From the NCBI GenBank assembly GCA_028753945.1, contig JAPNXP010000001.1, positions 10,096,501 to 10,160,500 of the forward strand: a DNA stretch of 64,000 nucleotides, written 5' to 3'. This document shows positions 1 through 64,000 of this stretch, piece by piece. The position numbers and the translations under genes are program-made. Numbering within the stretch: the stretch's first letter is position 1; each line of letters opens with the position of its first letter. The notes under the pieces were generated by a model, which saw nothing but the letters and a program-made list of their open reading frames with translations, made no database searches and was not told the DNA's origin. This DNA is from Hexactinellida sp. DTS-2022. Taxonomy: Eukaryota > Porifera > Hexactinellida.

Positions 1-352
1 TCATTTTGAGGCAAATTGGAATATATAATTTTGATTTCAGATTTGAATACCACATGGTCGAATTGCTATACGTGCAGAATTTCTAATCCGTGCGATACTC
101 TTCCACTGAGATACAGCCCATTCCCCTATGTGCTCCTTGTGCCCAAAGTGGTTCGTGCCAGCGACACTAATGCCACTTCATGAATATTGAATACAAATGA
201 CTTAAAGTCACAATTTTATGAAATGTATAATTAGTGTAAGATATTTTATTAAAGATATTTAATTAGAGTAGTTTAAACAGAGTTAATGAGAAACAAGAAA
301 TTTGTGTCTGGAATAAATTTCGTGTGGTCTAAATACTTTTGGCCGGGTTGTT
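1..352. mobile_element. Right part of a Tc1/mariner-like non-autonomous element
   Basis: This stretch aligns over most of its length with the complete 562-bp element at 14297-14858: the same run from a 'cagatttgaat' block through a 'tgatacagcc' block. It ends in a terminal sequence matching that element's right end (AAATACTTTTGGCCGG) followed by TA. The left end lies outside the window. It has no coding capacity. The 357-659 stretch that follows contains only a short unconvincing minus-strand frame. Confidence 0.6.
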
Positions 353-642
353 TACATCATGGTTCGACAGTAAACTTTCCAGCAATCCCCTGGACATGTC
401 CACCATAGAAACATAATTGAAAGATATTCTTCAAATTAATCACATTCCTAAACACATTCATTATGTTTTCACTATTAATGACTTCGAGCTTGTAGCAAGC
501 AAGCGAAATTTCAGAGCCTCTAGCCTTGTAGAAATGTGTCCAGGGAATTATTGGCATCCATTGATTTGTCTTGACTAAGTTGGCAGGTATTATATTTGAA
601 TCTGATACATATTTCAACATGTAGTATTTCACACATAGACTC

Positions 643-1099
643 CTTAAGGATATTTCCATTGTTTCTTTTGATGATAAGTATTATTTAGTCTCAAAAGTGT
701 CCTAACAGTAAGTACCCTGAAAATCAACTTCCTCAATTTACATTCATTTAAGGCCTAAAATCGAGAAAAACCATTTTTTGGTGCAATGAATGTCGAAAAC
801 ACCCAAATTGATAAATTATTGTTTTAAGGGCGTTTCCAGTAGTTTCTTTTGATGATAAGTATTATTACCGTCAAAAGTGTCCACACAGTACCCATGAAAT
901 TCTTCTCTCTCAATCTACATTTATTTAAGTGCCTAAAATTGAGAAAAACAATTTTTTGGAGCAATGAATGTCGAAAACTCCCAAATTGATAAATTAGGGG
1001 TTAAAGGATATTTCCATTGTTTCTTTTGATGATAAGTATTATTTATCGTCAAGTGTCCAAACAGTACCCTGAAAATCAACTTCCTCAATTTACATTCAT
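643..1099. repeat. Tandem repeat, ~180-bp unit, left block
   Basis: Units begin near 643, 823 and 1003, each with a 'tttcttttgatgataag' block, then 'cctcaatttacattcattt', 'aaaaaccattttttgg' and 'cccaaattgataaatta'. The third unit is interrupted at 1100 by the TTAA element and resumes at 2875. No coding signal. Confidence 0.85.
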
Positions 1100-1522
1100 T
1101 TAACAGTAGATGCCCAAGTGATTTTCAGAAAAATATCATACCCTGTAGTTCTTTGTATTTAATATTTAGAACCTATTAATTTGAAATCCAACAAGAGCAC
1201 AATAATATATCAATATGCTAGAATCTTTGAAAAAATTCACTTGAGGATTTAGACAAAAAGGGGTGACACATACTTTCTCATTAAATCGATATAACGCCGT
1301 TAACATGCATGTAATCCTTTGTTTATATAAGTAAACAATGACAACTATCTTATTAGTTATCAGATCTCAAAAATTGAACAAATCCGATTTACTAAACGAA
1401 AGTTACATGATTTTTAAAAAATCAACAAATTTGTCTTAGATGAACCATGGATTACGAAAAAATACTTATATTTGAGTTATATCTATCACAACTCTGTATT
1501 AGTCAAACCAAATCTACTAAAT

Positions 1523-2606
1523 ACGAGCCCTTCGGTCTCGGTCGCTTTGCGACAGATCGGTGCTACGCACCTCAAGTTAACGGCCGCTGTGCGGCCTTAC
1601 TCCTCACATTTTCTACCATGAAAATGGTAGATAGGGACGTTATGATTTTGAATTTCATTAATTTGTTTACCTATTTTATGTAAACAACAACAACAAATAT
1701 TAATATGAGAAATTTATAAACGCGAAATTCGTGTCCAGCATACTTGTTTACCTATTATAACATTTGAAAGCTAACTTCTAGGTTGATTTTAAATTTTCAT
1801 TTATTTGTTTACCTATTTTGTGTAAACAACAACAACAAATATTAATAAAAGAATTTTTTACACGCGAAATTCGAAATCAGCATACTTGTTTACCTATTAT
1901 ACCCGTTGAAAGCAAACTTCTAGGTTGATTTTGAATTTTCATTAATTTGTTTACCTATTTTGTGTAAACAACAACAACAAATATTAATATGAGAAATTTA
2001 TAAACGCGAAATTCGTGTCCAGCATACTTGTTTACCTATTATAACATTTGGAAGCTAACTTCTAGGTTGATTTTAAATTTTCATTTATTTGTTTACCTAT
2101 TTTGTGTAAACAACAACAACAAATATTCATATGAGAAATTTATAAACGCGAAATTCGTGTCCAGCATACTTGTTTATCTATTATAACATTTGGAAGCTAA
2201 CTTCTAGGTTGATTTTAAATTTTCATTTATTTGTTTACCTATTTTGTGTAAACAACAACAACAAATATTCATATGAGAAATTTATAAACGCGAAATTCGT
2301 GTTCAGCATACTTGTTTACCTATTATAACATTTGGAAGCTAACTTCTAGGTTGATTTTAAATTTTCATTTATTTGTTTACCTATTTTGTGTAAACAACAA
2401 CAACAAATATTCATATGAGAAATTTATAAACGCGAAATTCGTGTCCAGCATACTTGTTTACCTATTATAACATTTGAAAGTTAATTTATATCTCATATAT
2501 TAATGCGGTTTCTATCCCCCCGTCACTTTAATACAATCCGGACAAACAAACAAACACACACACACACACACACAAACACACAACAATCGAGATTTAATAA
2601 TATAGA
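1523..2606 (-). mobile_element. Helitron-like non-autonomous element with a 142-bp tandem core
   Basis: Read on the minus strand the element begins TCTATATTATTAAATCTCG, runs through a CA/CAAA microsatellite and six tandem units of 142 bp (unit starts on the plus strand near 1663, 1805, 1947, 2089, 2231 and 2373), and ends in a small hairpin around GAGACCGAAGGGCTC. A 5' TC end, a terminal hairpin, no inverted repeats, no target duplication, and a tandem core beside a microsatellite are the layout known for Helentron-derived elements (HINEs). Other copies lie at 49458-50299, 56445-56812, 58526-58660 and 34786-35150. The assignment is inferred, because no Rep/helicase is present. Confidence 0.6.
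2530..2582. repeat. CA/CAAA microsatellite
   Basis: Runs of CAAA and CA within the subterminal part of the Helitron-like element. The same microsatellite occupies the same place in its other copies. Confidence 0.9.
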
Positions 2607-2874
2607 TATATTGTTTAGTCGAATATCTTTATTCGGGTTTTTCTACGGTGAAATTATAACATTTAGAATTTACAAAAACAAGTGGCAGACAAGTGGAGCA
2701 GTTAACTTTTATGCTACGTCATCATAACAATTTCTGAAAATTATGGTTTTTTGAATGAAATCGATAGAGATTATAAAATCATGTCTAAATCCGAATTTTC
2801 TTGAAATTTTAATTATTTGAACAACCTGCTTTCCTCCTGTTACAACTTTTATCAGTTAGGCAGTCTACAGTTAA

Positions 2875-3130
2875 GGCCTAAAATCGAGAAAAACCATTTT
2901 TGGTGCAATGACTGTCAAAAACTCCCAAATTGATAAATTAGTGGTTTAAGGACGTTTTCAGTTGTTTCTTTTGATGCTGAAAATTACTTATAGTCAAAAG
3001 TATACTAACAGTACCTATTAATTTCCACTTCCTCAATTTACATCCATTTAAGAGCCTAAAATAGAGAAATAACATTTTGGGTGAAATGACTGTCAAAAAC
3101 TCCCAAATTGATAAATTAGTGGTTTAAGGC
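2875..3130. repeat. Tandem repeat, ~180-bp unit, right block
   Basis: This continues the array of 643-1099 after the TTAA insertion: the rest of unit 3, one diverged unit starting near 2943, and a partial one ending near 3130. Confidence 0.8.
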
Positions 3131-4106
3131 TATTCAATATCAGCAAATTTAACGGTAGAAAAAAATTGAAATACCCTCATTTTAAAGTTTATTCCATAAA
3201 ACACTACGTGTACTTCTATAAATGTAGTATATAGAACCAAAAAAAATTTCAAAAATCGGTCTAGAACAAATTTTTTGGAATTTTTGCTTTTTTAATTAAT
3301 ATTAACTCCTACTGTATAAAAACCTCTGTGCGAATGTTGGCGCAAACCCTGATTGGGTTAATTGTTTTAACCAAACATATTAGAGTTCTCTTAGAACCCG
3401 CCATATCAGTGCACTCTCTCGTATCGGGGCGCTGAGCGCTTGGACGGAGGTGCCCCGATACGCGGGGTTCCACTATATAGATGGGATAAATCCCTGTACT
3501 CCTGTACAGAATGGCCAAAATGGTTCAAATTATTTACTGTACAGAGATCCATGTACGATTGGCAGGTATGATACAGTTTATGAAAAATATGTCAAGATCA
3601 TTATTGACATATGATTACCTTTCTCAGCTTATGTGTATTGCTACTTCAGCCAGAGAACCAAATCTTGATAAAATACTAAAACGCAGGATCAACTGCACAA
3701 CTCCTGCTAGTTCTTTATACTTCCTAATATGTCATTAAATTAGTTTATACTTCGTCAGTATCATAGTTTATTTCCTATTAATGCTACTGCAAATAAAATA
3801 AAAAATGTGTTAAATAGGAAATGTTCACTCTTAGGCCCGCAACACTATGACATTTATCCAATTGGCCGGCGGCATGAAAAGTTGCCCACCCCTAGATAGC
3901 GTCTCAAAACCAAATCTGACATTTAGAATAGTGGTTATCTCACAAATATGAGATATACAGAAATATCCGGCCGTACAATTTCCACAGAAATATATAATAG
4001 TAGCACACTCCAGTACTTTCATCTCACTTTTATGCCAGTAATTTTTCAAAATTTGATATACAGTAGTACCTCCCAAATCCGGACCTCTCAGAACCGGGCA
4101 CCTCCT
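3131..4106. other. Non-coding stretch with small transposon remnants
   Basis: No convincing gene. Near 3418-3475 there is a pair of GTATCGGGGC-type inverted repeats ending in 'ggggttccacta', a remnant of a pogo/Tigger-like miniature element (compare 48893-49016). At 4060-4106 'cagtagtacctccc' followed by 'ggacctctcagaaccggg' is a second such end. A related fragment lies at 13205-13262. Confidence 0.45.
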
Positions 4107-5161
4107 TAAGTAAAGGACTGGAACGTCGCGATCTCGGGGGTTTTAACTTGAGTCTGAGAGGCTCCAATTATAAAAAATTGATAAAGCATTAAGTTTCCGG
4201 TCTCCAAATGTGATTTTTGGCATATAGGGGTAACTTTTGGCACCCGTCAACAATTTGAGGTTTTCACTCAAAATTTCTCACATCTCGACAAGTTATGACG
4301 TCATTGTCACATTTCGAGAACCCTGAAAAGTCACTTAATCGCACATAATTCGCGCACTCTAAGAGATAAAAATCTGAAAATTTAATTGAACATGCACATT
4401 AATGATGCGGACACTTTGGTAACACCAGATTGCCAATATGCTTACTCATTATCACATGATGACGTAATCACTAAAATTTCACATTTTTAAATTTGACTAT
4501 TTAGGCCTATTTACGCTTTATAATCAATGTTATAAGTGTATAAACCATACACCAACCGCAAAGCGGTTGGTATGTGGTTGGGTTCTTCCGCAAAGCACGC
4601 TAGTATCTATATAGATTGATTCATCAGTATATCTATATATACTAGTGCGCTTCGCTTGCTAGGTCGCTTTGCGGCAGAACCCAACCACATACCAACCGAT
4701 TTTCGGTTGGTATATGGTTTATACACTTCAACAATTTATTATAAAGCGTAAATAGGCCTAAATAGTCAAATTAAAAAATGTGAAATTTTAGTGATTACGT
4801 CATCATGTGATAATGAGTAAGCATATTGGCAATCTGGTGTGACCAAAGTGTCCGCATCATTAATGTGCATGTTCTATTAAATTTTCAGATTTTTATCTCT
4901 TAGAGTGCGCGAATTATGTGCGATTAAGTGACTTTTCACGCTTCTCGAAATGTGACAATGGCGTCATAACTTGTCGAGGTGTGAGAAATTTTGAGTGAAA
5001 ACCTCAAATTGTTGACGGGTGCCAAAAGTTACCCCTATATGCCAAAAATCACATTTGGAAACCGGAAACCTAATGCTTTTTCAATTTTTATAATTGGAGC
5101 CTCTCAGACTCAAGTTAAAAACCTCGAGATCGCGACGTTCCAGTCCTTATCTAAAGGAGTC
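4107..5161. mobile_element. Foldback element, ~1.05-kb near-perfect palindrome
   Basis: Two ~500-bp arms (about 4107-4620 and 4635-5161) are reverse complements with few mismatches. The outer tips are CTCCTTAAGTAAAGGAC on the left and CCTTATCTAAAGGAG on the right. At the centre both arms read outward from a 'tatctatatatactag' block into a GC-richer 'cgcttcgcttgc' segment, so the element looks like two head-to-head copies of one sequence. A single-arm copy lies at 47031-48423. No protein-coding potential. Confidence 0.8.
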
Positions 5162-5470
5162 TATGACATAAATATATAACAAGTAACTAATAGAATATTA
5201 TAGAATCCTCATTAATAATTAATTACAACCCTCCCCTCTATGTGTTTGCTCGATCTAATTTGGCTGGGCCGTTGAAAGGCTTGTTTGTTCGGTTCGACCG
5301 ACGCAAGGGTTGAGTCTGCTCTTTCATTTGGATTTCAGCCCACCGGTTCTCCATTGGGTCAGGATTTGGAAATTCGCATTCATATGGTGTCCTTCCCATT
5401 GGAAACAGTCCAACGAGCGTCCCTCTTGTGTTCCGTTAAAGTTAAATTGTCAATAATGGGCGGACCATAC
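5162..5470. other. Gap between foldback element and retroelement fossil
   Basis: No gene seen. The open frames here are short and match nothing I recognise. The right part may belong to the neighbouring retroelement fossil. Confidence 0.4.
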
Positions 5471-7880
5471 CCCATTCTCTAATCTAACCTTGGAATACTG
5501 AGGAACACATCTGTATTGTACGATACAAAGGAACACAGTAGTATACGAAGAAAATAGCCTACTAGAACTCTGTCACCAATACTCAAACTTATATCCCCAA
5601 ATATTGTCATATCCTCTAAGTCTTTCTGGAATTCTTGCTTGTTAGCCACCTGACACGTGTCCGAGGGAAGCCTATGTGACTTGAGCTTCCTGCCCATCAT
5701 GAGCATCGCGTGTGATATCCCTGTCGTATTATGTGGCGTAATACTGTAGTTGATGTAAATCTGGAAACTATTCTCTTTGTAGAACCTGTGTTTGTTTGCT
5801 TTAGGGCCTCTTTGAATGTTGTACTGACTTTTAACTTGGCGTTAGAAGTGGGGTGACAAGGCGCAGTCCGGATGTTCTGAAACCCGTTTTGCTTGACAAA
5901 CGTCATAAATACCGTGGTGGTACATGCTGTCCCATTATCCACAAAAGATATCCGGAAGCACATGTGTGGAATCATTACAGGAAACTTCTCAACTGTCGAG
6001 TGTGTGGTTGCTGAGGTTACTGCGCAATTTCCATCCATTTTTAATGGCATCTACTGATAATCGAAACAATTTGTACTAGAGTAATCATCGTGTATCCGAG
6101 CCTAGGGGTACAGGCATAGGCGTCGTAAATGCAAAGGTCAATCCTTCGGGCCGCCCGGAAATTCCGGGTAATGTTCGGGTAAACTCCGGGTAAACTCGGA
6201 GTATAGTGTTAGTAGTATAGGGACAATCCCTTCGGCCCGCCCGGACATTTCCGGGCACCCGGGTGGTTTACGACGCCTATGGGTACAGGGCATATTCTCA
6301 GGGGTGTAAGGGAACTTTTGGCGGTGAATGTCAAGAGAACTGGTTTATTTGACATGCTGCCTTTTTTACATGTTTGCCTGGATGTATTTTTTGGTGTAGT
6401 ATATCCGCAAAGGGTTCACGTCCTTCAGGAGGCTGCACCATCTTGTTACCTCAAAGGATACAACCATCTTGTACGGTTAATTCACTACTAGTTCCACCTA
6501 CGAAAGGAACATAGCATCCTTCTGACCCTATAAACCGTACCTATAATACGATCGTAGTTTGTGAGAATATCTGGATATCGATTAACCGATTTTTGTTCCG
6601 AATGCAAAGGGGACAATCTAATATACTTAGTCATCAAACTTGTTTCAGCTGGTAAGGAAAGGAATCTGCTTGTCTTAATTAATTCCATCTTTTGTAACTA
6701 ATCCAGTAACTGTAAGCTCCCAATATTAGTGCCAACTTTGTAATCTTGCCGACGCCATCTGGTGCACTGCCTGACCATAACCAAATATATATCTGAGAGG
6801 CTTGTGGTCAGATTATATTGTAAAAGGGCTGCTCTAGAGAAAGTGATCGAACTTTCTACCTGCGAAGTTTGTGTGTTAAATGTAATTAATTAATACTCCG
6901 TGACCTTCATCCGTGACCACGCTTCATCTTTAAAATTTATTCCAAGCGATATGTAGATTTGCATGAGCTAGATCAATGTGGGAAAGCAAATCGTTAATAA
7001 GGGGGAAATGGTATGTATAGACTTGTGCATGCAGGTTAACCACACGTTATAGTTCAAACAAACTCGTATTGACCCATCACATTTTCAGTCGCAACAATTG
7101 GTGCTGACCAATCGGAATAACGGACCCGTTCTTTTACTCGTAAGTTTAAAGTCGTTCACTGTTTTCCACCCTTTTCTGTAGAGCAAAAGGTACTGTTCCT
7201 GCCTCTCAGTACTTTGGACAAGCTGTAGGTACAATAGTAATAGTCGCTTTGACACCTGTCGTACAACCGAATTCCTTTTGAATAAATGCCCAATAGTTCC
7301 TGGATTTCATTTATTATACGAACCTGGCTGAGTTCTGCCCAACGCAGTTTGATACCACATCTCAGATAAATCGACTTCAAAGACTGCTGAGTTTCCTGTT
7401 ATCGCCTCCTGTCTGTTGGATCCTTTATGAATTGGATGCTTCCGCTTCTAAGGTCCCAGATCTCTCTCCATCAAAGGATGGGTTGAGATGTGGAATTATT
7501 AAGTTGCTTAGCCAAGTAAATTTTCATGACCGAAAGCCCTTTTTATGATTGTCTGGCTTTTACAATAATCATCTCTTTTCATGACATAGTGTATCTCACA
7601 AACCAGGGGATCGCGTAGCATATCATGAAGGCAATCCCCAAATGGCAATGCTAGGAAATTTTATTATTTGTGTTTACCCATGCTACGACTGATTCATCTT
7701 GCTTTGGTGATCGCAAGTGGTAGGTGAAACATTCGGCAATCGGCGAGGGCTTGTAGTTTTTCACCAACTAAGCAATGTCTGCAAAGGTTTTGTCCGTTGG
7801 TTTCTCAGAAACACTGGGTTGTATACTAATTGATAGTTTGTGATCCACAGACACAGAGGACGATTGCATACATTTTGAAT
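5470..7880 (-). mobile_element. Fossil LTR retroelement, Ty3/gypsy kin (gag-pol remains)
   Basis: Old, broken remains of a Ty3/gypsy-type element in minus orientation. Going from high to low coordinates there are traces of a gag-like segment (about 7700-7870), the region entering reverse transcriptase (about 7090-7380), and the integrase core with its typical catalytic-domain context and downstream segment (about 5480-6050). Weak traces lie between. No LTR pair was recognised. It carries numerous breaks and a later hAT-like insertion at 6115-6281. Degree of decay suggests an old insertion. Family assignment rests on recognised pol order and integrase motifs. Confidence 0.65.
6115..6281. mobile_element. 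hAT-like miniature element inside the retroelement fossil
   Basis: Perfect 8-bp target duplication GGTACAGG at 6107-6114 and 6282-6289. Inverted ends CATAGGCGTCGTAAA and TTTACGACGCCTATG. The interior is GC-rich with repeated 'ccgggtaa'-like words. It is 167 bp and non-coding. Confidence 0.85.
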
Positions 7881-8513
7881 ATCAAGTGGCAATCAGTGTT
7901 GCGTTCCTTCATGGATGTATAACCGCCTGGTTTGATGCATCAAAGTCTGTGGTAAGTTAGTGCAGTTAGTATGTCGTGACTGTGAGTCAGTGGGAGGGGA
8001 AGAATATGTGTATTAAGCTAGGCAATAGTTAACTAAACAACTGACTAATCAATAATCATATATAAGTAATGTTATAAAGGTATATCAATCAAATTACCTA
8101 AGAGCAGATATATTATGATAACACGACTGTATAGTCATCCAGGTGCGTGTTCACCGCGGCCATGGTGCTCCACTCAATTAATTCGGAAGAATGCCCAGAC
8201 CAAATATAGGGGAAATTAAACTGTAGTATGAATAGACAATATTACTAAATAAGTACTTATTTTCAATCTTTACCGGATTGGTATAGCATACGTAGTGTGT
8301 ATCGAGGAGTGTAAACATATTATGACTGTTAATAATTACTTTAAATAAAGAAATCAAAAGATAATAATGTGAGAAATATTATTGTTTAAAAGCGCGATTT
8401 ATTCAAGTTCCTCTTAAGCGTCACGTCCCAATAAATGGCGCACATTTATAGATACATATTCAATTAGGGGAGACATTTTTGTATTCCAATACTATCTCTT
8501 ATTTATAGATAAA
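7881..8513. promoter_or_regulatory. Upstream region of the NLR gene
   Basis: About 630 bp without a gene before the NLR start codon. It becomes strongly AT-rich from 8210 on. No motif stands out enough to name a promoter element. The promoter and 5' UTR of the intact NLR gene must lie at least partly here. Confidence 0.35.
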
Positions 8514-11500
8514 ATGGAGAAATTAAATATTGCGGAAATTAAGTCTATGAACGAACTTGCAAAAACGCTAACGCCAGAGAATGTACGCACGTTGCAAGAC
8601 ATACTCGGGATTCCGTCCGGAATTGTTGAACAAACTAGAACCAATCCATACGATTTCATTAATTCGTTGAAATTCAGATTCGGAGCTTTGGATCCCAAAA
8701 GATTCCACAAAGCGCTAGAAACCATACAACGACCCGACCTTATACCAATAGCCAATAAGATCGACTGGCTCAACGTGACCTTCGCAGGGCCTACAACCAA
8801 AAGGGATAACTCCCCTTCAGTAGAATCATTCGTGACCTTACTCAGAAATGAAATGACCAATGACCAATGGAAAATGATATTAGGCGGTGGAACGTCGCAA
8901 GAGGTTTCGACAGAAATAGAATTCGATTCAGCATTTAAGTTGTGCATTGAGGGAGGTTTGATCAGCCAAAATATGGAAAGGTTAAGCGAAATGATGCAGG
9001 CTGTAGATCGTGAGGATCTAGCTAAAGAGATGAGAAAGTATTCACCAATATTTACGAATATGAATGAATCCGAATTCCAAAGCAAAATGATAGTAGAATT
9101 GCAATCCAACGAAACAAAGGATCAAGAAGAATGGGTAAAGAGACTGAGAGAGTATACAGTCCAGCAAAATGCAAATGTGTACATACACTTTGATGATGAG
9201 GATAGCACCACATTAGAATCCGTCTATACACCACTAACCATTGTGGAAGAGGAAATAATGAGAGTTAAGGAAGATGAAGAGACCAGCCTAAACGAAATAG
9301 CTTTCCTAAGGTCGATGAACCAAAAAGAAAAGGCATTGAAAGTGGTTGATTTCATTGCCATTATATCGCAGCGTGATCCGACTGAACCCAAAGTATTCTG
9401 TCTGATAGGAAATCCTGGTTGTGGAAAAACATTCCTGTGCAAGTACCTAGCCCTCCAATATGGAAATGGCACACACACGAATTTCAGTTACGTCATATCG
9501 ATACAGTGTCGCAGTGAGGAGTGGCATGGCATGGAGAAATCTAGACAAGACACCGAGAAGGTTATCGACGAAGAATTCATCCAAAAATGGTTTTCCTATA
9601 CAATGCCAATGGGCATCAAATGGTCCAAATCCCTAGCGAAACATCTGACTAAGACAGGAGGAGAAGGTCTCCTAATAATCATTGACGGAGTGGACGAATT
9701 CATCAAGGATGTTCCATTCAAAACGACACTGTTGTACTTCCTGCTACAGAAACGTGTCCTTAACCGCGCAACGCTACTTGTGACCAGCAGGCCCGGTGCA
9801 TGGAATGACATCAGAGAGGAACACGGTCAGGCCTTGAGCGTGGACTCCAGCTTCCAGGTGCTGGGGTTCTCTCCCCCAGACAGAGACAGCTACTTTGAGA
9901 AGAGGATTAGCACGGTTGATAAACTGAGAGACACAAAGGAGCTGTTCTTCCGACACGATGAAATTAATCAGTTATCACTAGTGCCAGTTAACGCTAGTCT
10001 CTTCTCGTCGCTATTTAACGCCACAAACAACATTCTATCTCAGACACTTACACAGCTCTACTCCGCACTGATTGTGTACATAATAAGGCGGCAATTGCAT
10101 CGCATGGGACTGAAGCGATTAACGCGGGTAGAGCGCATGGCACAATTCCATCCATCCATCCTAGCCTGCATAGACTGCATAGGAAAGGAAGCCTACGAAG
10201 GCATATTCCACAGGGAGCTCAGCTGCAGAGAAGAGGATGTGTCAATTCGCGTAGACTCCCGTGACTACAAGACTGAGCGACTAGGCATTATGCAGGTACA
10301 AGTGAAGGTTCTAAAGCTAGGCCAGAAAGTGAATGTTTGGACCTTTGCTCACTTGACACTGCAAGAATACATTGCTGCTGTGCATCTTAGCAACAAGACA
10401 TGGACAGTGGAATGCATAATAGTTCGATTCATAGTGAGTAGTGAGGAGGTGTTCGCAATGTATAGGATGGTAGTGAGGTTCCTATGCGGTCTGCTATCGG
10501 ATAGAGCTGCCTGTCTCATGCCCATTATCTGTGGGAATATTATACCCGATACAATGCCACTAATCGGTATACCTATGGTACATCAACTCGGGTACTTCGA
10601 CAATATCATCAGTGTCTCTGACTGGAGTCAATTTACTCAGGTCTATCTACTCATTTGTACACTAATAGTAGAAACTAACTCTCGCTCAATGAAAGAGTAT
10701 TTCGAATGTTTTATTAAACTATTGGCAGAACATGTGCACTTCACTTTCGATAAATCTATAGCACCAAATGAATTCCATTGTTTTCAGCAGTCACTGAATT
10801 ACTTCTGCCAAATAGAAATCCTATACATAGACACATCTCTAATTAATCCTGACCAGTTCAGTCTACTACTGCATCAGCTCTCCTCCTGCAGCCTACACTA
10901 CCTAGCCATTGTATTCTATGGAGACGATACAGAGACAATCCAATCGTATACGAGCCTCCTATTCTCTGCTGATACACCAATTAACTATAAGATCAGTATT
11001 AGCCTCGTTCAGTGTGACCTAACAGAGAGTCTGCATTCCAATCCTCTCTTCCTAACAACAAGCAATAGGTTGACTGGAAGCATTAGTTTATACGAATCCG
11101 CAATATCCAATGAAATGCTGACACATTTGACCAATCAGTTTGCTAGCATTGAGAATCTATTCTATCAGCCCAAATCAGATGATTCTGATTGGTCTATTCT
11201 GCTGTCACTGATATCCAACAACAGAGCTATTAAGGGACTGACCATATCGGATCCTAAATCATACCTTCCAGAGACAACAGACATACTATCAGGCCTCTCC
11301 TCCCTGGAAGAGTTATTCTGGTACAATAAGGATCCCTACGTTGCCCTACCTTACCTACAGACTAACAACAGTCTCAGTTATCTATCGCTAATGGCACCTA
11401 ATGAGCCTCCTCTTAGGGAGAATTACCAAGACCTTCTCATAAACCTAATTGCTAATAATGCCACTTCATTGAGGGAAATACGCTTGTATTATTTACCATC

Positions 11501-11927
11501 AGTCGGATTGAACAGCTGTACTAGCATCTTATCCCCAATTCAATCCTGTTGTAATCTGGTATTACTATCGCTAGCTTATTCTCCATTCACCTCAGATGAT
11601 ATCAGCTGCTGGGACACTGCTATCCCCTATCTTCAGTTTCTTGTGGGATTGAGTCTCGGTGCTATCCCCTTGCAGGACACAGGACTAATGGAACTGTGCA
11701 AGAGTCTTTATAAACACCCAGCTATTCGTAACCTATCGATCTACGTTTGCGAACTAACTTCCGACTCTTGTGAGCCTATTTTCATGCTTATCCACACACT
11801 CCCGTATCTACGCTTACTGAAGCTATTCAAGCCTGAGCTCTCTCTCCCCGATCCCAGCCAGCTACATCTACTCCAGCAAACAGCAGAGCTATTCTCTGTT
11901 GAAGTGATTGTTGAAGAAGACACCTAA
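8514..11927 (+). CDS. NACHT-LRR (NLR-like) innate immune receptor with N-terminal death-fold domains
   Basis: Single uninterrupted frame of 1137 codons. Residues ~10-90 ('TLTPENVRTLQDILGIP') look like a Death-type domain, and residues ~105-180 ('LCIEGGLISQNMERLSEMM' then 'DREDLAKEMRKY') like a DED-type death fold. A NACHT NTPase follows: Walker A GNPGCGKT near residue 300, Walker B LLIIIDGVDEF near 385 and a TSRPGAW sensor region near 425. After a helical middle section, leucine-rich repeats of variable length run from ~760 to the end. NLRs of this layout sense danger signals in the cytosol and oligomerise through NACHT; death folds recruit adaptors or caspases. The ATG at 8514 precedes the first domain directly and the upstream sequence is AT-rich. 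No introns and no breaks, so it looks functional. Ligand and partners are unknown. Confidence 0.9.
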   Translation: MEKLNIAEIKSMNELAKTLTPENVRTLQDILGIPSGIVEQTRTNPYDFINSLKFRFGALDPKRFHKALETIQRPDLIPIANKIDWLNVTFAGPTTKRDNSPSVESFVTLLRNEMTNDQWKMILGGGTSQEVSTEIEFDSAFKLCIEGGLISQNMERLSEMMQAVDREDLAKEMRKYSPIFTNMNESEFQSKMIVELQSNETKDQEEWVKRLREYTVQQNANVYIHFDDEDSTTLESVYTPLTIVEEEIMRVKEDEETSLNEIAFLRSMNQKEKALKVVDFIAIISQRDPTEPKVFCLIGNPGCGKTFLCKYLALQYGNGTHTNFSYVISIQCRSEEWHGMEKSRQDTEKVIDEEFIQKWFSYTMPMGIKWSKSLAKHLTKTGGEGLLIIIDGVDEFIKDVPFKTTLLYFLLQKRVLNRATLLVTSRPGAWNDIREEHGQALSVDSSFQVLGFSPPDRDSYFEKRISTVDKLRDTKELFFRHDEINQLSLVPVNASLFSSLFNATNNILSQTLTQLYSALIVYIIRRQLHRMGLKRLTRVERMAQFHPSILACIDCIGKEAYEGIFHRELSCREEDVSIRVDSRDYKTERLGIMQVQVKVLKLGQKVNVWTFAHLTLQEYIAAVHLSNKTWTVECIIVRFIVSSEEVFAMYRMVVRFLCGLLSDRAACLMPIICGNIIPDTMPLIGIPMVHQLGYFDNIISVSDWSQFTQVYLLICTLIVETNSRSMKEYFECFIKLLAEHVHFTFDKSIAPNEFHCFQQSLNYFCQIEILYIDTSLINPDQFSLLLHQLSSCSLHYLAIVFYGDDTETIQSYTSLLFSADTPINYKISISLVQCDLTESLHSNPLFLTTSNRLTGSISLYESAISNEMLTHLTNQFASIENLFYQPKSDDSDWSILLSLISNNRAIKGLTISDPKSYLPETTDILSGLSSLEELFWYNKDPYVALPYLQTNNSLSYLSLMAPNEPPLRENYQDLLINLIANNATSLREIRLYYLPSVGLNSCTSILSPIQSCCNLVLLSLAYSPFTSDDISCWDTAIPYLQFLVGLSLGAIPLQDTGLMELCKSLYKHPAIRNLSIYVCELTSDSCEPIFMLIHTLPYLRLLKLFKPELSLPDPSQLHLLQQTAELFSVEVIVEEDT

Positions 11928-12364
11928 TGTTATGAGTACCGCATCCTCCCAAACTTGTTTTTATTGTTATGATTAACTTTATTCACGTATATTGTGTATA
12001 TTATATAGACTCTCTAGATATAGAAATGTATTATTAGTGTGCTTATTTTTTCAATTTTCACATAGAAAAGGGAATATAACGAAGGAAATATAGTGATTTT
12101 ATTACTCTTGAATTTTCTGAAAATAGTGAAATATAATTAGAATCATACTATTATTATTCATCGCTTAATTAGAGGGGGAATTACATGTAATAATATATTC
12201 ATTTTAATACACGTATCTATTCTAACATAGTATATCATGGAAAAATATATTTGACTTTTTTGAATCATTTTATCATGCATTATAACTCAATTATTATATA
12301 AGTGAGCCAATTATATTATCTATCTACTCGATATACGTTCACCCTCGCTAATCCGAACTAATGT
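11928..12364. other. 3' flank of the NLR gene, AT-rich
   Basis: AT-rich non-coding DNA. No canonical AATAAA lies close to the stop codon. Near 12340-12360 'caccctcgctaatccgaac' matches the terminal sequence of the Tigger-like element at 35227-35517, so a solo remnant of that family is present. Confidence 0.4.
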
Positions 12365-12771
12365 GTTCCTATCAGAGATGGAACCGGTCGGGATTTTCAT
12401 GACCCGACCCGACCGGCCGGTCGACCGGTCAATCATAGCTAGCAATAATTTATAAATAATAGAATAAGAATCTACTGTAGTGTCATGTCATATAATTTAG
12501 GAATAAATATTATGGCCATAGACCATTTAAGGAAGCCTCCTTTAAGACTACTAAGCTCTCAAAGGCTATTGGACCCAGATTCAATCAAAACAAATTATGA
12601 TATTGTGACGTAGTGGCATAGTCAGATGCACTATAGAGGGTCAGTCACTCCCAGGAGGCCTAGGTGCTGCTAGAGTCCGCAAGGGACAGGAGCGAGAGCA
12701 GACCTAGAGTGTGCGCTGACGGAGCTGCTAGGCAGCGAGAGAGGTCAGGCACAACGGTCGCAGTGAGCGTA

Positions 12772-12829
12772 CCGAGGGTAGAGGACTGGACCGTCCTCCT
12801 GATGAGGCCTATGGAAGGCCGAACCCATG
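12772..12829 (+). ncRNA. Hammerhead ribozyme motif, plus strand (near consensus)
   Basis: In order: a GGG of stem III and TA at the expected cleavage site (12776-12780), stem I GAGGAC/GTCCTC (12781-12798) with a 6-nt loop, the core CTGATGA (12799-12805), stem II GGCC/GGCC (12806-12820) with a 7-nt loop, then GAA and CCC (12821-12826). The layout is type III, with stems I and II closed and stem III open. Stem III is short, so activity is less certain than for the minus-strand motif. Confidence 0.6.
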
Positions 12830-12890
12830 TGATGAGCATGAGACACCGTAATATGTATCCCACACTCACCAAGAGCAACGCGTGATGGGT

Positions 12891-12942
12891 AGTGGTTTCG
12901 TCCTATCACAAGGACTCATCAGGAGGGTAACCCTCGACCACC
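12891..12942 (-). ncRNA. Hammerhead ribozyme motif, minus strand (complete core)
   Basis: Read on the minus strand: stem III 5' side GGTGG (12942-12938), then the GTC-type cleavage site with C17 at 12936, stem I GAGGG/CCCTC (12935-12923) with loop TTA, the core CTGATGA (12922-12916), stem II GTCC/GGAC (12915-12900) with an 8-nt loop, GAA (12899-12897), then A and CCAC pairing back to stem III. All invariant core positions are present, including the A15.1-U16.1 pair and a G-C pair starting stem II. Predicted cleavage lies between plus-strand coordinates 12935 and 12936. Type III layout. Confidence 0.85.
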
Positions 12943-13159
12943 TAGACCTTAGCCCGTCCGTCCCCCAGGTTACCACCATCACCGCTATGCTAGGCCCCCA
13001 CTAGCATACTCCTGCCAGGTCATCCTTACAATATTATGATATCGAATAGATCATATAGAGAACTCGACCGGCCGGTCAAAGTTCCGACCGGTACCCAATC
13101 CGACCCGACCGGTCGACCGGTGCCGGTCAGACCCAACCGGTTCCGTATCTGGTTCCTAT

Positions 13160-14296
13160 TCATTAAATTTGTTGCAATTAGTGAGATAATTCGGATTATT
13201 AAACGCATAAACCTTCCGAGATCCAGACCTCTCAGATTCGGTTACCTACCCCAACCGGGCACACTTATTGCTGTAAAGACAAACTGATATTGATTCATAT
13301 AAGGCACTGTTTGTGGGAATCTAGTTTCAGCTCCACCGCCCGCGTCAGATTTCACTACCGCACGAATATTGTCATTATTGTCATTATTTCTATTATTACA
13401 CTTACATTTCAAAGTAAGGCCACTGTTTGTTGCCAATTTTACGGTAGGACACACTCTAAAATAGCCATAATTGCTGGCAACAAAATCAGAACCTATAACA
13501 AGCATTATTACCCAACGATTGCATATTATCAATAAACACTCTCAAATTAGAATATTTGCTCAGATAATTATTAACTATGTCGTCATCAAATAATAGATAA
13601 TGACAATCAGATGCCGCCCGCCCGCATCTTCTGATCGACTTCGTATAGAGCTGAAACAATATTACCATTAATTAACACTGGCCTAACCAATAATGGAGTT
13701 CAATGACAAATTATACATATAACAAATGCACATTTTTAATTAACCACAATGCGTTAACAACATGAATTTAGATTTTTATATGAAACTAGAAAATATGTAT
13801 TAGACACTTTAGAATCGAATTCTGAGACCCGTGCAAATTCCCAGTTACGGGCACCTTCGGCCGAATAAGGAAGGTTTGAATGCAATGTTTTATAAATACA
13901 GTAATCTTATATATTAAATCACAATGTTTTTTTGTTTGTTTGTTTGTTCAGAATTGATTGAGGAACTCGTGAGAGCTACAGACTTTAAATTTTGCAGTGG
14001 TTTAGGGAATATTGTTTCTAGGAACAAGTTCTAATATCTAGAAAATAAATTAAATAATCACATTAATCAAAAGGATTCAACTCCAGTGAAAAGTTATGAC
14101 GTTATTTCCATAAACATCAATGTGCTCTGTGGTTTTAATGTGACATCTCATCCGTCAACCAATGAAATCTTTTTGGGATCTAAGCCTACCAAATTCAGGA
14201 TTTTGTAGAAATAAAATAAATTTTGTATAAATAGCCTTGCAAATACGCATGATCTAGCAAAGAAAATTCAAGACCCATTGATGCCAGTACTAACTA
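13160..14296. other. Non-coding stretch, including a Helitron-like 5' end
   Basis: No gene recognised. Loose inverted similarity exists between 13320-13395 and 13570-13660. At ~13914-13990 'atatattaaatc' followed by a GTTT microsatellite and 'gtgagagctacagac' resembles the 5' end of a second Helitron-like family. The rest is AT-rich. Confidence 0.4.
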
Positions 14297-14858
14297 CACT
14301 AACCGGCCAAAAGTATTTGAACGGCAATAATTTGTATTCAGACATTTGAGTTTTACCAGCATTATAACAATATTAGATCCTGCAAAATGGCTATTTACAT
14401 GAAACAATATGTAAAGTATATTAAAACAGAAGATTTTTCGAATTTACAATTTTATGGAGGCGTTAAACTCATTAAATATATAATTAGCTCATTAAATAAT
14501 TAATTTGTGATAATTAAGTTGCAATGTTAATATATTAATTCTGATAGCAGATTTGAATTCCACATAGTTAAATTACTCTAAGTGCATAATTTCAAATCAA
14601 TCCGAATATTTTCTACTGTGATACAGCCACATTTCCATTTGTGCCACTTATGCCACAAGTGGCACGTGGCAGAAACACTTATGCCACTTCGTGAATATTT
14701 CTAAATTTAATTGAAATCACAATATTTTCATATGTATATCTATAATAAGTTATTTATAGTCATTTCAGAGTAGTTTAGATAGCCGTTAATAAGGTACCGT
14801 AAGAATATTGTGTGTGCATTAAAATCCCTATTGTTCAAATACTTCTGGCTGGTCAGTG
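14297..14858. mobile_element. Tc1/mariner-like miniature element
   Basis: The ends are inverted repeats with few mismatches: CACTAACCGGCCAAAAGTAT on the left, and on the right the complement beginning CACTGACCAGCCAGAAGTAT. They are flanked by TA at 14295-14296 and 14859-14860. 562 bp, no transposase. A second copy is cut by the window start (1-352). TIR style and TA target indicate Tc1/mariner. Confidence 0.85.
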
Positions 14859-15550
14859 TATACTCAATATGAAAAGTTGCATGTAACTTCAGAAGCATAA
14901 TTTCGCTGGTGTATCTAATTGTCTTTTGATTTTGAGCAACCCAAATTTTCCAAGATTTAAAATGTGTTTCATGAAAATTTGACACAATCGTGACCCATGG
15001 TGCAAACCTGTAACTAATCTAACTCCTATCCCAATAATTTTAGCTCTAAGTCAATAAAGATTTTGGTTTACCTCAGGGTAGGAATAATACGTTCGTAGGA
15101 TCGGACACTTGCTATCTTGAGTCATTATTATCACATACACAAAATTATCATAGACTCAATTAATGTGAATATTTTAGTTATTAACAAATAGTACATCGTG
15201 TATAATACAAACAAGCTAATCATCCGAGCTACGCGTGTACTACAACTAGCACTCGGGCCTGCGGCCCTCGCTTGTATTTCAAACACATGCCGTTACAAAT
15301 TAAATTCCAGTTGTATTTAATTACAAACTCCAATAGACGCGTAATGCAAATTGAGTATAATTATATGCATGATTGAGCTCAAACTAAATCTAGGCGCATT
15401 TAAAAAAACTGTCGGTTATGTAACGAAAAATTAACAAAAATTACATACCCCCTTCCTTCCCTACATCACGCTTTTTGCCATTTTGTAATAAAAAGGACGG
15501 GCTGTAAGACTTACGCCTTGAGCATTACTTAGTATTCAAAGCTCCTAAAC
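14859..15550. other. Intergenic AT-rich DNA
   Basis: No coding signal. Near 15205-15290 'atacaaacaagc' and 'gcttgtatttcaaacac' surround a GC-rich 'cactcgggcctgcggccctcg', a small inverted structure of unknown origin. Confidence 0.4.
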
Positions 15551-15960
15551 CAGAATTGCACACGGGCCAACTTTTCACATCTTCCCGCGGGCCGTGCGGG
15601 CCGAAAAACTATTTTGCGGGACGCGAGGGCCGGCCGGGAACTACTCCCATTATAATCCGCATTACTGTTTTGAATTGTCACGAGTTACCAATTGGGAGTA
15701 CATAAAAGTAAGAAAACTAATTTTTCCCTAATTCATCAGTTTTCACAAAAGGATTCCCTAATTATCCTCTTGAGCTGAAATTCATATTATACAAGCTGCA
15801 AGCTGCAACAAACAAGCTGCGGGCCTCTTTCGGGCCAAAAATATCCATGCGGACTTTTTCGGTCCGAATAATTCAGTCGCGGGCCGCGGGACGGATTTAC
15901 TTAATATTACGGGCCGAGGGCAGGGCCGCGGTTAGAAATTTCGGCCCGTGTGCAACTCTG
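15551..15960. mobile_element. hAT-like miniature element, GC-rich ends
   Basis: Ends CAGAATTGCACACGGGCC and GGCCCGTGTGCAACTCTG are near-perfect inverted repeats, with further 'gcgggcc' words in both halves. The flanking octamers tcctaaac and ccttatac agree at most positions, as expected for an old 8-bp duplication. 410 bp, non-coding. Confidence 0.7.
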
Positions 15961-16097
15961 CCTTATACACAGGTTGATTATATTACGGGAATCATATGGG
16001 TAATAATATTTAGGTGACGGCTAGTGACCCACATAACAGTAATGCTTTTGTTTCAGAGTAGGGTTAAGCTGTCTATTTTATATCCGTGAGCCCTAGG

Positions 16098-16122
16098 CTA
16101 TGGCTAGGGCCCCTAGCCATAG
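16098..16122. repeat. Short GC hairpin
   Basis: CTATGGCTAGG and CCTAGCCATAG form an 11-bp stem around a tight loop. No gene beside it, and no function inferred. Confidence 0.6.
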
Positions 16123-16139
16123 GTATATACGTATAAGGA

Positions 16140-17260
16140 CAGAGCAAATAAATTGGGAAATACTAATCAGCGTGCATGTATCGTTGAATATTTATGCTAA
16201 TTATAACTGACAATTTTCTAGTTATTAACGCATCTCCGTGTATAATAATGAACCGACTTCAAATAGAAAATTAATTAAATATCACTAACGAACTGTACAA
16301 CTCTGTGGACCCCTGACTTTGGGATGTGGAGAAGTTATTGAATTGATTTGTAATAATTGGATATCAAATAGACACAATGGAATGTTAGAATATATGGCTA
16401 GACAGAGGGAACACAAATAACTGATTGGATGAACTTCCTCTCGAACAATTAAATCAAAGTCTCATATTAGCATTCTAGTATAATGCACACTTATCAATTG
16501 ATATAGACACAAAAATCCTTTATACTAATTGAATGCTAGCGCCAAACCTTACTGGAAAACCCTCGAATTTTTTAGGCTTAGGTTTTGTCACCTTTAGGGA
16601 GGGAAGATGTGAATATTTTTCTTATATATTAGAACTAGTTTCTAGATACAGTATTTCAGTTTCTAGATACAGTATACATTTTCTAGGCCTAACTTCAATA
16701 TTTTTTGAGATAATGAGATTATTTGCACTTAATTTCTTTATATGGTAATGCACTCATTATCTCAAATATTATTGAAGTTAGGCCTAGAAAATGTATTATC
16801 AATGATTAGGAAGTTACCAATTGCGGATAGATCAGTACTAGCATAGTTTACATAAAATCGATATTTTTTGAGTTATGGCACATTTTAGGAAATATACATT
16901 TCCATGGCAACCGAGGAATGTGTCAACATTCCATTTATAATTTCGATATATTTCATTCAACTAGTTATGGACATCCTCATGTTCCAATTTTGAACATTTA
17001 TAACGCGTTTAACTATGTTAAAAGCAGGCTATAAAAACACGATAATTCCCACGAAAAATAGCGATTACGTAATCAAATGGTGATATACGTATCACAATTA
17101 TAAAGGGTGTTATGTATGCCTTGATATCATGTTCCTAACTTCCTATATAATTATAATGCATTTCTCAGGTCTGTCATTACTAGCTAGTGAGATAAAGATA
17201 TGTTAGCTAATAATCATTGGCCTTTAAGTAATCCATGGTCCAGCAAAATCTACTCAGTAG
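16140..17260. repeat. AT-rich intergenic stretch with an inverted repeat
   Basis: The only structure I see is a ~40-bp inverted repeat, 'cattttctaggcctaac' plus flank at 16677-16717 against 16749-16790, with a 30-bp loop. No convincing gene. Confidence 0.5.
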
Positions 17261-17261
17261 T

Positions 17262-19561
17262 AAGGCCTGTTGTATGCCAGAATGACTCGCATGCTAGAAT
17301 GACACAAACCATGGATATTCACTATCTATGCTAGAATGACACGCTCTACTAATCATCTAATGACTGTTAGAATTCACAGGTTTCTCAGTTCATTCAGACA
17401 ATTACATTTCACTTTTTGTTATGGCTTCTTTATCTTTAGATTTATAATACAGTACTGTATTATTGGTGCAGGAATATTTATTAGAACAGTATTCTACCAA
17501 AGTAACCAAACAATTTAAATACCGAATAATCGGTGTTAATGTTGCAGTGTATATGCACTTTTGGTGTACATGCATGTACACCAGTGCACATGCATGTACA
17601 CTGATAAGTTGGTGTACATGCATGTACACCGGTGTATATGCACTTTATGAACTATATTGGCTACAAGTGTATATACACCAGTGTATACGCACTTTTGCTT
17701 ATTTTTAATGTCAATGGGTGCTTATAAATTTAAACTAGATATTGTGAATTCCTGTGTATCTAAGTTATGATATAACATTGATTCTGAAATTGTACATATA
17801 TTCCCTCGATGTAATATAGCTAGTATTATACATACGTATGTTATGATTATGACATACGGCGCGCGTGAATTACTTTGATAAAATTGCAATCGATTAGATT
17901 TTCACAAATACAATTGTAGGATGCATTGCTGGGAATATAATTATAATTAACTTCAAAGAATTTGTGTTTATTAAATGCATTGCATTATTATAACTGTATC
18001 TTATCAATTAGAATCAAATGTTATACAGTCAAAACCGGTTTATTCTAAACAATCCATTTCATGGAAATAAAGTAAGAAAAATCCTATAGTTAGAATAAAC
18101 CGATTGAAGATAAAACAAAATTGGAATTTCCTACACATTTAGAATAAATAGAAAACGATTAGTTACGAAAAACTGGGATTAGAAAACCTGTTTCGACTGA
18201 ATCATAACTAGATAGATACACAGGAATTCACAATACTTAATTAAAAAATTCATAAGCACCCATTGACATTAAAAATGGATAAAAGTGCGTATACACTGGT
18301 GTATATACACTTGTAGCCAATATAGTTCATAAAGTGCATATACACCGGTGTACATGCATGTACACCAACTTATCAGTGTACATGCATGTGCACTGGTGTA
18401 CATGCATGTACACCAAAAGTGCATATACACTGCAACATTAATACCTATCTTAAGGGGAACACTTATTGAATTTCAGGGTACCTCGCGGTGAAAAGGAAGA
18501 AATATTTCAATTTCCAGTATACAATAGATCAAGTCCGAAAATATGTCAAGAAAACGAATCCGAATTTTTTTTTTAAAAATTTCACCTTTGAGGTCACTTT
18601 TGGGGAAAAAATTAAAAAAAATTAAAAAAATTAAAAATTATTTTTAAAAAATTTTTGCGACAATTGTTGTTGATTTTGATCATTCTGATAGTTTTGGAAA
18701 AATAAATAAAAACTTTAAATATTAATAAAAGACACTTTTTCATTAATAATTGTACAAGAAAAGTAATTTTTTTTGAAACGGACATACATTGTAAAAAAGG
18801 CGTATAAGTACCAAAACTGATGTCTCTCCGGAATAGAATTTCAAATTTAATTAAGTTTTATTGAGCAATAATTTTTTTAGTGCAAAATATATGGAATTTT
18901 CGATTATTTTTCCACTAAAATTACTAAAAATAAAATTTATTAAAATTTAATTCTAAAACAAAAATTCTAAACCGGACAGACATCGCTAAATAGAGTAAGG
19001 AACATTTCATAATTGAGGTTACTATTCAAAATCATAATTCTAGATAGTGAATTGTCGATAATTGGCTAGTATGGATCAGTTTCGATTAGTATAGTATAGA
19101 AATTTGAATTCGCTATAACCGAGGATATATGAATTCGCAACTTCTAATATTATGGATATTTACTAGATAGGCATAGAGCAAATTAATGGCTATTTCAACT
19201 TTCTCAAATTCGAATGTTGAAAATTCACTAAGTGTCCCCCTATCTTAATGTCTTAATTTTAAACATACTTTTTGCTTTTTATATCAGCGAATATTGGTTT
19301 TATAATAATGAAATCAAATACGAAATCTTAGAATTCATTAAAACAAATAGTACCTGTAAATTGTAATTAATACTATTTTAAAATCTAAAGATAAAGAAGC
19401 CATAACAAAAAGTGAAATGTAAATGTCTGAATGAACTGAGAAACCTGTGAAGTTCTAAGTCATTAGATGATTAGTAGAGCGTGTCATTCTAGCATAAATA
19501 GTGAATATCCATGGTTTGTGTCATTCTAGCATGCGAGTCATTCTGGCATACAACAGGCCTT
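17262..19561. mobile_element. Large nested palindromic element
   Basis: The outer arms (17262-17450 and about 19375-19561) are inverted repeats starting AAGGCCTGTTGTATGCCAG, next to possible TA duplications. Inner arms (about 17530-17765 and 18200-18452) are also inverted and carry a dense set of TGTACATGCATGTACA-type palindromes. The loop (17766-18199) holds a small Tigger-like pair ('cagtcaaaaccggttta' near 18026). The right arm was later lengthened by the insertion at 18454-19240. No transposase; superfamily unresolved. Confidence 0.75.
18454..19240. mobile_element. Non-autonomous DNA transposon with 8-bp target duplication
   Basis: TATCTTAA occurs at 18446-18453 and 19241-19248. The ends GGGGAACACTTATTGAATTT and AAATTCACTAAGTGTCCCC are inverted repeats. 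787 bp, very AT-rich, no transposase. Its insertion explains why the right arm of the surrounding palindrome is longer than the left. Confidence 0.8.
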
Positions 19562-20107
19562 ATATAACGAAAGTTACGCTAACACCTAATATCAACAAAA
19601 TATCCACAAGATTTAGGTTCTATAATTTATGTATATTTATAAACCGAATGTTGTACTATATTATAATCGAAGTTCGTCAATCAGCCTAATTTCTTGTAAT
19701 AGAAATTCTAGTGTTCGCGTAATAAGTTAATAACAAGTAACATTTTACACGAAATTTGCTTGCTAATAGTCATATTTGCTATTAGAGGAACAAATTTAAC
19801 ATCAACTGCTCGCTTGGAGATGAAAAGTCTGTTAATAGAACAATATTATTGCTGTTAGAGCAATTGCGATTAGGCTAACAACACTAGTGTAAATCTATAA
19901 TTGGTATTTAGTATTTACTATTTTTGTAACGAAGTGTGCTACGTCTATACCTGTTATTTTTACTGTAATTTTACACTATGAACTATTTGAGTGGAATTAT
20001 GTTTATTAACAACTAAATACAAACAAAATAAACAAATTAGGGCATTCAGGGGAATAAAACAATATTCATATGTATAAAAGATATAGCTGTCATAGCAGTA
20101 GCATGCA
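19562..20107. other. AT-rich intergenic DNA
   Basis: No gene. 19745-19890 contains several degenerate 'tgctaatag' and 'ctgttagagca' words in both orientations, reminiscent of the GCTGTTAACAGC cluster at 44410-44535. Confidence 0.35.
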
Positions 20108-22160
20108 TCAGAGTCTCTGTATGCAGTTGTTCTCCTTCATGTCATAGTACGTTATGTAGCCTGTGCGCTCTACGAATAGTCCTGTCGGTCTGGAGATCTG
20201 ACACAGCCCTGTTCCCTCACGGAGGATACTCTCTATGTACACACCTTTTGTATCAAACACCTTTATGGCGTTGTCCCAAAAGTCTGAGATGTAATATCTC
20301 ATCTCCCCCGTGACTGCATTAAAGTAGACAGCAAAGTGGTACGCCTCTGTAATATGGCTTTCTGTTATCACGGACCGAATGAGTTTTCCTTCTAATGAGA
20401 ATATCTGGAGAGGAGATGGAGACCCCGTGAAGAGACATACTATGGCATCATCGACAGCTTTCATGTCCTGCAACCACGGATATCTGCTCGCTTTCTTGTG
20501 GCTGGTCTCGTAGCGCATAACCTGCAGAGGGTACTCCCTCTCTACTCTGTTGTTGTCCGTGTTAATCAGCAGCAGACTCGGTGTTAGAGTCCCCACATAC
20601 AGATTATCCTTGTTGCTTCCCGTGCAGCTTATCTGCGGGAAAGCGATTGGTTTCTTGTCAACCATGTCAACTATTACAGAATCTTTCCATGTCAGTGCAA
20701 ATGGTATTACTACATCTTTGAAGCTTACATATATGGATCCATTGAAGTAGGTTAGTGACACAGGAGTATCATATTCGTCGTCATACCAGGAACCCATGCA
20801 TGCTAGATCAAGTGTTCTGTAGTATGATACTCTGTGTCCGTATCCGTCTGCTACTATCACTGATTGCTTAACTACTACAACAGAAGCTGGGGTGACTAAA
20901 TTAATGAAACAATCCCCTCCTCTATCAATGCCAGATGCCGTGGGTATGTTCCTCTCTTCCATTGGCGGAGCTGTTAGAATTGGAATATTACGAATGTCAA
21001 TGGCAGCAGAAGAAATGTCTATTCTGTTGTCGAAATAGTGCCGTATTTGTCTAAGAACAATGTCGTATATTTCCTTCAACACCTCATCGTCTTGATTCTT
21101 GTCAACAAGGTACTCGAGGCTCCGTGCGTCTCTGTACAGATCTCTCAGTTCTGTGAAAGAGAAGTTTACTATCTGCTCAATTTCCCCATAAAAACTCTCA
21201 AACCATATGAGATGCGTTTCCATATCGCTCGCGTTAATATCTTCTAGCTTCCGAATCGCTAATGCAGTCTCTTTATTTACCCTGTTTAGTCGTGTGTCGT
21301 ATTCCTGACGGGATATCCCCCGGGCAGTAGGTCCCTATCGGACAGGTTCAGAGGTCTCATGTCCTCCTCTATTCCGGGATGCACGAAGAATATGAATTCC
21401 CCTTTTATCATGTGTGTCAGTCCCTGTCTCATAGCTTTAGAACACCAGGGCTCCGGTATGGGGTAGGTTCTTAACTTTAGGATCTCAGCTTGCAGTTGCT
21501 TGATCAGTGACTGATACTTGTTGATAATATTATCAAATATTATTTGCGGGATAAGATCTTTAATCGTTTGAATCTTTCTTATTTTCTCCTTAGCAGTTTC
21601 CCTCCACATAATGAGGGTAGGTAGCGAGTATAGCTCGGGCTCGGCTAGTGTGCTCTCTATTAGGAATATGCTTTGTTTGAATTCATCTGGGAAATAGTTG
21701 TTAATGAAGATATTCGTTATTTCCTGCATTTGGGAATAAAACTTTTCTAACAGAGTTTGTTTTATGGAATCTCTGATACTTTTGTTCAACTGCAAATTTT
21801 TAATAACTTCATTTACTCTCATTAGTTTAATTCCAATTTTTTTACAATTTCTTTCAGTTATTTTTCCTGTTAGTGAACACGCCTTGTCCATATCACGAGT
21901 AGCACTCAGTATATCTATGTACAGCTGTAGTATCAGTCGATAGCTATCCTCTATAGAGGCTCGTGTCTGCTTTGACAATATGGCTGCCTTCTTTCCGTAC
22001 AGTGTTTTTATTTCCAATTCCAATCCATCGCATAATTGCTTCAAACCTTCGAACCGATTTTATTCATGTCGATGGATTTAAAGTATTTCAGTTTGTGTTC
22101 GTACTGACCAATCAGCTTTTCTTTCTCGGTCTTTGATTCTGAACTTTGTTGTGTTGCCAT
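20108..22160 (-). pseudogene. Coiled-coil/NHL-repeat protein gene (TRIM-NHL-like, no RING), two frame breaks
   Basis: Three consecutive minus-strand frames read as one protein. The ATG at 22160 opens a short charged segment (MATQQSSESKTEKEKLIG...). The second frame (about 22053-21286) is a helical coiled-coil region of ~250 residues. The third (about 21330-20108) begins with more helix (RLNRVNKETALAIRKLED) and then a ~250-residue beta-propeller-like region with NHL-type units such as 'GYGHRVSYYRTL', 'LQIFSLEGKLIRSV' and 'IKVFDTKGVYIESI'. The frame changes lie near 22050 and, at a G-run, near 21313. Overlap of coding signal across both joins argues for indels, or assembly errors in homopolymers, rather than introns. 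It resembles the intact paralogue at 33064-34266. Such proteins usually act as scaffolds or RNA/protein binders; no RING or B-box is visible. Confidence 0.7.
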
Positions 22161-22480
22161 TTATTTGTTTGTTGAGTTAGGTTTCTATTCCTATTCTATC
22201 TCTCTAGTATTTATATGTTTCAACTAGACGGAAACATGTTAGTTTCAATGTCTTAATACAGAAATACAGTATTATATATATATATTGAAAGCTTTCAGTT
22301 GTATTCATATTATTTTATTCTTTAAAACTGTATTCATTTTTAGACTCCATTACTTCATATGGAAAGTGTATTAGCTACTCCTTTAGAAAGTATAGATACC
22401 TACTTCATATAGAAAGTTTATTAACTACTTGCTTCATATAGAAAGTTTATTAACTACTGCTTCATATAAAAAGTTTATTA
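22161..22480. promoter_or_regulatory. Shared upstream region between divergent genes
   Basis: The NHL gene (minus) and the helicase/RdRP remains (plus) diverge from this AT-rich 320 bp. It contains three near-copies of 'acttcatatagaaagtttattaa'-like words at 22346-22480. No promoter motif can be named. Confidence 0.35.
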
Positions 22481-23436
22481 ACAGCTTCTCCACCTTCCAA
22501 CAAAGGTAGTGAAAAATTAACTTACCAACTATTGGACGAATTTAGGGAAAAGTTTTTCAACGCCCCTATTTGTCATGACCTGTCTTCGGTCAACTACGAA
22601 TTTGCTATACAACAATGCTAATAAAATAATTTCTGACGAACAAGTATGGGGACTTCGTAGCTATCTCCAAATACTCGAGAGAGAACTATACTTGCTAGCT
22701 GATGCAATTAATTCTTACTACTGTTTGAACGCATCACTAAAAACAACTAGATTGAGAGTAAGAATAGGACACAATTAATGACCATGTTATACCACTTGAA
22801 ATTAAACAGCGACGTACAGATCGAAGAATGTGTGGAATCTATGAAGAAGATATGTAAGGTTTTGGACATTACAAAATTGCTAGGAGTCACTGATGCTCAC
22901 TATATGCTATGTGGTATAAAAGGCTTGAATAAACTTTAATTAACCAATATTCTTAAAGAGAATCCTGAAATTAACAAAAGATTTGTCCTTCGAAGATAAT
23001 TGACCAAAGTGGCCCATTCGGCATGAGCTGGTTGAATGAACAGGATGAAGTTATTGAGAGGTTTAGACACGGCAACTGTAATTTTCTAGTTAGCACCTCA
23101 GTTCTGGAGGAGGGATTGATAATCCTGATTGCGACGTTGTAATACGATTCGATGGAATAAAATCTTTGATATCATTCACAAGGTAGGGCAAGGAAATGGG
23201 AGAAGAGTCAATCTATATTTTAATGTCAGAGAATGAAGAGAAAATCATACTAGAAATACAAGAACACGATACTACTGTGAAAAAGGTGTTAACAAACAGA
23301 TACAAAGATAACGAGGTTACTTTTAAATCTACACTGAGGATTCAGAGAGAAATACTCGATAAACCTTCACCTCCGCCAAAACAAGAGTTCGAATGTACTC
23401 TTAGTCTTCCGAGTGTACAGTATAATTCTATTTGAC
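22480..23436 (+). pseudogene. Dicer-type helicase domain, N-terminal part of a decayed RNA-silencing gene
   Basis: Fragments in shifting frames read as the end of the insert domain and the C-terminal RecA domain of Dicer/RIG-I/DRH helicases: 'VIERFRHGNCNFLVSTSVLE' followed by EEG (helicase motif V, 23049-23115), then 'DCDVVIRFDGIKSLISFTR' (23129-23185) and a helical stretch 'ILMSENEEKIILEIQEHD'. The DExD/H N-terminal half is not found in the window. Several frame changes and stops show this copy is dead. It runs straight into the RdRP remains on the same strand. Confidence 0.7.
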
Positions 23437-26400
23437 AGGTTTTCACAAACTATTCTATATTAAAAATAGAATTGCTGACCTCTTCACCAAATATTTCCTG
23501 AGAGTTAAACTTATCGATCAGGCAAACTGTAATTCTATCTCGAAATCTAGAAATATATTTTCACAGGAAGATTCCCTATTAATACTGGGCTTAAAAACAC
23601 TGACTCCTAATATCTACCAGCGGTACAAACTTATGTGTGCCGACTGGTGTTTTTTTCTTAATATGATTCGGTCATGTGTCTGGACCAGGGTGGTGCTACC
23701 TCCTAAAATATAGACTTGAAATTAGCTCGATGTGACCAATGATAATGGTGTCATAGGCGCCATAGGGTATATTCAGTGACAAACAAATATTTGAAATAAA
23801 GGAATCATTCAAACAGATATAGATGAAATGCAGCTCACTCTACCTATTTCTCCTCAGCTGATAATAGATAACTTGAATTCACCGTTTTATACTTTATAAC
23901 TGGAAAAACTGATGTAACATTATTTTTACCTCTTGTCCATTGTCCATTAGTCCGAACTAGCCGTGGTGAAAGAAGATCATGTGATAATTCCGTGTTTTTA
24001 ACGTGTTTTTTCCGACTATACTGTGGTTGGCATTTCGCTCAGGTATAAAAAACATAACTGGAGTCAGTTATGGTCATTTCTTCACTCTTCAACTATTTTC
24101 CCAGTCTCATTATTTGAATCGCGCGTAGAAGTGCATTCAGACACTATTGAATCAGACAAAGATGAGTTCATTAATCGTTGTCAGGAGACGAACGACTACA
24201 AAATTGTATATGGCAATTCTCTGTACTAAAATCCGGATGAACGATTTTTTTCCGGAGGAAACTGTTGCGAATATTTAATGAAGATTATCACAAGCTAGAT
24301 TAGAAATATTAATGCTTCTAATTTCACACTATCACATCTTCTTTTACTAATTTCATGTACAAATACCTTTTATTTCTTTGATGTGCAAAGAGCTTTCGAT
24401 GATATAATTGAAGTAGTAAAGGAACAACCAGACTTTACCCAATCTACAAATCCCAAAAAATAATTTCCTCTACATAGACACTGCAATGGTTACTCCGTCT
24501 ACCATTATTCCACTGCACCCTTCTAAACCCAATGCAACAGGCTTTATAGGAAATTCCCTAGCGAAAAATACCTGAACTTAGCATTCTGTGAGGAGCATGG
24601 AGAACCCCTCAAGAACGCAGATGTAATCGATCGCGTTAAGAAAACACTCGTGTCTGGGATTGTAATTAACGGCTCTAGTTACCATTTCCTTGTCAGCAGT
24701 GGAAGTCAGCTGAGAAGCAAGAAAGCTATCATTTTACACATTGGAGAAGACGATAATGCTCATGATAAGATTAAATATTTCAGGTCTCAACTAATGGGAA
24801 ACTCGGTTGTCAATAATGAGACAAAGTATCTAAACAGACTAGGTCTGTTTTGTACCTCCGATTTTCCAGCTTGTGAGATTGGTGAGTGAGACTCTTAAGC
24901 TGCCAGATTTGTTTGCAGCTAATGGAGATAACCTGACAGATGGCAATGGGAAATTAGTAAATCTCTAGCTAAAAGGTCTTGGAAGATATTCCCTTAAAGA
25001 ATAACCCGACTATTCTTGACACTACAGCAATACAGATTAGACTTTCCGGTCTTAAAGGTGTATTGACAGTAGTGGATGGTGAGACGGATCCTGATTTCAA
25101 ACGGGAAATCCAAAGTGCAATATTTTATTTTAAAAATCAATGAAGAAGATTGAATGGACAGATTCTGCAATATGTGTTGTAAAAGTAGGTAAATACAATA
25201 AATTATTTCTCAACACACAGATGCTGACCCTTTCTAATTAGTCTAAAGCAATGGGATCCTAAAATCTAATTGAAGGCAATATTCAAGCAAACACTCGAAT
25301 ACAGCTCTTCACCAATTTAGAGACTGCAAACTTTGCATTGACTTCCCAATACCTTAATTGCCCACAGAAAACAAGTCAATACTTTGATATTCTCACTGAG
25401 CCTTATTATTTCTTTACTACGATGCATTTATGCGTACAATATTAAGAATATAATAAATAGATTTCACATTCCAAATAGGAACGGTTGTATCTTGATGGGA
25501 ATTCTTGATCCAATCGGAGTACTTGAAAACGGATTAGTGTTCATTGCCTATGAGGAATATCCTTCAGAACGCACTCTCATACGGATACTAGCATGACGCG
25601 TTCGGTTTATAAAACCCTTGTCTTCATCCTGGAGACTACTCACGCCCACTGCTGTGGATAGAGAAGAGTTAAATAGTCTCCATAACGTAATAGTGTTCCC
25701 TATTAAGGGCAGCAGATCTCTTCCTGCTTGTAGCGGCGTGGAGATCTTGATGGTGATGAGTTTGCGATTATTTGGGACGAAAACCTTATTCCGCCGGAAA
25801 CTGCTACTTTCCATCCATTGAATTATAATCAAGTGCTGGAAGAGTATACAGATAAACTTGATGTGGAAAGATTGGATTTGCAGAATTTAGATGGAACACA
25901 AATTGTTACAGACAGAAAAGTTCCAAACCATTTAGACGAGAATATAGAGAGTATATTAGCCAATTCATATTCTAAGGTTATCAGGAACCAGCTGCTGGGT
26001 ATTATATCTCGGGGCGAGGGACGACATGGCTATAGAGCTAGTTAAATTGGCTTCATTAGCAGAAGACGCCCCTAAAACTGGAATTTCCCCAACGATACCT
26101 GAAAAGGCTAAAAAATTGATAAGAGATAAGGTTACCCTGATTTCATGGAAAAAACAGAAAATACTTCTTATCTTCGAGGAAGTTATTAGGAGAGTTCTAT
26201 CACGAAGGCTAGAGCTGTTTATTCAATGCAACCGAATGGGAAAATATCTTAAACTATTATAGTTAACTGTACTTTAAACAGAGGCTACCCGGAAACGGTC
26301 CTATCAATATGTTTATGATACCAAGTCATGAAGTATACATCGAAGATGCAAATAAAATATATTTCATTTATACATACGCCCTAAGGACAATAATGCTATC

Positions 26401-26600
26401 TCTTGGTATCGAAACGGAGGCTGAAGTTATGCTGAGTCTAGTAATAAAGTGCCATCCTCTCCTGTCTGCAGATATGTTTAGGAATACGAGGGTGCTTGAA
26501 CAGCTACTTCCAACTTAACACAAGAATCCGAGAAATATTTTATAAAGACACAGATTCCAGTGAGATGAACAGAAAGCCGCGGCTTGGTACCTCGCCGCAT
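23437..26600 (+). pseudogene. Cellular (QDE-1/EGO-1 type) RNA-dependent RNA polymerase, decayed
   Basis: Eukaryotic RdRP family motifs appear in the right order: 'SGIVINGSSYHFLVSSGSQL' (24656-24715), 'YLNRLGLFCTSDFPACEIG', then 'LTDGNGKLV' (about 24937-24960), 'IQIRLSGLKGVLTVVDGE' (about 25031-25084), the region 'NRNGCILMGILDPIGVLENG' and, at 25743-25760, the catalytic DLDGD followed by 'EFAIIWDENLIPPETATF' and a C-terminal helical region to ~26600. This family makes double-stranded or secondary small RNA from RNA templates in silencing. Many stops and frame changes, including one just before DLDGD, mean this copy cannot make an enzyme. It is a host-type gene, not a viral polymerase. Confidence 0.8.
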
Positions 26601-26670
26601 ATGAGCGACAGCTCCAGCAGAGTGGCGAACTTATTTCCCTCTCCTTCCCCTGGCTAGTAGGAGAGCACTT

Positions 26671-27640
26671 GTGCGAAAAATTTTCCATTTATCAGTAACC
26701 CATGCCCAAGGAACAAGATTTTCACTGGCTGATAGGAACATTTTACAACACAGCCATAATATAATTAATCTTGTCGAGAAAAAGGGGCGTCTGCTACCAG
26801 ATATTGAATCAATTATCAACCAATATGCGGCCAAGTTTTGTAAAGCGAAAAGTGATTCTGAAACTCAAGACGTTTTCAAGGTAGGGGCGTACGGCTCTGT
26901 ATCTAAGTACCCCTGCGAATTGCAATCTGACTTAGATATCTGTGTTTCATTTACTAATGGAACTGAATCGATTCCAGAGACAGAAAAATTCAGATCTTTA
27001 GATATCAGAAAACAACGCAAACACCTCCTCAAATCTTTTATCTCTCCTCCGCTCTGTTATATAGCAAATAACAAATTTGAGAAGATTAATGTAGGATTCC
27101 CTTTTCTTAACTGCACTGTTGATTCACCAGATGAGAGGTGTACTGAAATGAGTGTGGATATCAGTGCTCGACAAAATGAAATTTTGATGGTGGCTAATTA
27201 AGCCACCACCTCGCTTTTTCTGGTGGCTAAAGAATAAACAACGGCCGATTTAACAAACCACTGATGACTTAACAAAGTTATAATGCTGTAAACAACACTC
27301 ATATTAATAACAAATAATGCAACGATAAATATAATTTACACCACGTCAAATAATTCACAATTCATTGTAGATTTGCTAAGCCACCAAAGGCAATATTTGG
27401 TGGCTTAAATAAGATTTTTGGTGGCTAACGCCACCAAACCACCTAATTTGTCGAGCACTGGTGGATATTACTGTTGATAGCGACGGAGTTCTCAAAGCTG
27501 ACTATATCTTACAGTTGTATCATTCCACTGGAGGGCTCTTCTTTGCGTTTTTGTGGATTCTAATTCACTGGGCAAGACACGTGGGGATCTTGAAAGTAGC
27601 TTACCAAACAGCACAATTTGAGGCTTTGGTCTTACATACA
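26671..27640 (+). pseudogene. Non-canonical poly(A) polymerase/TUTase-type nucleotidyltransferase, interrupted by a hAT-like element
   Basis: An open stretch of 176 codons (26671-27201) contains the Pol-beta-type signature G-S-x(11)-D-x-D: 'VGAYGSVSKYPCELQSDLDI'. It continues to 'EMSVDI', where a 299-bp element is inserted. Beyond it (27461 on) the frame resumes with 'TVDSDGVLKADYILQLYH' and 'LFFAFLWILIHWARHVGILK', matching the segment after the third catalytic Asp in Cid1/Cid12/TRF4-type enzymes. The insertion hits the codon region of that Asp. It directly follows the RdRP remains on the same strand, so it was probably the C-terminal part of the same gene or a co-transcribed partner. The end is lost in a second transposon at 27639. 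Confidence 0.75.
27162..27460. mobile_element. hAT-like miniature element in the nucleotidyltransferase
   Basis: Perfect 8-bp duplication GTGGATAT at 27154-27161 and 27461-27468. Ends CAGTGCTCGACAAA and TTTGTCGAGCACTG are perfect inverted repeats. The interior carries 'ggtggctaa'/'ttagccacc' repeats in both orientations. 299 bp, no transposase. Confidence 0.9.
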
Positions 27641-27756
27641 GTCAACTCCCGTTATAACGAAGTGCTCGAGACCGTGGTTTCATTTCTTTATAAGCGAAGT
27701 TTGTTATAACCGGAGTTTGTTATAACCGGAGTTCATTATAAGCGGAGTTCGATCTT
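27639..27756. mobile_element. Fragment of a pogo/Tigger-like element
   Basis: TA then CAGTCAACTCCCGTTATAAC, followed by repeated 'gttataaccggagtt' words. Only the left end is clear. Confidence 0.5.
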
Positions 27757-28246
27757 AAAAGAGTTCATCAATTGAATTGTATAATTATCCCATTTGTGTA
27801 TAGAGTAATTATTATGCTTTTATTAAAATGTTTTGTATTTCTTAGAATTTAATTAAAAGATGCTTTCTTGTGTTGTTTTTGGTTGTTCTTAATTATTAAG
27901 ATAATTATTATTATTTTTATCAATAGAAACTTCCCATCGGGACCATCTCTGACTGCAACAAACTATAATGCTATTTTAATCGGTTATTGGGTCTTTCCTA
28001 GTAATTTCTTCATAATATACATCTTGTATTGGTTTATGGTCACAAGTCAAGAGCTTGCGTATATTATGTTAGACATATTATCAATCTCACTCCTTTCATG
28101 GATATATATTAATGGCTTTTAGAATTCTCAGTTTATGCTAATACGATCATTTGTAATTAATCTTAGAGATTCGTATTGTTCTGTCACACCACAATTTATT
28201 CACTCAAAACTATTTGAAATTTTTTAAAGATTTTGTCTGTCAGGCA
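27757..28246. other. AT-rich intergenic DNA
   Basis: Nothing recognisable. The 84-codon frame at 27868-28122 looks like chance translation of AT-rich DNA. Confidence 0.4.
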
Positions 28247-28412
28247 CAGGGGCGGTCGCAGGATCTGGCCAGCCCGGGGCAAAAGAGCAACTTTTAATAT
28301 AAATCCGGGGCATGCTCCATGTAATTATACTACCAATTGGGTTGGAATCCGGGGCAAAATATTTTGACCCGGGGCATTTGCCCCGGATGCCCCCCCCCTG
28401 GGACCGCCACTG
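28247..28412. mobile_element. hAT-like miniature element
   Basis: Ends CAGGGGCGGTC and GGACCGCCACTG, with 'ccggggca' and 'tgccccgg' words in opposed orientation inside. No clean target duplication seen. 166 bp. Confidence 0.65.
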
Positions 28413-28527
28413 CGACTCAGGCATAAGAATTGTTAAATATTTAGATATGTACAGAAGCCGAACTCACAGCAATTATGAGATAAGAACATATATTAACTGT
28501 GTGACGGGTTACTTTCCAGAGCCGTAC

Positions 28528-28917
28528 GCATACCTTCCGACCGTACAGGGATTCCCTATACAATACAGGGATTTTAGCCATTTTGGCTGTTTTATTTAAT
28601 TTGTACAGGGCTTTTTAGTTGGGACAAAATTACTGATATAATTCACTGTTTTCTCCTTACCCAAGTGATTAATTTGATTATGTCATCGTTGATAAATAAA
28701 ATTATATGATAGTATTACTTTGCTATGCATTCTGCATTAACAGCGCAATGCTTGGCTAGTGATAACTCATTCCTTTCAGTTTTAGTGAATATGGAATTTC
28801 AAAACGAGCGAGAGTAGCGAGCGAGAAAATTTTTGGGTGTACAGGGATTTTGGCGAATGTACAGGGGAAAATTGGGGGCCGTACAGGGATATGACTATAG
28901 TAGGTTGGCAGGTATGC
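28528..28917. mobile_element. Miniature inverted-repeat element with internal GTACAGGG words
   Basis: Ends GCATACCTTCCGACC and GGTTGGCAGGTATGC are inverted repeats. 'gtacagggatt'-type words recur at both sides. Superfamily unresolved. Confidence 0.6.
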
Positions 28918-29437
28918 GTACGACGCGAATCTTGGCTTATGAAATATAAAATGTCATGATACCACATTTGATAAATAACCACTACAAGCATAGCCTACTA
29001 AATAGTATACAGCTATGCAACCTACCGAATACAAGGCCAAAATAGAATGCCCGTTTCTATTTTTAATGATATTCTTACTTGATGCTAAATTATTCACTTC
29101 GGTGTTATAATAGCAAAATTACCACATGAAATAAGGAAAAAAAATTCAATAATTCGCTTGCGGGTCTTGAATTGCTTCAATTAATCATCATTCCTTTTAG
29201 CGTCAATTTGTTTTTTCCGCTTGGTTTCAGAGAGATACCTTGCTAGATTGGAGAAGTATACGTTAGAGATAGTAATATTATCATCGAGCGAAATTTACTT
29301 GAGTGTGCGAGCAAATAAAATGAGCATCCCAATTCTGTGAGATTTCATTGAGCAACCTGTGACCAAAGATTTTCCATGTAACTTTAAACATTACACTTAG
29401 TTAAGAAAATTCGATATAATCTTATATCTTCCCAATT
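28918..29437. other. Intergenic DNA
   Basis: AT-rich, no gene or clear repeat recognised. Confidence 0.4.
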
Positions 29438-29682
29438 TTTCCAGGTTCCACAATTTATCATTAATCTACAAGATACAGTTTCAACATTCCTCCAGGCTTC
29501 GTTATTTGGTCTCATCTTCACCAAGTACACCCATGATTTATCCTTGAATGCTCATCTAAAGAAAGCGCCAAAGTTATCTTATTCTGTTCTCCATCCAGGA
29601 AACAATAAGCAATCAGTGCCACTTACTCTCGCAGTATTTGAACCAACTACCACTTCTGCGATTCGTAGTTATTTCCCATAGA
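29438..29682 (+). CDS. Possible terminal exon of an unidentified gene
   Basis: A polypyrimidine-AG ('cttcccaatttttccag') precedes an open stretch of about 80 codons ending at a TAG near 29680, with balanced composition unlike surrounding AT-rich noise ('VSTFLQASLFGLIFTKYTH', later 'LTLAVFEPTTTSAIRSYFP'). It lies on the strand of the nucleotidyltransferase and could be a leftover 3' exon of that gene. I do not recognise the sequence. Its reality rests only on the acceptor-like site and composition. Confidence 0.3.
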
Positions 29683-29709
29683 GTAGACAACTACCGCCTT
29701 CCTCGAACT

Positions 29710-30285
29710 CAGTGGCGGCGCTAGCGCGGAACCACTGGTGGGGCACAGCCTGCCTTAGGTTTAAATAATACTAGTAAAGGACATTTCAGTAACTATCTGC
29801 GTTAGTAAGTGTCACCAGCCACTTGATATTCAATTTTGTATTATTTGTTGATGTTGTTTTCTCAATACTTTATTTATTTGGAAAATTACCTAATATTTGG
29901 AAATTACTTGAAAATTGATTAAAATTAATTTATGTTGTTTTTTGAATTTATTTGACGATTTGTTATTTATTTGAATGATCTGAGAAATTAATTCAATATT
30001 GAAATTTTGTAATATCACTTCATTCACCATGAAACTATAATATGACAAAGAAATGTCAGTCCTCGCTATGATTTTGGAATATTTATTATTTAAACAATGG
30101 TAAATACATAGATATACTTTCGAATACTAATTGTGATTTTGTGGCCAATCGTAAGATTTACAATACTCATAGAGTCATAGTCATAGAGTATATATATAGC
30201 GCCCAAATATTTCGTTCTCCTATTTGAAGGTAGACATAGCTACACAGGTTAGCCCCCTAGTTTTTATTAGCTTCCGCCGCCACTG
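29710..30285. mobile_element. hAT-like non-autonomous element (CAGTGGCGGCGCTAGC family)
   Basis: Left end CAGTGGCGGCGCTAGC; right end 'ttccgccgccactg'. The same left end starts the element at 35790. Interior AT-rich. No intact target duplication seen. Confidence 0.6.
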
Positions 30286-30419
30286 CAATCACTAAACCAT
30301 GGCCTGACATTACCACTATCTGCTCTCAACCATTACACTTATGCAGCTTTCGCTATATTGGACAATTATGAATCTAAAATTCGAAGTTTTATCGAACATC
30401 ATGAATCCCCACAGGGGAA

Positions 30420-30480
30420 AATCTTATTCCCATTCCCAACCCATTCCCATGGGTATGGGGATCCCCATGGGAATTCCCAT
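30420..30480. repeat. Palindromic CCCAT/ATGGG cluster
   Basis: 'ttcccatgggtatgggg' next to 'ccccatgggaattccca': dense overlapping self-complementary words immediately before the minisatellite. Confidence 0.7.
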
Positions 30481-30494
30481 ACCCACGGCAATCC

Positions 30495-31795
30495 TGCAAG
30501 AAATCCAATTTCAAGAACAAGAAATCCAATTCAGGAACAAGAAATTCAATTTCAAGAACAAGAAATTCAAATCTAGAACAAGAAATCCAATTCAAGAACA
30601 AGAAATTCAATTTCAACAACAAGAAATCCAATTTCAAGAACAAGAAATCCAATTTCTAGAACAAGAAATCCAATTCAAGAACAAGAAATCCAATTTCAAG
30701 CACAAGAAATCCAATTCTAGAACAAGAAATTCAATTTCAAGAATAAGAAATCCAATTTCACGAACAAGAAATCCAATTCTTGAACAAGAAATTCAATTTC
30801 AACAACAAGAAATTCAATTTCAACAACAAGAAATCCAATTCAAGAACAATAAATCCAATTCTAGAACAAGAAATCCATTCAAGAACAAGAAATCCAATTC
30901 TAGAACAAGAAATCCAATTTCAAGAACAAGAAATCCAATTCAAGAACAAGAAATCCAATTTCACGAACAAGAAATCCAATTCAAGAACAAGAAATCCAAT
31001 TTCAAGAACAAGAAATCCAATTCAGGAACAAGAAATTCAATTTCTAGAACAAGAAATCCAATTTCACGAACAAGAAATCCAATTCAAGAACAAGAAATCC
31101 AATTTCAAGAACAAGAAATCCAATTCTAGAACAAGAAATTCAATTTCAAGAATAAGAAATCCATTCAAGAACAAGAAATTCAATTTCTAGAACAAGAAAT
31201 CCATTCAAGAACAAGAAATCCAATTCTAGAACAAGAAATCCAATTTCTAGAACAAGAAATCCAATTCAAGAACAAGAAATCCAATTTCAAGAACAAGAAA
31301 TCCAATTCTAGAAAAGAAATTCAATTTCAAGAATAAGAAATCCAATTTCACGAACAAGAAATCCAATTCTAGAACAAGAAATCCAATTTCACGAACAAGA
31401 AATCCAATTCAAGAACAAGAAATCCAATTTCAAGAACAAGAAATCCAATTCTAGAACAAGAAATTCAATTTCAAGAATAAGAAATCCATTCAAGAACAAG
31501 AAATTCAATTTCTAGAACAAGAAATCCATTCAAGAACAAGAAATCCAATTCTAGAACAAGAAATCCAATTTCTAGAACAAGAAATCCAATTCAAGAACAA
31601 GAAATCCAATTTCAAGAACAAGAAATCCAATTCTAGAAAAGAAATTCAATTTCAAGAATAAGAAATCCAATTTCACGAACAAGAAATCCAATTCTAGAAC
31701 AAGAAATTCAATTTCAAGAATAAGAAATCCAATTCTAGAACAAGAAATCCAATTCTAGAACAAGAAATCCAATTCAACAACAAGAAAATTTGTAG
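30495..31795. repeat. Minisatellite of ~20-22-bp units (CAAGAACAAGAAATCCAATT)
   Basis: About 1.3 kb of tandem units mixing 'caagaacaagaaatccaatt' with variants 'ctagaacaagaaat', 'cacgaacaagaaat' and 'caacaacaagaaat'. Unit lengths of 20-22 bp and higher-order blocks (for example 31030-31240 similar to 31380-31600) show repeated unequal exchange. Purine-rich on the plus strand. The long open frames here (up to 262 codons, QEQEIQF-type) follow from stop-poor repeats and are not taken as a gene. Confidence 0.95.
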
Positions 31796-31999
31796 ACATC
31801 AAGGAAAGTAAGATTAACAATAGGTATTGCTTTTATAACATAAGGAATAGTTTTCTTCAACGTAACTACCATGAAGCACAATATACTCTTGATTGAACAT
31901 GTTTATATCACCGTCACAACCGATTACACTTTTCCATCGAATTGGACTTGAGTTTGGAGGTACATTCATCTATTAGGATAACAAGTAAAGTATGGACTA

Positions 32000-32168
32000 C
32001 AGTGGAGCCTCCCATAACGGACACTCCAAATAGCGGACAACCTCTAAATAACGGACAACCCTCGTGGCACGGATTTATTTATTTAGCATATGTCTAATAG
32101 AAAAGCAACCTCTAAATAGCGGACAACGGTTCCGGTCCCAAGGTGTCCGTTGTTCAGAGGCTCTACTA
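32000..32168. mobile_element. pogo/Tigger-like miniature element
   Basis: TA-flanked. Left end CAGTGGAGCCTCCCATAACG and right end 'cagaggctctacta', with 'agcggacaacc' words inside. Near-identical inverse copy at 34904-35090. Confidence 0.8.
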
Positions 32169-32595
32169 TATTACCTTGTGATTTACAAATTGTTAACATG
32201 AGGGGACTGAAACAATTAGAAAATCCTAAAAACACTGAAGTTGCACTCATCATGCACAAGTTCCTATTTAACTGCGAATTAACCAACGATGGCATTCCAA
32301 CTACCCATTGCAGTAAGCTAGTAACCATAGAGAAGAAGGCCTAGACCTGACTAAACTATTCTCAGATTAGAGAGTAGTAGAGATTGAGCACATGAGCTTT
32401 AAATCTGATGGAGAATTGAAACTAAAAGTAAAGACATCTCTAGCTGATTTTGATGCTATGGATCTTAAATCGTTTACTTAACTTTTGCAACTAAAGCTAA
32501 TCAGAATAAGCTTTTAATATGTTATTGAAATAAATTTATTATTCCAGTTTGACACATTTCGTTATTTAAGGGCCTCTTTCGTAAACTAATGGTCC
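32169..32595 (+). other. Possible gene remnant, unidentified
   Basis: An open stretch of ~64 codons (32150-32344; 'LENPKNTEVALIMHKFLF' then 'CELTNDGIPTTHCSKLV') and, after stops, 'FKSDGELKLKVKTSLADFD' near 32400-32470 have protein-like composition. I cannot name them. They may be a scattered exon of a decayed gene. Confidence 0.25.
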
Positions 32596-32704
32596 CAGGG
32601 GCGGATTGGGCCATCGGGATAATGCCCGGTGGATCGGTGGATTTGGGCAGTGGTCCAGTTTCGGGAATTTGCCAGGGCCGCCTAAGTAGCCCAATCCGCC
32701 CCTG
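32596..32704. mobile_element. hAT-like miniature element, 109 bp
   Basis: Ends CAGGGGCGGATTGGGC and CCCAATCCGCCCCTG. Flanks AATGGTCC and AATGGTTC agree at 7 of 8 positions. Confidence 0.8.
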
Positions 32705-32763
32705 AATGGTTCCAACCTTTATGTTAAATATAATTTTTATGTAAGTTCATGAAATCGTTATGC

Positions 32764-32832
32764 TTGTTTGTTTGTTTGTTTGTGTTCATGTTTGTGTTCA
32801 TGTTTGTGTTCATGTTTGTGTTCTAGTTCTTG
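32764..32832. repeat. GTTT/GTGTTCAT microsatellite
   Basis: 'tgtttgtttgtttg' followed by several 'gtgttcatgttt' units. Confidence 0.9.
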
Positions 32833-33063
32833 TTTATTTGTATTTGTATTATTTACAAATACATAGTATTACAGTATTTATATTTTGTTATGTTTGTGTT
32901 TGTATATATTTTGCTTTTATCTAACAATAGTACAAAAATATATTACTTGGGGGGAAATAATACAAAATATATTACTAGGGGGATAACTAGATTATTGCAC
33001 AATAATACAAATCCTGTAGGAGATTAATTATAATAAGACATGACATATAATGTTAATTTTATG

Positions 33064-34266
33064 TTAGTATTTCTGGAAGCAGTCAGTACCATTACCATAA
33101 CACACACAAATAATATTATTTGTGTTGTCTAGTATAATACCGTGTAAGTATGTGAGGCGCCCTTTCCCTAGAGTATGCTTGAGTACTCCTTCAGGTGAGA
33201 AGATACGGATTTCGTTGACTGATTCATCAGTAATTATGTAGTTGCCTCTCTCATCTATTGTAAAGAAGAGAGCTGATGTCATCTGTTGTTCCTGTCCTGT
33301 TAACTCTATCTTCCTCAGATAAGTACCGTCTCTGTTATAGCAGTAGATTGTATTATGGGTTCGAGATATTATGTGGAGAGTGTCTGCGTGTAGAGCGATG
33401 TCAGTGGGGGATGTGATTTTTCCAAAACCGAACTCTTTGACAAATTTAAGATCTAAGTTAAATACTTGGATTCGTTGTACATTCGAATCACACACATATA
33501 CGAATCCCGTTTCATAACATAATCCTGATATTCCCATAAAGCATCTTGGTGCAGTAACTCCAGAGCCAATTTTCTTAATGAACTGTCCGGCTAGACTAAA
33601 CTTCAACAAACACCTAGCCTTATCAGTCACAAACACTCCATCTTGTGACACACATATACCATGTGGCTCTTTCAATTGGTCAGTTCCGAATGAACGCAGA
33701 TATTTTCCTTCTGTATTCACTACTTGAATACGACTGTTACTAAAATCAGCAATGAAAACCTCATTAGTATTTCTATCGATTGATATACCTCTGGGATTAC
33801 TAAACTTTCCATTTCCTCTACCCTTCTTACACTTCTTAAGAACAGGATTTACTCTCCCAACATACTCTGGTATTAGTTCTATCAAATCAGTCTCTTCTAT
33901 TGCCTTACGAATCCTACCAGAGAAACAACGAAACTCAACAAACTCCAGATTCGCTACTGCTACCTTCTCAGCTGTTCTCAATTCAATTTCTCTATCTAGC
34001 CTCTCTTTCACAGCATCTAGGGCCTGGCCTACTAAGTTGCTAACCATTGTACCCTGAATGGTATTCTTTGTTATTCTCAGCTGACTAATCGCTTCCTCCA
34101 ATTCCACATTCCTATCGTGTCCCTCTTTAATCCTGGCAAGTCGGGACAGGAGGTTGTCCCTGCGTTCCTCGAGACTCCTTAACAGCTCTTCAAACGTGCG
34201 AAGTATCTCCAACTTAAGGGCTTCTAGCTTAGCGTCGATATCGAATACTTCTCTTGCAGCGGCCAT
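33064..34266 (-). CDS. Coiled-coil/NHL-repeat protein (TRIM-NHL-like without RING or B-box)
   Basis: Intact single frame of 400 codons. Residues ~5-115 are heptad-rich coiled coil ('LRTFEELLRSLEERRDNLL', 'LDREIELRTAEKVAVANLE'). Residues ~150-400 form NHL beta-propeller units: 'NPRGISIDRNTNEVFIADFS' with NSRIQVVN, 'EPHGICVSQDGVFVTDKA', 'NVQRIQVFNLDLKFVKEFG', 'HNTIYCYNRDGTYLRKI' and 'VNEIRIFSPEGVLKHTLG'. This is the C-terminal half of the TRIM-NHL layout (TRIM2/3/71, Brat). NHL domains bind RNA or proteins, and the coiled coil likely dimerises it. No ubiquitin-ligase RING is present and no frame upstream supplies one. The ATG at 34266 starts right before the coiled coil. No introns. A stem-loop element sits just upstream at 34310-34434. 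Confidence 0.85.
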   Translation of the reverse strand: MAAAREVFDIDAKLEALKLEILRTFEELLRSLEERRDNLLSRLARIKEGHDRNVELEEAISQLRITKNTIQGTMVSNLVGQALDAVKERLDREIELRTAEKVAVANLEFVEFRCFSGRIRKAIEETDLIELIPEYVGRVNPVLKKCKKGRGNGKFSNPRGISIDRNTNEVFIADFSNSRIQVVNTEGKYLRSFGTDQLKEPHGICVSQDGVFVTDKARCLLKFSLAGQFIKKIGSGVTAPRCFMGISGLCYETGFVYVCDSNVQRIQVFNLDLKFVKEFGFGKITSPTDIALHADTLHIISRTHNTIYCYNRDGTYLRKIELTGQEQQMTSALFFTIDERGNYIITDESVNEIRIFSPEGVLKHTLGKGRLTYLHGIILDNTNNIICVCYGNGTDCFQKY

Positions 34267-34309
34267 TTGTTATTTGGTTATTTATCTAATAAATAAGGGA
34301 TGCACACAA

Positions 34310-34434
34310 CTTTATAAAAATCTAAAATTACACCTATGTCGAGCATGTACTTTTGGAGGCACTATATTTTGTGTTTGGTTAGTTGATTTACGGAGCCTCC
34401 ATAAGGAAATGCTGTCTGCACAGGTGTAAATTAG
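34310..34434. repeat. Long imperfect hairpin (same family as 57325-57446 and 58258-58384)
   Basis: 'aaatctaaaattacacc' on the left pairs with 'ggtgtaaattagattt' on the right around a ~70-bp inner part with 'tggaggcactat' and 'ggagcctcc'. Flanked on the right by 'cgctatgtcatcgtcacc', which matches the flank of the other family members. It lies ~45 bp upstream of the NHL gene start, so it could affect that gene's 5' region. Confidence 0.65.
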
Positions 34435-34785
34435 ATTTTCGCTATGTCATCGTCACCAAAAACTGTTAAAGTTTTCACAAGGTCTTTCGGGATTTAAGAT
34501 CCTTAGTAGTTTTTGGAAATCTCCAACCCACTCCATTTCAAAGTTATTCTACTTTGAGTATAAATCTAATATTAGGTGATAAATCAGCATTTTTAATGTC
34601 GTGTTGCTTTATGTTTCGATACATCGAATTCACAAAATTGTAAAAAACCCTATTTTTTGACGAATTTTTCGAAGATTTATTTGTAAATGTGTACGTGCCA
34701 TAAGGAACAATTGATAAATTTGTTGTTTGTTTTATCTTGTATAATCTCTGAAATCAATGATATTTAGCTAGTTAGTATACATCTA

Positions 34786-35150
34786 TATTATTAAATCTCG
34801 ATTGTTGTGTGTTTGTGTGTTTGTCCGGATTGTATAAAGTGATGGGGGAATACAAACCGCATTTACAGTATAATTTAGATAGAGACTAAGTTCCAAATGT
34901 TATCAGTAGAGCCTCTGAACAACGGACACCTTGGGACCGGAACCGTTGTCCGTTATTTATAGGTTGTCCGCTATTTAGAGGTTGCTTTTCCATCAGACAT
35001 ATGCTAAATAAATAAATGCGTGCCACAAGGGTTGTCCGTTATTTAGAGGTTGTCCGCTATTTGGAGTGTCCGTTATGGGAGGCTCCACTGTAATAGGTAA
35101 ACAAATTAATAATAGGTAAACAAGTATGCTAATCCGTGTCTACGACGTCA
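34786..35150 (+). mobile_element. Helitron-like fragment, 5' end, split by a Tigger-like insertion
   Basis: Starts TCTATATTATTAAATCTCG, then a GTGTTTGT microsatellite and 'ccggattgtataaagtg', the exact complement of the end of the element at 1523-2606. After the insertion at 34904-35090, 'aataggtaaacaagtatgct' of its tandem core follows. The other end is missing. Confidence 0.6.
34904..35090. mobile_element. pogo/Tigger-like miniature element (inverse copy of 32000-32168)
   Basis: Left end CAGTAGAGCCTCTGAACAAC and right end 'cgttatgggaggctccactg' followed by TA. Confidence 0.8.
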
Positions 35151-35226
35151 ATGCTTTGCTCCTTGCACATAAATTCTCAACTCTAATTTATATACTAGGA
35201 ATAACAACTACATATAGAGTTTAGTA

Positions 35227-35517
35227 CAGTACACCCTCGCTAGTCCGAACAGGAGATATAAATTTGGGAAAAAATATTAAATATTTGTATATTACAATGG
35301 AATTATAGAAAAATAAGTCTCAGACAAGTGTTTAGGCAGTATACTTTATGTTTAGTTTGGATTAAAATGATTTGGACAAGTTTGGTTGGATTATCGGGGT
35401 CTCATTTTATAAATGCCTATAGAAAATGTATTACTTCACTAATCCGAACGAATTCATTAATCGGAACAGATTTTTTTGGATCGGAACACCTCTGTTCGGA
35501 TTAGCGAGGGTGTACTG
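35227..35517. mobile_element. pogo/Tigger-like miniature element
   Basis: TA on both sides (35225-35226 and 35518-35519). Ends CAGTACACCCTCGCTAGTCC and its complement 'ggattagcgagggtgtactg'. 291 bp. Confidence 0.85.
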
Positions 35518-35789
35518 TACAAAGTTTAGTTAACCATCTAATTTATTATAAACCTAGTTCTCAATGGTGATCATTTGATATTTAAAATACTATATCTGGA
35601 AAGTGCCTTAAATTACACTAGAAAAGGTGTTGGCCGAGTCAGGCCGACATAAAAGTTATTATTTTATTATTTTATATATATTTACTTGAATTAATAAAGA
35701 AATAATATACTAATATATCAGTAGGATTTGCTAAAACCAAGTCGCTTTGTACAAGAACTTGATTAAACATAATAAGATTCTATTTTAGC

Positions 35790-35948
35790 CAGTGGCGGCG
35801 CTAGCCAGCCGCCACTGGTGGGGCACAATTACGTCATAGGTGGGGCACAGACTATTAAACTGGGGCACAGTTACATTAATGAGGTGGGGCACACTTAAAT
35901 TCAGGTGGGGCACAGGCCCCACCTGGCCCCACCCTCGCGCCGCCTCTG
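35790..35948. mobile_element. hAT-like miniature element with repeated GTGGGGCACA words
   Basis: Perfect 8-bp duplication ATTTTAGC at 35782-35789 and 35949-35956. Left end CAGTGGCGGCGCTAGC, right end 'ctcgcgccgcctctg'. Five 'gtggggcaca' units inside. Confidence 0.9.
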
Positions 35949-36090
35949 ATTTTAGCTAAAGTCAATTGTTAATAAAGCAATCTTGTTATTAGCAAAACCC
36001 CACTTTAAAACTATCAATAAATATTCTAACTCACTTTTGAAATGTGTTGTAGAATGCAAGATGCTAATCTGATTTCAGTTTATTGTTATA

Positions 36091-36118
36091 CCGTTGTTGT
36101 TGTTGTTGTTGTTGTTGC
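36091..36118. repeat. (GTT)n microsatellite
   Basis: Eight or more GTT units. Confidence 0.95.
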
Positions 36119-36381
36119 AAAGTAGTATTGAAATTTATGAAAGAATTTCCTAAATTGATATAGCTTTGCTAGAGGACACAATATAATATGGTTGCTCAAT
36201 ATAATCCACAAGGATCAATTTCATAATTAATAATGCAAAGTATATTTTTAGAAAATCTCAAATTACGACTTCCTAAGCTCTTTCATTATGAATTAACAAA
36301 GATTTATTTATTAGAATAAATACAGATCCATAGTGATGAATGAATAAATTTTCCATGGTTTAACAGAGATTAAATACAATA

Positions 36382-36558
36382 CAGTAGAACCTCATTTTTC
36401 TAGTACGAACACTAGGGGACTGTTAAAATGCGTTTACAATATCAGGAAATTATATTAACCGTTGTCATTTGTAGTGAAAAGGCTTTGAAGGGGACTGAAA
36501 TAGTCCTCGTTTGTTCCGGAATTTCGTATTAACTTGCTCGTACTAACGAGGTTATACT
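36382..36558. mobile_element. pogo/Tigger-like miniature element
   Basis: TA then CAGTAGAACCTCATTTTTCT; the right end reads as the complement of CAGTATAACCTCGTTAGTAC. 'tagtacgaa' and 'ttcgtatta' words in opposed orientation. Confidence 0.7.
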
Positions 36559-37560
36559 GTCTTTATAGCTTTATGCGGGATAAGCTCTTCTGATTTCCAT
36601 ACCAAGGTATTAATTGAGTTACTAAGGTCGGAAGTAACTTTAACTCGAAAGTTGATAGGTCAGTTGCGTATCTATTCATACCAAACGGACCAGCTAAGTT
36701 ATTCAGCGATATGAATAGTCCAAAAGTATTCATGATAAAAGCTAAATTATTTTCGAGATTATGCGCGCATTATAGTTATCTAACTTATTGTTGTACTTTG
36801 TTACACAAATAACCATTGGAAGTACAAACTTTACATTTTGAGAATTACATTGACCTTAATACCCACAACGAAGAGGTTGTTATGATATTTAAACTTCAGT
36901 TTTAATACAGGATTATAGTTACTTTTACACAAATTTGAATGGTTTTACTCTACAGAGACGGAAATACTATGAAAAGCTAGGTACTACAAGGGAATTTATA
37001 TTCAATGCAAACTCTAGCTTACATTGACCATATCAACACTAGAATCTTACTGCATTCAAACAATCTTTAGGTTTGGAAGTCTCGAAAATGGGTGTTTGGA
37101 AGTAAAGTTGGATCGGCGAACTAGTTTGGATGATAGCAGAGGACTAGAACAAGGTCTCACCAATAATAAACCAACTCTCGAAAATTCAGATTATTAGTAG
37201 AGTTTACAAGAAAATGCTTTGAAAATCCAAATCCTAAACTTTCATCTCATCTCTACTTTCCCATATGACCCGGGAAGCGCTGCAGAATCCAATTTTCAAA
37301 CTTGTTTTAAAGAAAAATGTTAAATATGAATACTGATTCTCTTCAGGTTTCCACACTAACTTCTCCATTTCCTTGTGATTTGCAAATTTTAACATGAGGG
37401 GCTCAGATAATGCCTGGCTCAGAAAAATGTGGAAATTGCAATACAATAGATTTTATAATCTGACTAATTTCGACTGATTCAAAATTGTAAGAGATCAATC
37501 TAAATTAGTTCCCATGTGACATCATAATCCCAAAATCGTCATGTGTGCTTTATTTTATGT
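36559..37560. other. Intergenic DNA
   Basis: AT-rich, without a gene I can support. The 70-codon minus frame at 37234-37446 has no recognisable feature. Confidence 0.4.
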
Positions 37561-38301
37561 TGTATTGTCATCTAAAATTGTGGACGAATCGATTAAAACT
37601 GAAAGTTATCCCAAAATATGTGCATTTATGACGTCATAATCCCGTTATTTCGTTTAGAAAATCAATAGATCGTTGTCAACATGTAAATTGCCCTTACATG
37701 CAAATTTCAAATTATAGAGCTTATGATCTTTCCTATTAATTCTGGATAAACAAACACTCAAACAAACAAAGAAGAAAAATTTTGTGTTATTAATGAGATA
37801 AGTAGATAGGAGATAGATGATGTATTCGAGGAATACACTCGACTCCTTTTCATGATTGCTATATAATTACTACACTATTCTGACCAATATTCTGAACTTT
37901 AATTAGAACTGGAACTATATTGATATCCTGACCTTTCAATAATTCTACATTAATTTGGGCATTAGACAGAGTGAAACTTGTTTGCTTCTGTGGTTTGTAA
38001 CCTGAATTTAATTTATAACTATTAGTTTCAGTAATGCCACTACATAGAATGATCTTTGTTCTTTTGTTCTCTTCCTCTCCAAACTTTATCAATTAGCAAT
38101 GTTATATTAGTAATTGAATGAGTTATTTCAGAATGACTTACGTTATTAATTCTTTCAGTAAATTATGAACATTTATGTACCTTTGTCTTCAAACTACAAA
38201 AAATTATACAATCACTTTCATTGGTTATTAATTTAATTTAATTATTCTAATTATGGTTTGGGAATTTATATTGAAACATTCCAATGTATACATATAGTAG
38301 A

Positions 38302-38480
38302 AAATCGTTAATACGAACACAGGCAGGCAGAAAAATTAGTTTGTATTATCCGGAGTTCGTATTAACCTGAGTAATACCCATTGAATAGTCATTATAGCGA
38401 CCTGATTTTATGGAACTGTTTGTTCGTATTATCCGGAAATTCTTATTAACCGTGTTCATACTAACGACTTTCTACTGTAT
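38302..38480. mobile_element. pogo/Tigger-like miniature element
   Basis: 'tagtagaaaatcgttaatac' at left and 'actaacgactttctactgta' at right, with 'gttcgtattatccgga' words inside. Present at the same place in the right copy (61557-61720), so older than the duplication. Confidence 0.75.
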
Positions 38481-39147
38481 TTTCAATAGAATTGAGGTTA
38501 GTGAATTGCCAGCAAGCTAGCCCTAGTTTGCGAGAAGAATAGTAAAGTTTGATTTATTGTATAATGCTATAACAGTATTATAGTATTTTGATATTCCCAT
38601 TACAATAATAATTAATTACCTCTTCCACAAACTATATTTACATCTCATTATAATATTGAATAGTCTGCTTACCTTATATCAAATTAGTTACCATAACTAC
38701 ATAGTAGTTTATGCTTTTCTAAAGCTTTTCTAAAGGTAAAATTTGCTTTCGTGTATTGCCAGCACAACTCATCAAGATTGATTAATGTTAATTAATTCTA
38801 TCTTTTGTTGAAATCAATTGTATTTGATTATTTATTTTATTACTACAATCGCCACTATCATATTAATAATAGCTAGACATCCCCAAAACCAAATTATAAT
38901 GGTTAGTTAATTTATCAAGAAGTTCGTTTAGAAATGATTTAATTCCCCATTGGCTAATGATGACAGATTTGGTATTTCTCCTTCTTGTTACTTTCATGAT
39001 AATTATGCAACAATTACAGAGCATTGTATCATCACACATGTATTGAATGAACAACTAACTTGAATCAAACGTATATTTTGATATTATTCACCAATTAGCT
39101 TTGGAATAGCACACGTCTTTTGAAATCAAAGATTCAAATACCACTTG

Positions 39148-39303
39148 CAGGGGCGGATCCAGGATTGTGCAATAGGGGGGCACCGGAGCGAGCGATAGTA
39201 AGGGGGGGGACCTAATTTTGCACATATTACATTGGCAATATTTTCAGGGGGAGGGGCGAGGGGGGCACGTGCCCCCTGTGCTCCATCCCTAAATCCGCCA
39301 CTG
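39148..39303. mobile_element. Miniature element, CAGGGGCGGATCCAGG ends
   Basis: Ends CAGGGGCGGATCCAGGATT and 'ctaaatccgccactg', flanked by ACTTG on both sides (5 bp). The orthologous insert is at 62400-62546. Superfamily uncertain. Confidence 0.7.
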
Positions 39304-39960
39304 ACTTGTCTTCTAACAATTCGTACTTTTAATAAACTTTATTGCAGAAATTATTCTGAATAATGTTTGTTTATTTATTCTAGCTTTTCTTTTCAGATGG
39401 ATTTGGAGCTTTTCAATTATATTATACTTGTATAACTTCTGCCGAAGAATGCCTTTGCACTATTCCTTTAATTGACTTTATGATGATACCACTCGTAAGT
39501 ATCGAGCTGCCCTACTGAATTATATCTTGTTTTATGATGGATTCATTTTGTTGTCGTTTCTATTTCAACGCTGATATCTCTATTCTCCTAAGTTGTAAGG
39601 CTGTATTTAGAATAGTGTATGTGCACTTATATGCCCATCTCAGCATAACATACACATACAAATACTATTGTGAATAGATTCTTCTGATGTTAGTCCTTCT
39701 CTTTCTTGTCTTATCTGTAATTGTTAATCGCCATTAGAAGCTGATACAAAATATTTTCGGTTAATAATTTTATAAGCCAGTACTTTTACAATGAATGACC
39801 AATACAATTTTACACTATCGCTCGCTTTACTAATCGAAGTAAAGCACAATCTTGTTCTTTCAAACAAAAGTTATCTTCACAATAGTCAGTAATCTCTTTT
39901 TAATCTCAATATAAATAAATATGTACAAATCTAACCGAATAGAAATTAGAATTGATAAAC

Positions 39961-40757
39961 TCGATCGAATAAATTGGGATTTGTTAAACAAACACAAATG
40001 TATCCAAATATGAGACTTTGTGGAGGGCGGTGGAATCGAGGGTAAAATGTTGGCAAGCGGCGCTGCACCAAAAAAGTTCGACTTCGAATAATTGATTCTC
40101 CGCTAAATCGGGTCAAACTATGCTTGTGCCAAAGTAATTAGACGGAGTTGTTAAATTTCTCACCTATTTGTTGTAGTCATTTAATGTAATATTCATTCTG
40201 TATCAGTTCCTATATTAAGCTCAGTAATTTTCTATATGTAATAGAGTTATCCAAAATTTTGGTAATATAATATTATAATTATATAATATTCCTTAAATGG
40301 CAGCGCAGATGTTTCTGAGAAGAATTACTTTGAACTTCTGTTCGCTTATGTAAAATAGCCTACAAGTTCGTTCACGTGTTTAATTAATTAATTAACAAAG
40401 CTGATGACCCCAATTTTATTGAACAGTTTTCTTGCGGTTTGTTGTTACCTATTTTGAAAAGGACTTTCTAACAATAATTAGGAACTGCAAAGTTTATTTG
40501 GATGAACTATATATGTCTTTATAATTCTATGGATTGATGTCTATACGTGTACTCTATGACTGAATTAACTTCAATTAATTTAATTTCAACTTTGTAATAG
40601 TAGACATAGTACTATTTTCGAAGCTTTTAAAAATAGTGGTTTTTCTGTAATTATGCTGCTGTAGCATAATATCCAATGCTTATATGATCAGTTCTTAGCT
40701 TTATACCCAGATTAATTTATTGCAATTTAATATTTGTTTTCTGCTATAGAAATTTTA
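39961..40757. other. AT-rich intergenic DNA
   Basis: Nothing recognised. Confidence 0.4.
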
Positions 40758-40765
40758 CCTTTAAT

Positions 40766-41781
40766 CAGGGGCGTCAGGTTGACCAAAAAATCGGGGGAGC
40801 CGTCATAGACGTCGACCATGCCGGGGCGGTCGGGGCGTGCCCCGGCATGAGAAAATCATGCCGGGGCGGCCACTGTTCCGCCCCGGCATAAATTCGATTG
40901 GATTCGATTGGAACCCAAAAATTTTGGTTTCGGCTGAACTAAAAATTCTAAATCGATCCATATCATCTCTGCTCTGTTCGAACATAAATTATTGACAGTT
41001 GAAATTCATCCTCGGCAAAAGTTTTTTTAATCATAGTTCAGCACGAACCTATTTGATTCGGATGAACCTATTTAGTTCGCTGAGAACTAAACAAATTAGG
41101 TTTGTCCGAACTTAATTCGAACCATTAAAGCCGCCATGTTTATAGCAATGATGCAATGTATTTGTTGTGTCAGAAAGATCAAAGAAAGCGATTTATCGGG
41201 AAATTTTCATCAAGATAAACCCAACCTTTGGAAAAAAGTTATACAATATGTAAAACAACTTTTCTGAGACACGTTTTATAATAGGTGATATTTAAAAAAT
41301 TTCATAGCTCGCCCCGTCATTATTTTCCGAAAAATGGAAAAGTTCGACGCCACTGGGGGCCGTTGTACTAGTTCATTCAATATGTCAAATACACAAATTA
41401 AAATGAATAGAAATATCAATTATCTTTTGAATCCTTCATGTCTGCGTTCAATGTCTGCATTTCCTCAAGCTAAGTGAAGATAGCTTGAGGAATTCTTAAA
41501 ATAAGATAATGACATTAATTTGTTTATGATAATGTTAATTGGCTTATATTACACGTATACATTTCAAATACATAACTAAATAATATAAAATCAGTAGTAT
41601 CTAGTATTGCATTCACGCACTGCATATTTATTCACAGCACATTGAGTAAACTACGATCAAAATACCTTTAAAGTGAGCATAGTTTTTGAAAAGAAACTGG
41701 GGGGGCGGCCCCCCCGGTTTTTGGCTCATTTCAAAACAGGGGGGGCGAGCCCCCCCGCCCCCCCGGAACCTGACGCCACTG
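40766..41781. mobile_element. hAT-like element, ~1 kb, with GC-rich nested palindrome
   Basis: Perfect 8-bp duplication CCTTTAAT at 40758-40765 and 41782-41789. Ends CAGGGGCGTCAGGTT and 'aacctgacgccactg'. Near the left end a second GC-rich structure (40800-40900) repeats 'gccggggcgg' and 'cgccccggcat'. Near the right end there are long G and C runs. No transposase frame. Confidence 0.9.
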
Positions 41782-41789
41782 CCTTTAAT

Positions 41790-42298
41790 AATATCTAATT
41801 GGGATCTTATAAGATTATTATCATTTATTGTAATTACATGTATAATTTCACAATCATAAGTTTTAACATGAAACTATTACATAGAGTATGTATGCTCTAC
41901 ATATCTGATTCTTGTAAGTCCCTTGATTTGAACGGTAACGCTTCTAATTATTTCTATAGAAGTTATACACATTGGTTGCCAAACGAATACTAGATTGAAA
42001 ATTTGAATATTTTAATCAGCTCAAGCTGTTTCGATTCTTATATAATATGATATGATATGATATGATATCTCTAATATACAATTACCCACAACATTCTCTA
42101 TAATTAATATTTCTCGGTACAACATACATATTCATTTCAACTCAGTAAGGTATTGCTACATGTTACTAGAAGTAAGCTTTTCAAGTAATCTTCCTAAAAG
42201 TATAAATAGTATGATACTCTGGAAGGAAATAGTAATAGAAACATCCAATCCCTTAATTATCAGCTACCACGCCCATTATTCATATTTCTTCAGTTAAC
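41790..42298. promoter_or_regulatory. Upstream region of the PKC-like gene
   Basis: About 500 AT-rich bases before the kinase start, with a short (GATAT)n run at ~42044-42066. Promoter elements cannot be pinned down. Confidence 0.35.
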
Positions 42299-44155
42299 AT
42301 GACAACTCAGAGTAATCATCCGATTAAAGAAGTTAAGAATCACACATTCCAATTGCACTATTTTAAGCTACCAACATTTTGCTCGCATTGTACTCGATGG
42401 ATAATTAGTTTAAGCAAGCAAGGATATAAGTGTTCGCTTTGTAACTTAGCCATTCATAGCTCTTGTGCAGATTTTGTTTCTTGCGATTGTCTTTCAGAAA
42501 CTGAGAATACTCAAGAAAACTTCCACCATTTCCTACCGACTCAACAGATATTTTCTTTTTGTGAACATTGCGGACAAATCATATGTGACGATGGCTACAA
42601 ATGTGACCACAAGTTGTGCCAGTTGAGGGTACATTCAGGATGTCGCGCTCTAGTACCCCGAGAATGTGTTGAGCCATCTGAGATGAGATTCGGTTTCTTG
42701 ATTCTCAACATTCTTTCCTTTTCAATCCGAAATTCATTGGTGGTACAGATTGATGTGAAAGCAGCACATAACTTGATTTCTTCGAAGAAGAACGGACTCT
42801 CTGACCCACTTTGCAAATTCACCTTGAGATATGGCTCTCAGGTATTAGAGACATTCACTTCCGAAGTTCAACAAACCACTCTTAATCCAGTCTTTGACGA
42901 TTCTGTCATTTTCACTATTCGTGAAAATTCGAATATCAAACTCAATATCGCGGTATTTAGTCAGTCGAAGAAAAAATCGGGAACATTTATAGGAGGGTTT
43001 ACTCTAACTTTGGATGATATTAAGAGATATAGCACCGCAAGTGACATTAAGTTTATTCTCCTCAAAAGGAAGCTCGCTAAATCCCTTCACCATGTTACTC
43101 CGGCTATGCCAAGAAAGGACCCGATTCAAGCGGAGAAACAATTAACAACATCCCCTCGCATTTCTATCGAGGATTTCTCTGTAATATCTGTACTCGGCGA
43201 GGGCGGCTTTGGTAAAGTTGTACTAGCAGAGCTGAAGGATTCCCCGGAGAGTGCATTTGCCATAAAGGTGATTAGCAAGAGGCAGGCTATGAGCCATGAT
43301 CTAATGAATGCACTGTTAGTAGAGCATCGGGTTGCTGTCATTGAAAACAAACCCTCTTTCCTCGCAGGAATACTCGCATCCTTTCAAGACCCTGAATACT
43401 TGTACATGGTATTTGAATTCTACAGTGGAGGAGACCTGCTCTTCCATATCAATCAAGAGAAAATATTTCCGGAAGAACGCACGCGGTTTTACATAGCAGA
43501 GGTTTCAATCGCTTTATTCTTCCTTCACAGCCGTGGCATCGCATACCGTGATCTAAAGCTTGAGAATATTATGCTAGACAATGAGGGCCACATTAAACTT
43601 GTGGACTTTGGGATGTGCATAGAAGGTATTATTAACGGGCGAAATAAGATCGATTCATTTTGTGGAACCCTTAATTATCTGGCTCCTGAAGTGTTGAAGC
43701 GAATTCCATACGACTGTGGGGCTGATTTATGGAGCTTGGGTGTCCTTGCATACGAAATGATGTTAGGAAAATCTCCTTACATTGGTAATACAGAAACGGA
43801 ACTTATAAACACAATCCAAAACGTCCCATTGAGATTGCCATTTTATCTATCAGAAGCTGCAAAATTATTCATCTCGAGTTTACTGAAGGAGAATCCAACG
43901 GAGCGACTCGGTTATAACCCGGAGAGTGGGCGTGATGAGTTCAGGTCTGCTCGATTCTTCTCCCAAACAGAATGGGCGAAGCTTGAAAATAGGGAAGTCA
44001 CGATTCCCTTCGTCCCAAGACTGCAAAATGTCAAATCTACCACTTACTTTGAGTCGAGAAGTGATTCGTTTCAAGTTTCCAAAACCCTGTCCATTGAATC
44101 AGATGTTGTTAAAGAATTTAATTACCTTTCTACAAATATGCTTGCATTACTTTAA
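42299..44155 (+). CDS. Protein kinase C-like serine/threonine kinase (C1-C1-C2-kinase)
   Basis: Intact 618-codon frame without introns. Two C1 zinc domains: residues 15-64 (H15, then FCSHC, KCSLC, HSSC) and ~76-123 (FCEHC, YKCD, HSGC), which bind diacylglycerol or phorbol ester in PKCs. A C2 domain spans ~143-250. The kinase domain (~293-555) has glycine loop GEGGFGKV, Lys323 in AIK, Glu342, the catalytic loop YRDLKLEN (Asp418), DFG at 436-438 and 'FCGTLNYLAPEVL'. An AGC tail follows, with a hydrophobic-motif-like FNYLST near the end. The order matches conventional PKC, but most Ca-binding aspartates of the C2 loops are missing (SSKKNG and SQSKKKSG where family members carry Asp), so membrane binding is probably calcium-independent. 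An AATAAA lies near 44189. Confidence 0.9.
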   Translation: MTTQSNHPIKEVKNHTFQLHYFKLPTFCSHCTRWIISLSKQGYKCSLCNLAIHSSCADFVSCDCLSETENTQENFHHFLPTQQIFSFCEHCGQIICDDGYKCDHKLCQLRVHSGCRALVPRECVEPSEMRFGFLILNILSFSIRNSLVVQIDVKAAHNLISSKKNGLSDPLCKFTLRYGSQVLETFTSEVQQTTLNPVFDDSVIFTIRENSNIKLNIAVFSQSKKKSGTFIGGFTLTLDDIKRYSTASDIKFILLKRKLAKSLHHVTPAMPRKDPIQAEKQLTTSPRISIEDFSVISVLGEGGFGKVVLAELKDSPESAFAIKVISKRQAMSHDLMNALLVEHRVAVIENKPSFLAGILASFQDPEYLYMVFEFYSGGDLLFHINQEKIFPEERTRFYIAEVSIALFFLHSRGIAYRDLKLENIMLDNEGHIKLVDFGMCIEGIINGRNKIDSFCGTLNYLAPEVLKRIPYDCGADLWSLGVLAYEMMLGKSPYIGNTETELINTIQNVPLRLPFYLSEAAKLFISSLLKENPTERLGYNPESGRDEFRSARFFSQTEWAKLENREVTIPFVPRLQNVKSTTYFESRSDSFQVSKTLSIESDVVKEFNYLSTNMLALL

Positions 44156-44840
44156 ATTTTAACCTGTATTCAATACATTTCTACAAAATAATAAAAATCC
44201 TATATTTACCATTAGGGATATCAATATAATATAAATTTAAATTTAACTAGAAATTCATTACTTTTTATCAGGGATGCTTATGGACACAAGGAATTATCCA
44301 GGAAAGATAGACATTATTACATTAATTTGTGATTTAGGCGTATAAATTGGATCAGCGTATTTACAAATGGATGTATAATACACTGCTCATGGTAAACAGT
44401 AACACTAACTCATATGATCAGGATGTTAGAAATGCTGTTAACAGCAAATATGTAGAGCTGTTGACAGTAAATATTTTTGTTAACAGCTCATTATTGCTGT
44501 TAATAACTCATATTTGCTGTTAACAGCATTTTTGGCTCCTCGACATAGTATAAGTAATCTCTCCCATATAATTCTTTCAGAAAACATATTAAACCATGAT
44601 GCAACTGTACTAAATGTCAACTTCGCCGTTTAAATGTGCTGGCTCTCGTGTTCTTTCTCATCTCAGATGTTTCCTACGGCAATGAGGGGTCAAATGTACT
44701 AAATGAAATTAATGCATTTCTTTCAAACAAAGAAATTAACCGTTCAAATTTATGCTGGAACACTGTCCCGGATTAATGTCGTGCTAAAAAGTTATTGTCG
44801 TCAAAAGTCGAGTGACTGTATTTATAATATAGCACCTCTG
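44156..44840. repeat. Intergenic DNA with a GCTGTTAACAGC palindrome cluster
   Basis: At 44410-44535 'gctgttaacagcaaatatg' and its relatives appear about five times in both orientations, forming overlapping hairpins. No gene otherwise. Confidence 0.5.
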
Positions 44841-44844
44841 GAAC

Positions 44845-45476
44845 TTACATTGGTTCAATTGGCAAAGCTGTCTTATTATTCCAGTACTACTTTTGGCTCA
44901 GCGTATTGTCTCCCTCTTCATCGGTATTTATCTATCAATCAAGGTATTCGCTTGGTCCAGTCAGAGACGCTTCTTGTGCTATTTGGTGCTTCTCACCTGG
45001 GATCTCCCCACGCCCCTACTTATCATCACGCCGTTAATAGCCCACGATTATCTCATTAATACGGAAGATATGGCAGGGATGGCATACGCGGTACGGCTGG
45101 TGAGGCGAGCTCCGTACCACTTTTCATTATGGCCAACTTTGCTGTATCACCTCTATCTGTTAGAAATTAAACAATTATTCATTAATGTGTATTCAATTAA
45201 AGATTTAATGATCACCGAACCACATTCAAATAACTGGTGCGGCGTCGCCGGACCACATTAAAAATACTGAAAAAATTCTCCTCCGCGCCACTTTTCGAAA
45301 GGACGTGCTGCGCCTGTATGGTGTGTTGGTTCAGCAAGGAGCCTCGATACGCGAATTTAGGATTCGTAGTGCCTGTGCTTGTCATTACTTTAACCAACTT
45401 TGTTATCTTGATCATAACAGCAATTGTTCTATTCAGGATATCAAAAGGCAACAAAGGAATGTGCCACGAGATGCAT
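44845..45476 (+). pseudogene. Adhesion-type (class B2) GPCR, TM3-TM5 part, broken
   Basis: Shifting frames read as TM3 ('LLFQYYFWLS' then 'LFIGIYLSIKVF'), TM4 ('LCYLVLLTWDLPTPLLIIT', with the family's W-x-LP pattern) and, at 45330-45460, extracellular loop 2 plus TM5 ('CWFSKEPRYANLGFVVPVLV' then 'ITLTNFVILIITAIVLFRI'). The Cys-Trp of loop 2 and the P-V-x(4)-T-N of TM5 are typical of adhesion GPCRs. The gene is cut in the third intracellular loop by the MULE-like element starting at 45478, and TM6-TM7 reappear at 52910. Frame changes indicate a dead copy. Confidence 0.65.
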
Positions 45477-45584
45477 GCATTAGTGCGAAATTCCTAAGTT
45501 GTCATTAGTTCTATTGTAAGATTAATGGAGTTGTCATTAGTTCTACTGAGATTAGATAGAGTTGTCATAGTTTAATTTAATTTA

Positions 45585-46310
45585 TTACAGTACTAATACA
45601 TGAAAATAATATAAAGAGTGGTGGAAATAATAATATGAATTAACTAATAAATATTTCTCATTTGGAGAACGGCATGTTGGACAGGGATTTCCAAGTTCTT
45701 CAATTATTTTATTGCACACTGTACAGCAATTCGCATGCTTGCATGGTAAAAAGATCCATGTCGATGTTCTGGGATGAAGATAAACTGCACAATTATTATT
45801 TAACGTACTCTCCAATCCATCTTCTGTTTCAGATTTGTCTGAAAAATCGAAATATTCTGCCTCTACATTCTCCATTAAGTGACTTACAAATGATGATAAC
45901 TCTTGATTGTTGTGAAAATTATTTACAAATCCGAGTTTTTTAGTTTTATGCCAAATGCGTTGTGTAAAATGAAACCAACAGCCCTTTACTTCAACATCTG
46001 GATAAATTTCTCTCAAGGCATTACGTGGAGCAATTTCCCAGTCTGACATACATGTTGTAGGGTTGAATTGGGGTAAGAGAATGCGAATGCTATTCAAAAT
46101 GTACTTGTATAGCTCTTGTTCTCTACCAATCAAAAGACAATGGATAGCAGGTAAGTTGTGTCTGCCAACTGTTACAAAACTGTCCACAGTTGATAGAATT
46201 GCTTCGGAACACAGTACACGGAACACGGACTACACTATCTGTATATTTTCGTCTAAGATATTTATGGCCATCTGCTGTTGTGAGAACTTGGCCAGTCTGT
46301 CGTCGATAAT
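45585..46310 (-). pseudogene. MULE transposase, C-terminal half, with RING-type tail
   Basis: A 213-codon minus frame (46226-45585) carries the MULE transposase core: 'LPAIHCLLIGREQELYKYIL', 'FNPTTCMSDWEIAPRNALRE', then 'GCWFHFTQRIWHKTKKLGF'. Upstream in another frame (about 46310-46220) 'TGQVLTTADGHKYLRRKYTD' looks like a FLYWCH-type zinc finger that often starts these proteins. The C-terminus holds a RING-like module: 'FLPCKHANCCTVCNKIIEEL' then CPTC, with one of the expected N-terminal cysteines absent. The N-terminal part is lost where the 46319 element begins. Confidence 0.7.
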
Positions 46311-46464
46311 TATGGGGAGCTGCATTTGTCCGAATCGTTTTTTGGAATATTGTCATTTGTCCGAATCGGGTTTGGAATATTTTCATTTGTTCGAAACGTA
46401 TTTTGGAATATTGTCATTTGTCCGAAACGTATTTTGGAATATTGTCATTTGTCCATATTTCTGA

Positions 46465-47030
46465 TCAATATATTTATCCGGGATATGAGAAAAACAAACT
46501 TTATATTATGGTATATCGATATATCTGACATACTTAGCTTAGATTAAACGACAAGAAATAGTAGTTTTAATGCATGAATATGATATTGCTAAGAGAATTA
46601 AATAATAATAGTAAGTTGTTAATATAAGTAATCAATTAATCTGTGTATATTTCGAAACGTGTGTCTTTGTTGGATCGGCAAATTAGACATCCTCTGTCTA
46701 GTTCAATGACTTACAGACTATAATCGCTGCAAAAGTTCGCATGCCCCTAGGGCATGAAGATCCAAATTGTTGTGCGAGGCGAGAGGCATACTAACATAAA
46801 CGCTCAGAAGTATTGGTGTTTTGCTCCTCCGTATCATCACCATAATCTTCCGAATCGCTAATTTGAGTGTGTAGAATTGAAATGATGTCGTATGACTAAT
46901 CGCTTGCAAGAACTTCCATGATGTAAACTCTCCAAGACTAAGTTTATGTTTGTTCTTCATTTATTACACTAGTTGTCTTCCTGCACCGACTAATTTCTCT
47001 TCCCGATCGTATTCTTCCGATGTCATTGTC
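46465..47030. other. Non-coding interior DNA
   Basis: AT-rich. No recognisable feature. Confidence 0.35.
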
Positions 47031-47212
47031 GCGCTAGTATCTATATAGATTGATGCTACAGTATATCTATATAGACTAGGACGCCTCGCTTGCTAAGTCG
47101 CTTTTCGGCGGAACCCAACCACACACCAACCGCTTCGCGGTTGATGTATGGTTTATACACTTCTAACATTGATTATAAAGCGTAAATAGGCCTAAATAAT
47201 CAAATTTAACAA

Positions 47213-47364
47213 TGTGAAATTTTAGTGATTACGTCATCATGCGATAATGAGTAAGCATATTGACAATCTGGTGTGACCAAAGTGTCCGTATCATTAATGT
47301 GCATGTTCTATTAAATTTTCAGATTTTTATCTCTTAGAGCATAAAAATCTTTATGTGCGATTAA
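47213..47364. repeat. 152-bp exact direct duplication, left copy
   Basis: Matches the segment directly following the TTAA element (about 48040-48191) base for base by eye, from 'tgtgaaattttagtgatt' to 'gtgcgattaa'. The element lies exactly between the two copies. Confidence 0.85.
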
Positions 47365-48040
47365 CCGTAGACTGCCGGTGTGATTTTCAGGAAAATAACT
47401 TCACCTGTAGTTCTTTGTATATAATATGTAGAACCTATAAATTTGAAAGCCAACAAGAGCACAATAATATATTGATATTACGAAATTTTTGAAAAGATTG
47501 ATTCAAGGATTTAGACAAAAAGTGATGACACATACTTTCTCTTTAAATCGATATAACGCCGTTAATATGTAAGTAATCCTTTGTTTCGAAAGAGGAACAA
47601 ATACGACTAACTTATTAGTTATCAGATCTCAAAATTTGAACAATTCTGCATCAGGAAACTAAAGTTACGTCATTTTCATAAAAATGATAAATCTGTATTT
47701 GATGTACCATGGATTACGAAAATATACATATATTTGAGTTATATCTGTCACAACTCTATATTAGTCCACCCAAATATCCTAAAACAGATATGATTAGTCT
47801 AATATCTTCTTATGGGTATTCACACGGTGAGATTTTCACATTTCTTATCTACAAAAGTAAGAGGGTGGCAAGTGGAGCAGTTCACTTTTATGCTACGTCA
47901 TCATAACAAATTCTGAAAATTTTGATTGAAATCGATTGAGAATACTAAACCATGTCTAAATCCGAATTTTCTGGAAATTTGAATGATTAGATCGACATGT
48001 TTCCCTCCTGACACAACGTGTATCAGTTAGGCAGTCTACT
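47365..48040. mobile_element. TTAA-type non-autonomous transposon (family of 1104-2870)
   Basis: TTAA precedes it at 47361-47364. Starts CCGTAGACTGCCGGTG and ends GGCAGTCTACT. The interior aligns with both halves of the 1104-2870 element around its nested insert. The right side lacks a directly adjacent TTAA because of the 152-bp duplication. Confidence 0.75.
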
Positions 48041-48191
48041 GTGAAATTTTAGTGATTACGTCATCATGCGATAATGAGTAAGCATATTGACAATCTGGTG
48101 TGACCAAAGTGTCCGTATCATTAATGTGCATGTTCTATTAAATTTTCAGATTTTTATCTCTTAGAGCATAAAAATCTTTATGTGCGATTAA
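48040..48191. repeat. 152-bp exact direct duplication, right copy
   Basis: See the left copy. This one continues into the rest of the foldback arm ('gtgacttttcagg'). Confidence 0.85.
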
Positions 48192-48892
48192 GTGACTTTT
48201 CAGGGTTCTCGAAATGTGACAATGACGTCATAACTTGTCGAGGTGTGAGAAATTTTGAGTGAAAACCTAAAATTGTTGACGGGTGCCAAAAGTTACCCCT
48301 ATATGCCAAAAATCACATTTGGAAACCGGAAACCTAATGCTTTTTCAATTTTTAAAATTGGAGCCTCTCAGACTCAAGTTAAAAACCCCGAGATCGCGAC
48401 GTTCCAGTCCTTATAAAGGAGTCTATGGTACTAATTGATAACGTGTGATAAATGGACAATGTTTGTTTACCTATACTACATACTAGTATCATGTTGCAAA
48501 TAGATTTTTTATTTATCATTATTCACTTTTCGAACAAATGACTATATTCAAAATTACGATTCGGACAAACGCCAGTTAACGCTTTTCGGACAAATGACAA
48601 CTTACAAATTCGGACAAATGCATGCACCTCATAATTATCTATTTTGTATTCCATTTTACGATGTGTATAGGGAATGATAATTTATAGTAATTTGGAAAGA
48701 TTGTTCTGTGTTTTGAGTTTTGAGTTGGAAAACCACAAATTCAATAAAATTAAGTAGTGATCAAAGAACACAATAGGTGATATCTAAAATCAAATTTTAG
48801 AAGAATAAGAAACCCTAATGACAACTCCATGAATCTTACAATAGAACTAATGACAACTCTATGAAAGAGAACTCAAGAGAAAATAATCTTCG

Positions 48893-49016
48893 GGGGGTGG
48901 AGTGCTCCGATAAGTTAATGGCGCCCCGATACGCGGGATTATTTTAAAGGGAAAAAAGCAAATTCCCAACCTACTGCCCCGATACGCGCATGCCCCGATA
49001 TGCGGGGTTCTACTGT
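48893..49016. mobile_element. pogo/Tigger-like miniature element remnant
   Basis: Right end 'gccccgatatgcggggttct' then ACTGTA; internal 'gccccgatacgcg' words. The left end is diverged. Related to 3418-3475. Confidence 0.55.
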
Positions 49017-49053
49017 ACCCATATATGGTAATTATTACTCTTAGTTTATTCCA

Positions 49054-49287
49054 TCACAATAGGTAATTCATTTTACTAGCAATTAGAAAGTAAACACTGG
49101 CCTGCAAATGAAATGAGCAAATACTTGACTTATCTAACCGTATAATATAGTAGGCCACGATGCTACTATCCAGGTTTCTCACAGAAGCTTTGTAGCTACT
49201 CCAATTCTGTTGAATAGCCCTCAGCAAATACACGAACCAGAACAAAAATGCTGTTAGGAATAACAAATATATTCCAGAGCTAACAAC
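49054..49287 (-). CDS. Possible exon encoding a transmembrane segment, unidentified
   Basis: On the minus strand an acceptor-like 'ctctgttattggcag' precedes 'VVSSGIYLLFLTAFLFWFVY' (a membrane-spanning stretch) and a ~50-residue polar tail to a stop near 49054. The family is not recognised, and it sits inside mobile DNA. It may be chance. Confidence 0.2.
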   Translation of the reverse strand, partial: VVSSGIYLLFLTAFLFWFVYLLRAIQQNWSSYKASVRNLDSSIVAYYIIRLDKSSICSFHLQASVYFLIASKMNYLL

Positions 49288-49457
49288 TGCCAATAACAGA
49301 GCCGTTTTAGGAACATTACTAAATATAGTAACTGAGTGAGAATCGTTGAATATTTATACACTATACAGGTAGGAACCGTAATCATTAATATTTCTCAGCA
49401 CTTGATTACTCATGACATAACTTTAACAGATGTGATGGCAATTACGGATTATTATTT

Positions 49458-50299
49458 ACGAGCCCTTCGGTCTCGGTCGCTTTGCAACAGATCGGTGCTA
49501 CGCACCTCAAGTTAACGGCCGCTCTGCGGCCTTACTCCTCATACTTTCTACCATGGAAATGGTAGAAAGGGACGTTATGATTTTGAATTTTCATTTATTT
49601 GTTTACCTATTTGTGTAAACAACAACAACAACAGCAAATACTCATATTATAATTTTATAAATGCGAAATTCGTGTTCAGCACACTTGTTTACTTATAATA
49701 CCCGTTGAAAGCTAACTTCTAGGTTGATTTTGAATTTTCAATAATTTATTTACCTATTTTTGTAAACAGCAACAATAAATATTCATATTAGAAATTTTTA
49801 AACGCGAAAATCGTGTTCAGCATACTTGTTTACCTATAATACCCGTTGAAAGCTAAGTTCTAGGTTGATTTTGAATTTTCATTAATTTATTTACCTATTT
49901 TGTGTAAACAACAACAACAAATATTCATATGAGAAATTTTTAAATGCGAAATTCGTGTTCAGCATACTTGTTTACCTATAATACCCGTTGAAAGCTAACT
50001 TCTAGGTTGATTTTGAATTTTAATTAATTTGTTTACCTATTTTGTGTAAACAACAATAACAAATATTCATATGAGAAATTTTTAAATGCGAAATTCGTGA
50101 TTAGCATACTTGTTTACCTATTATAACAATTGTTTACATATTATAACATTTGGAAGTTAGTTTCTATCCAAATTATAAATGCGGTTTCTTATCCCCAACA
50201 CTTTAATACAATCCGGACAAACAAACAAACAAACACACACACAAACAAACAAACAAACACACACACAAACAAACAACAATCGAGATTTAATGATATAGA
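49458..50299 (-). mobile_element. Helitron-like non-autonomous element with tandem core
   Basis: Same architecture as 1523-2606: plus-strand start ACGAGCCCTTCGGTCTCG, about four diverged core units, CAAA/CACA microsatellite, and plus-strand end 'caatcgagatttaatg' plus 'atatagat'. Confidence 0.65.
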
Positions 50300-50576
50300 T
50301 TAATGCACAGTCAGATTTAATTTAGCAATAGCTTCATTATTTAAGCCCCTGAAATTTTGCGCTACAGCTTTACCTGAATATCCCAAATGTAATACAAGCA
50401 TAAAATCTCATTAATTGAACCCTAAGTTACCAGAGTCCACTTTTCGAGTGGCTAGATAATCTTTCCCGTTTGACTATAAAATTTGGATAACCAAGTCTTA
50501 GTAACACGATATTCGCATTAGCATCCGATTTCAAAATCTTATATTTTATAAGGACTAATAACCAATTTATTACTTC

Positions 50577-52848
50577 GTAACATGTTATAAACGTAACATG
50601 TTACAAACGTAACATGTTACAAACATAACATGTAATAAACGTAACATGTTATAAACGTAACATGTTATAAACGTAACATGTTACAAACGTAACATGTTAC
50701 AAACATAACATGTAATAAACGTAACATGTTATAAAAGTAACATGTTATAAACGTAACATGTTACAAACGTAACATGTTACAAACATAACATGTTATAAAC
50801 GTAACATGTTATAAACGTAACATGTTATAAACGTAACATGTTACAAACATAGCATGTTACAAACGTCACATGTTACAAACATAACATGTTATAAACGTAA
50901 CATGTTACAAACATAACATGTTATAAACGTAACATGTTACAAACATAACATGTTATAAACGTAACATGTTATAAACGTAACATGTTACAAACGTAACATG
51001 TTACAAACGTAACATGTTACAAACATAACATGCTATAAACGTAACATGTTACAAACATAACATGTTATAAACGTAACATGTTATAAACGTAACATGTTAT
51101 AAACGTAACATGTTACAAACGTAACATGTTACAAACATAACATGTAATAAACGTAACATGTTATAAACGTAACATGTTATAAACGTAACATGTTACAAAC
51201 GTAACATGTTACAAACATAACATGTAATAAACGTAACATGTTATAAACGTAACATGTTATAAACGTAACATGTTACAAACGTAACATGTTACAAACGTAA
51301 CATGTTACAAACATAACATGCTATAAACGTAACATGTTACAAACATAACATGTTATAAACGTAACATGTTATAAACGTAACATGTTATAAACGTAACATG
51401 TTACAAACGTAACATGTTACAAACATAACATGTAATAAACGTAACATGTTATAAACGTAACATGTTATAAACGTAACATGTTACAAACGTAACATGTTAC
51501 AAACATAACATGTAATAAACGTAACATGTTATAAACGTAACATGTTATAAACGTAACATGTTACAAACGTAACATGTTACAAACGTAACATGTTACAAAC
51601 ATAACATGCTATAAACGTAACATGTTACAAACATAACATGTTATAAACGTAACATGTTATAAACGTAACATGTTATAAACGTAACATGTTACAAACGTAA
51701 CATGTTACAAACATAACATGTAATAAACGTAACATGTTATAAACGTAACATGTTATAAACGTAACATGTTATAAACGTAACATGTTACAAACATAACATG
51801 TTACAAACGTCACATGTTACAAACATAACATGTTATAAACGTAACATGTTACAAACATAACATGTTATAAACGTAACATGTTATAAACGTAACATGTTAC
51901 AAACGTAACATGTTACAAACATAACATGTTATAAACGTAACATGTTATAAACGTAACATGTTACAAACGTAACATGTTACAAACATAACATGTTATAAAC
52001 GTAACATGTTATAAACGTAACATGTTACAAACGTAACATGTTATATACGTAACATGTTATATACGTAACATGTTACAAACATAACATGTTATAAACGTAA
52101 CATGTTATAAACGTAACATGTTATAAACGTAACATGTTACAAACATAACATGTTACAAACGTCACATGTTACAAACATAACATGTTATAAACGTAACATG
52201 TTACAAACATAACATGTTATAAACGTAACATGTTACAAACATAACATGTTATAAACGTAACATGTTATAAACGTAACATGTTACAAACGTAACATGTTAC
52301 AAACATAACATGCTATAAACGTAACATGTTACAAACATAACATGTTATAAACGTAACATGTTATAAACGTAACATGTTATAAACGTAACATGTTACAAAC
52401 GTAACATGTTACAAACATAACATGTAATAAACGTAACATGTTATAAACGTAACATGTTATAAACGTAACATGTTACAAACGTAACATGTTACAAACATAA
52501 CATGTTATAAACGTAACATGTTATAAACGTAACATGTTATAAACGTAACATGTTACAAACATAACATGTTACAAACGTCACATGTTACAAACATAACATG
52601 TTATAAACGTAACATGTTACAAACATAACATGTTATAAACGTAACATGTTATAAACGTAACATGTTACAAACGTAACATGTTACAAACATAACATGTTAT
52701 AAACGTAACATGTTATAAACGTAACATGTTACAAACGTAACATGTTACAAACATAACATGTTATAAACGTAACATGTTATAAACGTAACATGTTACAAAC
52801 GTAACATGTTATATACGTAACATGTTATATACGTAACATGTTATTAAA
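50577..52848. repeat. Satellite of 16-bp palindromic units (GTAACATGTTATAAAC), ~142 copies
   Basis: Near-perfect 16-bp periodicity over ~2.27 kb. Three main unit types: GTAACATGTTATAAAC, GTAACATGTTACAAAC and ATAACATGTTATAAAC. Higher-order structure is visible: the variant 'aacatgctataaac' recurs at 51031, 51319 and 51607 (288 bp = 18 units), and 'catgtaataaac' recurs at 80-bp steps (5 units). Every unit holds the palindrome AACATGTT. It abuts the right terminal repeats of the MULE-like element, so it may have grown from a subterminal tandem repeat. Confidence 0.97.
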
Positions 52849-52909
52849 CTAATGACAACTTAGAAATTCGCACTAGTGACAACTCCAAATTTCGCACTAA
52901 CTCAGCGCT

Positions 52910-53145
52910 CCCGGTGGCACATATACGCGGAGTACTCATAACTTCTTTATTCTCGCTCCAATCCTTGCACTTGGTCTACCCTGGCTTTTCTCAACCATTT
53001 CGACAGCTCCCACCTCAGCCACAGCTTCATATTCACTATCATACTGGGACTGCAGGGCGTGCTATTCGCTATCCTATACCCACTGAAAACTGCAGATATA
53101 ATAATATATTATGTGTTGATGTAGAAATTCGTACACCTATTTGTT
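52910..53145 (+). pseudogene. Adhesion-type GPCR, TM6-TM7 part
   Basis: 'NFFILAPILALGLPWLFSTI' (TM6, the family's P-x-L-x-L-x-W pattern) is followed, in a second frame, by 'FIFTIILGLQGVLFAILYPL' (TM7 with the diagnostic L-Q-G). With 44845-45476 it covers TM3-TM7 of one receptor, separated by the 7.4-kb transposon. No GPCR N-terminus (GAIN/GPS) is seen in the window. Confidence 0.7.
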
Positions 53146-53480
53146 TAGAATAATAGCAACAGGTCCTATATAGATAAATAAATAAATATGAAACATCATG
53201 TGCAACATAATCTCCAAAATTTCTCCCAATAACACAATTTCAAACATGGGTGCATCATATATCCAATTCATTCTTGATATAATTTTCTCCACATGGTTAC
53301 AGGAAAGAATTTAATTTATAGTTTGGTGAATTCTACACAAATATCATTTTATACTTTCAGTCTAGTGTATTAGTGCATATTTACTATCACTATGCATGCT
53401 AATAGAGCAATTTATATTGACAACACCACTGTAAATATAGTACACAATCTACATACACTTCATAATATAATACACCCATT
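53146..53480. other. Intergenic DNA
   Basis: AT-rich, nothing recognised. Confidence 0.4.
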
Positions 53481-53836
53481 TCACTAATGTACAGGTTTAC
53501 AACAATAACCAATTTGAATAATTATTTATATAAAACTTCACCTTTCACCTTTTCCTTGATTATTCTAACATTTCATGTTTCTATCGATCCTATCGATTCC
53601 TATTTTCCTGCTACTCTGCAGTTATACCCCTGTGGACACGGAATTTGCGATGAGGCAGAATTCACTTGCATATATTTATACTACCTACATTTCCTGTATA
53701 ATCAGGGCATCTAACGGAACCAGGACAAGCTACCTTTTAGCTAAGTGTTCTGGTGAAATAGCTGAGACTGGAAGAACCTCTATTCTCTTTACTGTGTATT
53801 TGACGGTGAATAATGAAACTATCATACTTGATATAG

Positions 53837-54004
53837 CAGGGCCGTAGCCACCAAAATCAAAGTGGTCAGGTTAATTTGACCAACCTGACCGAGTGGTCAG
53901 GTTAATTTGACCAACCTGACCGAGTGGTGTCATATTGGGAAAATTCAACAACCAAAAGTGGTCAGGTTGAAACCTGACCAACCTGACCAGTGGCTACGGC
54001 CCTG
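53837..54004. mobile_element. Miniature element in the LRR-EGF gene
   Basis: Ends CAGGGCCGTAGCCACC and 'agtggctacggccctg', flanked by TATAG on both sides (5 bp). Three 'gtggtcaggtt' words inside. It interrupts the coding sequence. Confidence 0.8.
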
Positions 54005-54690
54005 TATAGCTGAAGGTATAATCATGTTCTATTTGCGTGCTTATGATACAATCTCGATTGAATTCAACAAGACTCAAATTGACCTCCGATTTCTAACTTT
54101 ATATGTTTTCAATGCGGCTGTTATATATTGTCCTTATGATTTCTTTAGCTATTTCCCAAGTGTCACATACCTCTTTATAGTGAATGTTGAATTCGATCGC
54201 TTTCCACACTTTAACTCGACAAGTTTAACACAACTGAGTCTGTCTCTCGACTACCTCACGCTACCTAATGTCGTAACCATTCTGCCGTCAATGCTTATTC
54301 TACCTAACTTGTATGAGTTAAGATTGTATCAAACAGAAGACGCACAGTGGTATCATGCTATTCCCAGCAGTTTCGATAATACTCGTATTGAGAATTTATC
54401 TCTGCAAGCACTTCAACACCTATATAGTTACCAGTTTGCTAACTTGACACGTTTGATAAGATTGAATTTGCTCAGTTTTTTCATTAATTTCACATTTGAA
54501 GAGAACGCACTATCCGGATTGGATGGATTGACACATTTATATACTCGGAACTTGCAAACAAATTTAGATTTGGTTTCCAAAGAGACCTTTCCTAGTCTAA
54601 CACAATTCGATTTACGCTATTCTTCTATAACTACACTAGAACAGAGATTTTTTGAAAGACAAAAACTATTAGACACACTATAGTCTATGG

Positions 54691-55307
54691 CAGTGGTTCC
54701 CAACCAGGGTGCCGAGGCACCCTTGGGTGCCGTTCGCTTCCTTTAGGGGTGCCGCAGACTTACCATTATACTTGTTTACTGATCTTGTGACTTTTGATAT
54801 TTAGTAAATGATCTAAATTTTCCTAATAATTAATTAACTATTTAACTGTAGGACGCATTCAATTAGTATTATATTATTATAGTATTTATAGTTCTGTCAC
54901 TGGAAAATTGGTCCGGGGACCAATATTCCATGGAAAACTGGTCCTAGTCCAATTTCCAAGGAATATTGGTCCCGGATCAATTTTTCGGGGCCCAATTTCA
55001 AGTGACATACTTATTCATAAAAGATTTTGGTCCCAATATGGCGAAAGATCGCCTAGGCTATTCTAGTAAATACGGTAACTAAATAAACACGAACCTCAGA
55101 GGGACCAATTTTCCACAGAAGGACCAAATTTCCAGTAAAACTTTGCTCCCTCTAGACAATTATCGTAAGGGACCAAAATTTCCGGTACAGTTCTTTTAAT
55201 TATAACACTAGCGTTAACCGGTCTGCCTCAATCTCAGATTTGGGGTGCCGCTGAAACGAATACGTTGTAAAAGGGTGCCGACTGCACAAAAAGGTCGGGA
55301 ACCACTG
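54691..55307. mobile_element. hAT-like element in the LRR-EGF gene
   Basis: Perfect 8-bp duplication GTCTATGG at 54683-54690 and 55308-55315. Ends CAGTGGTTCCCAACCAGGGT and 'ggtcgggaaccactg'. A GGTCC/GGACC palindrome cluster at 54893-55170 may be a further nested element. Confidence 0.9.
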
Positions 55308-56444
55308 GTCTATGGGGACTACTAATCCATTCTATATTAACTGTGACATGGCATGGGCTAATTAGTCATGTAGCTAATAATCTTGGTTGGACAGTCACTG
55401 GCACTTGTGAAACCCCTTCTAACTTGTATGGGAACTTAATAACTGATAGTTCCAATTATGTTGACTGTCCTAATAATCAATTCTATCATTGCTTCAATGA
55501 TACTTTCATTTGACCTTCGGAGATCAACTGTGTTAACACAGCAGACAGTGCGTACTGTGAATGCGTTGATGGATACACACTAAATGCAACCAACAACTTA
55601 TGTGTGGATACAAACGAGTGTATTGATAGCAACATTTGTGAACAGAACTGTATAAATACAATAGGTTCCTATTCATGTTCTTGTAAGTCTGGATACACAC
55701 TAAATGCAACCAACAACTTATGTGCGGATACTAACGAGTGCACTGGTACCAACAACTGTGAACACAACAACTGTATTAACACAATCGGTTCCTATACATG
55801 TTCCTGTTTGTCTGGATTTACTCTTAACCCCCCTCAATCCTGTGAAGATACAAACGAATGTTCTACTCCCAACAACTGTGAACACAACTGTACTAACACT
55901 TTCGGTTCCTATGCATGTTCCTGTATGTCTGGATTTACTCTTAACCCCCCTCAATCCTGTGAAGATACAAACGAATGTTGTACTCCCAAAAACTGTGAAC
56001 ACAACTGTACTAACACTTTCGGTTCCTATGCATGTTCCTGTATGTCTGGTTTCACGCTACAGTCGGATATGTCATCCTGTGTATCAGGAGTTAGTCAGCT
56101 GACGGCTCCTATACTCCTTGCACTCCTCTCTCTACTGTTACAAGCCTCACTTCTTTGATTCTCGTATAGGACTAACTCTATTTATTCGTTTTATTTTCTA
56201 ACCTATTTTATAGTTCCTCTTCTTTTCGAATTCCGATCTTTTATTCATTTCAATGATTTCATTGACCCCTCTCTTACTATTGTCATTGTCTCTTTTTATT
56301 TGTTTCATTTATCTGTAACTAAACTCACTAATATTCGATAATAAATCTCTATTTTCTATTTGTTACTTTTATATTCAAATATTATTGGGATATATATCTC
56401 GTGATTTCTATCACTTTGTTTATATGTTGACGGTCTATTTCTAT

Positions 56445-56812
56445 AAAATCCCATGTTCAGCATGCTTACTTACCTATAATACCAGTAAAGCTAAATTCTA
56501 GGTTGATTGTGAATTTCCTTAATTTTTTCCTATTGTGTAAACAACAATAACAAATATTCATATTAGAAATTTATACATGAGAAATTCGTGTTCAGCATAC
56601 TTGTCTACCTATTGCATCATTTGAAAGTTCGTTTATATCTCATATAAAAATGCGGTTTCTATTCCCCCATCACTTTAATACAATTCGGACAAACAAACAC
56701 ACAAACACACATACAACAATCGAGTTTTAATAATACGAGCCCTTCGGTCTCGGTCGCGTTCGGCACTTCACGCAACCATTGACGACCGCTGCTCGGCCTT
56801 ACTACGCCTTGA
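56445..56812 (-). mobile_element. Two Helitron-like pieces joined at their termini
   Basis: 56445-56736 is a truncated copy that includes the TCTATATTATTAAATCTCG-type terminus (seen here as 'caatcgagttttaata'). Immediately after it 'acgagcccttcggtctcgg' begins the opposite terminus of another copy (to ~56812). Direct end-to-end joining is typical of Helitron insertion next to, or replication through, an older copy. Confidence 0.55.
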
Positions 56813-56965
56813 AACTAATCATTTATAAACATACATCTCTTTGGTGTATTTAATATATTCCTCATAAAGTCCCCATAATAAGAATGCTACACAAAGTAAT
56901 TTGTTTGGGAAATTCAAATATACTTCCATTAGTAAGTAGCTCAATAAATTTCAGTTGCACTATAA

Positions 56966-57292
56966 CAGGGGTTCTTAACCTTTTTAATTTCATTTCCCCT
57001 TTTGGCTTGTTCACTCTACCCGATTTCCCCCATCATTTGTATAAGGAAAAAGTAGCCTCGAACATACAATTTATTAGCTTTCTGCTGGTTGCAAATTTAG
57101 CAAACAATAGTGCACAACATCAATATGATTGGTGATCAGTACTTTTGTTATGATCTATGTAGATAAAATATATGGTTTGTATTATTCTATTTAAGTTTTA
57201 ATATTATTATTAATTTTGTCTAAATTGATTTCCCCCTTATATTCCCGAAATTTCCCCCCAGGGAGAAATTTCCCCCAGGTTAAGAACCACTG
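56966..57292. mobile_element. hAT-like miniature element
   Basis: Perfect 8-bp duplication CACTATAA at 56958-56965 and 57293-57300. Ends CAGGGGTTCTTAACCT and AGGTTAAGAACCACTG. 327 bp. Confidence 0.92.
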
Positions 57293-57317
57293 CACTATAA
57301 GGATAGCTCGAATCTAA

Positions 57318-58390
57318 ATAAAATCCAAAATTGCAGCTGTGCCGACGTATTTCCCTTTGGTGGCACTATCTATTGGTGGCTATCGGTTGGGTAATTGATA
57401 GTGCCTCCAAGGAAAATACTGTCGGCACAGCTGCAATTTTGGATTTTTTTTTTCGCCATGCCATCATCACTATGAAGGTGTTAAACCATCTCAGAAAGTG
57501 AAATAATGAAAAAGATAACAATTATATAATTTATATTATAATTTATACTTCGCTAGAATTAGCTAAACTGAAATGATGCAGGTGGAGTCATGCAGGTAAT
57601 GACTAAACCTCAATATGTGCAGTGAATTAAAGACTTCTTACTCTCGACCAATTAAATTACATGCCAAGTTTCAGCTCTCTATGTATAACACGGGCGTCGC
57701 ACGGCTCTGAAAACTCTCCGGCCAAACATTTAAAGTGGCCCGGCCAAAACCGGACCCTCCTATATAATATAGTAGAATAAATGAAAACTGGTCCGGCCAT
57801 GGCCGGACCAGTTTTCACTTGGCATGTAGGTGCGGAGTGCCCTTCTAATTTGCACATGGGGTTACGATTTATGATCAAATAATTTTAACACCTATTTAAT
57901 CCAATTATGGCTTAGCCAATTAAATTCGAGGGTTCTCCCAGTATGGATTAGCAGCTAGCATCCAATTAGAATAAAAGGATTTTCTATCTATTGTTAGTGT
58001 GCATATAGAATTCCTAACCGAAGCTGTAATTTAATTGGTCGAGAGTAAGAAGTCTTTAATTCACTGCACATATTGAGTTTTAGTCATCACTTGCATGACT
58101 CCACCTGCATCATTTCAGTTTAGCTAATTCTAATGAAGTACAAATTAAATCAAGCGAAGAATAAATTACAATATAAATTATATAATTGTTATCTTTTTCA
58201 TTATTTCACTTTCTGAAATGGTTTAACACCTTCATAGTGATGATGGCATGGCGAAAGAAAATCCAAAATTGCAGCTGTGCCGACAGTATTTTCCTTGGAG
58301 GAACTATCAATTACCCAACCGGTAGCCAGCAATAGATAGTGCCACCAAAGGAAATACGTCGGCACAGCTGCAATTTTGGATTTTTATTAC
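57318..58390. mobile_element. Inverted-repeat element whose two ends are themselves hairpins
   Basis: Left arm ~57318-57657 and right arm ~58030-58390 are reverse complements. Within each arm the outer ~125 bp (57325-57446 and 58258-58384) form a separate long hairpin with stem 'ccaaaattgcagctgtgcc' and an internal 'ggcactatc'/'gatagtgcc' pair. Adjacent to each hairpin is a conserved 'cgccatgccatcatcac'. The centre carries a 36-bp perfect palindrome (57782-57817). No protein. Superfamily unknown. Confidence 0.75.
57782..57817. repeat. 36-bp perfect palindrome
   Basis: TGAAAACTGGTCCGGCCA and its exact complement without a spacer. Nearby 'ggcccggccaaaaccggac' carries related words. Confidence 0.95.
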
Positions 58391-58520
58391 TATGCCGACT
58401 ATACTATATATATAGTGGCCCAGTATTGGAATCACTGCCTCTATTATTATTATTATAATACTGTGCCGACTATACTATAGTATAGTGGCCCAGTATTGGT
58501 CTTAGTGCTTTGGTATATTA
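58391..58520. repeat. Tandem pair with inverted TATAGT core
   Basis: 'gccgactatactata' through 'tatagtggcccagtattgg' occurs twice (about 58392-58428 and 58461-58498). Confidence 0.8.
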
Positions 58521-58525
58521 TTATT

Positions 58526-58660
58526 ACGAGCCCTTCGGTCTCGGTCGCTTCGCGACGGATCACTCTCTCACAAAAGTCGCTTCGCCACTTTTGTTTATTC
58601 GTGTTAGGCACTACGCGATGCAATTAGCGGCCGCTTCGCGGCCTTTCCCTTCCCAAAAAG
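58526..58660 (-). mobile_element. Helitron-like terminal fragment
   Basis: 'acgagcccttcggtctcgg' and the following GC-rich 'cgcttcgcgac', 'gcggccgcttcgcggcc' palindromes match one terminus of the Helitron-like family; the rest is absent. Confidence 0.5.
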
Positions 58661-59213
58661 CTTTATTATTACTAATGAGTTCACCTATGGCTAGTGAATT
58701 ACACACTATTACTTAATAACGCGTGCCTAAAATTCATTTTGGGTTGTGGTTACTGTAATTTGTTTGGGAAATTATGTTGAGTAAGTTATTCTCATTGCTC
58801 AATAGTTATTAATTATTAGTTAATTTATAGCTCAATCGTTCTTATTTCTTAAGGGTAGCTCGTTCAGCTATATTAAAAGGTTAGCTCGTTCAGCTATATT
58901 AAAAGGTTAGCTTGTTAACTCAATACTCAATATTTCAGTAAATTGTATTGCAAAGTAATTTACTAACTCTGGGTGTAATCTCTCCATAATAGTGGTTTAA
59001 AGAAGAGTTGCAAAATATTTGATTTAATAGTAGTAAACATTTATAGATCTCACCATAAACAATTCATTTTGCAGGAGCTGGGTTAGTGAATTATTTAATT
59101 TAATTGATAGCAATAATTAACATTATAAATCTCATCGTTAGGCAGAACCAAAATCCTAGATTACTCAACTTTATAGCAATAATTAACATAATAATCTCAT
59201 AGTTAGGGGAAAC
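58661..59213. other. AT-rich intergenic DNA
   Basis: Contains a short tandem 'gttagctcgttcagctatat' (58855-58925). No gene. Confidence 0.4.
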
Positions 59214-60026
59214 CTGAATAAGATCGAATGGAATAAGACCGAATGGAATAAGACCGAAAGAAAATCAGTACTGGAATAAGACCGAATGGAATAAGACCGA
59301 AGAAAAATCCATACTGGAATAAGACCGGATGGAATAAGAGTATAAGACCGAAAGAAAATCAGTACACCGAATAATATAAGGGCTGCTCTATGCTTAGAAA
59401 TATGTGTTTGTAAGAATAAAAGTGAAACCTCGGCTTTCTAAGCGTGAATTCTGGTTCATTGAGGAAACATCCGACTATCTAATTAGTAAAGGTGTGTAAT
59501 AATTCATGGGGAATACACTCGCCTTTCTAAGTGTGATGTATTGATCATGGAAAAAACACAGGCCACTCTAATTGTCATATATGAGAATGGTTAAAACACT
59601 AGAACCATGAACTACTATAGATGCTAGAACTTTCTAAAGCGTGAGTTATGGTTCATTGAGAAATACTCGCCTATCTAAGTGTCTTGTATTAATCATGTAG
59701 AAAACTCTCGCCACTCTCATTGTCTTTATAGAGAATGGTTAAAACGCTCGCCTTTCTAAGTGTCTAATATTGATCAGGGTGAAAAGCAGCCCTTATATTT
59801 TTTCGGTCTTATTCCAGTACTGATTTTCTTTCGGTCTTATTCCAGTACTGATTTTCTTTCGGTCTTATTCCTTTCGGTCTTATTTTAGTACTGAGTTTCT
59901 TTCGGTCTTATTCCATTCGGTCTTATTCCAGTACTGATTTCCTTTCGGTCTTATTTCATTCGGTCTTATTCCAGTCCGTGTTTTTTTCCGGCCTTATTCC
60001 ATTCGGTCTTATTCAGGTTTCCCCTA
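59214..60026. mobile_element. Transposon-like element with long repetitive inverted ends
   Basis: Left AGGGGAAACCTGAATAAGA and right 'ttattcaggtttcccct' are inverted. Each end is extended by many copies of 'gaataagaccgaa' and 'aagaaaatcagtact' (left ~180 bp, right ~240 bp). The centre holds ~100-bp tandem units with 'ctttctaagtgt' and 'ggttcattgag'. No transposase. Confidence 0.75.
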
Positions 60027-60560
60027 CAAAATATCTCTGAGAATTCAAATATTCTACATCATGTTATGACACTTAGTATAAAGGTTTACCGAAATTTTCA
60101 AAACTTTTTAATTAGTATATTTTCCAATATAATTTGTATTGGATACCTACTTACCCAAATACTCGATTTGAGATATATCGAAGTGGCAGAATCTGGAATT
60201 TGAACGACCGACAATATATTGTTGGCAATGTATATGCATTCCATCGTCTTTTTTATTTAGAATAAAAATATATTCAGGAAGTTAGAGCTAAGTTTGATGT
60301 TCTTGGAAGCATATTTCAAGACCCAATAATTCTTCATAAATTATTTGATTTAGAATTTCTCACTTTTTACATTGCTACTTTCATTTGTTCTTATTATTCA
60401 CATTTGTTCAAGAAACTTACCAAACAAAACAAGATGGTGGCTAAGTAGACTTGTTTTTGGATAATGATAATAAACGATTAAAAACCGATTAATCGGTTAT
60501 GATACTTTACAAATATTTGATAATCTGTTAATCAATATATAGTAATCGTTTAACAACACT
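60027..60560. other. Intergenic DNA
   Basis: AT-rich, nothing recognised. Confidence 0.4.
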
Positions 60561-60617
60561 AATTGTCATCTAAAATTGTGGATGAATCGATTAAAAACTG
60601 AAAGTTATCCCAAAATA

Positions 60618-60878
60618 CCGTATTTCCCCGAATAAGCGCCGGGGGCTTGAATAAGCGCCGGGTCAATAAAAATGACATTTGCATGATAAAAATTTACACA
60701 CATTAGTTGATCACTGTAATATAATTCCATTGATTTTGACAACTTCGGTAGGTATACTGTTGGTGGAAACCATTAGAACCCACCTAAATATTATATTCTC
60801 GATTTTTCACAAATATTTCACAATAATTTTGGCCCACGAAAACAATAAGCGCCGGGGCGCTTATTCGGGGAAATACGG
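60618..60878. mobile_element. mariner/pogo-type miniature element
   Basis: TA at 60616-60617 and 60879-60880. Ends CCGTATTTCCCCGAATAAGC and 'gcttattcggggaaatacgg'. Absent from the left duplicate, which shows the undisturbed TA. Confidence 0.92.
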
Positions 60879-61556
60879 TATGTGCTTTTATGACGTCATA
60901 ATCCCGTTATTTCGTTTAGAAAATCAATAGATTGTTGTCAGCATGCAAAATTTCCCTTACATGCAAATTTCAGATTCTAGAGTTTATGATCTTTCCTATT
61001 AATTCTGGATAAACAAACACACAAAGAAACAAAGAACAAATTTTTGTGTTTTAAATGAGATACGTAGATAGGAGATAGATGATGTATTCGAAGAATACAC
61101 TCTACTTATTTTGATTATTGCTATATTATTCCTACATTAAACTGACCAATATTCTGAACTTTCATTAGAACTGGAACTATATTGATATCTTCACCTTTCA
61201 ATAATTATACATTAATTTGGGCATTAGACAGAGTGAAACTTGTTTGCTTCTGTGGTTGTTAACCTGAATTGAATTTATAACTATTAGTTTCAGTAATGCC
61301 ACTACATAGAATGATCTTTGTTATTTCTCTTCCTCTCCAAACTTTATCAATTAGCAATGTTATATTAGTAATTGAATGAGTTATTTCAGAATAACCTACA
61401 TAACTATTAATTCTTTCCGTAAATTATGAACATTTATGTACCTTTGTCTTCAAACACAATAAGTTATACAATCTCTTTCATTGGTTATTAATCGAAATTT
61501 AATTATCCTAATTATGGTTTGGGAATTTATATTGAAACATTCCAATGTATATATAT

Positions 61557-61720
61557 AGTAGAAAATCGTTAATACGAACACCCGGAGTTCGTATCAACCT
61601 GAGTAATACCCATTGAATAGCCATTATAGCGACCTGATTTTATGGAACTGTTTGTTGACTTTGTTCGTATTATCCGGAAATTCTTATTAACCGTGTTCGT
61701 ACTAACGACTTTCTACTGTA
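61557..61720. mobile_element. pogo/Tigger-like miniature element (orthologue of 38302-38480)
   Basis: 'tagtagaaaatcgttaatac' to 'actaacgactttctactgta', with a small deletion relative to the left copy. Confidence 0.75.
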
Positions 61721-62399
61721 TTTTCAATAGAATTGAGGTTAGTGAATTGCCAGCAAGTGAGCCCTAGTTTGCGAGAAGAATAGTAAAGTTTGATTTATTG
61801 TATATTATTGCTATAACAGTATTGTAGTATTTTGCTATCCCCATTATATTACTATTAAAATTAATTACCTCTCACCACAAACTATATTTACATCTCATTA
61901 TAACATTGAATAGTCTGCTTACCTTATATCTGAATTAGTTACCATATCTAAATAGTAGTTTATGCTTTTCTAAAGCTTTTCTAAAGGTAAAATTTGCTTT
62001 CGTGTATTATCAGCACAACTCATCAAGATTGATTAATGTTAATTAATTCTATCTTTTGTTGAAATTCAATCGTATTTGATTATTTATTATATCACTACAA
62101 TCGCCACTATCATTTTAATATTACCTAGACATCCCCAAAACAAATTATAATGGTTAGTTAATTTATCAAGAAGTTCGTTTAGAAATGATTTAATTTACCT
62201 TTCGCTAATGATGACAGATTTGGTATTTCTCCTTCTTGTTACTTTCATGATAATTATGCAACAATCGCAGTTTGTATCATCACACATGTATTGATGAACA
62301 ACTAACTTGAATCATACGTAATATATTTTTGACATTGTTAACTAATTAACTTTGGAATAGCACAAGTCTTTTGAAATCAATGGTTCAAAATACCACTTG

Positions 62400-62546
62400 C
62401 AGGGGCGGATCCAGGATTGTGTAGTGGGGGGGCACCGGAGCGAGAAATAGTAAGGGGGACCTAATTTTGCACATATTACATTGGCAATATTTTCAAGGGG
62501 AGAGGGGCACGTGCCCCCTGTACTCCATCCCTAAATCCGTCACTGA
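62400..62546. mobile_element. Miniature element, CAGGGGCGGATCCAGG ends (orthologue of 39148-39303)
   Basis: Same ends, same ACTTG flanks and same position within the duplicated segment. Confidence 0.7.
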
Positions 62547-63039
62547 CTTGTCTTCTAACAATTCGTACTTTTTTAATAAACTTCATTACAGAAATTCTTC
62601 TGAATAATTTTTTTTTAAATTCTAGCTTTTCTTTTTCAGATGGATTCTGGAACTTTTCAATTATATTATACTTATATAACTTCTGCCGAAGAATGCTTTT
62701 GCAATATTCCTATAATTGACTATATGATGATACCACTCGTAAGTATCGAGCTGCCCTACTGAATTATATCTTGTTCTAAGATGGATTCATTTTGTTGTCG
62801 TTTCTATTTCCACGCTGATATCTCTATTCTCCTAAGTTGTAAGGCTGTCTTTAGAATAGTATATCTGCACTTATATGCCCATCTCAGCATAACATACACA
62901 TACAAATACTATTGTATATAGATTCCTCTGATGTTAGTCAGTTATTTTATGAATATTCTGATCATATTCATGTTTTCTTGTCTTATCTGGAATTTTTAAT
63001 CGTCATTAAAAGCTGATACAAATATTTTCGGTTAATTGG

Positions 63040-63730
63040 GTAAAACTTTGGTTACTGATCAAAATTAGGAAATTTGAGTCCAAATTTGGTTATTCTGAAC
63101 ATAATTTGGTTGAGTGACTCATTAATCAAATAAAAAATAAGAAATTTCAATTAATCTTCAATATTTTGTCATTTGTGTAAAATTATGAGTACAAAATTAT
63201 TTATATCACTCGTGTAGTAGTATAGTACACAGGTCTGCTTATTGTGAACAATTTTTCGTCTGCTTTATATGATGATTTTTTAATATAAATAAGCCCTATG
63301 GGATGTGGTCCAAATTTAATAACTTACATAAGGTTTGTATTAAGTTGAGTTCACATATTATGAAGTCTCTATTATGAACACAATTTTTGATCTTGAATGT
63401 TCATAAAAAAGAATTGATTGGTATTTATTCATATTATGCTATACATATATGTATATAATAAATAGTTATACCCTAAATAGCATAATTTGGTTAATTAAGT
63501 GTTTCTCAAAGTGGGCCTTAGAGCCCCGGGGGAACTGAAAGGTTGTTGTGGGTGGTCATGCAGCAAGGGGGCGCTACGGGATTTTAGAAAGCGAAACTGA
63601 ATACAACCTCACGTCAAAACAACGATAACATATTCTTAAATAATAATTAACAATAGGTACTAACAAAAACTTCAAGGATCAAGCCATTAACAGTAGTGAT
63701 TACTATTTCTATTGGTGATTATTAACAGAA
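63040..63730. mobile_element. Insertion specific to the right duplicate
   Basis: About 690 bp absent from the left copy. It includes 'gtgtttctcaaagtgggcc' at ~63501, a typical hAT-like terminus, and repeated 'ttggttaattgg'/'tttggttactga' words. Boundaries are approximate. Confidence 0.45.
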
Positions 63731-63745
63731 GCCAGTACTTTAACA

Positions 63746-63937
63746 ATGAATGACCAACATAATTTTACACTGTCACTGGCTTTACTAATCAAAGTAAAGC
63801 ACAATCTTGTTCTTTCAGCAAATGTTGACTTCACAATAGTCAGTGATCACTTTAATTTCAATATAAATATGTACAAATCTAACCGAATTGAAATAATAAT
63901 TGATAAACTCGATCGAATAAACGAAGACGAAGAGTAA
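63746..63937 (+). CDS. Small open frame of unknown nature in the duplicated segment
   Basis: 63 codons, starting MNDQHNFTLSLALLIKVKHN and ending DKLDRINEDEE. The left duplicate retains the first ~30 codons with few substitutions and then stops. No domain recognised; it may be an exon of a decayed gene. Confidence 0.25.
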   Translation: MNDQHNFTLSLALLIKVKHNLVLSANVDFTIVSDHFNFNINMYKSNRIEIIIDKLDRINEDEE

Positions 63938-64000
63938 AAGAAATGTAGACTGTTTAGTGCTGATTCATTAAATCAAATGCGGATTAGTTAAACAAACACT

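What the first reader, a model, noticed from the sequence alone, without database searches (positions are those of the whole stretch)
12604..13033. DNA copy of a viroid-like RNA: hammerhead ribozymes on both strands inside a hAT-like transposon
Within ~430 GC-rich bases there is a complete type III hammerhead on the minus strand (core CTGATGA at 12922-12916, stem II GTCC/GGAC, GAAA, a GTC-type cleavage site) and a near-consensus one on the plus strand (core CTGATGA at 12799-12805, stem II GGCC/GGCC). The two are largely complementary, so they would face each other in a rod-like fold. That is the arrangement of Avsunviroidae and other circular RNAs replicating by symmetric rolling circle. A repeated ATTATGATAT brackets the segment, consistent with insertion of a reverse-transcribed copy. 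Seen: motifs, base composition, brackets. Known: opposed hammerheads mark viroid-like circles. Inferred: origin from a circular RNA of this animal or an associated organism. An alternative is a ribozyme-bearing retrozyme-like repeat of the genome itself.
Basis: partly seen in the sequence, partly recalled or inferred. Interest (0 to 1): 0.95.

Follow-up and report, generated by a model that had tools for sequence, protein, structure and literature searches.

The report
Probable viroid-like insert in animal DNA
A stretch of about 424-429 bases in what looks like an animal's chromosome carries one excellent and one slightly damaged self-cutting RNA motif on opposite strands, as viroid-type RNA circles do, and seems to have been copied into the DNA inside an older jumping element.

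Summary
The minus strand at 12943-12890 is a complete type III hammerhead (Rfam RF00008, 58.1 bits, cut-off 48.5; the only Rfam match at cut-off in the 64 kb). The plus strand at 12773-12829 is a second one (24 bits, below cut-off) with perfect stems I and II but a GAAA box one residue short; 0 of 200,000 planted cores gave such a motif. The stretch is 57% GC in a 35% GC window, between 14/15-nt direct repeats inside a small hAT-type element with its own 8-bp duplication. The minus-sense circle folds as a branched rod with the hammerheads facing, capped by a 17-bp hairpin that only the minus RNA forms; the plus sense shows no such signal. It fits neither animal retrozymes (type I, low GC, tandem) nor plant ones (LTR, 4-bp duplication). 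Best reading: an integrated single-unit DNA copy of a viroid-like circular RNA with paired ribozymes. Not shown: RNA, circularity, cleavage, copy number, species. No genome or RNA data was available, so a new retrozyme-like family remains the main rival.

The parts
12365..12372 (.). left 8-bp target duplication of the outer hAT-type element (GTTCCTAT)
   Evidence: identical to 13152-13159
12373..13151 (.). non-autonomous hAT-type element (about 340 bp without the insert), terminal inverted repeats 12373-12392 / 13132-13151, GC-rich subterminal repeats
   Evidence: inverted repeat I1, 20 nt, 85%, and repeats D1, D2; 8-bp duplication; no frame of 120 aa or more in it; the hAT name rests on recalled end motif and duplication length
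12590..12603 (.). left target duplication of the inner insert (ACAAATTATGATAT)
   Evidence: gapped match to 13028-13042
12604..13027 (-). inserted viroid-like segment, 424 nt (429 to 13032 if only the exact 10-nt repeat is counted), 57% GC
   Evidence: composition, bracketing repeats, paired hammerheads
12773..12829 (+). plus-strand type III hammerhead, GAAA box one residue short; predicted site 12780|12781
   Evidence: RF00008 24.0 bits, below cut-off; descriptor; fold
12830..12871 (-). 17-bp uninterrupted hairpin capping the rod, 5 G.U pairs, minus RNA only
12890..12943 (-). minus-strand type III hammerhead, complete; predicted site 12936|12935
   Evidence: RF00008 58.1 bits, E 2.6e-10; fold -18.2 kcal/mol
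13028..13042 (.). right target duplication of the inner insert (ACAATATTATGATAT)
13152..13159 (.). right 8-bp target duplication of the outer element

Best explanation
The segment is a single-unit DNA copy of a small (about 424-429 nt) viroid-like circular RNA that carried a type III hammerhead in each polarity. In the living agent, multimeric RNA of each sense would be cut by its own hammerhead to unit length and ligated into circles, and the stable minus-sense circle would fold as a branched rod with the two hammerhead domains facing, which keeps them from cutting. An RNA of this kind, unbroken at the minus cleavage site (so circular or multimeric), was reverse-transcribed by a host retroelement enzyme that leaves long target duplications and inserted into an existing hAT-type element of an animal chromosome. 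Shown: hammerhead motifs, composition shift, nested duplications, minus-sense structure. Inferred: circular RNA, replication, the enzyme. The copy is now probably an inert fossil: a lone unit cannot give a full circle by self-cutting, and the plus ribozyme is one residue short.
For: Complete minus hammerhead at E 2.6e-10 and a second on the other strand 60 bases away with different, perfectly paired stems I and II; 0 of 200,000 planted cores match the descriptor. Of 9 viral-contig hammerheads fetched by a stem II pattern, 0 have an opposite-strand core within 400 nt. 57% GC against 30% in the outer element's interior; most viroids 52.2-61.6% (PMC7461866 passage). Minus circle z -2.66 (2 of 200 shuffles), 94 of 148 pairs on one axis (reached by 11 of 200), 32 of 38 paired positions of the minus hammerhead pair within the plus hammerhead. 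Cap hairpin 0 of 1000 shuffles on minus, 278 of 1000 on plus; no helix of 17 in 300 shuffles of the segment, longest 15. Hammerheads opposed in a rod of the more abundant strand are described for a fig viroid-like RNA, which also has an A before its cleavage site, like the plus motif here. The copy spans the minus cleavage site and its ends lie elsewhere, as expected of a circular or multimeric template. Target duplication: 29 of 18,435 pairs of window stretches score as high.
Against: No RNA data; no second copy in the window and no genome to search. The plus hammerhead is below the Rfam cut-off, missing from the whole-window list up to E 1, and one residue short. Facing of the cores is partly automatic, since any two opposed hammerheads have complementary cores. 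Without the cap hairpin the minus fold is z -1.52 (6 of 100 as low); the two arms outside the hammerheads do not pair better than shuffles (162 of 1000 minus, 753 of 1000 plus); hairpins of 17 bp or more also occur elsewhere in the window. The plus sense gives no rod (180 of 200 shuffles reach its axis count). The rod is lopsided: 169 nt on one side of the hammerheads, 84-89 on the other. No homologue found, though those collections hold no animal genomes or viroid catalogue.
Confidence: 0.6

Rival explanations
1. A host-genome retrozyme-like family: a non-autonomous retroelement transcribed from genomic copies, self-cut to small circles and re-inserted, here with type III hammerheads on both strands. 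Cleavage and ligation would be the same, but DNA copies, not RNA-to-RNA replication, would be the source.
For: Animal retrozymes exist, give circular RNAs and, when target duplications are present, these are longer than 4 bp (PMC7229834 passages). The long duplication here fits non-LTR insertion.
Against: Animal retrozymes are described with type I hammerheads, GC under 45-50%, and tandem units; here type III, 57% GC, one unit. A hammerhead on the other strand has no evident use in a DNA-templated cycle (inference).
Confidence: 0.25
2. An isolated genomic type III hammerhead with a secondary inverted duplication of its core: only the minus ribozyme was ever functional and the plus one is a decayed or fortuitous by-product.
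For: The two regions are inverted copies over 34 nt at 79%; plus motif below cut-off. Isolated type III hammerheads are known in termite and dipteran genomes (PMC7936874 passages).
Against: Stems I and II of the plus motif differ from those of the minus motif yet pair perfectly (6 and 5 bp), which an inverted copy alone would not give.
Confidence: 0.1
3. The GC-rich segment is an ordinary interior of this hAT-type family and the bracketing repeat is chance.
For: hAT-type ends bracket it; the exact 10-mer alone is reached in 83 of 20,000 shuffles of the flanks, the gapped repeat in 29 of 18,435 window pairs.
Against: GC changes from 30% to 57% at the repeats, and the repeat sits at both edges of the change; hAT elements are DNA transposons with no known use for opposed ribozymes (recalled).
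Confidence: 0.05

Closest known systems
Viroid-like circular RNAs with hammerheads in both polarities (Avsunviroidae; fig and citrus-associated hammerhead viroid-like RNAs)
   Same: type III hammerheads on both strands, opposed in the fold of one sense, size and GC in range, no protein frame (PMC7461866 and PMC9608096 passages)
   Different: found here as DNA in a chromosome with animal-type genes, whereas the fig and citrus RNAs were tested and showed no DNA counterpart; circularity and replication untested here; plus motif incomplete
Carnation small viroid-like RNA (retroviroid-like element)
   Same: viroid-like RNA with a DNA counterpart in host or pararetrovirus DNA (passages)
   Different: plant, linked to a pararetrovirus; here animal-type genes around it, a nested insertion with a long target duplication
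Zeta virus-like circular RNAs (Serratus)
   Same: 324-789 nt, hammerheads in both orientations, predicted rods (PMC11721086 passage); 429, though not 424, is a multiple of three, as most of theirs are
   Different: those carry an open frame in each sense; each of the six frames here contains stops
Non-LTR retrozymes of animals
   Same: small ribozyme-bearing insertions in animal genomes, target duplications over 4 bp when present
   Different: type I hammerhead, low GC, tandem units; the passages read mention no opposite-strand hammerhead
HDV-like (epsilon) agents of toad and termite and related genomic hammerheads
   Same: type III hammerheads in both polarities of animal-associated circular RNAs; isolated genomic relatives in insects
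   Different: extended helix I there and a delta antigen; compact hammerheads and no long frame here

Membership tests
Viroid-like RNA with paired hammerheads | type III hammerhead in one strand, complete | tested here: met
   minus strand, 58.1 bits
Viroid-like RNA with paired hammerheads | hammerhead in the other strand, complete | tested here: inconclusive
   24 bits, below cut-off; both stems perfect, GAAA box one residue short
Viroid-like RNA with paired hammerheads | compact rod or branched fold of one sense with opposed hammerheads | tested here: met
   minus sense z -2.66, 32 of 38 paired positions; excess stability mostly from one hairpin; no signal in the plus sense
Viroid-like RNA with paired hammerheads | covalently closed circular RNA of both senses | not testable with these tools
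   no RNA data
Avsunviroidae / viroid proper | no DNA intermediate; autonomous infection of plants | not testable with these tools
   the locus is a DNA copy among animal-type genes; that says nothing on the RNA's own cycle
Animal non-LTR retrozyme | type I hammerhead | tested here: not met
   type III by Rfam
Animal non-LTR retrozyme | low GC (<45-50%), tandem units | tested here: not met
   57% GC; single unit
Plant LTR retrozyme | 4-bp target duplication, direct LTRs with hammerheads | tested here: not met
   14/15-nt duplication; no direct repeat of the segment in the window
Zeta virus-like | open frame in each sense (stop-free round the circle: recalled) | tested here: not met
   stops in each of six frames of the 429-nt circle
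hAT-type element (outer) | terminal inverted repeats and 8-bp target duplication | tested here: met
   no frame of 120 aa or more inside, so non-autonomous

The most novel reading that the evidence does not exclude
An endogenous viroid-like element in an animal: evidence that animals, or RNA agents inside their germ cells, have hosted small non-coding RNA circles with viroid-style ribozymes in both senses, preserved as a nested insertion that is younger than the hAT-type element around it.
Probability: 0.45. Interest if true: 0.92.

Novelty: new variant of a known kind. Interest (0 to 1): 0.74.

Why it matters
About 20,000 species-level clusters of viroid-like circles with paired ribozymes came from mining sequence data (PMC11721086 and PMC10162972 passages), and their hosts are largely unassigned (my reading). 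A germline DNA copy could name a host lineage and, with orthologues, a minimum age, as endogenous viral elements did for RNA viruses. If it proves instead to be a genomic family, it would be a retrozyme with ribozymes on both strands, a possible link in the proposed descent of viroids from genomic ribozyme elements (proposal: PMC7761336 passage).

Tried and rejected
Zeta virus-type coding circle: rejected, stops in each of six frames. LTR retrozyme or solo LTR: the segment begins with TG, but the long duplication and lack of direct repeats do not fit. Rod in the plus sense: not found, z -0.27, axis pairs reached by 180 of 200 shuffles. Pairing of the rod arms outside the hammerheads: not above shuffles on either strand (162 and 753 of 1000). 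Relatives: 0 matches of a pattern of this hammerhead in viral contigs, 0 in bacterial/archaeal genome contigs, one 25-nt match at E 0.4 in phages. A looser stem II pattern found 9 viral contigs; none of the 9 has an opposite-strand core within 400 nt, and I did not classify them further. Literature: ten searches, each listing at most 25 papers; I saw the listings and abstract openings, and passages of nine papers, no paper in full. None of what I saw reports an integrated DNA copy of a paired-hammerhead viroid-like RNA in an animal. The library lacks preprints and most subscription journals.

Full report
What is there. The window's only match to any Rfam family at the curated cut-off is a type III hammerhead on the minus strand, 12943-12890, 58.1 bits, full length. 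A search of 1.6 kb around it gives a second RF00008 match on the plus strand at 12773-12829, 24 bits, below the cut-off. In the lax search of the whole window (43 rows up to E 1) only the minus hammerhead is listed. Reading the alignments: minus, stem III 6 bp, GUC site, stem I GAGGG/CCCUC with loop UUA, CUGAUGA, stem II GUCCU/AGGAC with loop UGUGAU, GAAA. Plus, GUA site, stem I GAGGAC/GUCCUC, CUGAUGA, stem II GGCCU/AGGCC, then GAA rather than GAAA, stem III 3 bp. Folded alone, the minus stretch takes the hammerhead at -18.2 kcal/mol. The plus stretch takes a three-stem hammerhead shape at -21.9 in which a fourth stem III pair uses one core A; the strict hammerhead arrangement is -20.3.

Chance. 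CTGATGA occurs 8 times in the window, both strands counted; only these two are in a hammerhead frame. With cores planted in random sequence of the segment's composition, 0 of 200,000 make stems I (4 bp or more), II (4 or more) and III (3 or more) around the site rules, even with the short box allowed; 0 appear in 20 Markov windows. The two hammerhead regions are inverted copies over 34 nt at 79%, so their cores may share an origin, but stems I and II differ and are each fully paired.

Context. The outer element runs 12373-13151, with 20-nt inverted ends (85%) and GC-rich subterminal repeats and an 8-bp duplication GTTCCTAT, identical on both sides: a non-autonomous hAT-type element (family name from recalled end motif and duplication length). 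Inside it, ACAAATTATGATAT (12590-12603) recurs with one extra base at 13028-13042. A score this high arises in 29 of 18,435 pairs of 50-base stretches 439 apart in the window (the locus and four large tandem arrays left out); the exact 10-mer alone in 83 of 20,000 shuffles. Between the repeats GC is 57%, in the outer element's interior 30%. So a 424-429 nt piece was most likely inserted into an existing element. Duplications of 10-15 bp point to non-LTR or Penelope-type reverse transcription rather than LTR integration (recalled). The edges show no poly(A).

Template. The insert crosses the predicted minus cleavage site and its ends are elsewhere, so the template was not a linear self-cut monomer; a ligated circle or a multimer fits (inference). 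In the minus-sense circle the two ends of the copy close the far end of the rod (12607-12610 with 13021-13024).

Structure. Minus circle: -171.0 kcal/mol; z -2.29 over 100 shuffles, -2.66 over 200 with 2 as low. 94 of 148 pairs follow one axis, reached by 11 of 200 shuffles. Of 54 positions of the minus hammerhead 38 are paired, 32 of them with the plus hammerhead. Plus circle: no signal (74 of 200 as low; 36 of 133 pairs on an axis, reached by 180 of 200). The energy difference between strands exceeds that of 98 of 100 shuffles. Its main source is a 17-bp uninterrupted hairpin at 12830-12871 with 5 G.U pairs, -23.3 on minus (0 of 1000 shuffles) against -5.2 on plus (278 of 1000). No helix this long arises in 300 shuffles of the segment, although perfect hairpins of 17 bp or more also occur elsewhere in the window (5 places on plus, 8 on minus counting this one, G.U allowed). 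Without the cap z is -1.52 (6 of 100), and the arms beyond the hammerheads are no better than chance. I therefore claim RNA-level structure of minus sense for the hairpin and hammerheads, and only a plausible rod beyond.

Host. Neighbouring frames encode a NACHT protein, an NHL-repeat protein, a protein kinase with C1 and C2 domains, and calcium-binding EGF repeats; the best PDB matches of the kinase are protein kinase C. This is an animal-type gene set (inference); no tool named the species. A sponge is my guess from gene style, not a result.

Comparison. Passages read say type I hammerheads are typical of animal genomes and sit in tandem low-GC units, type III mostly in plants and their RNA agents. 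Type III hammerheads of a different, extended design occur as isolated motifs in termite genomes and in flies. Paired hammerheads opposed in a rod are called typical of several viroids and viroid-like RNAs. The one precedent I saw for a DNA copy of a viroid-like RNA is the carnation retroviroid-like element. So in its anatomy the thing works like a viroid-like RNA; membership is unproven, because circular RNA was not testable and the plus hammerhead is incomplete in this copy.

Verdict. A real and unusual feature. I put 0.6 on an integrated copy of a viroid-like RNA, 0.25 on a new retrozyme-like family, and 0.15 on the two simpler rivals.

Noticed in passing
22975-27198 (+): Pieces of a eukaryotic RNA-dependent RNA polymerase of the RNAi type (PF05183 at 24527-24886, 25342-25593, 25734-26042), preceded by a Helicase_C piece (22975-23139) and followed by a frame with a below-cut-off nucleotidyltransferase match (26605-27198); perhaps one helicase-polymerase gene. 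A cellular RdRP 10 kb from a viroid-like insert is probably coincidence.
   Followed up: partly
1643-2484 and 49578-50125: Two arrays of the same 142-bp tandem unit about 47 kb apart, 88-91% alike in the top matches; no Rfam match at cut-off.
   Followed up: partly
17529-18448: Large inverted repeat, arms of about 248 bp at 94%, each arm with internal palindromes; sub-threshold miRNA-family matches there look like chance.
   Followed up: no
50576-52849: 16-bp satellite, about 142 copies; sub-threshold mir-2567 matches fall in it.
   Followed up: no
45588-46229 (-): Frame joining a MULE transposase piece to a RING finger.
   Followed up: no
8418-11924 (+): Single long open frame of a NACHT protein of 1169 aa, about 450 bases from the outer element.
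   Followed up: no
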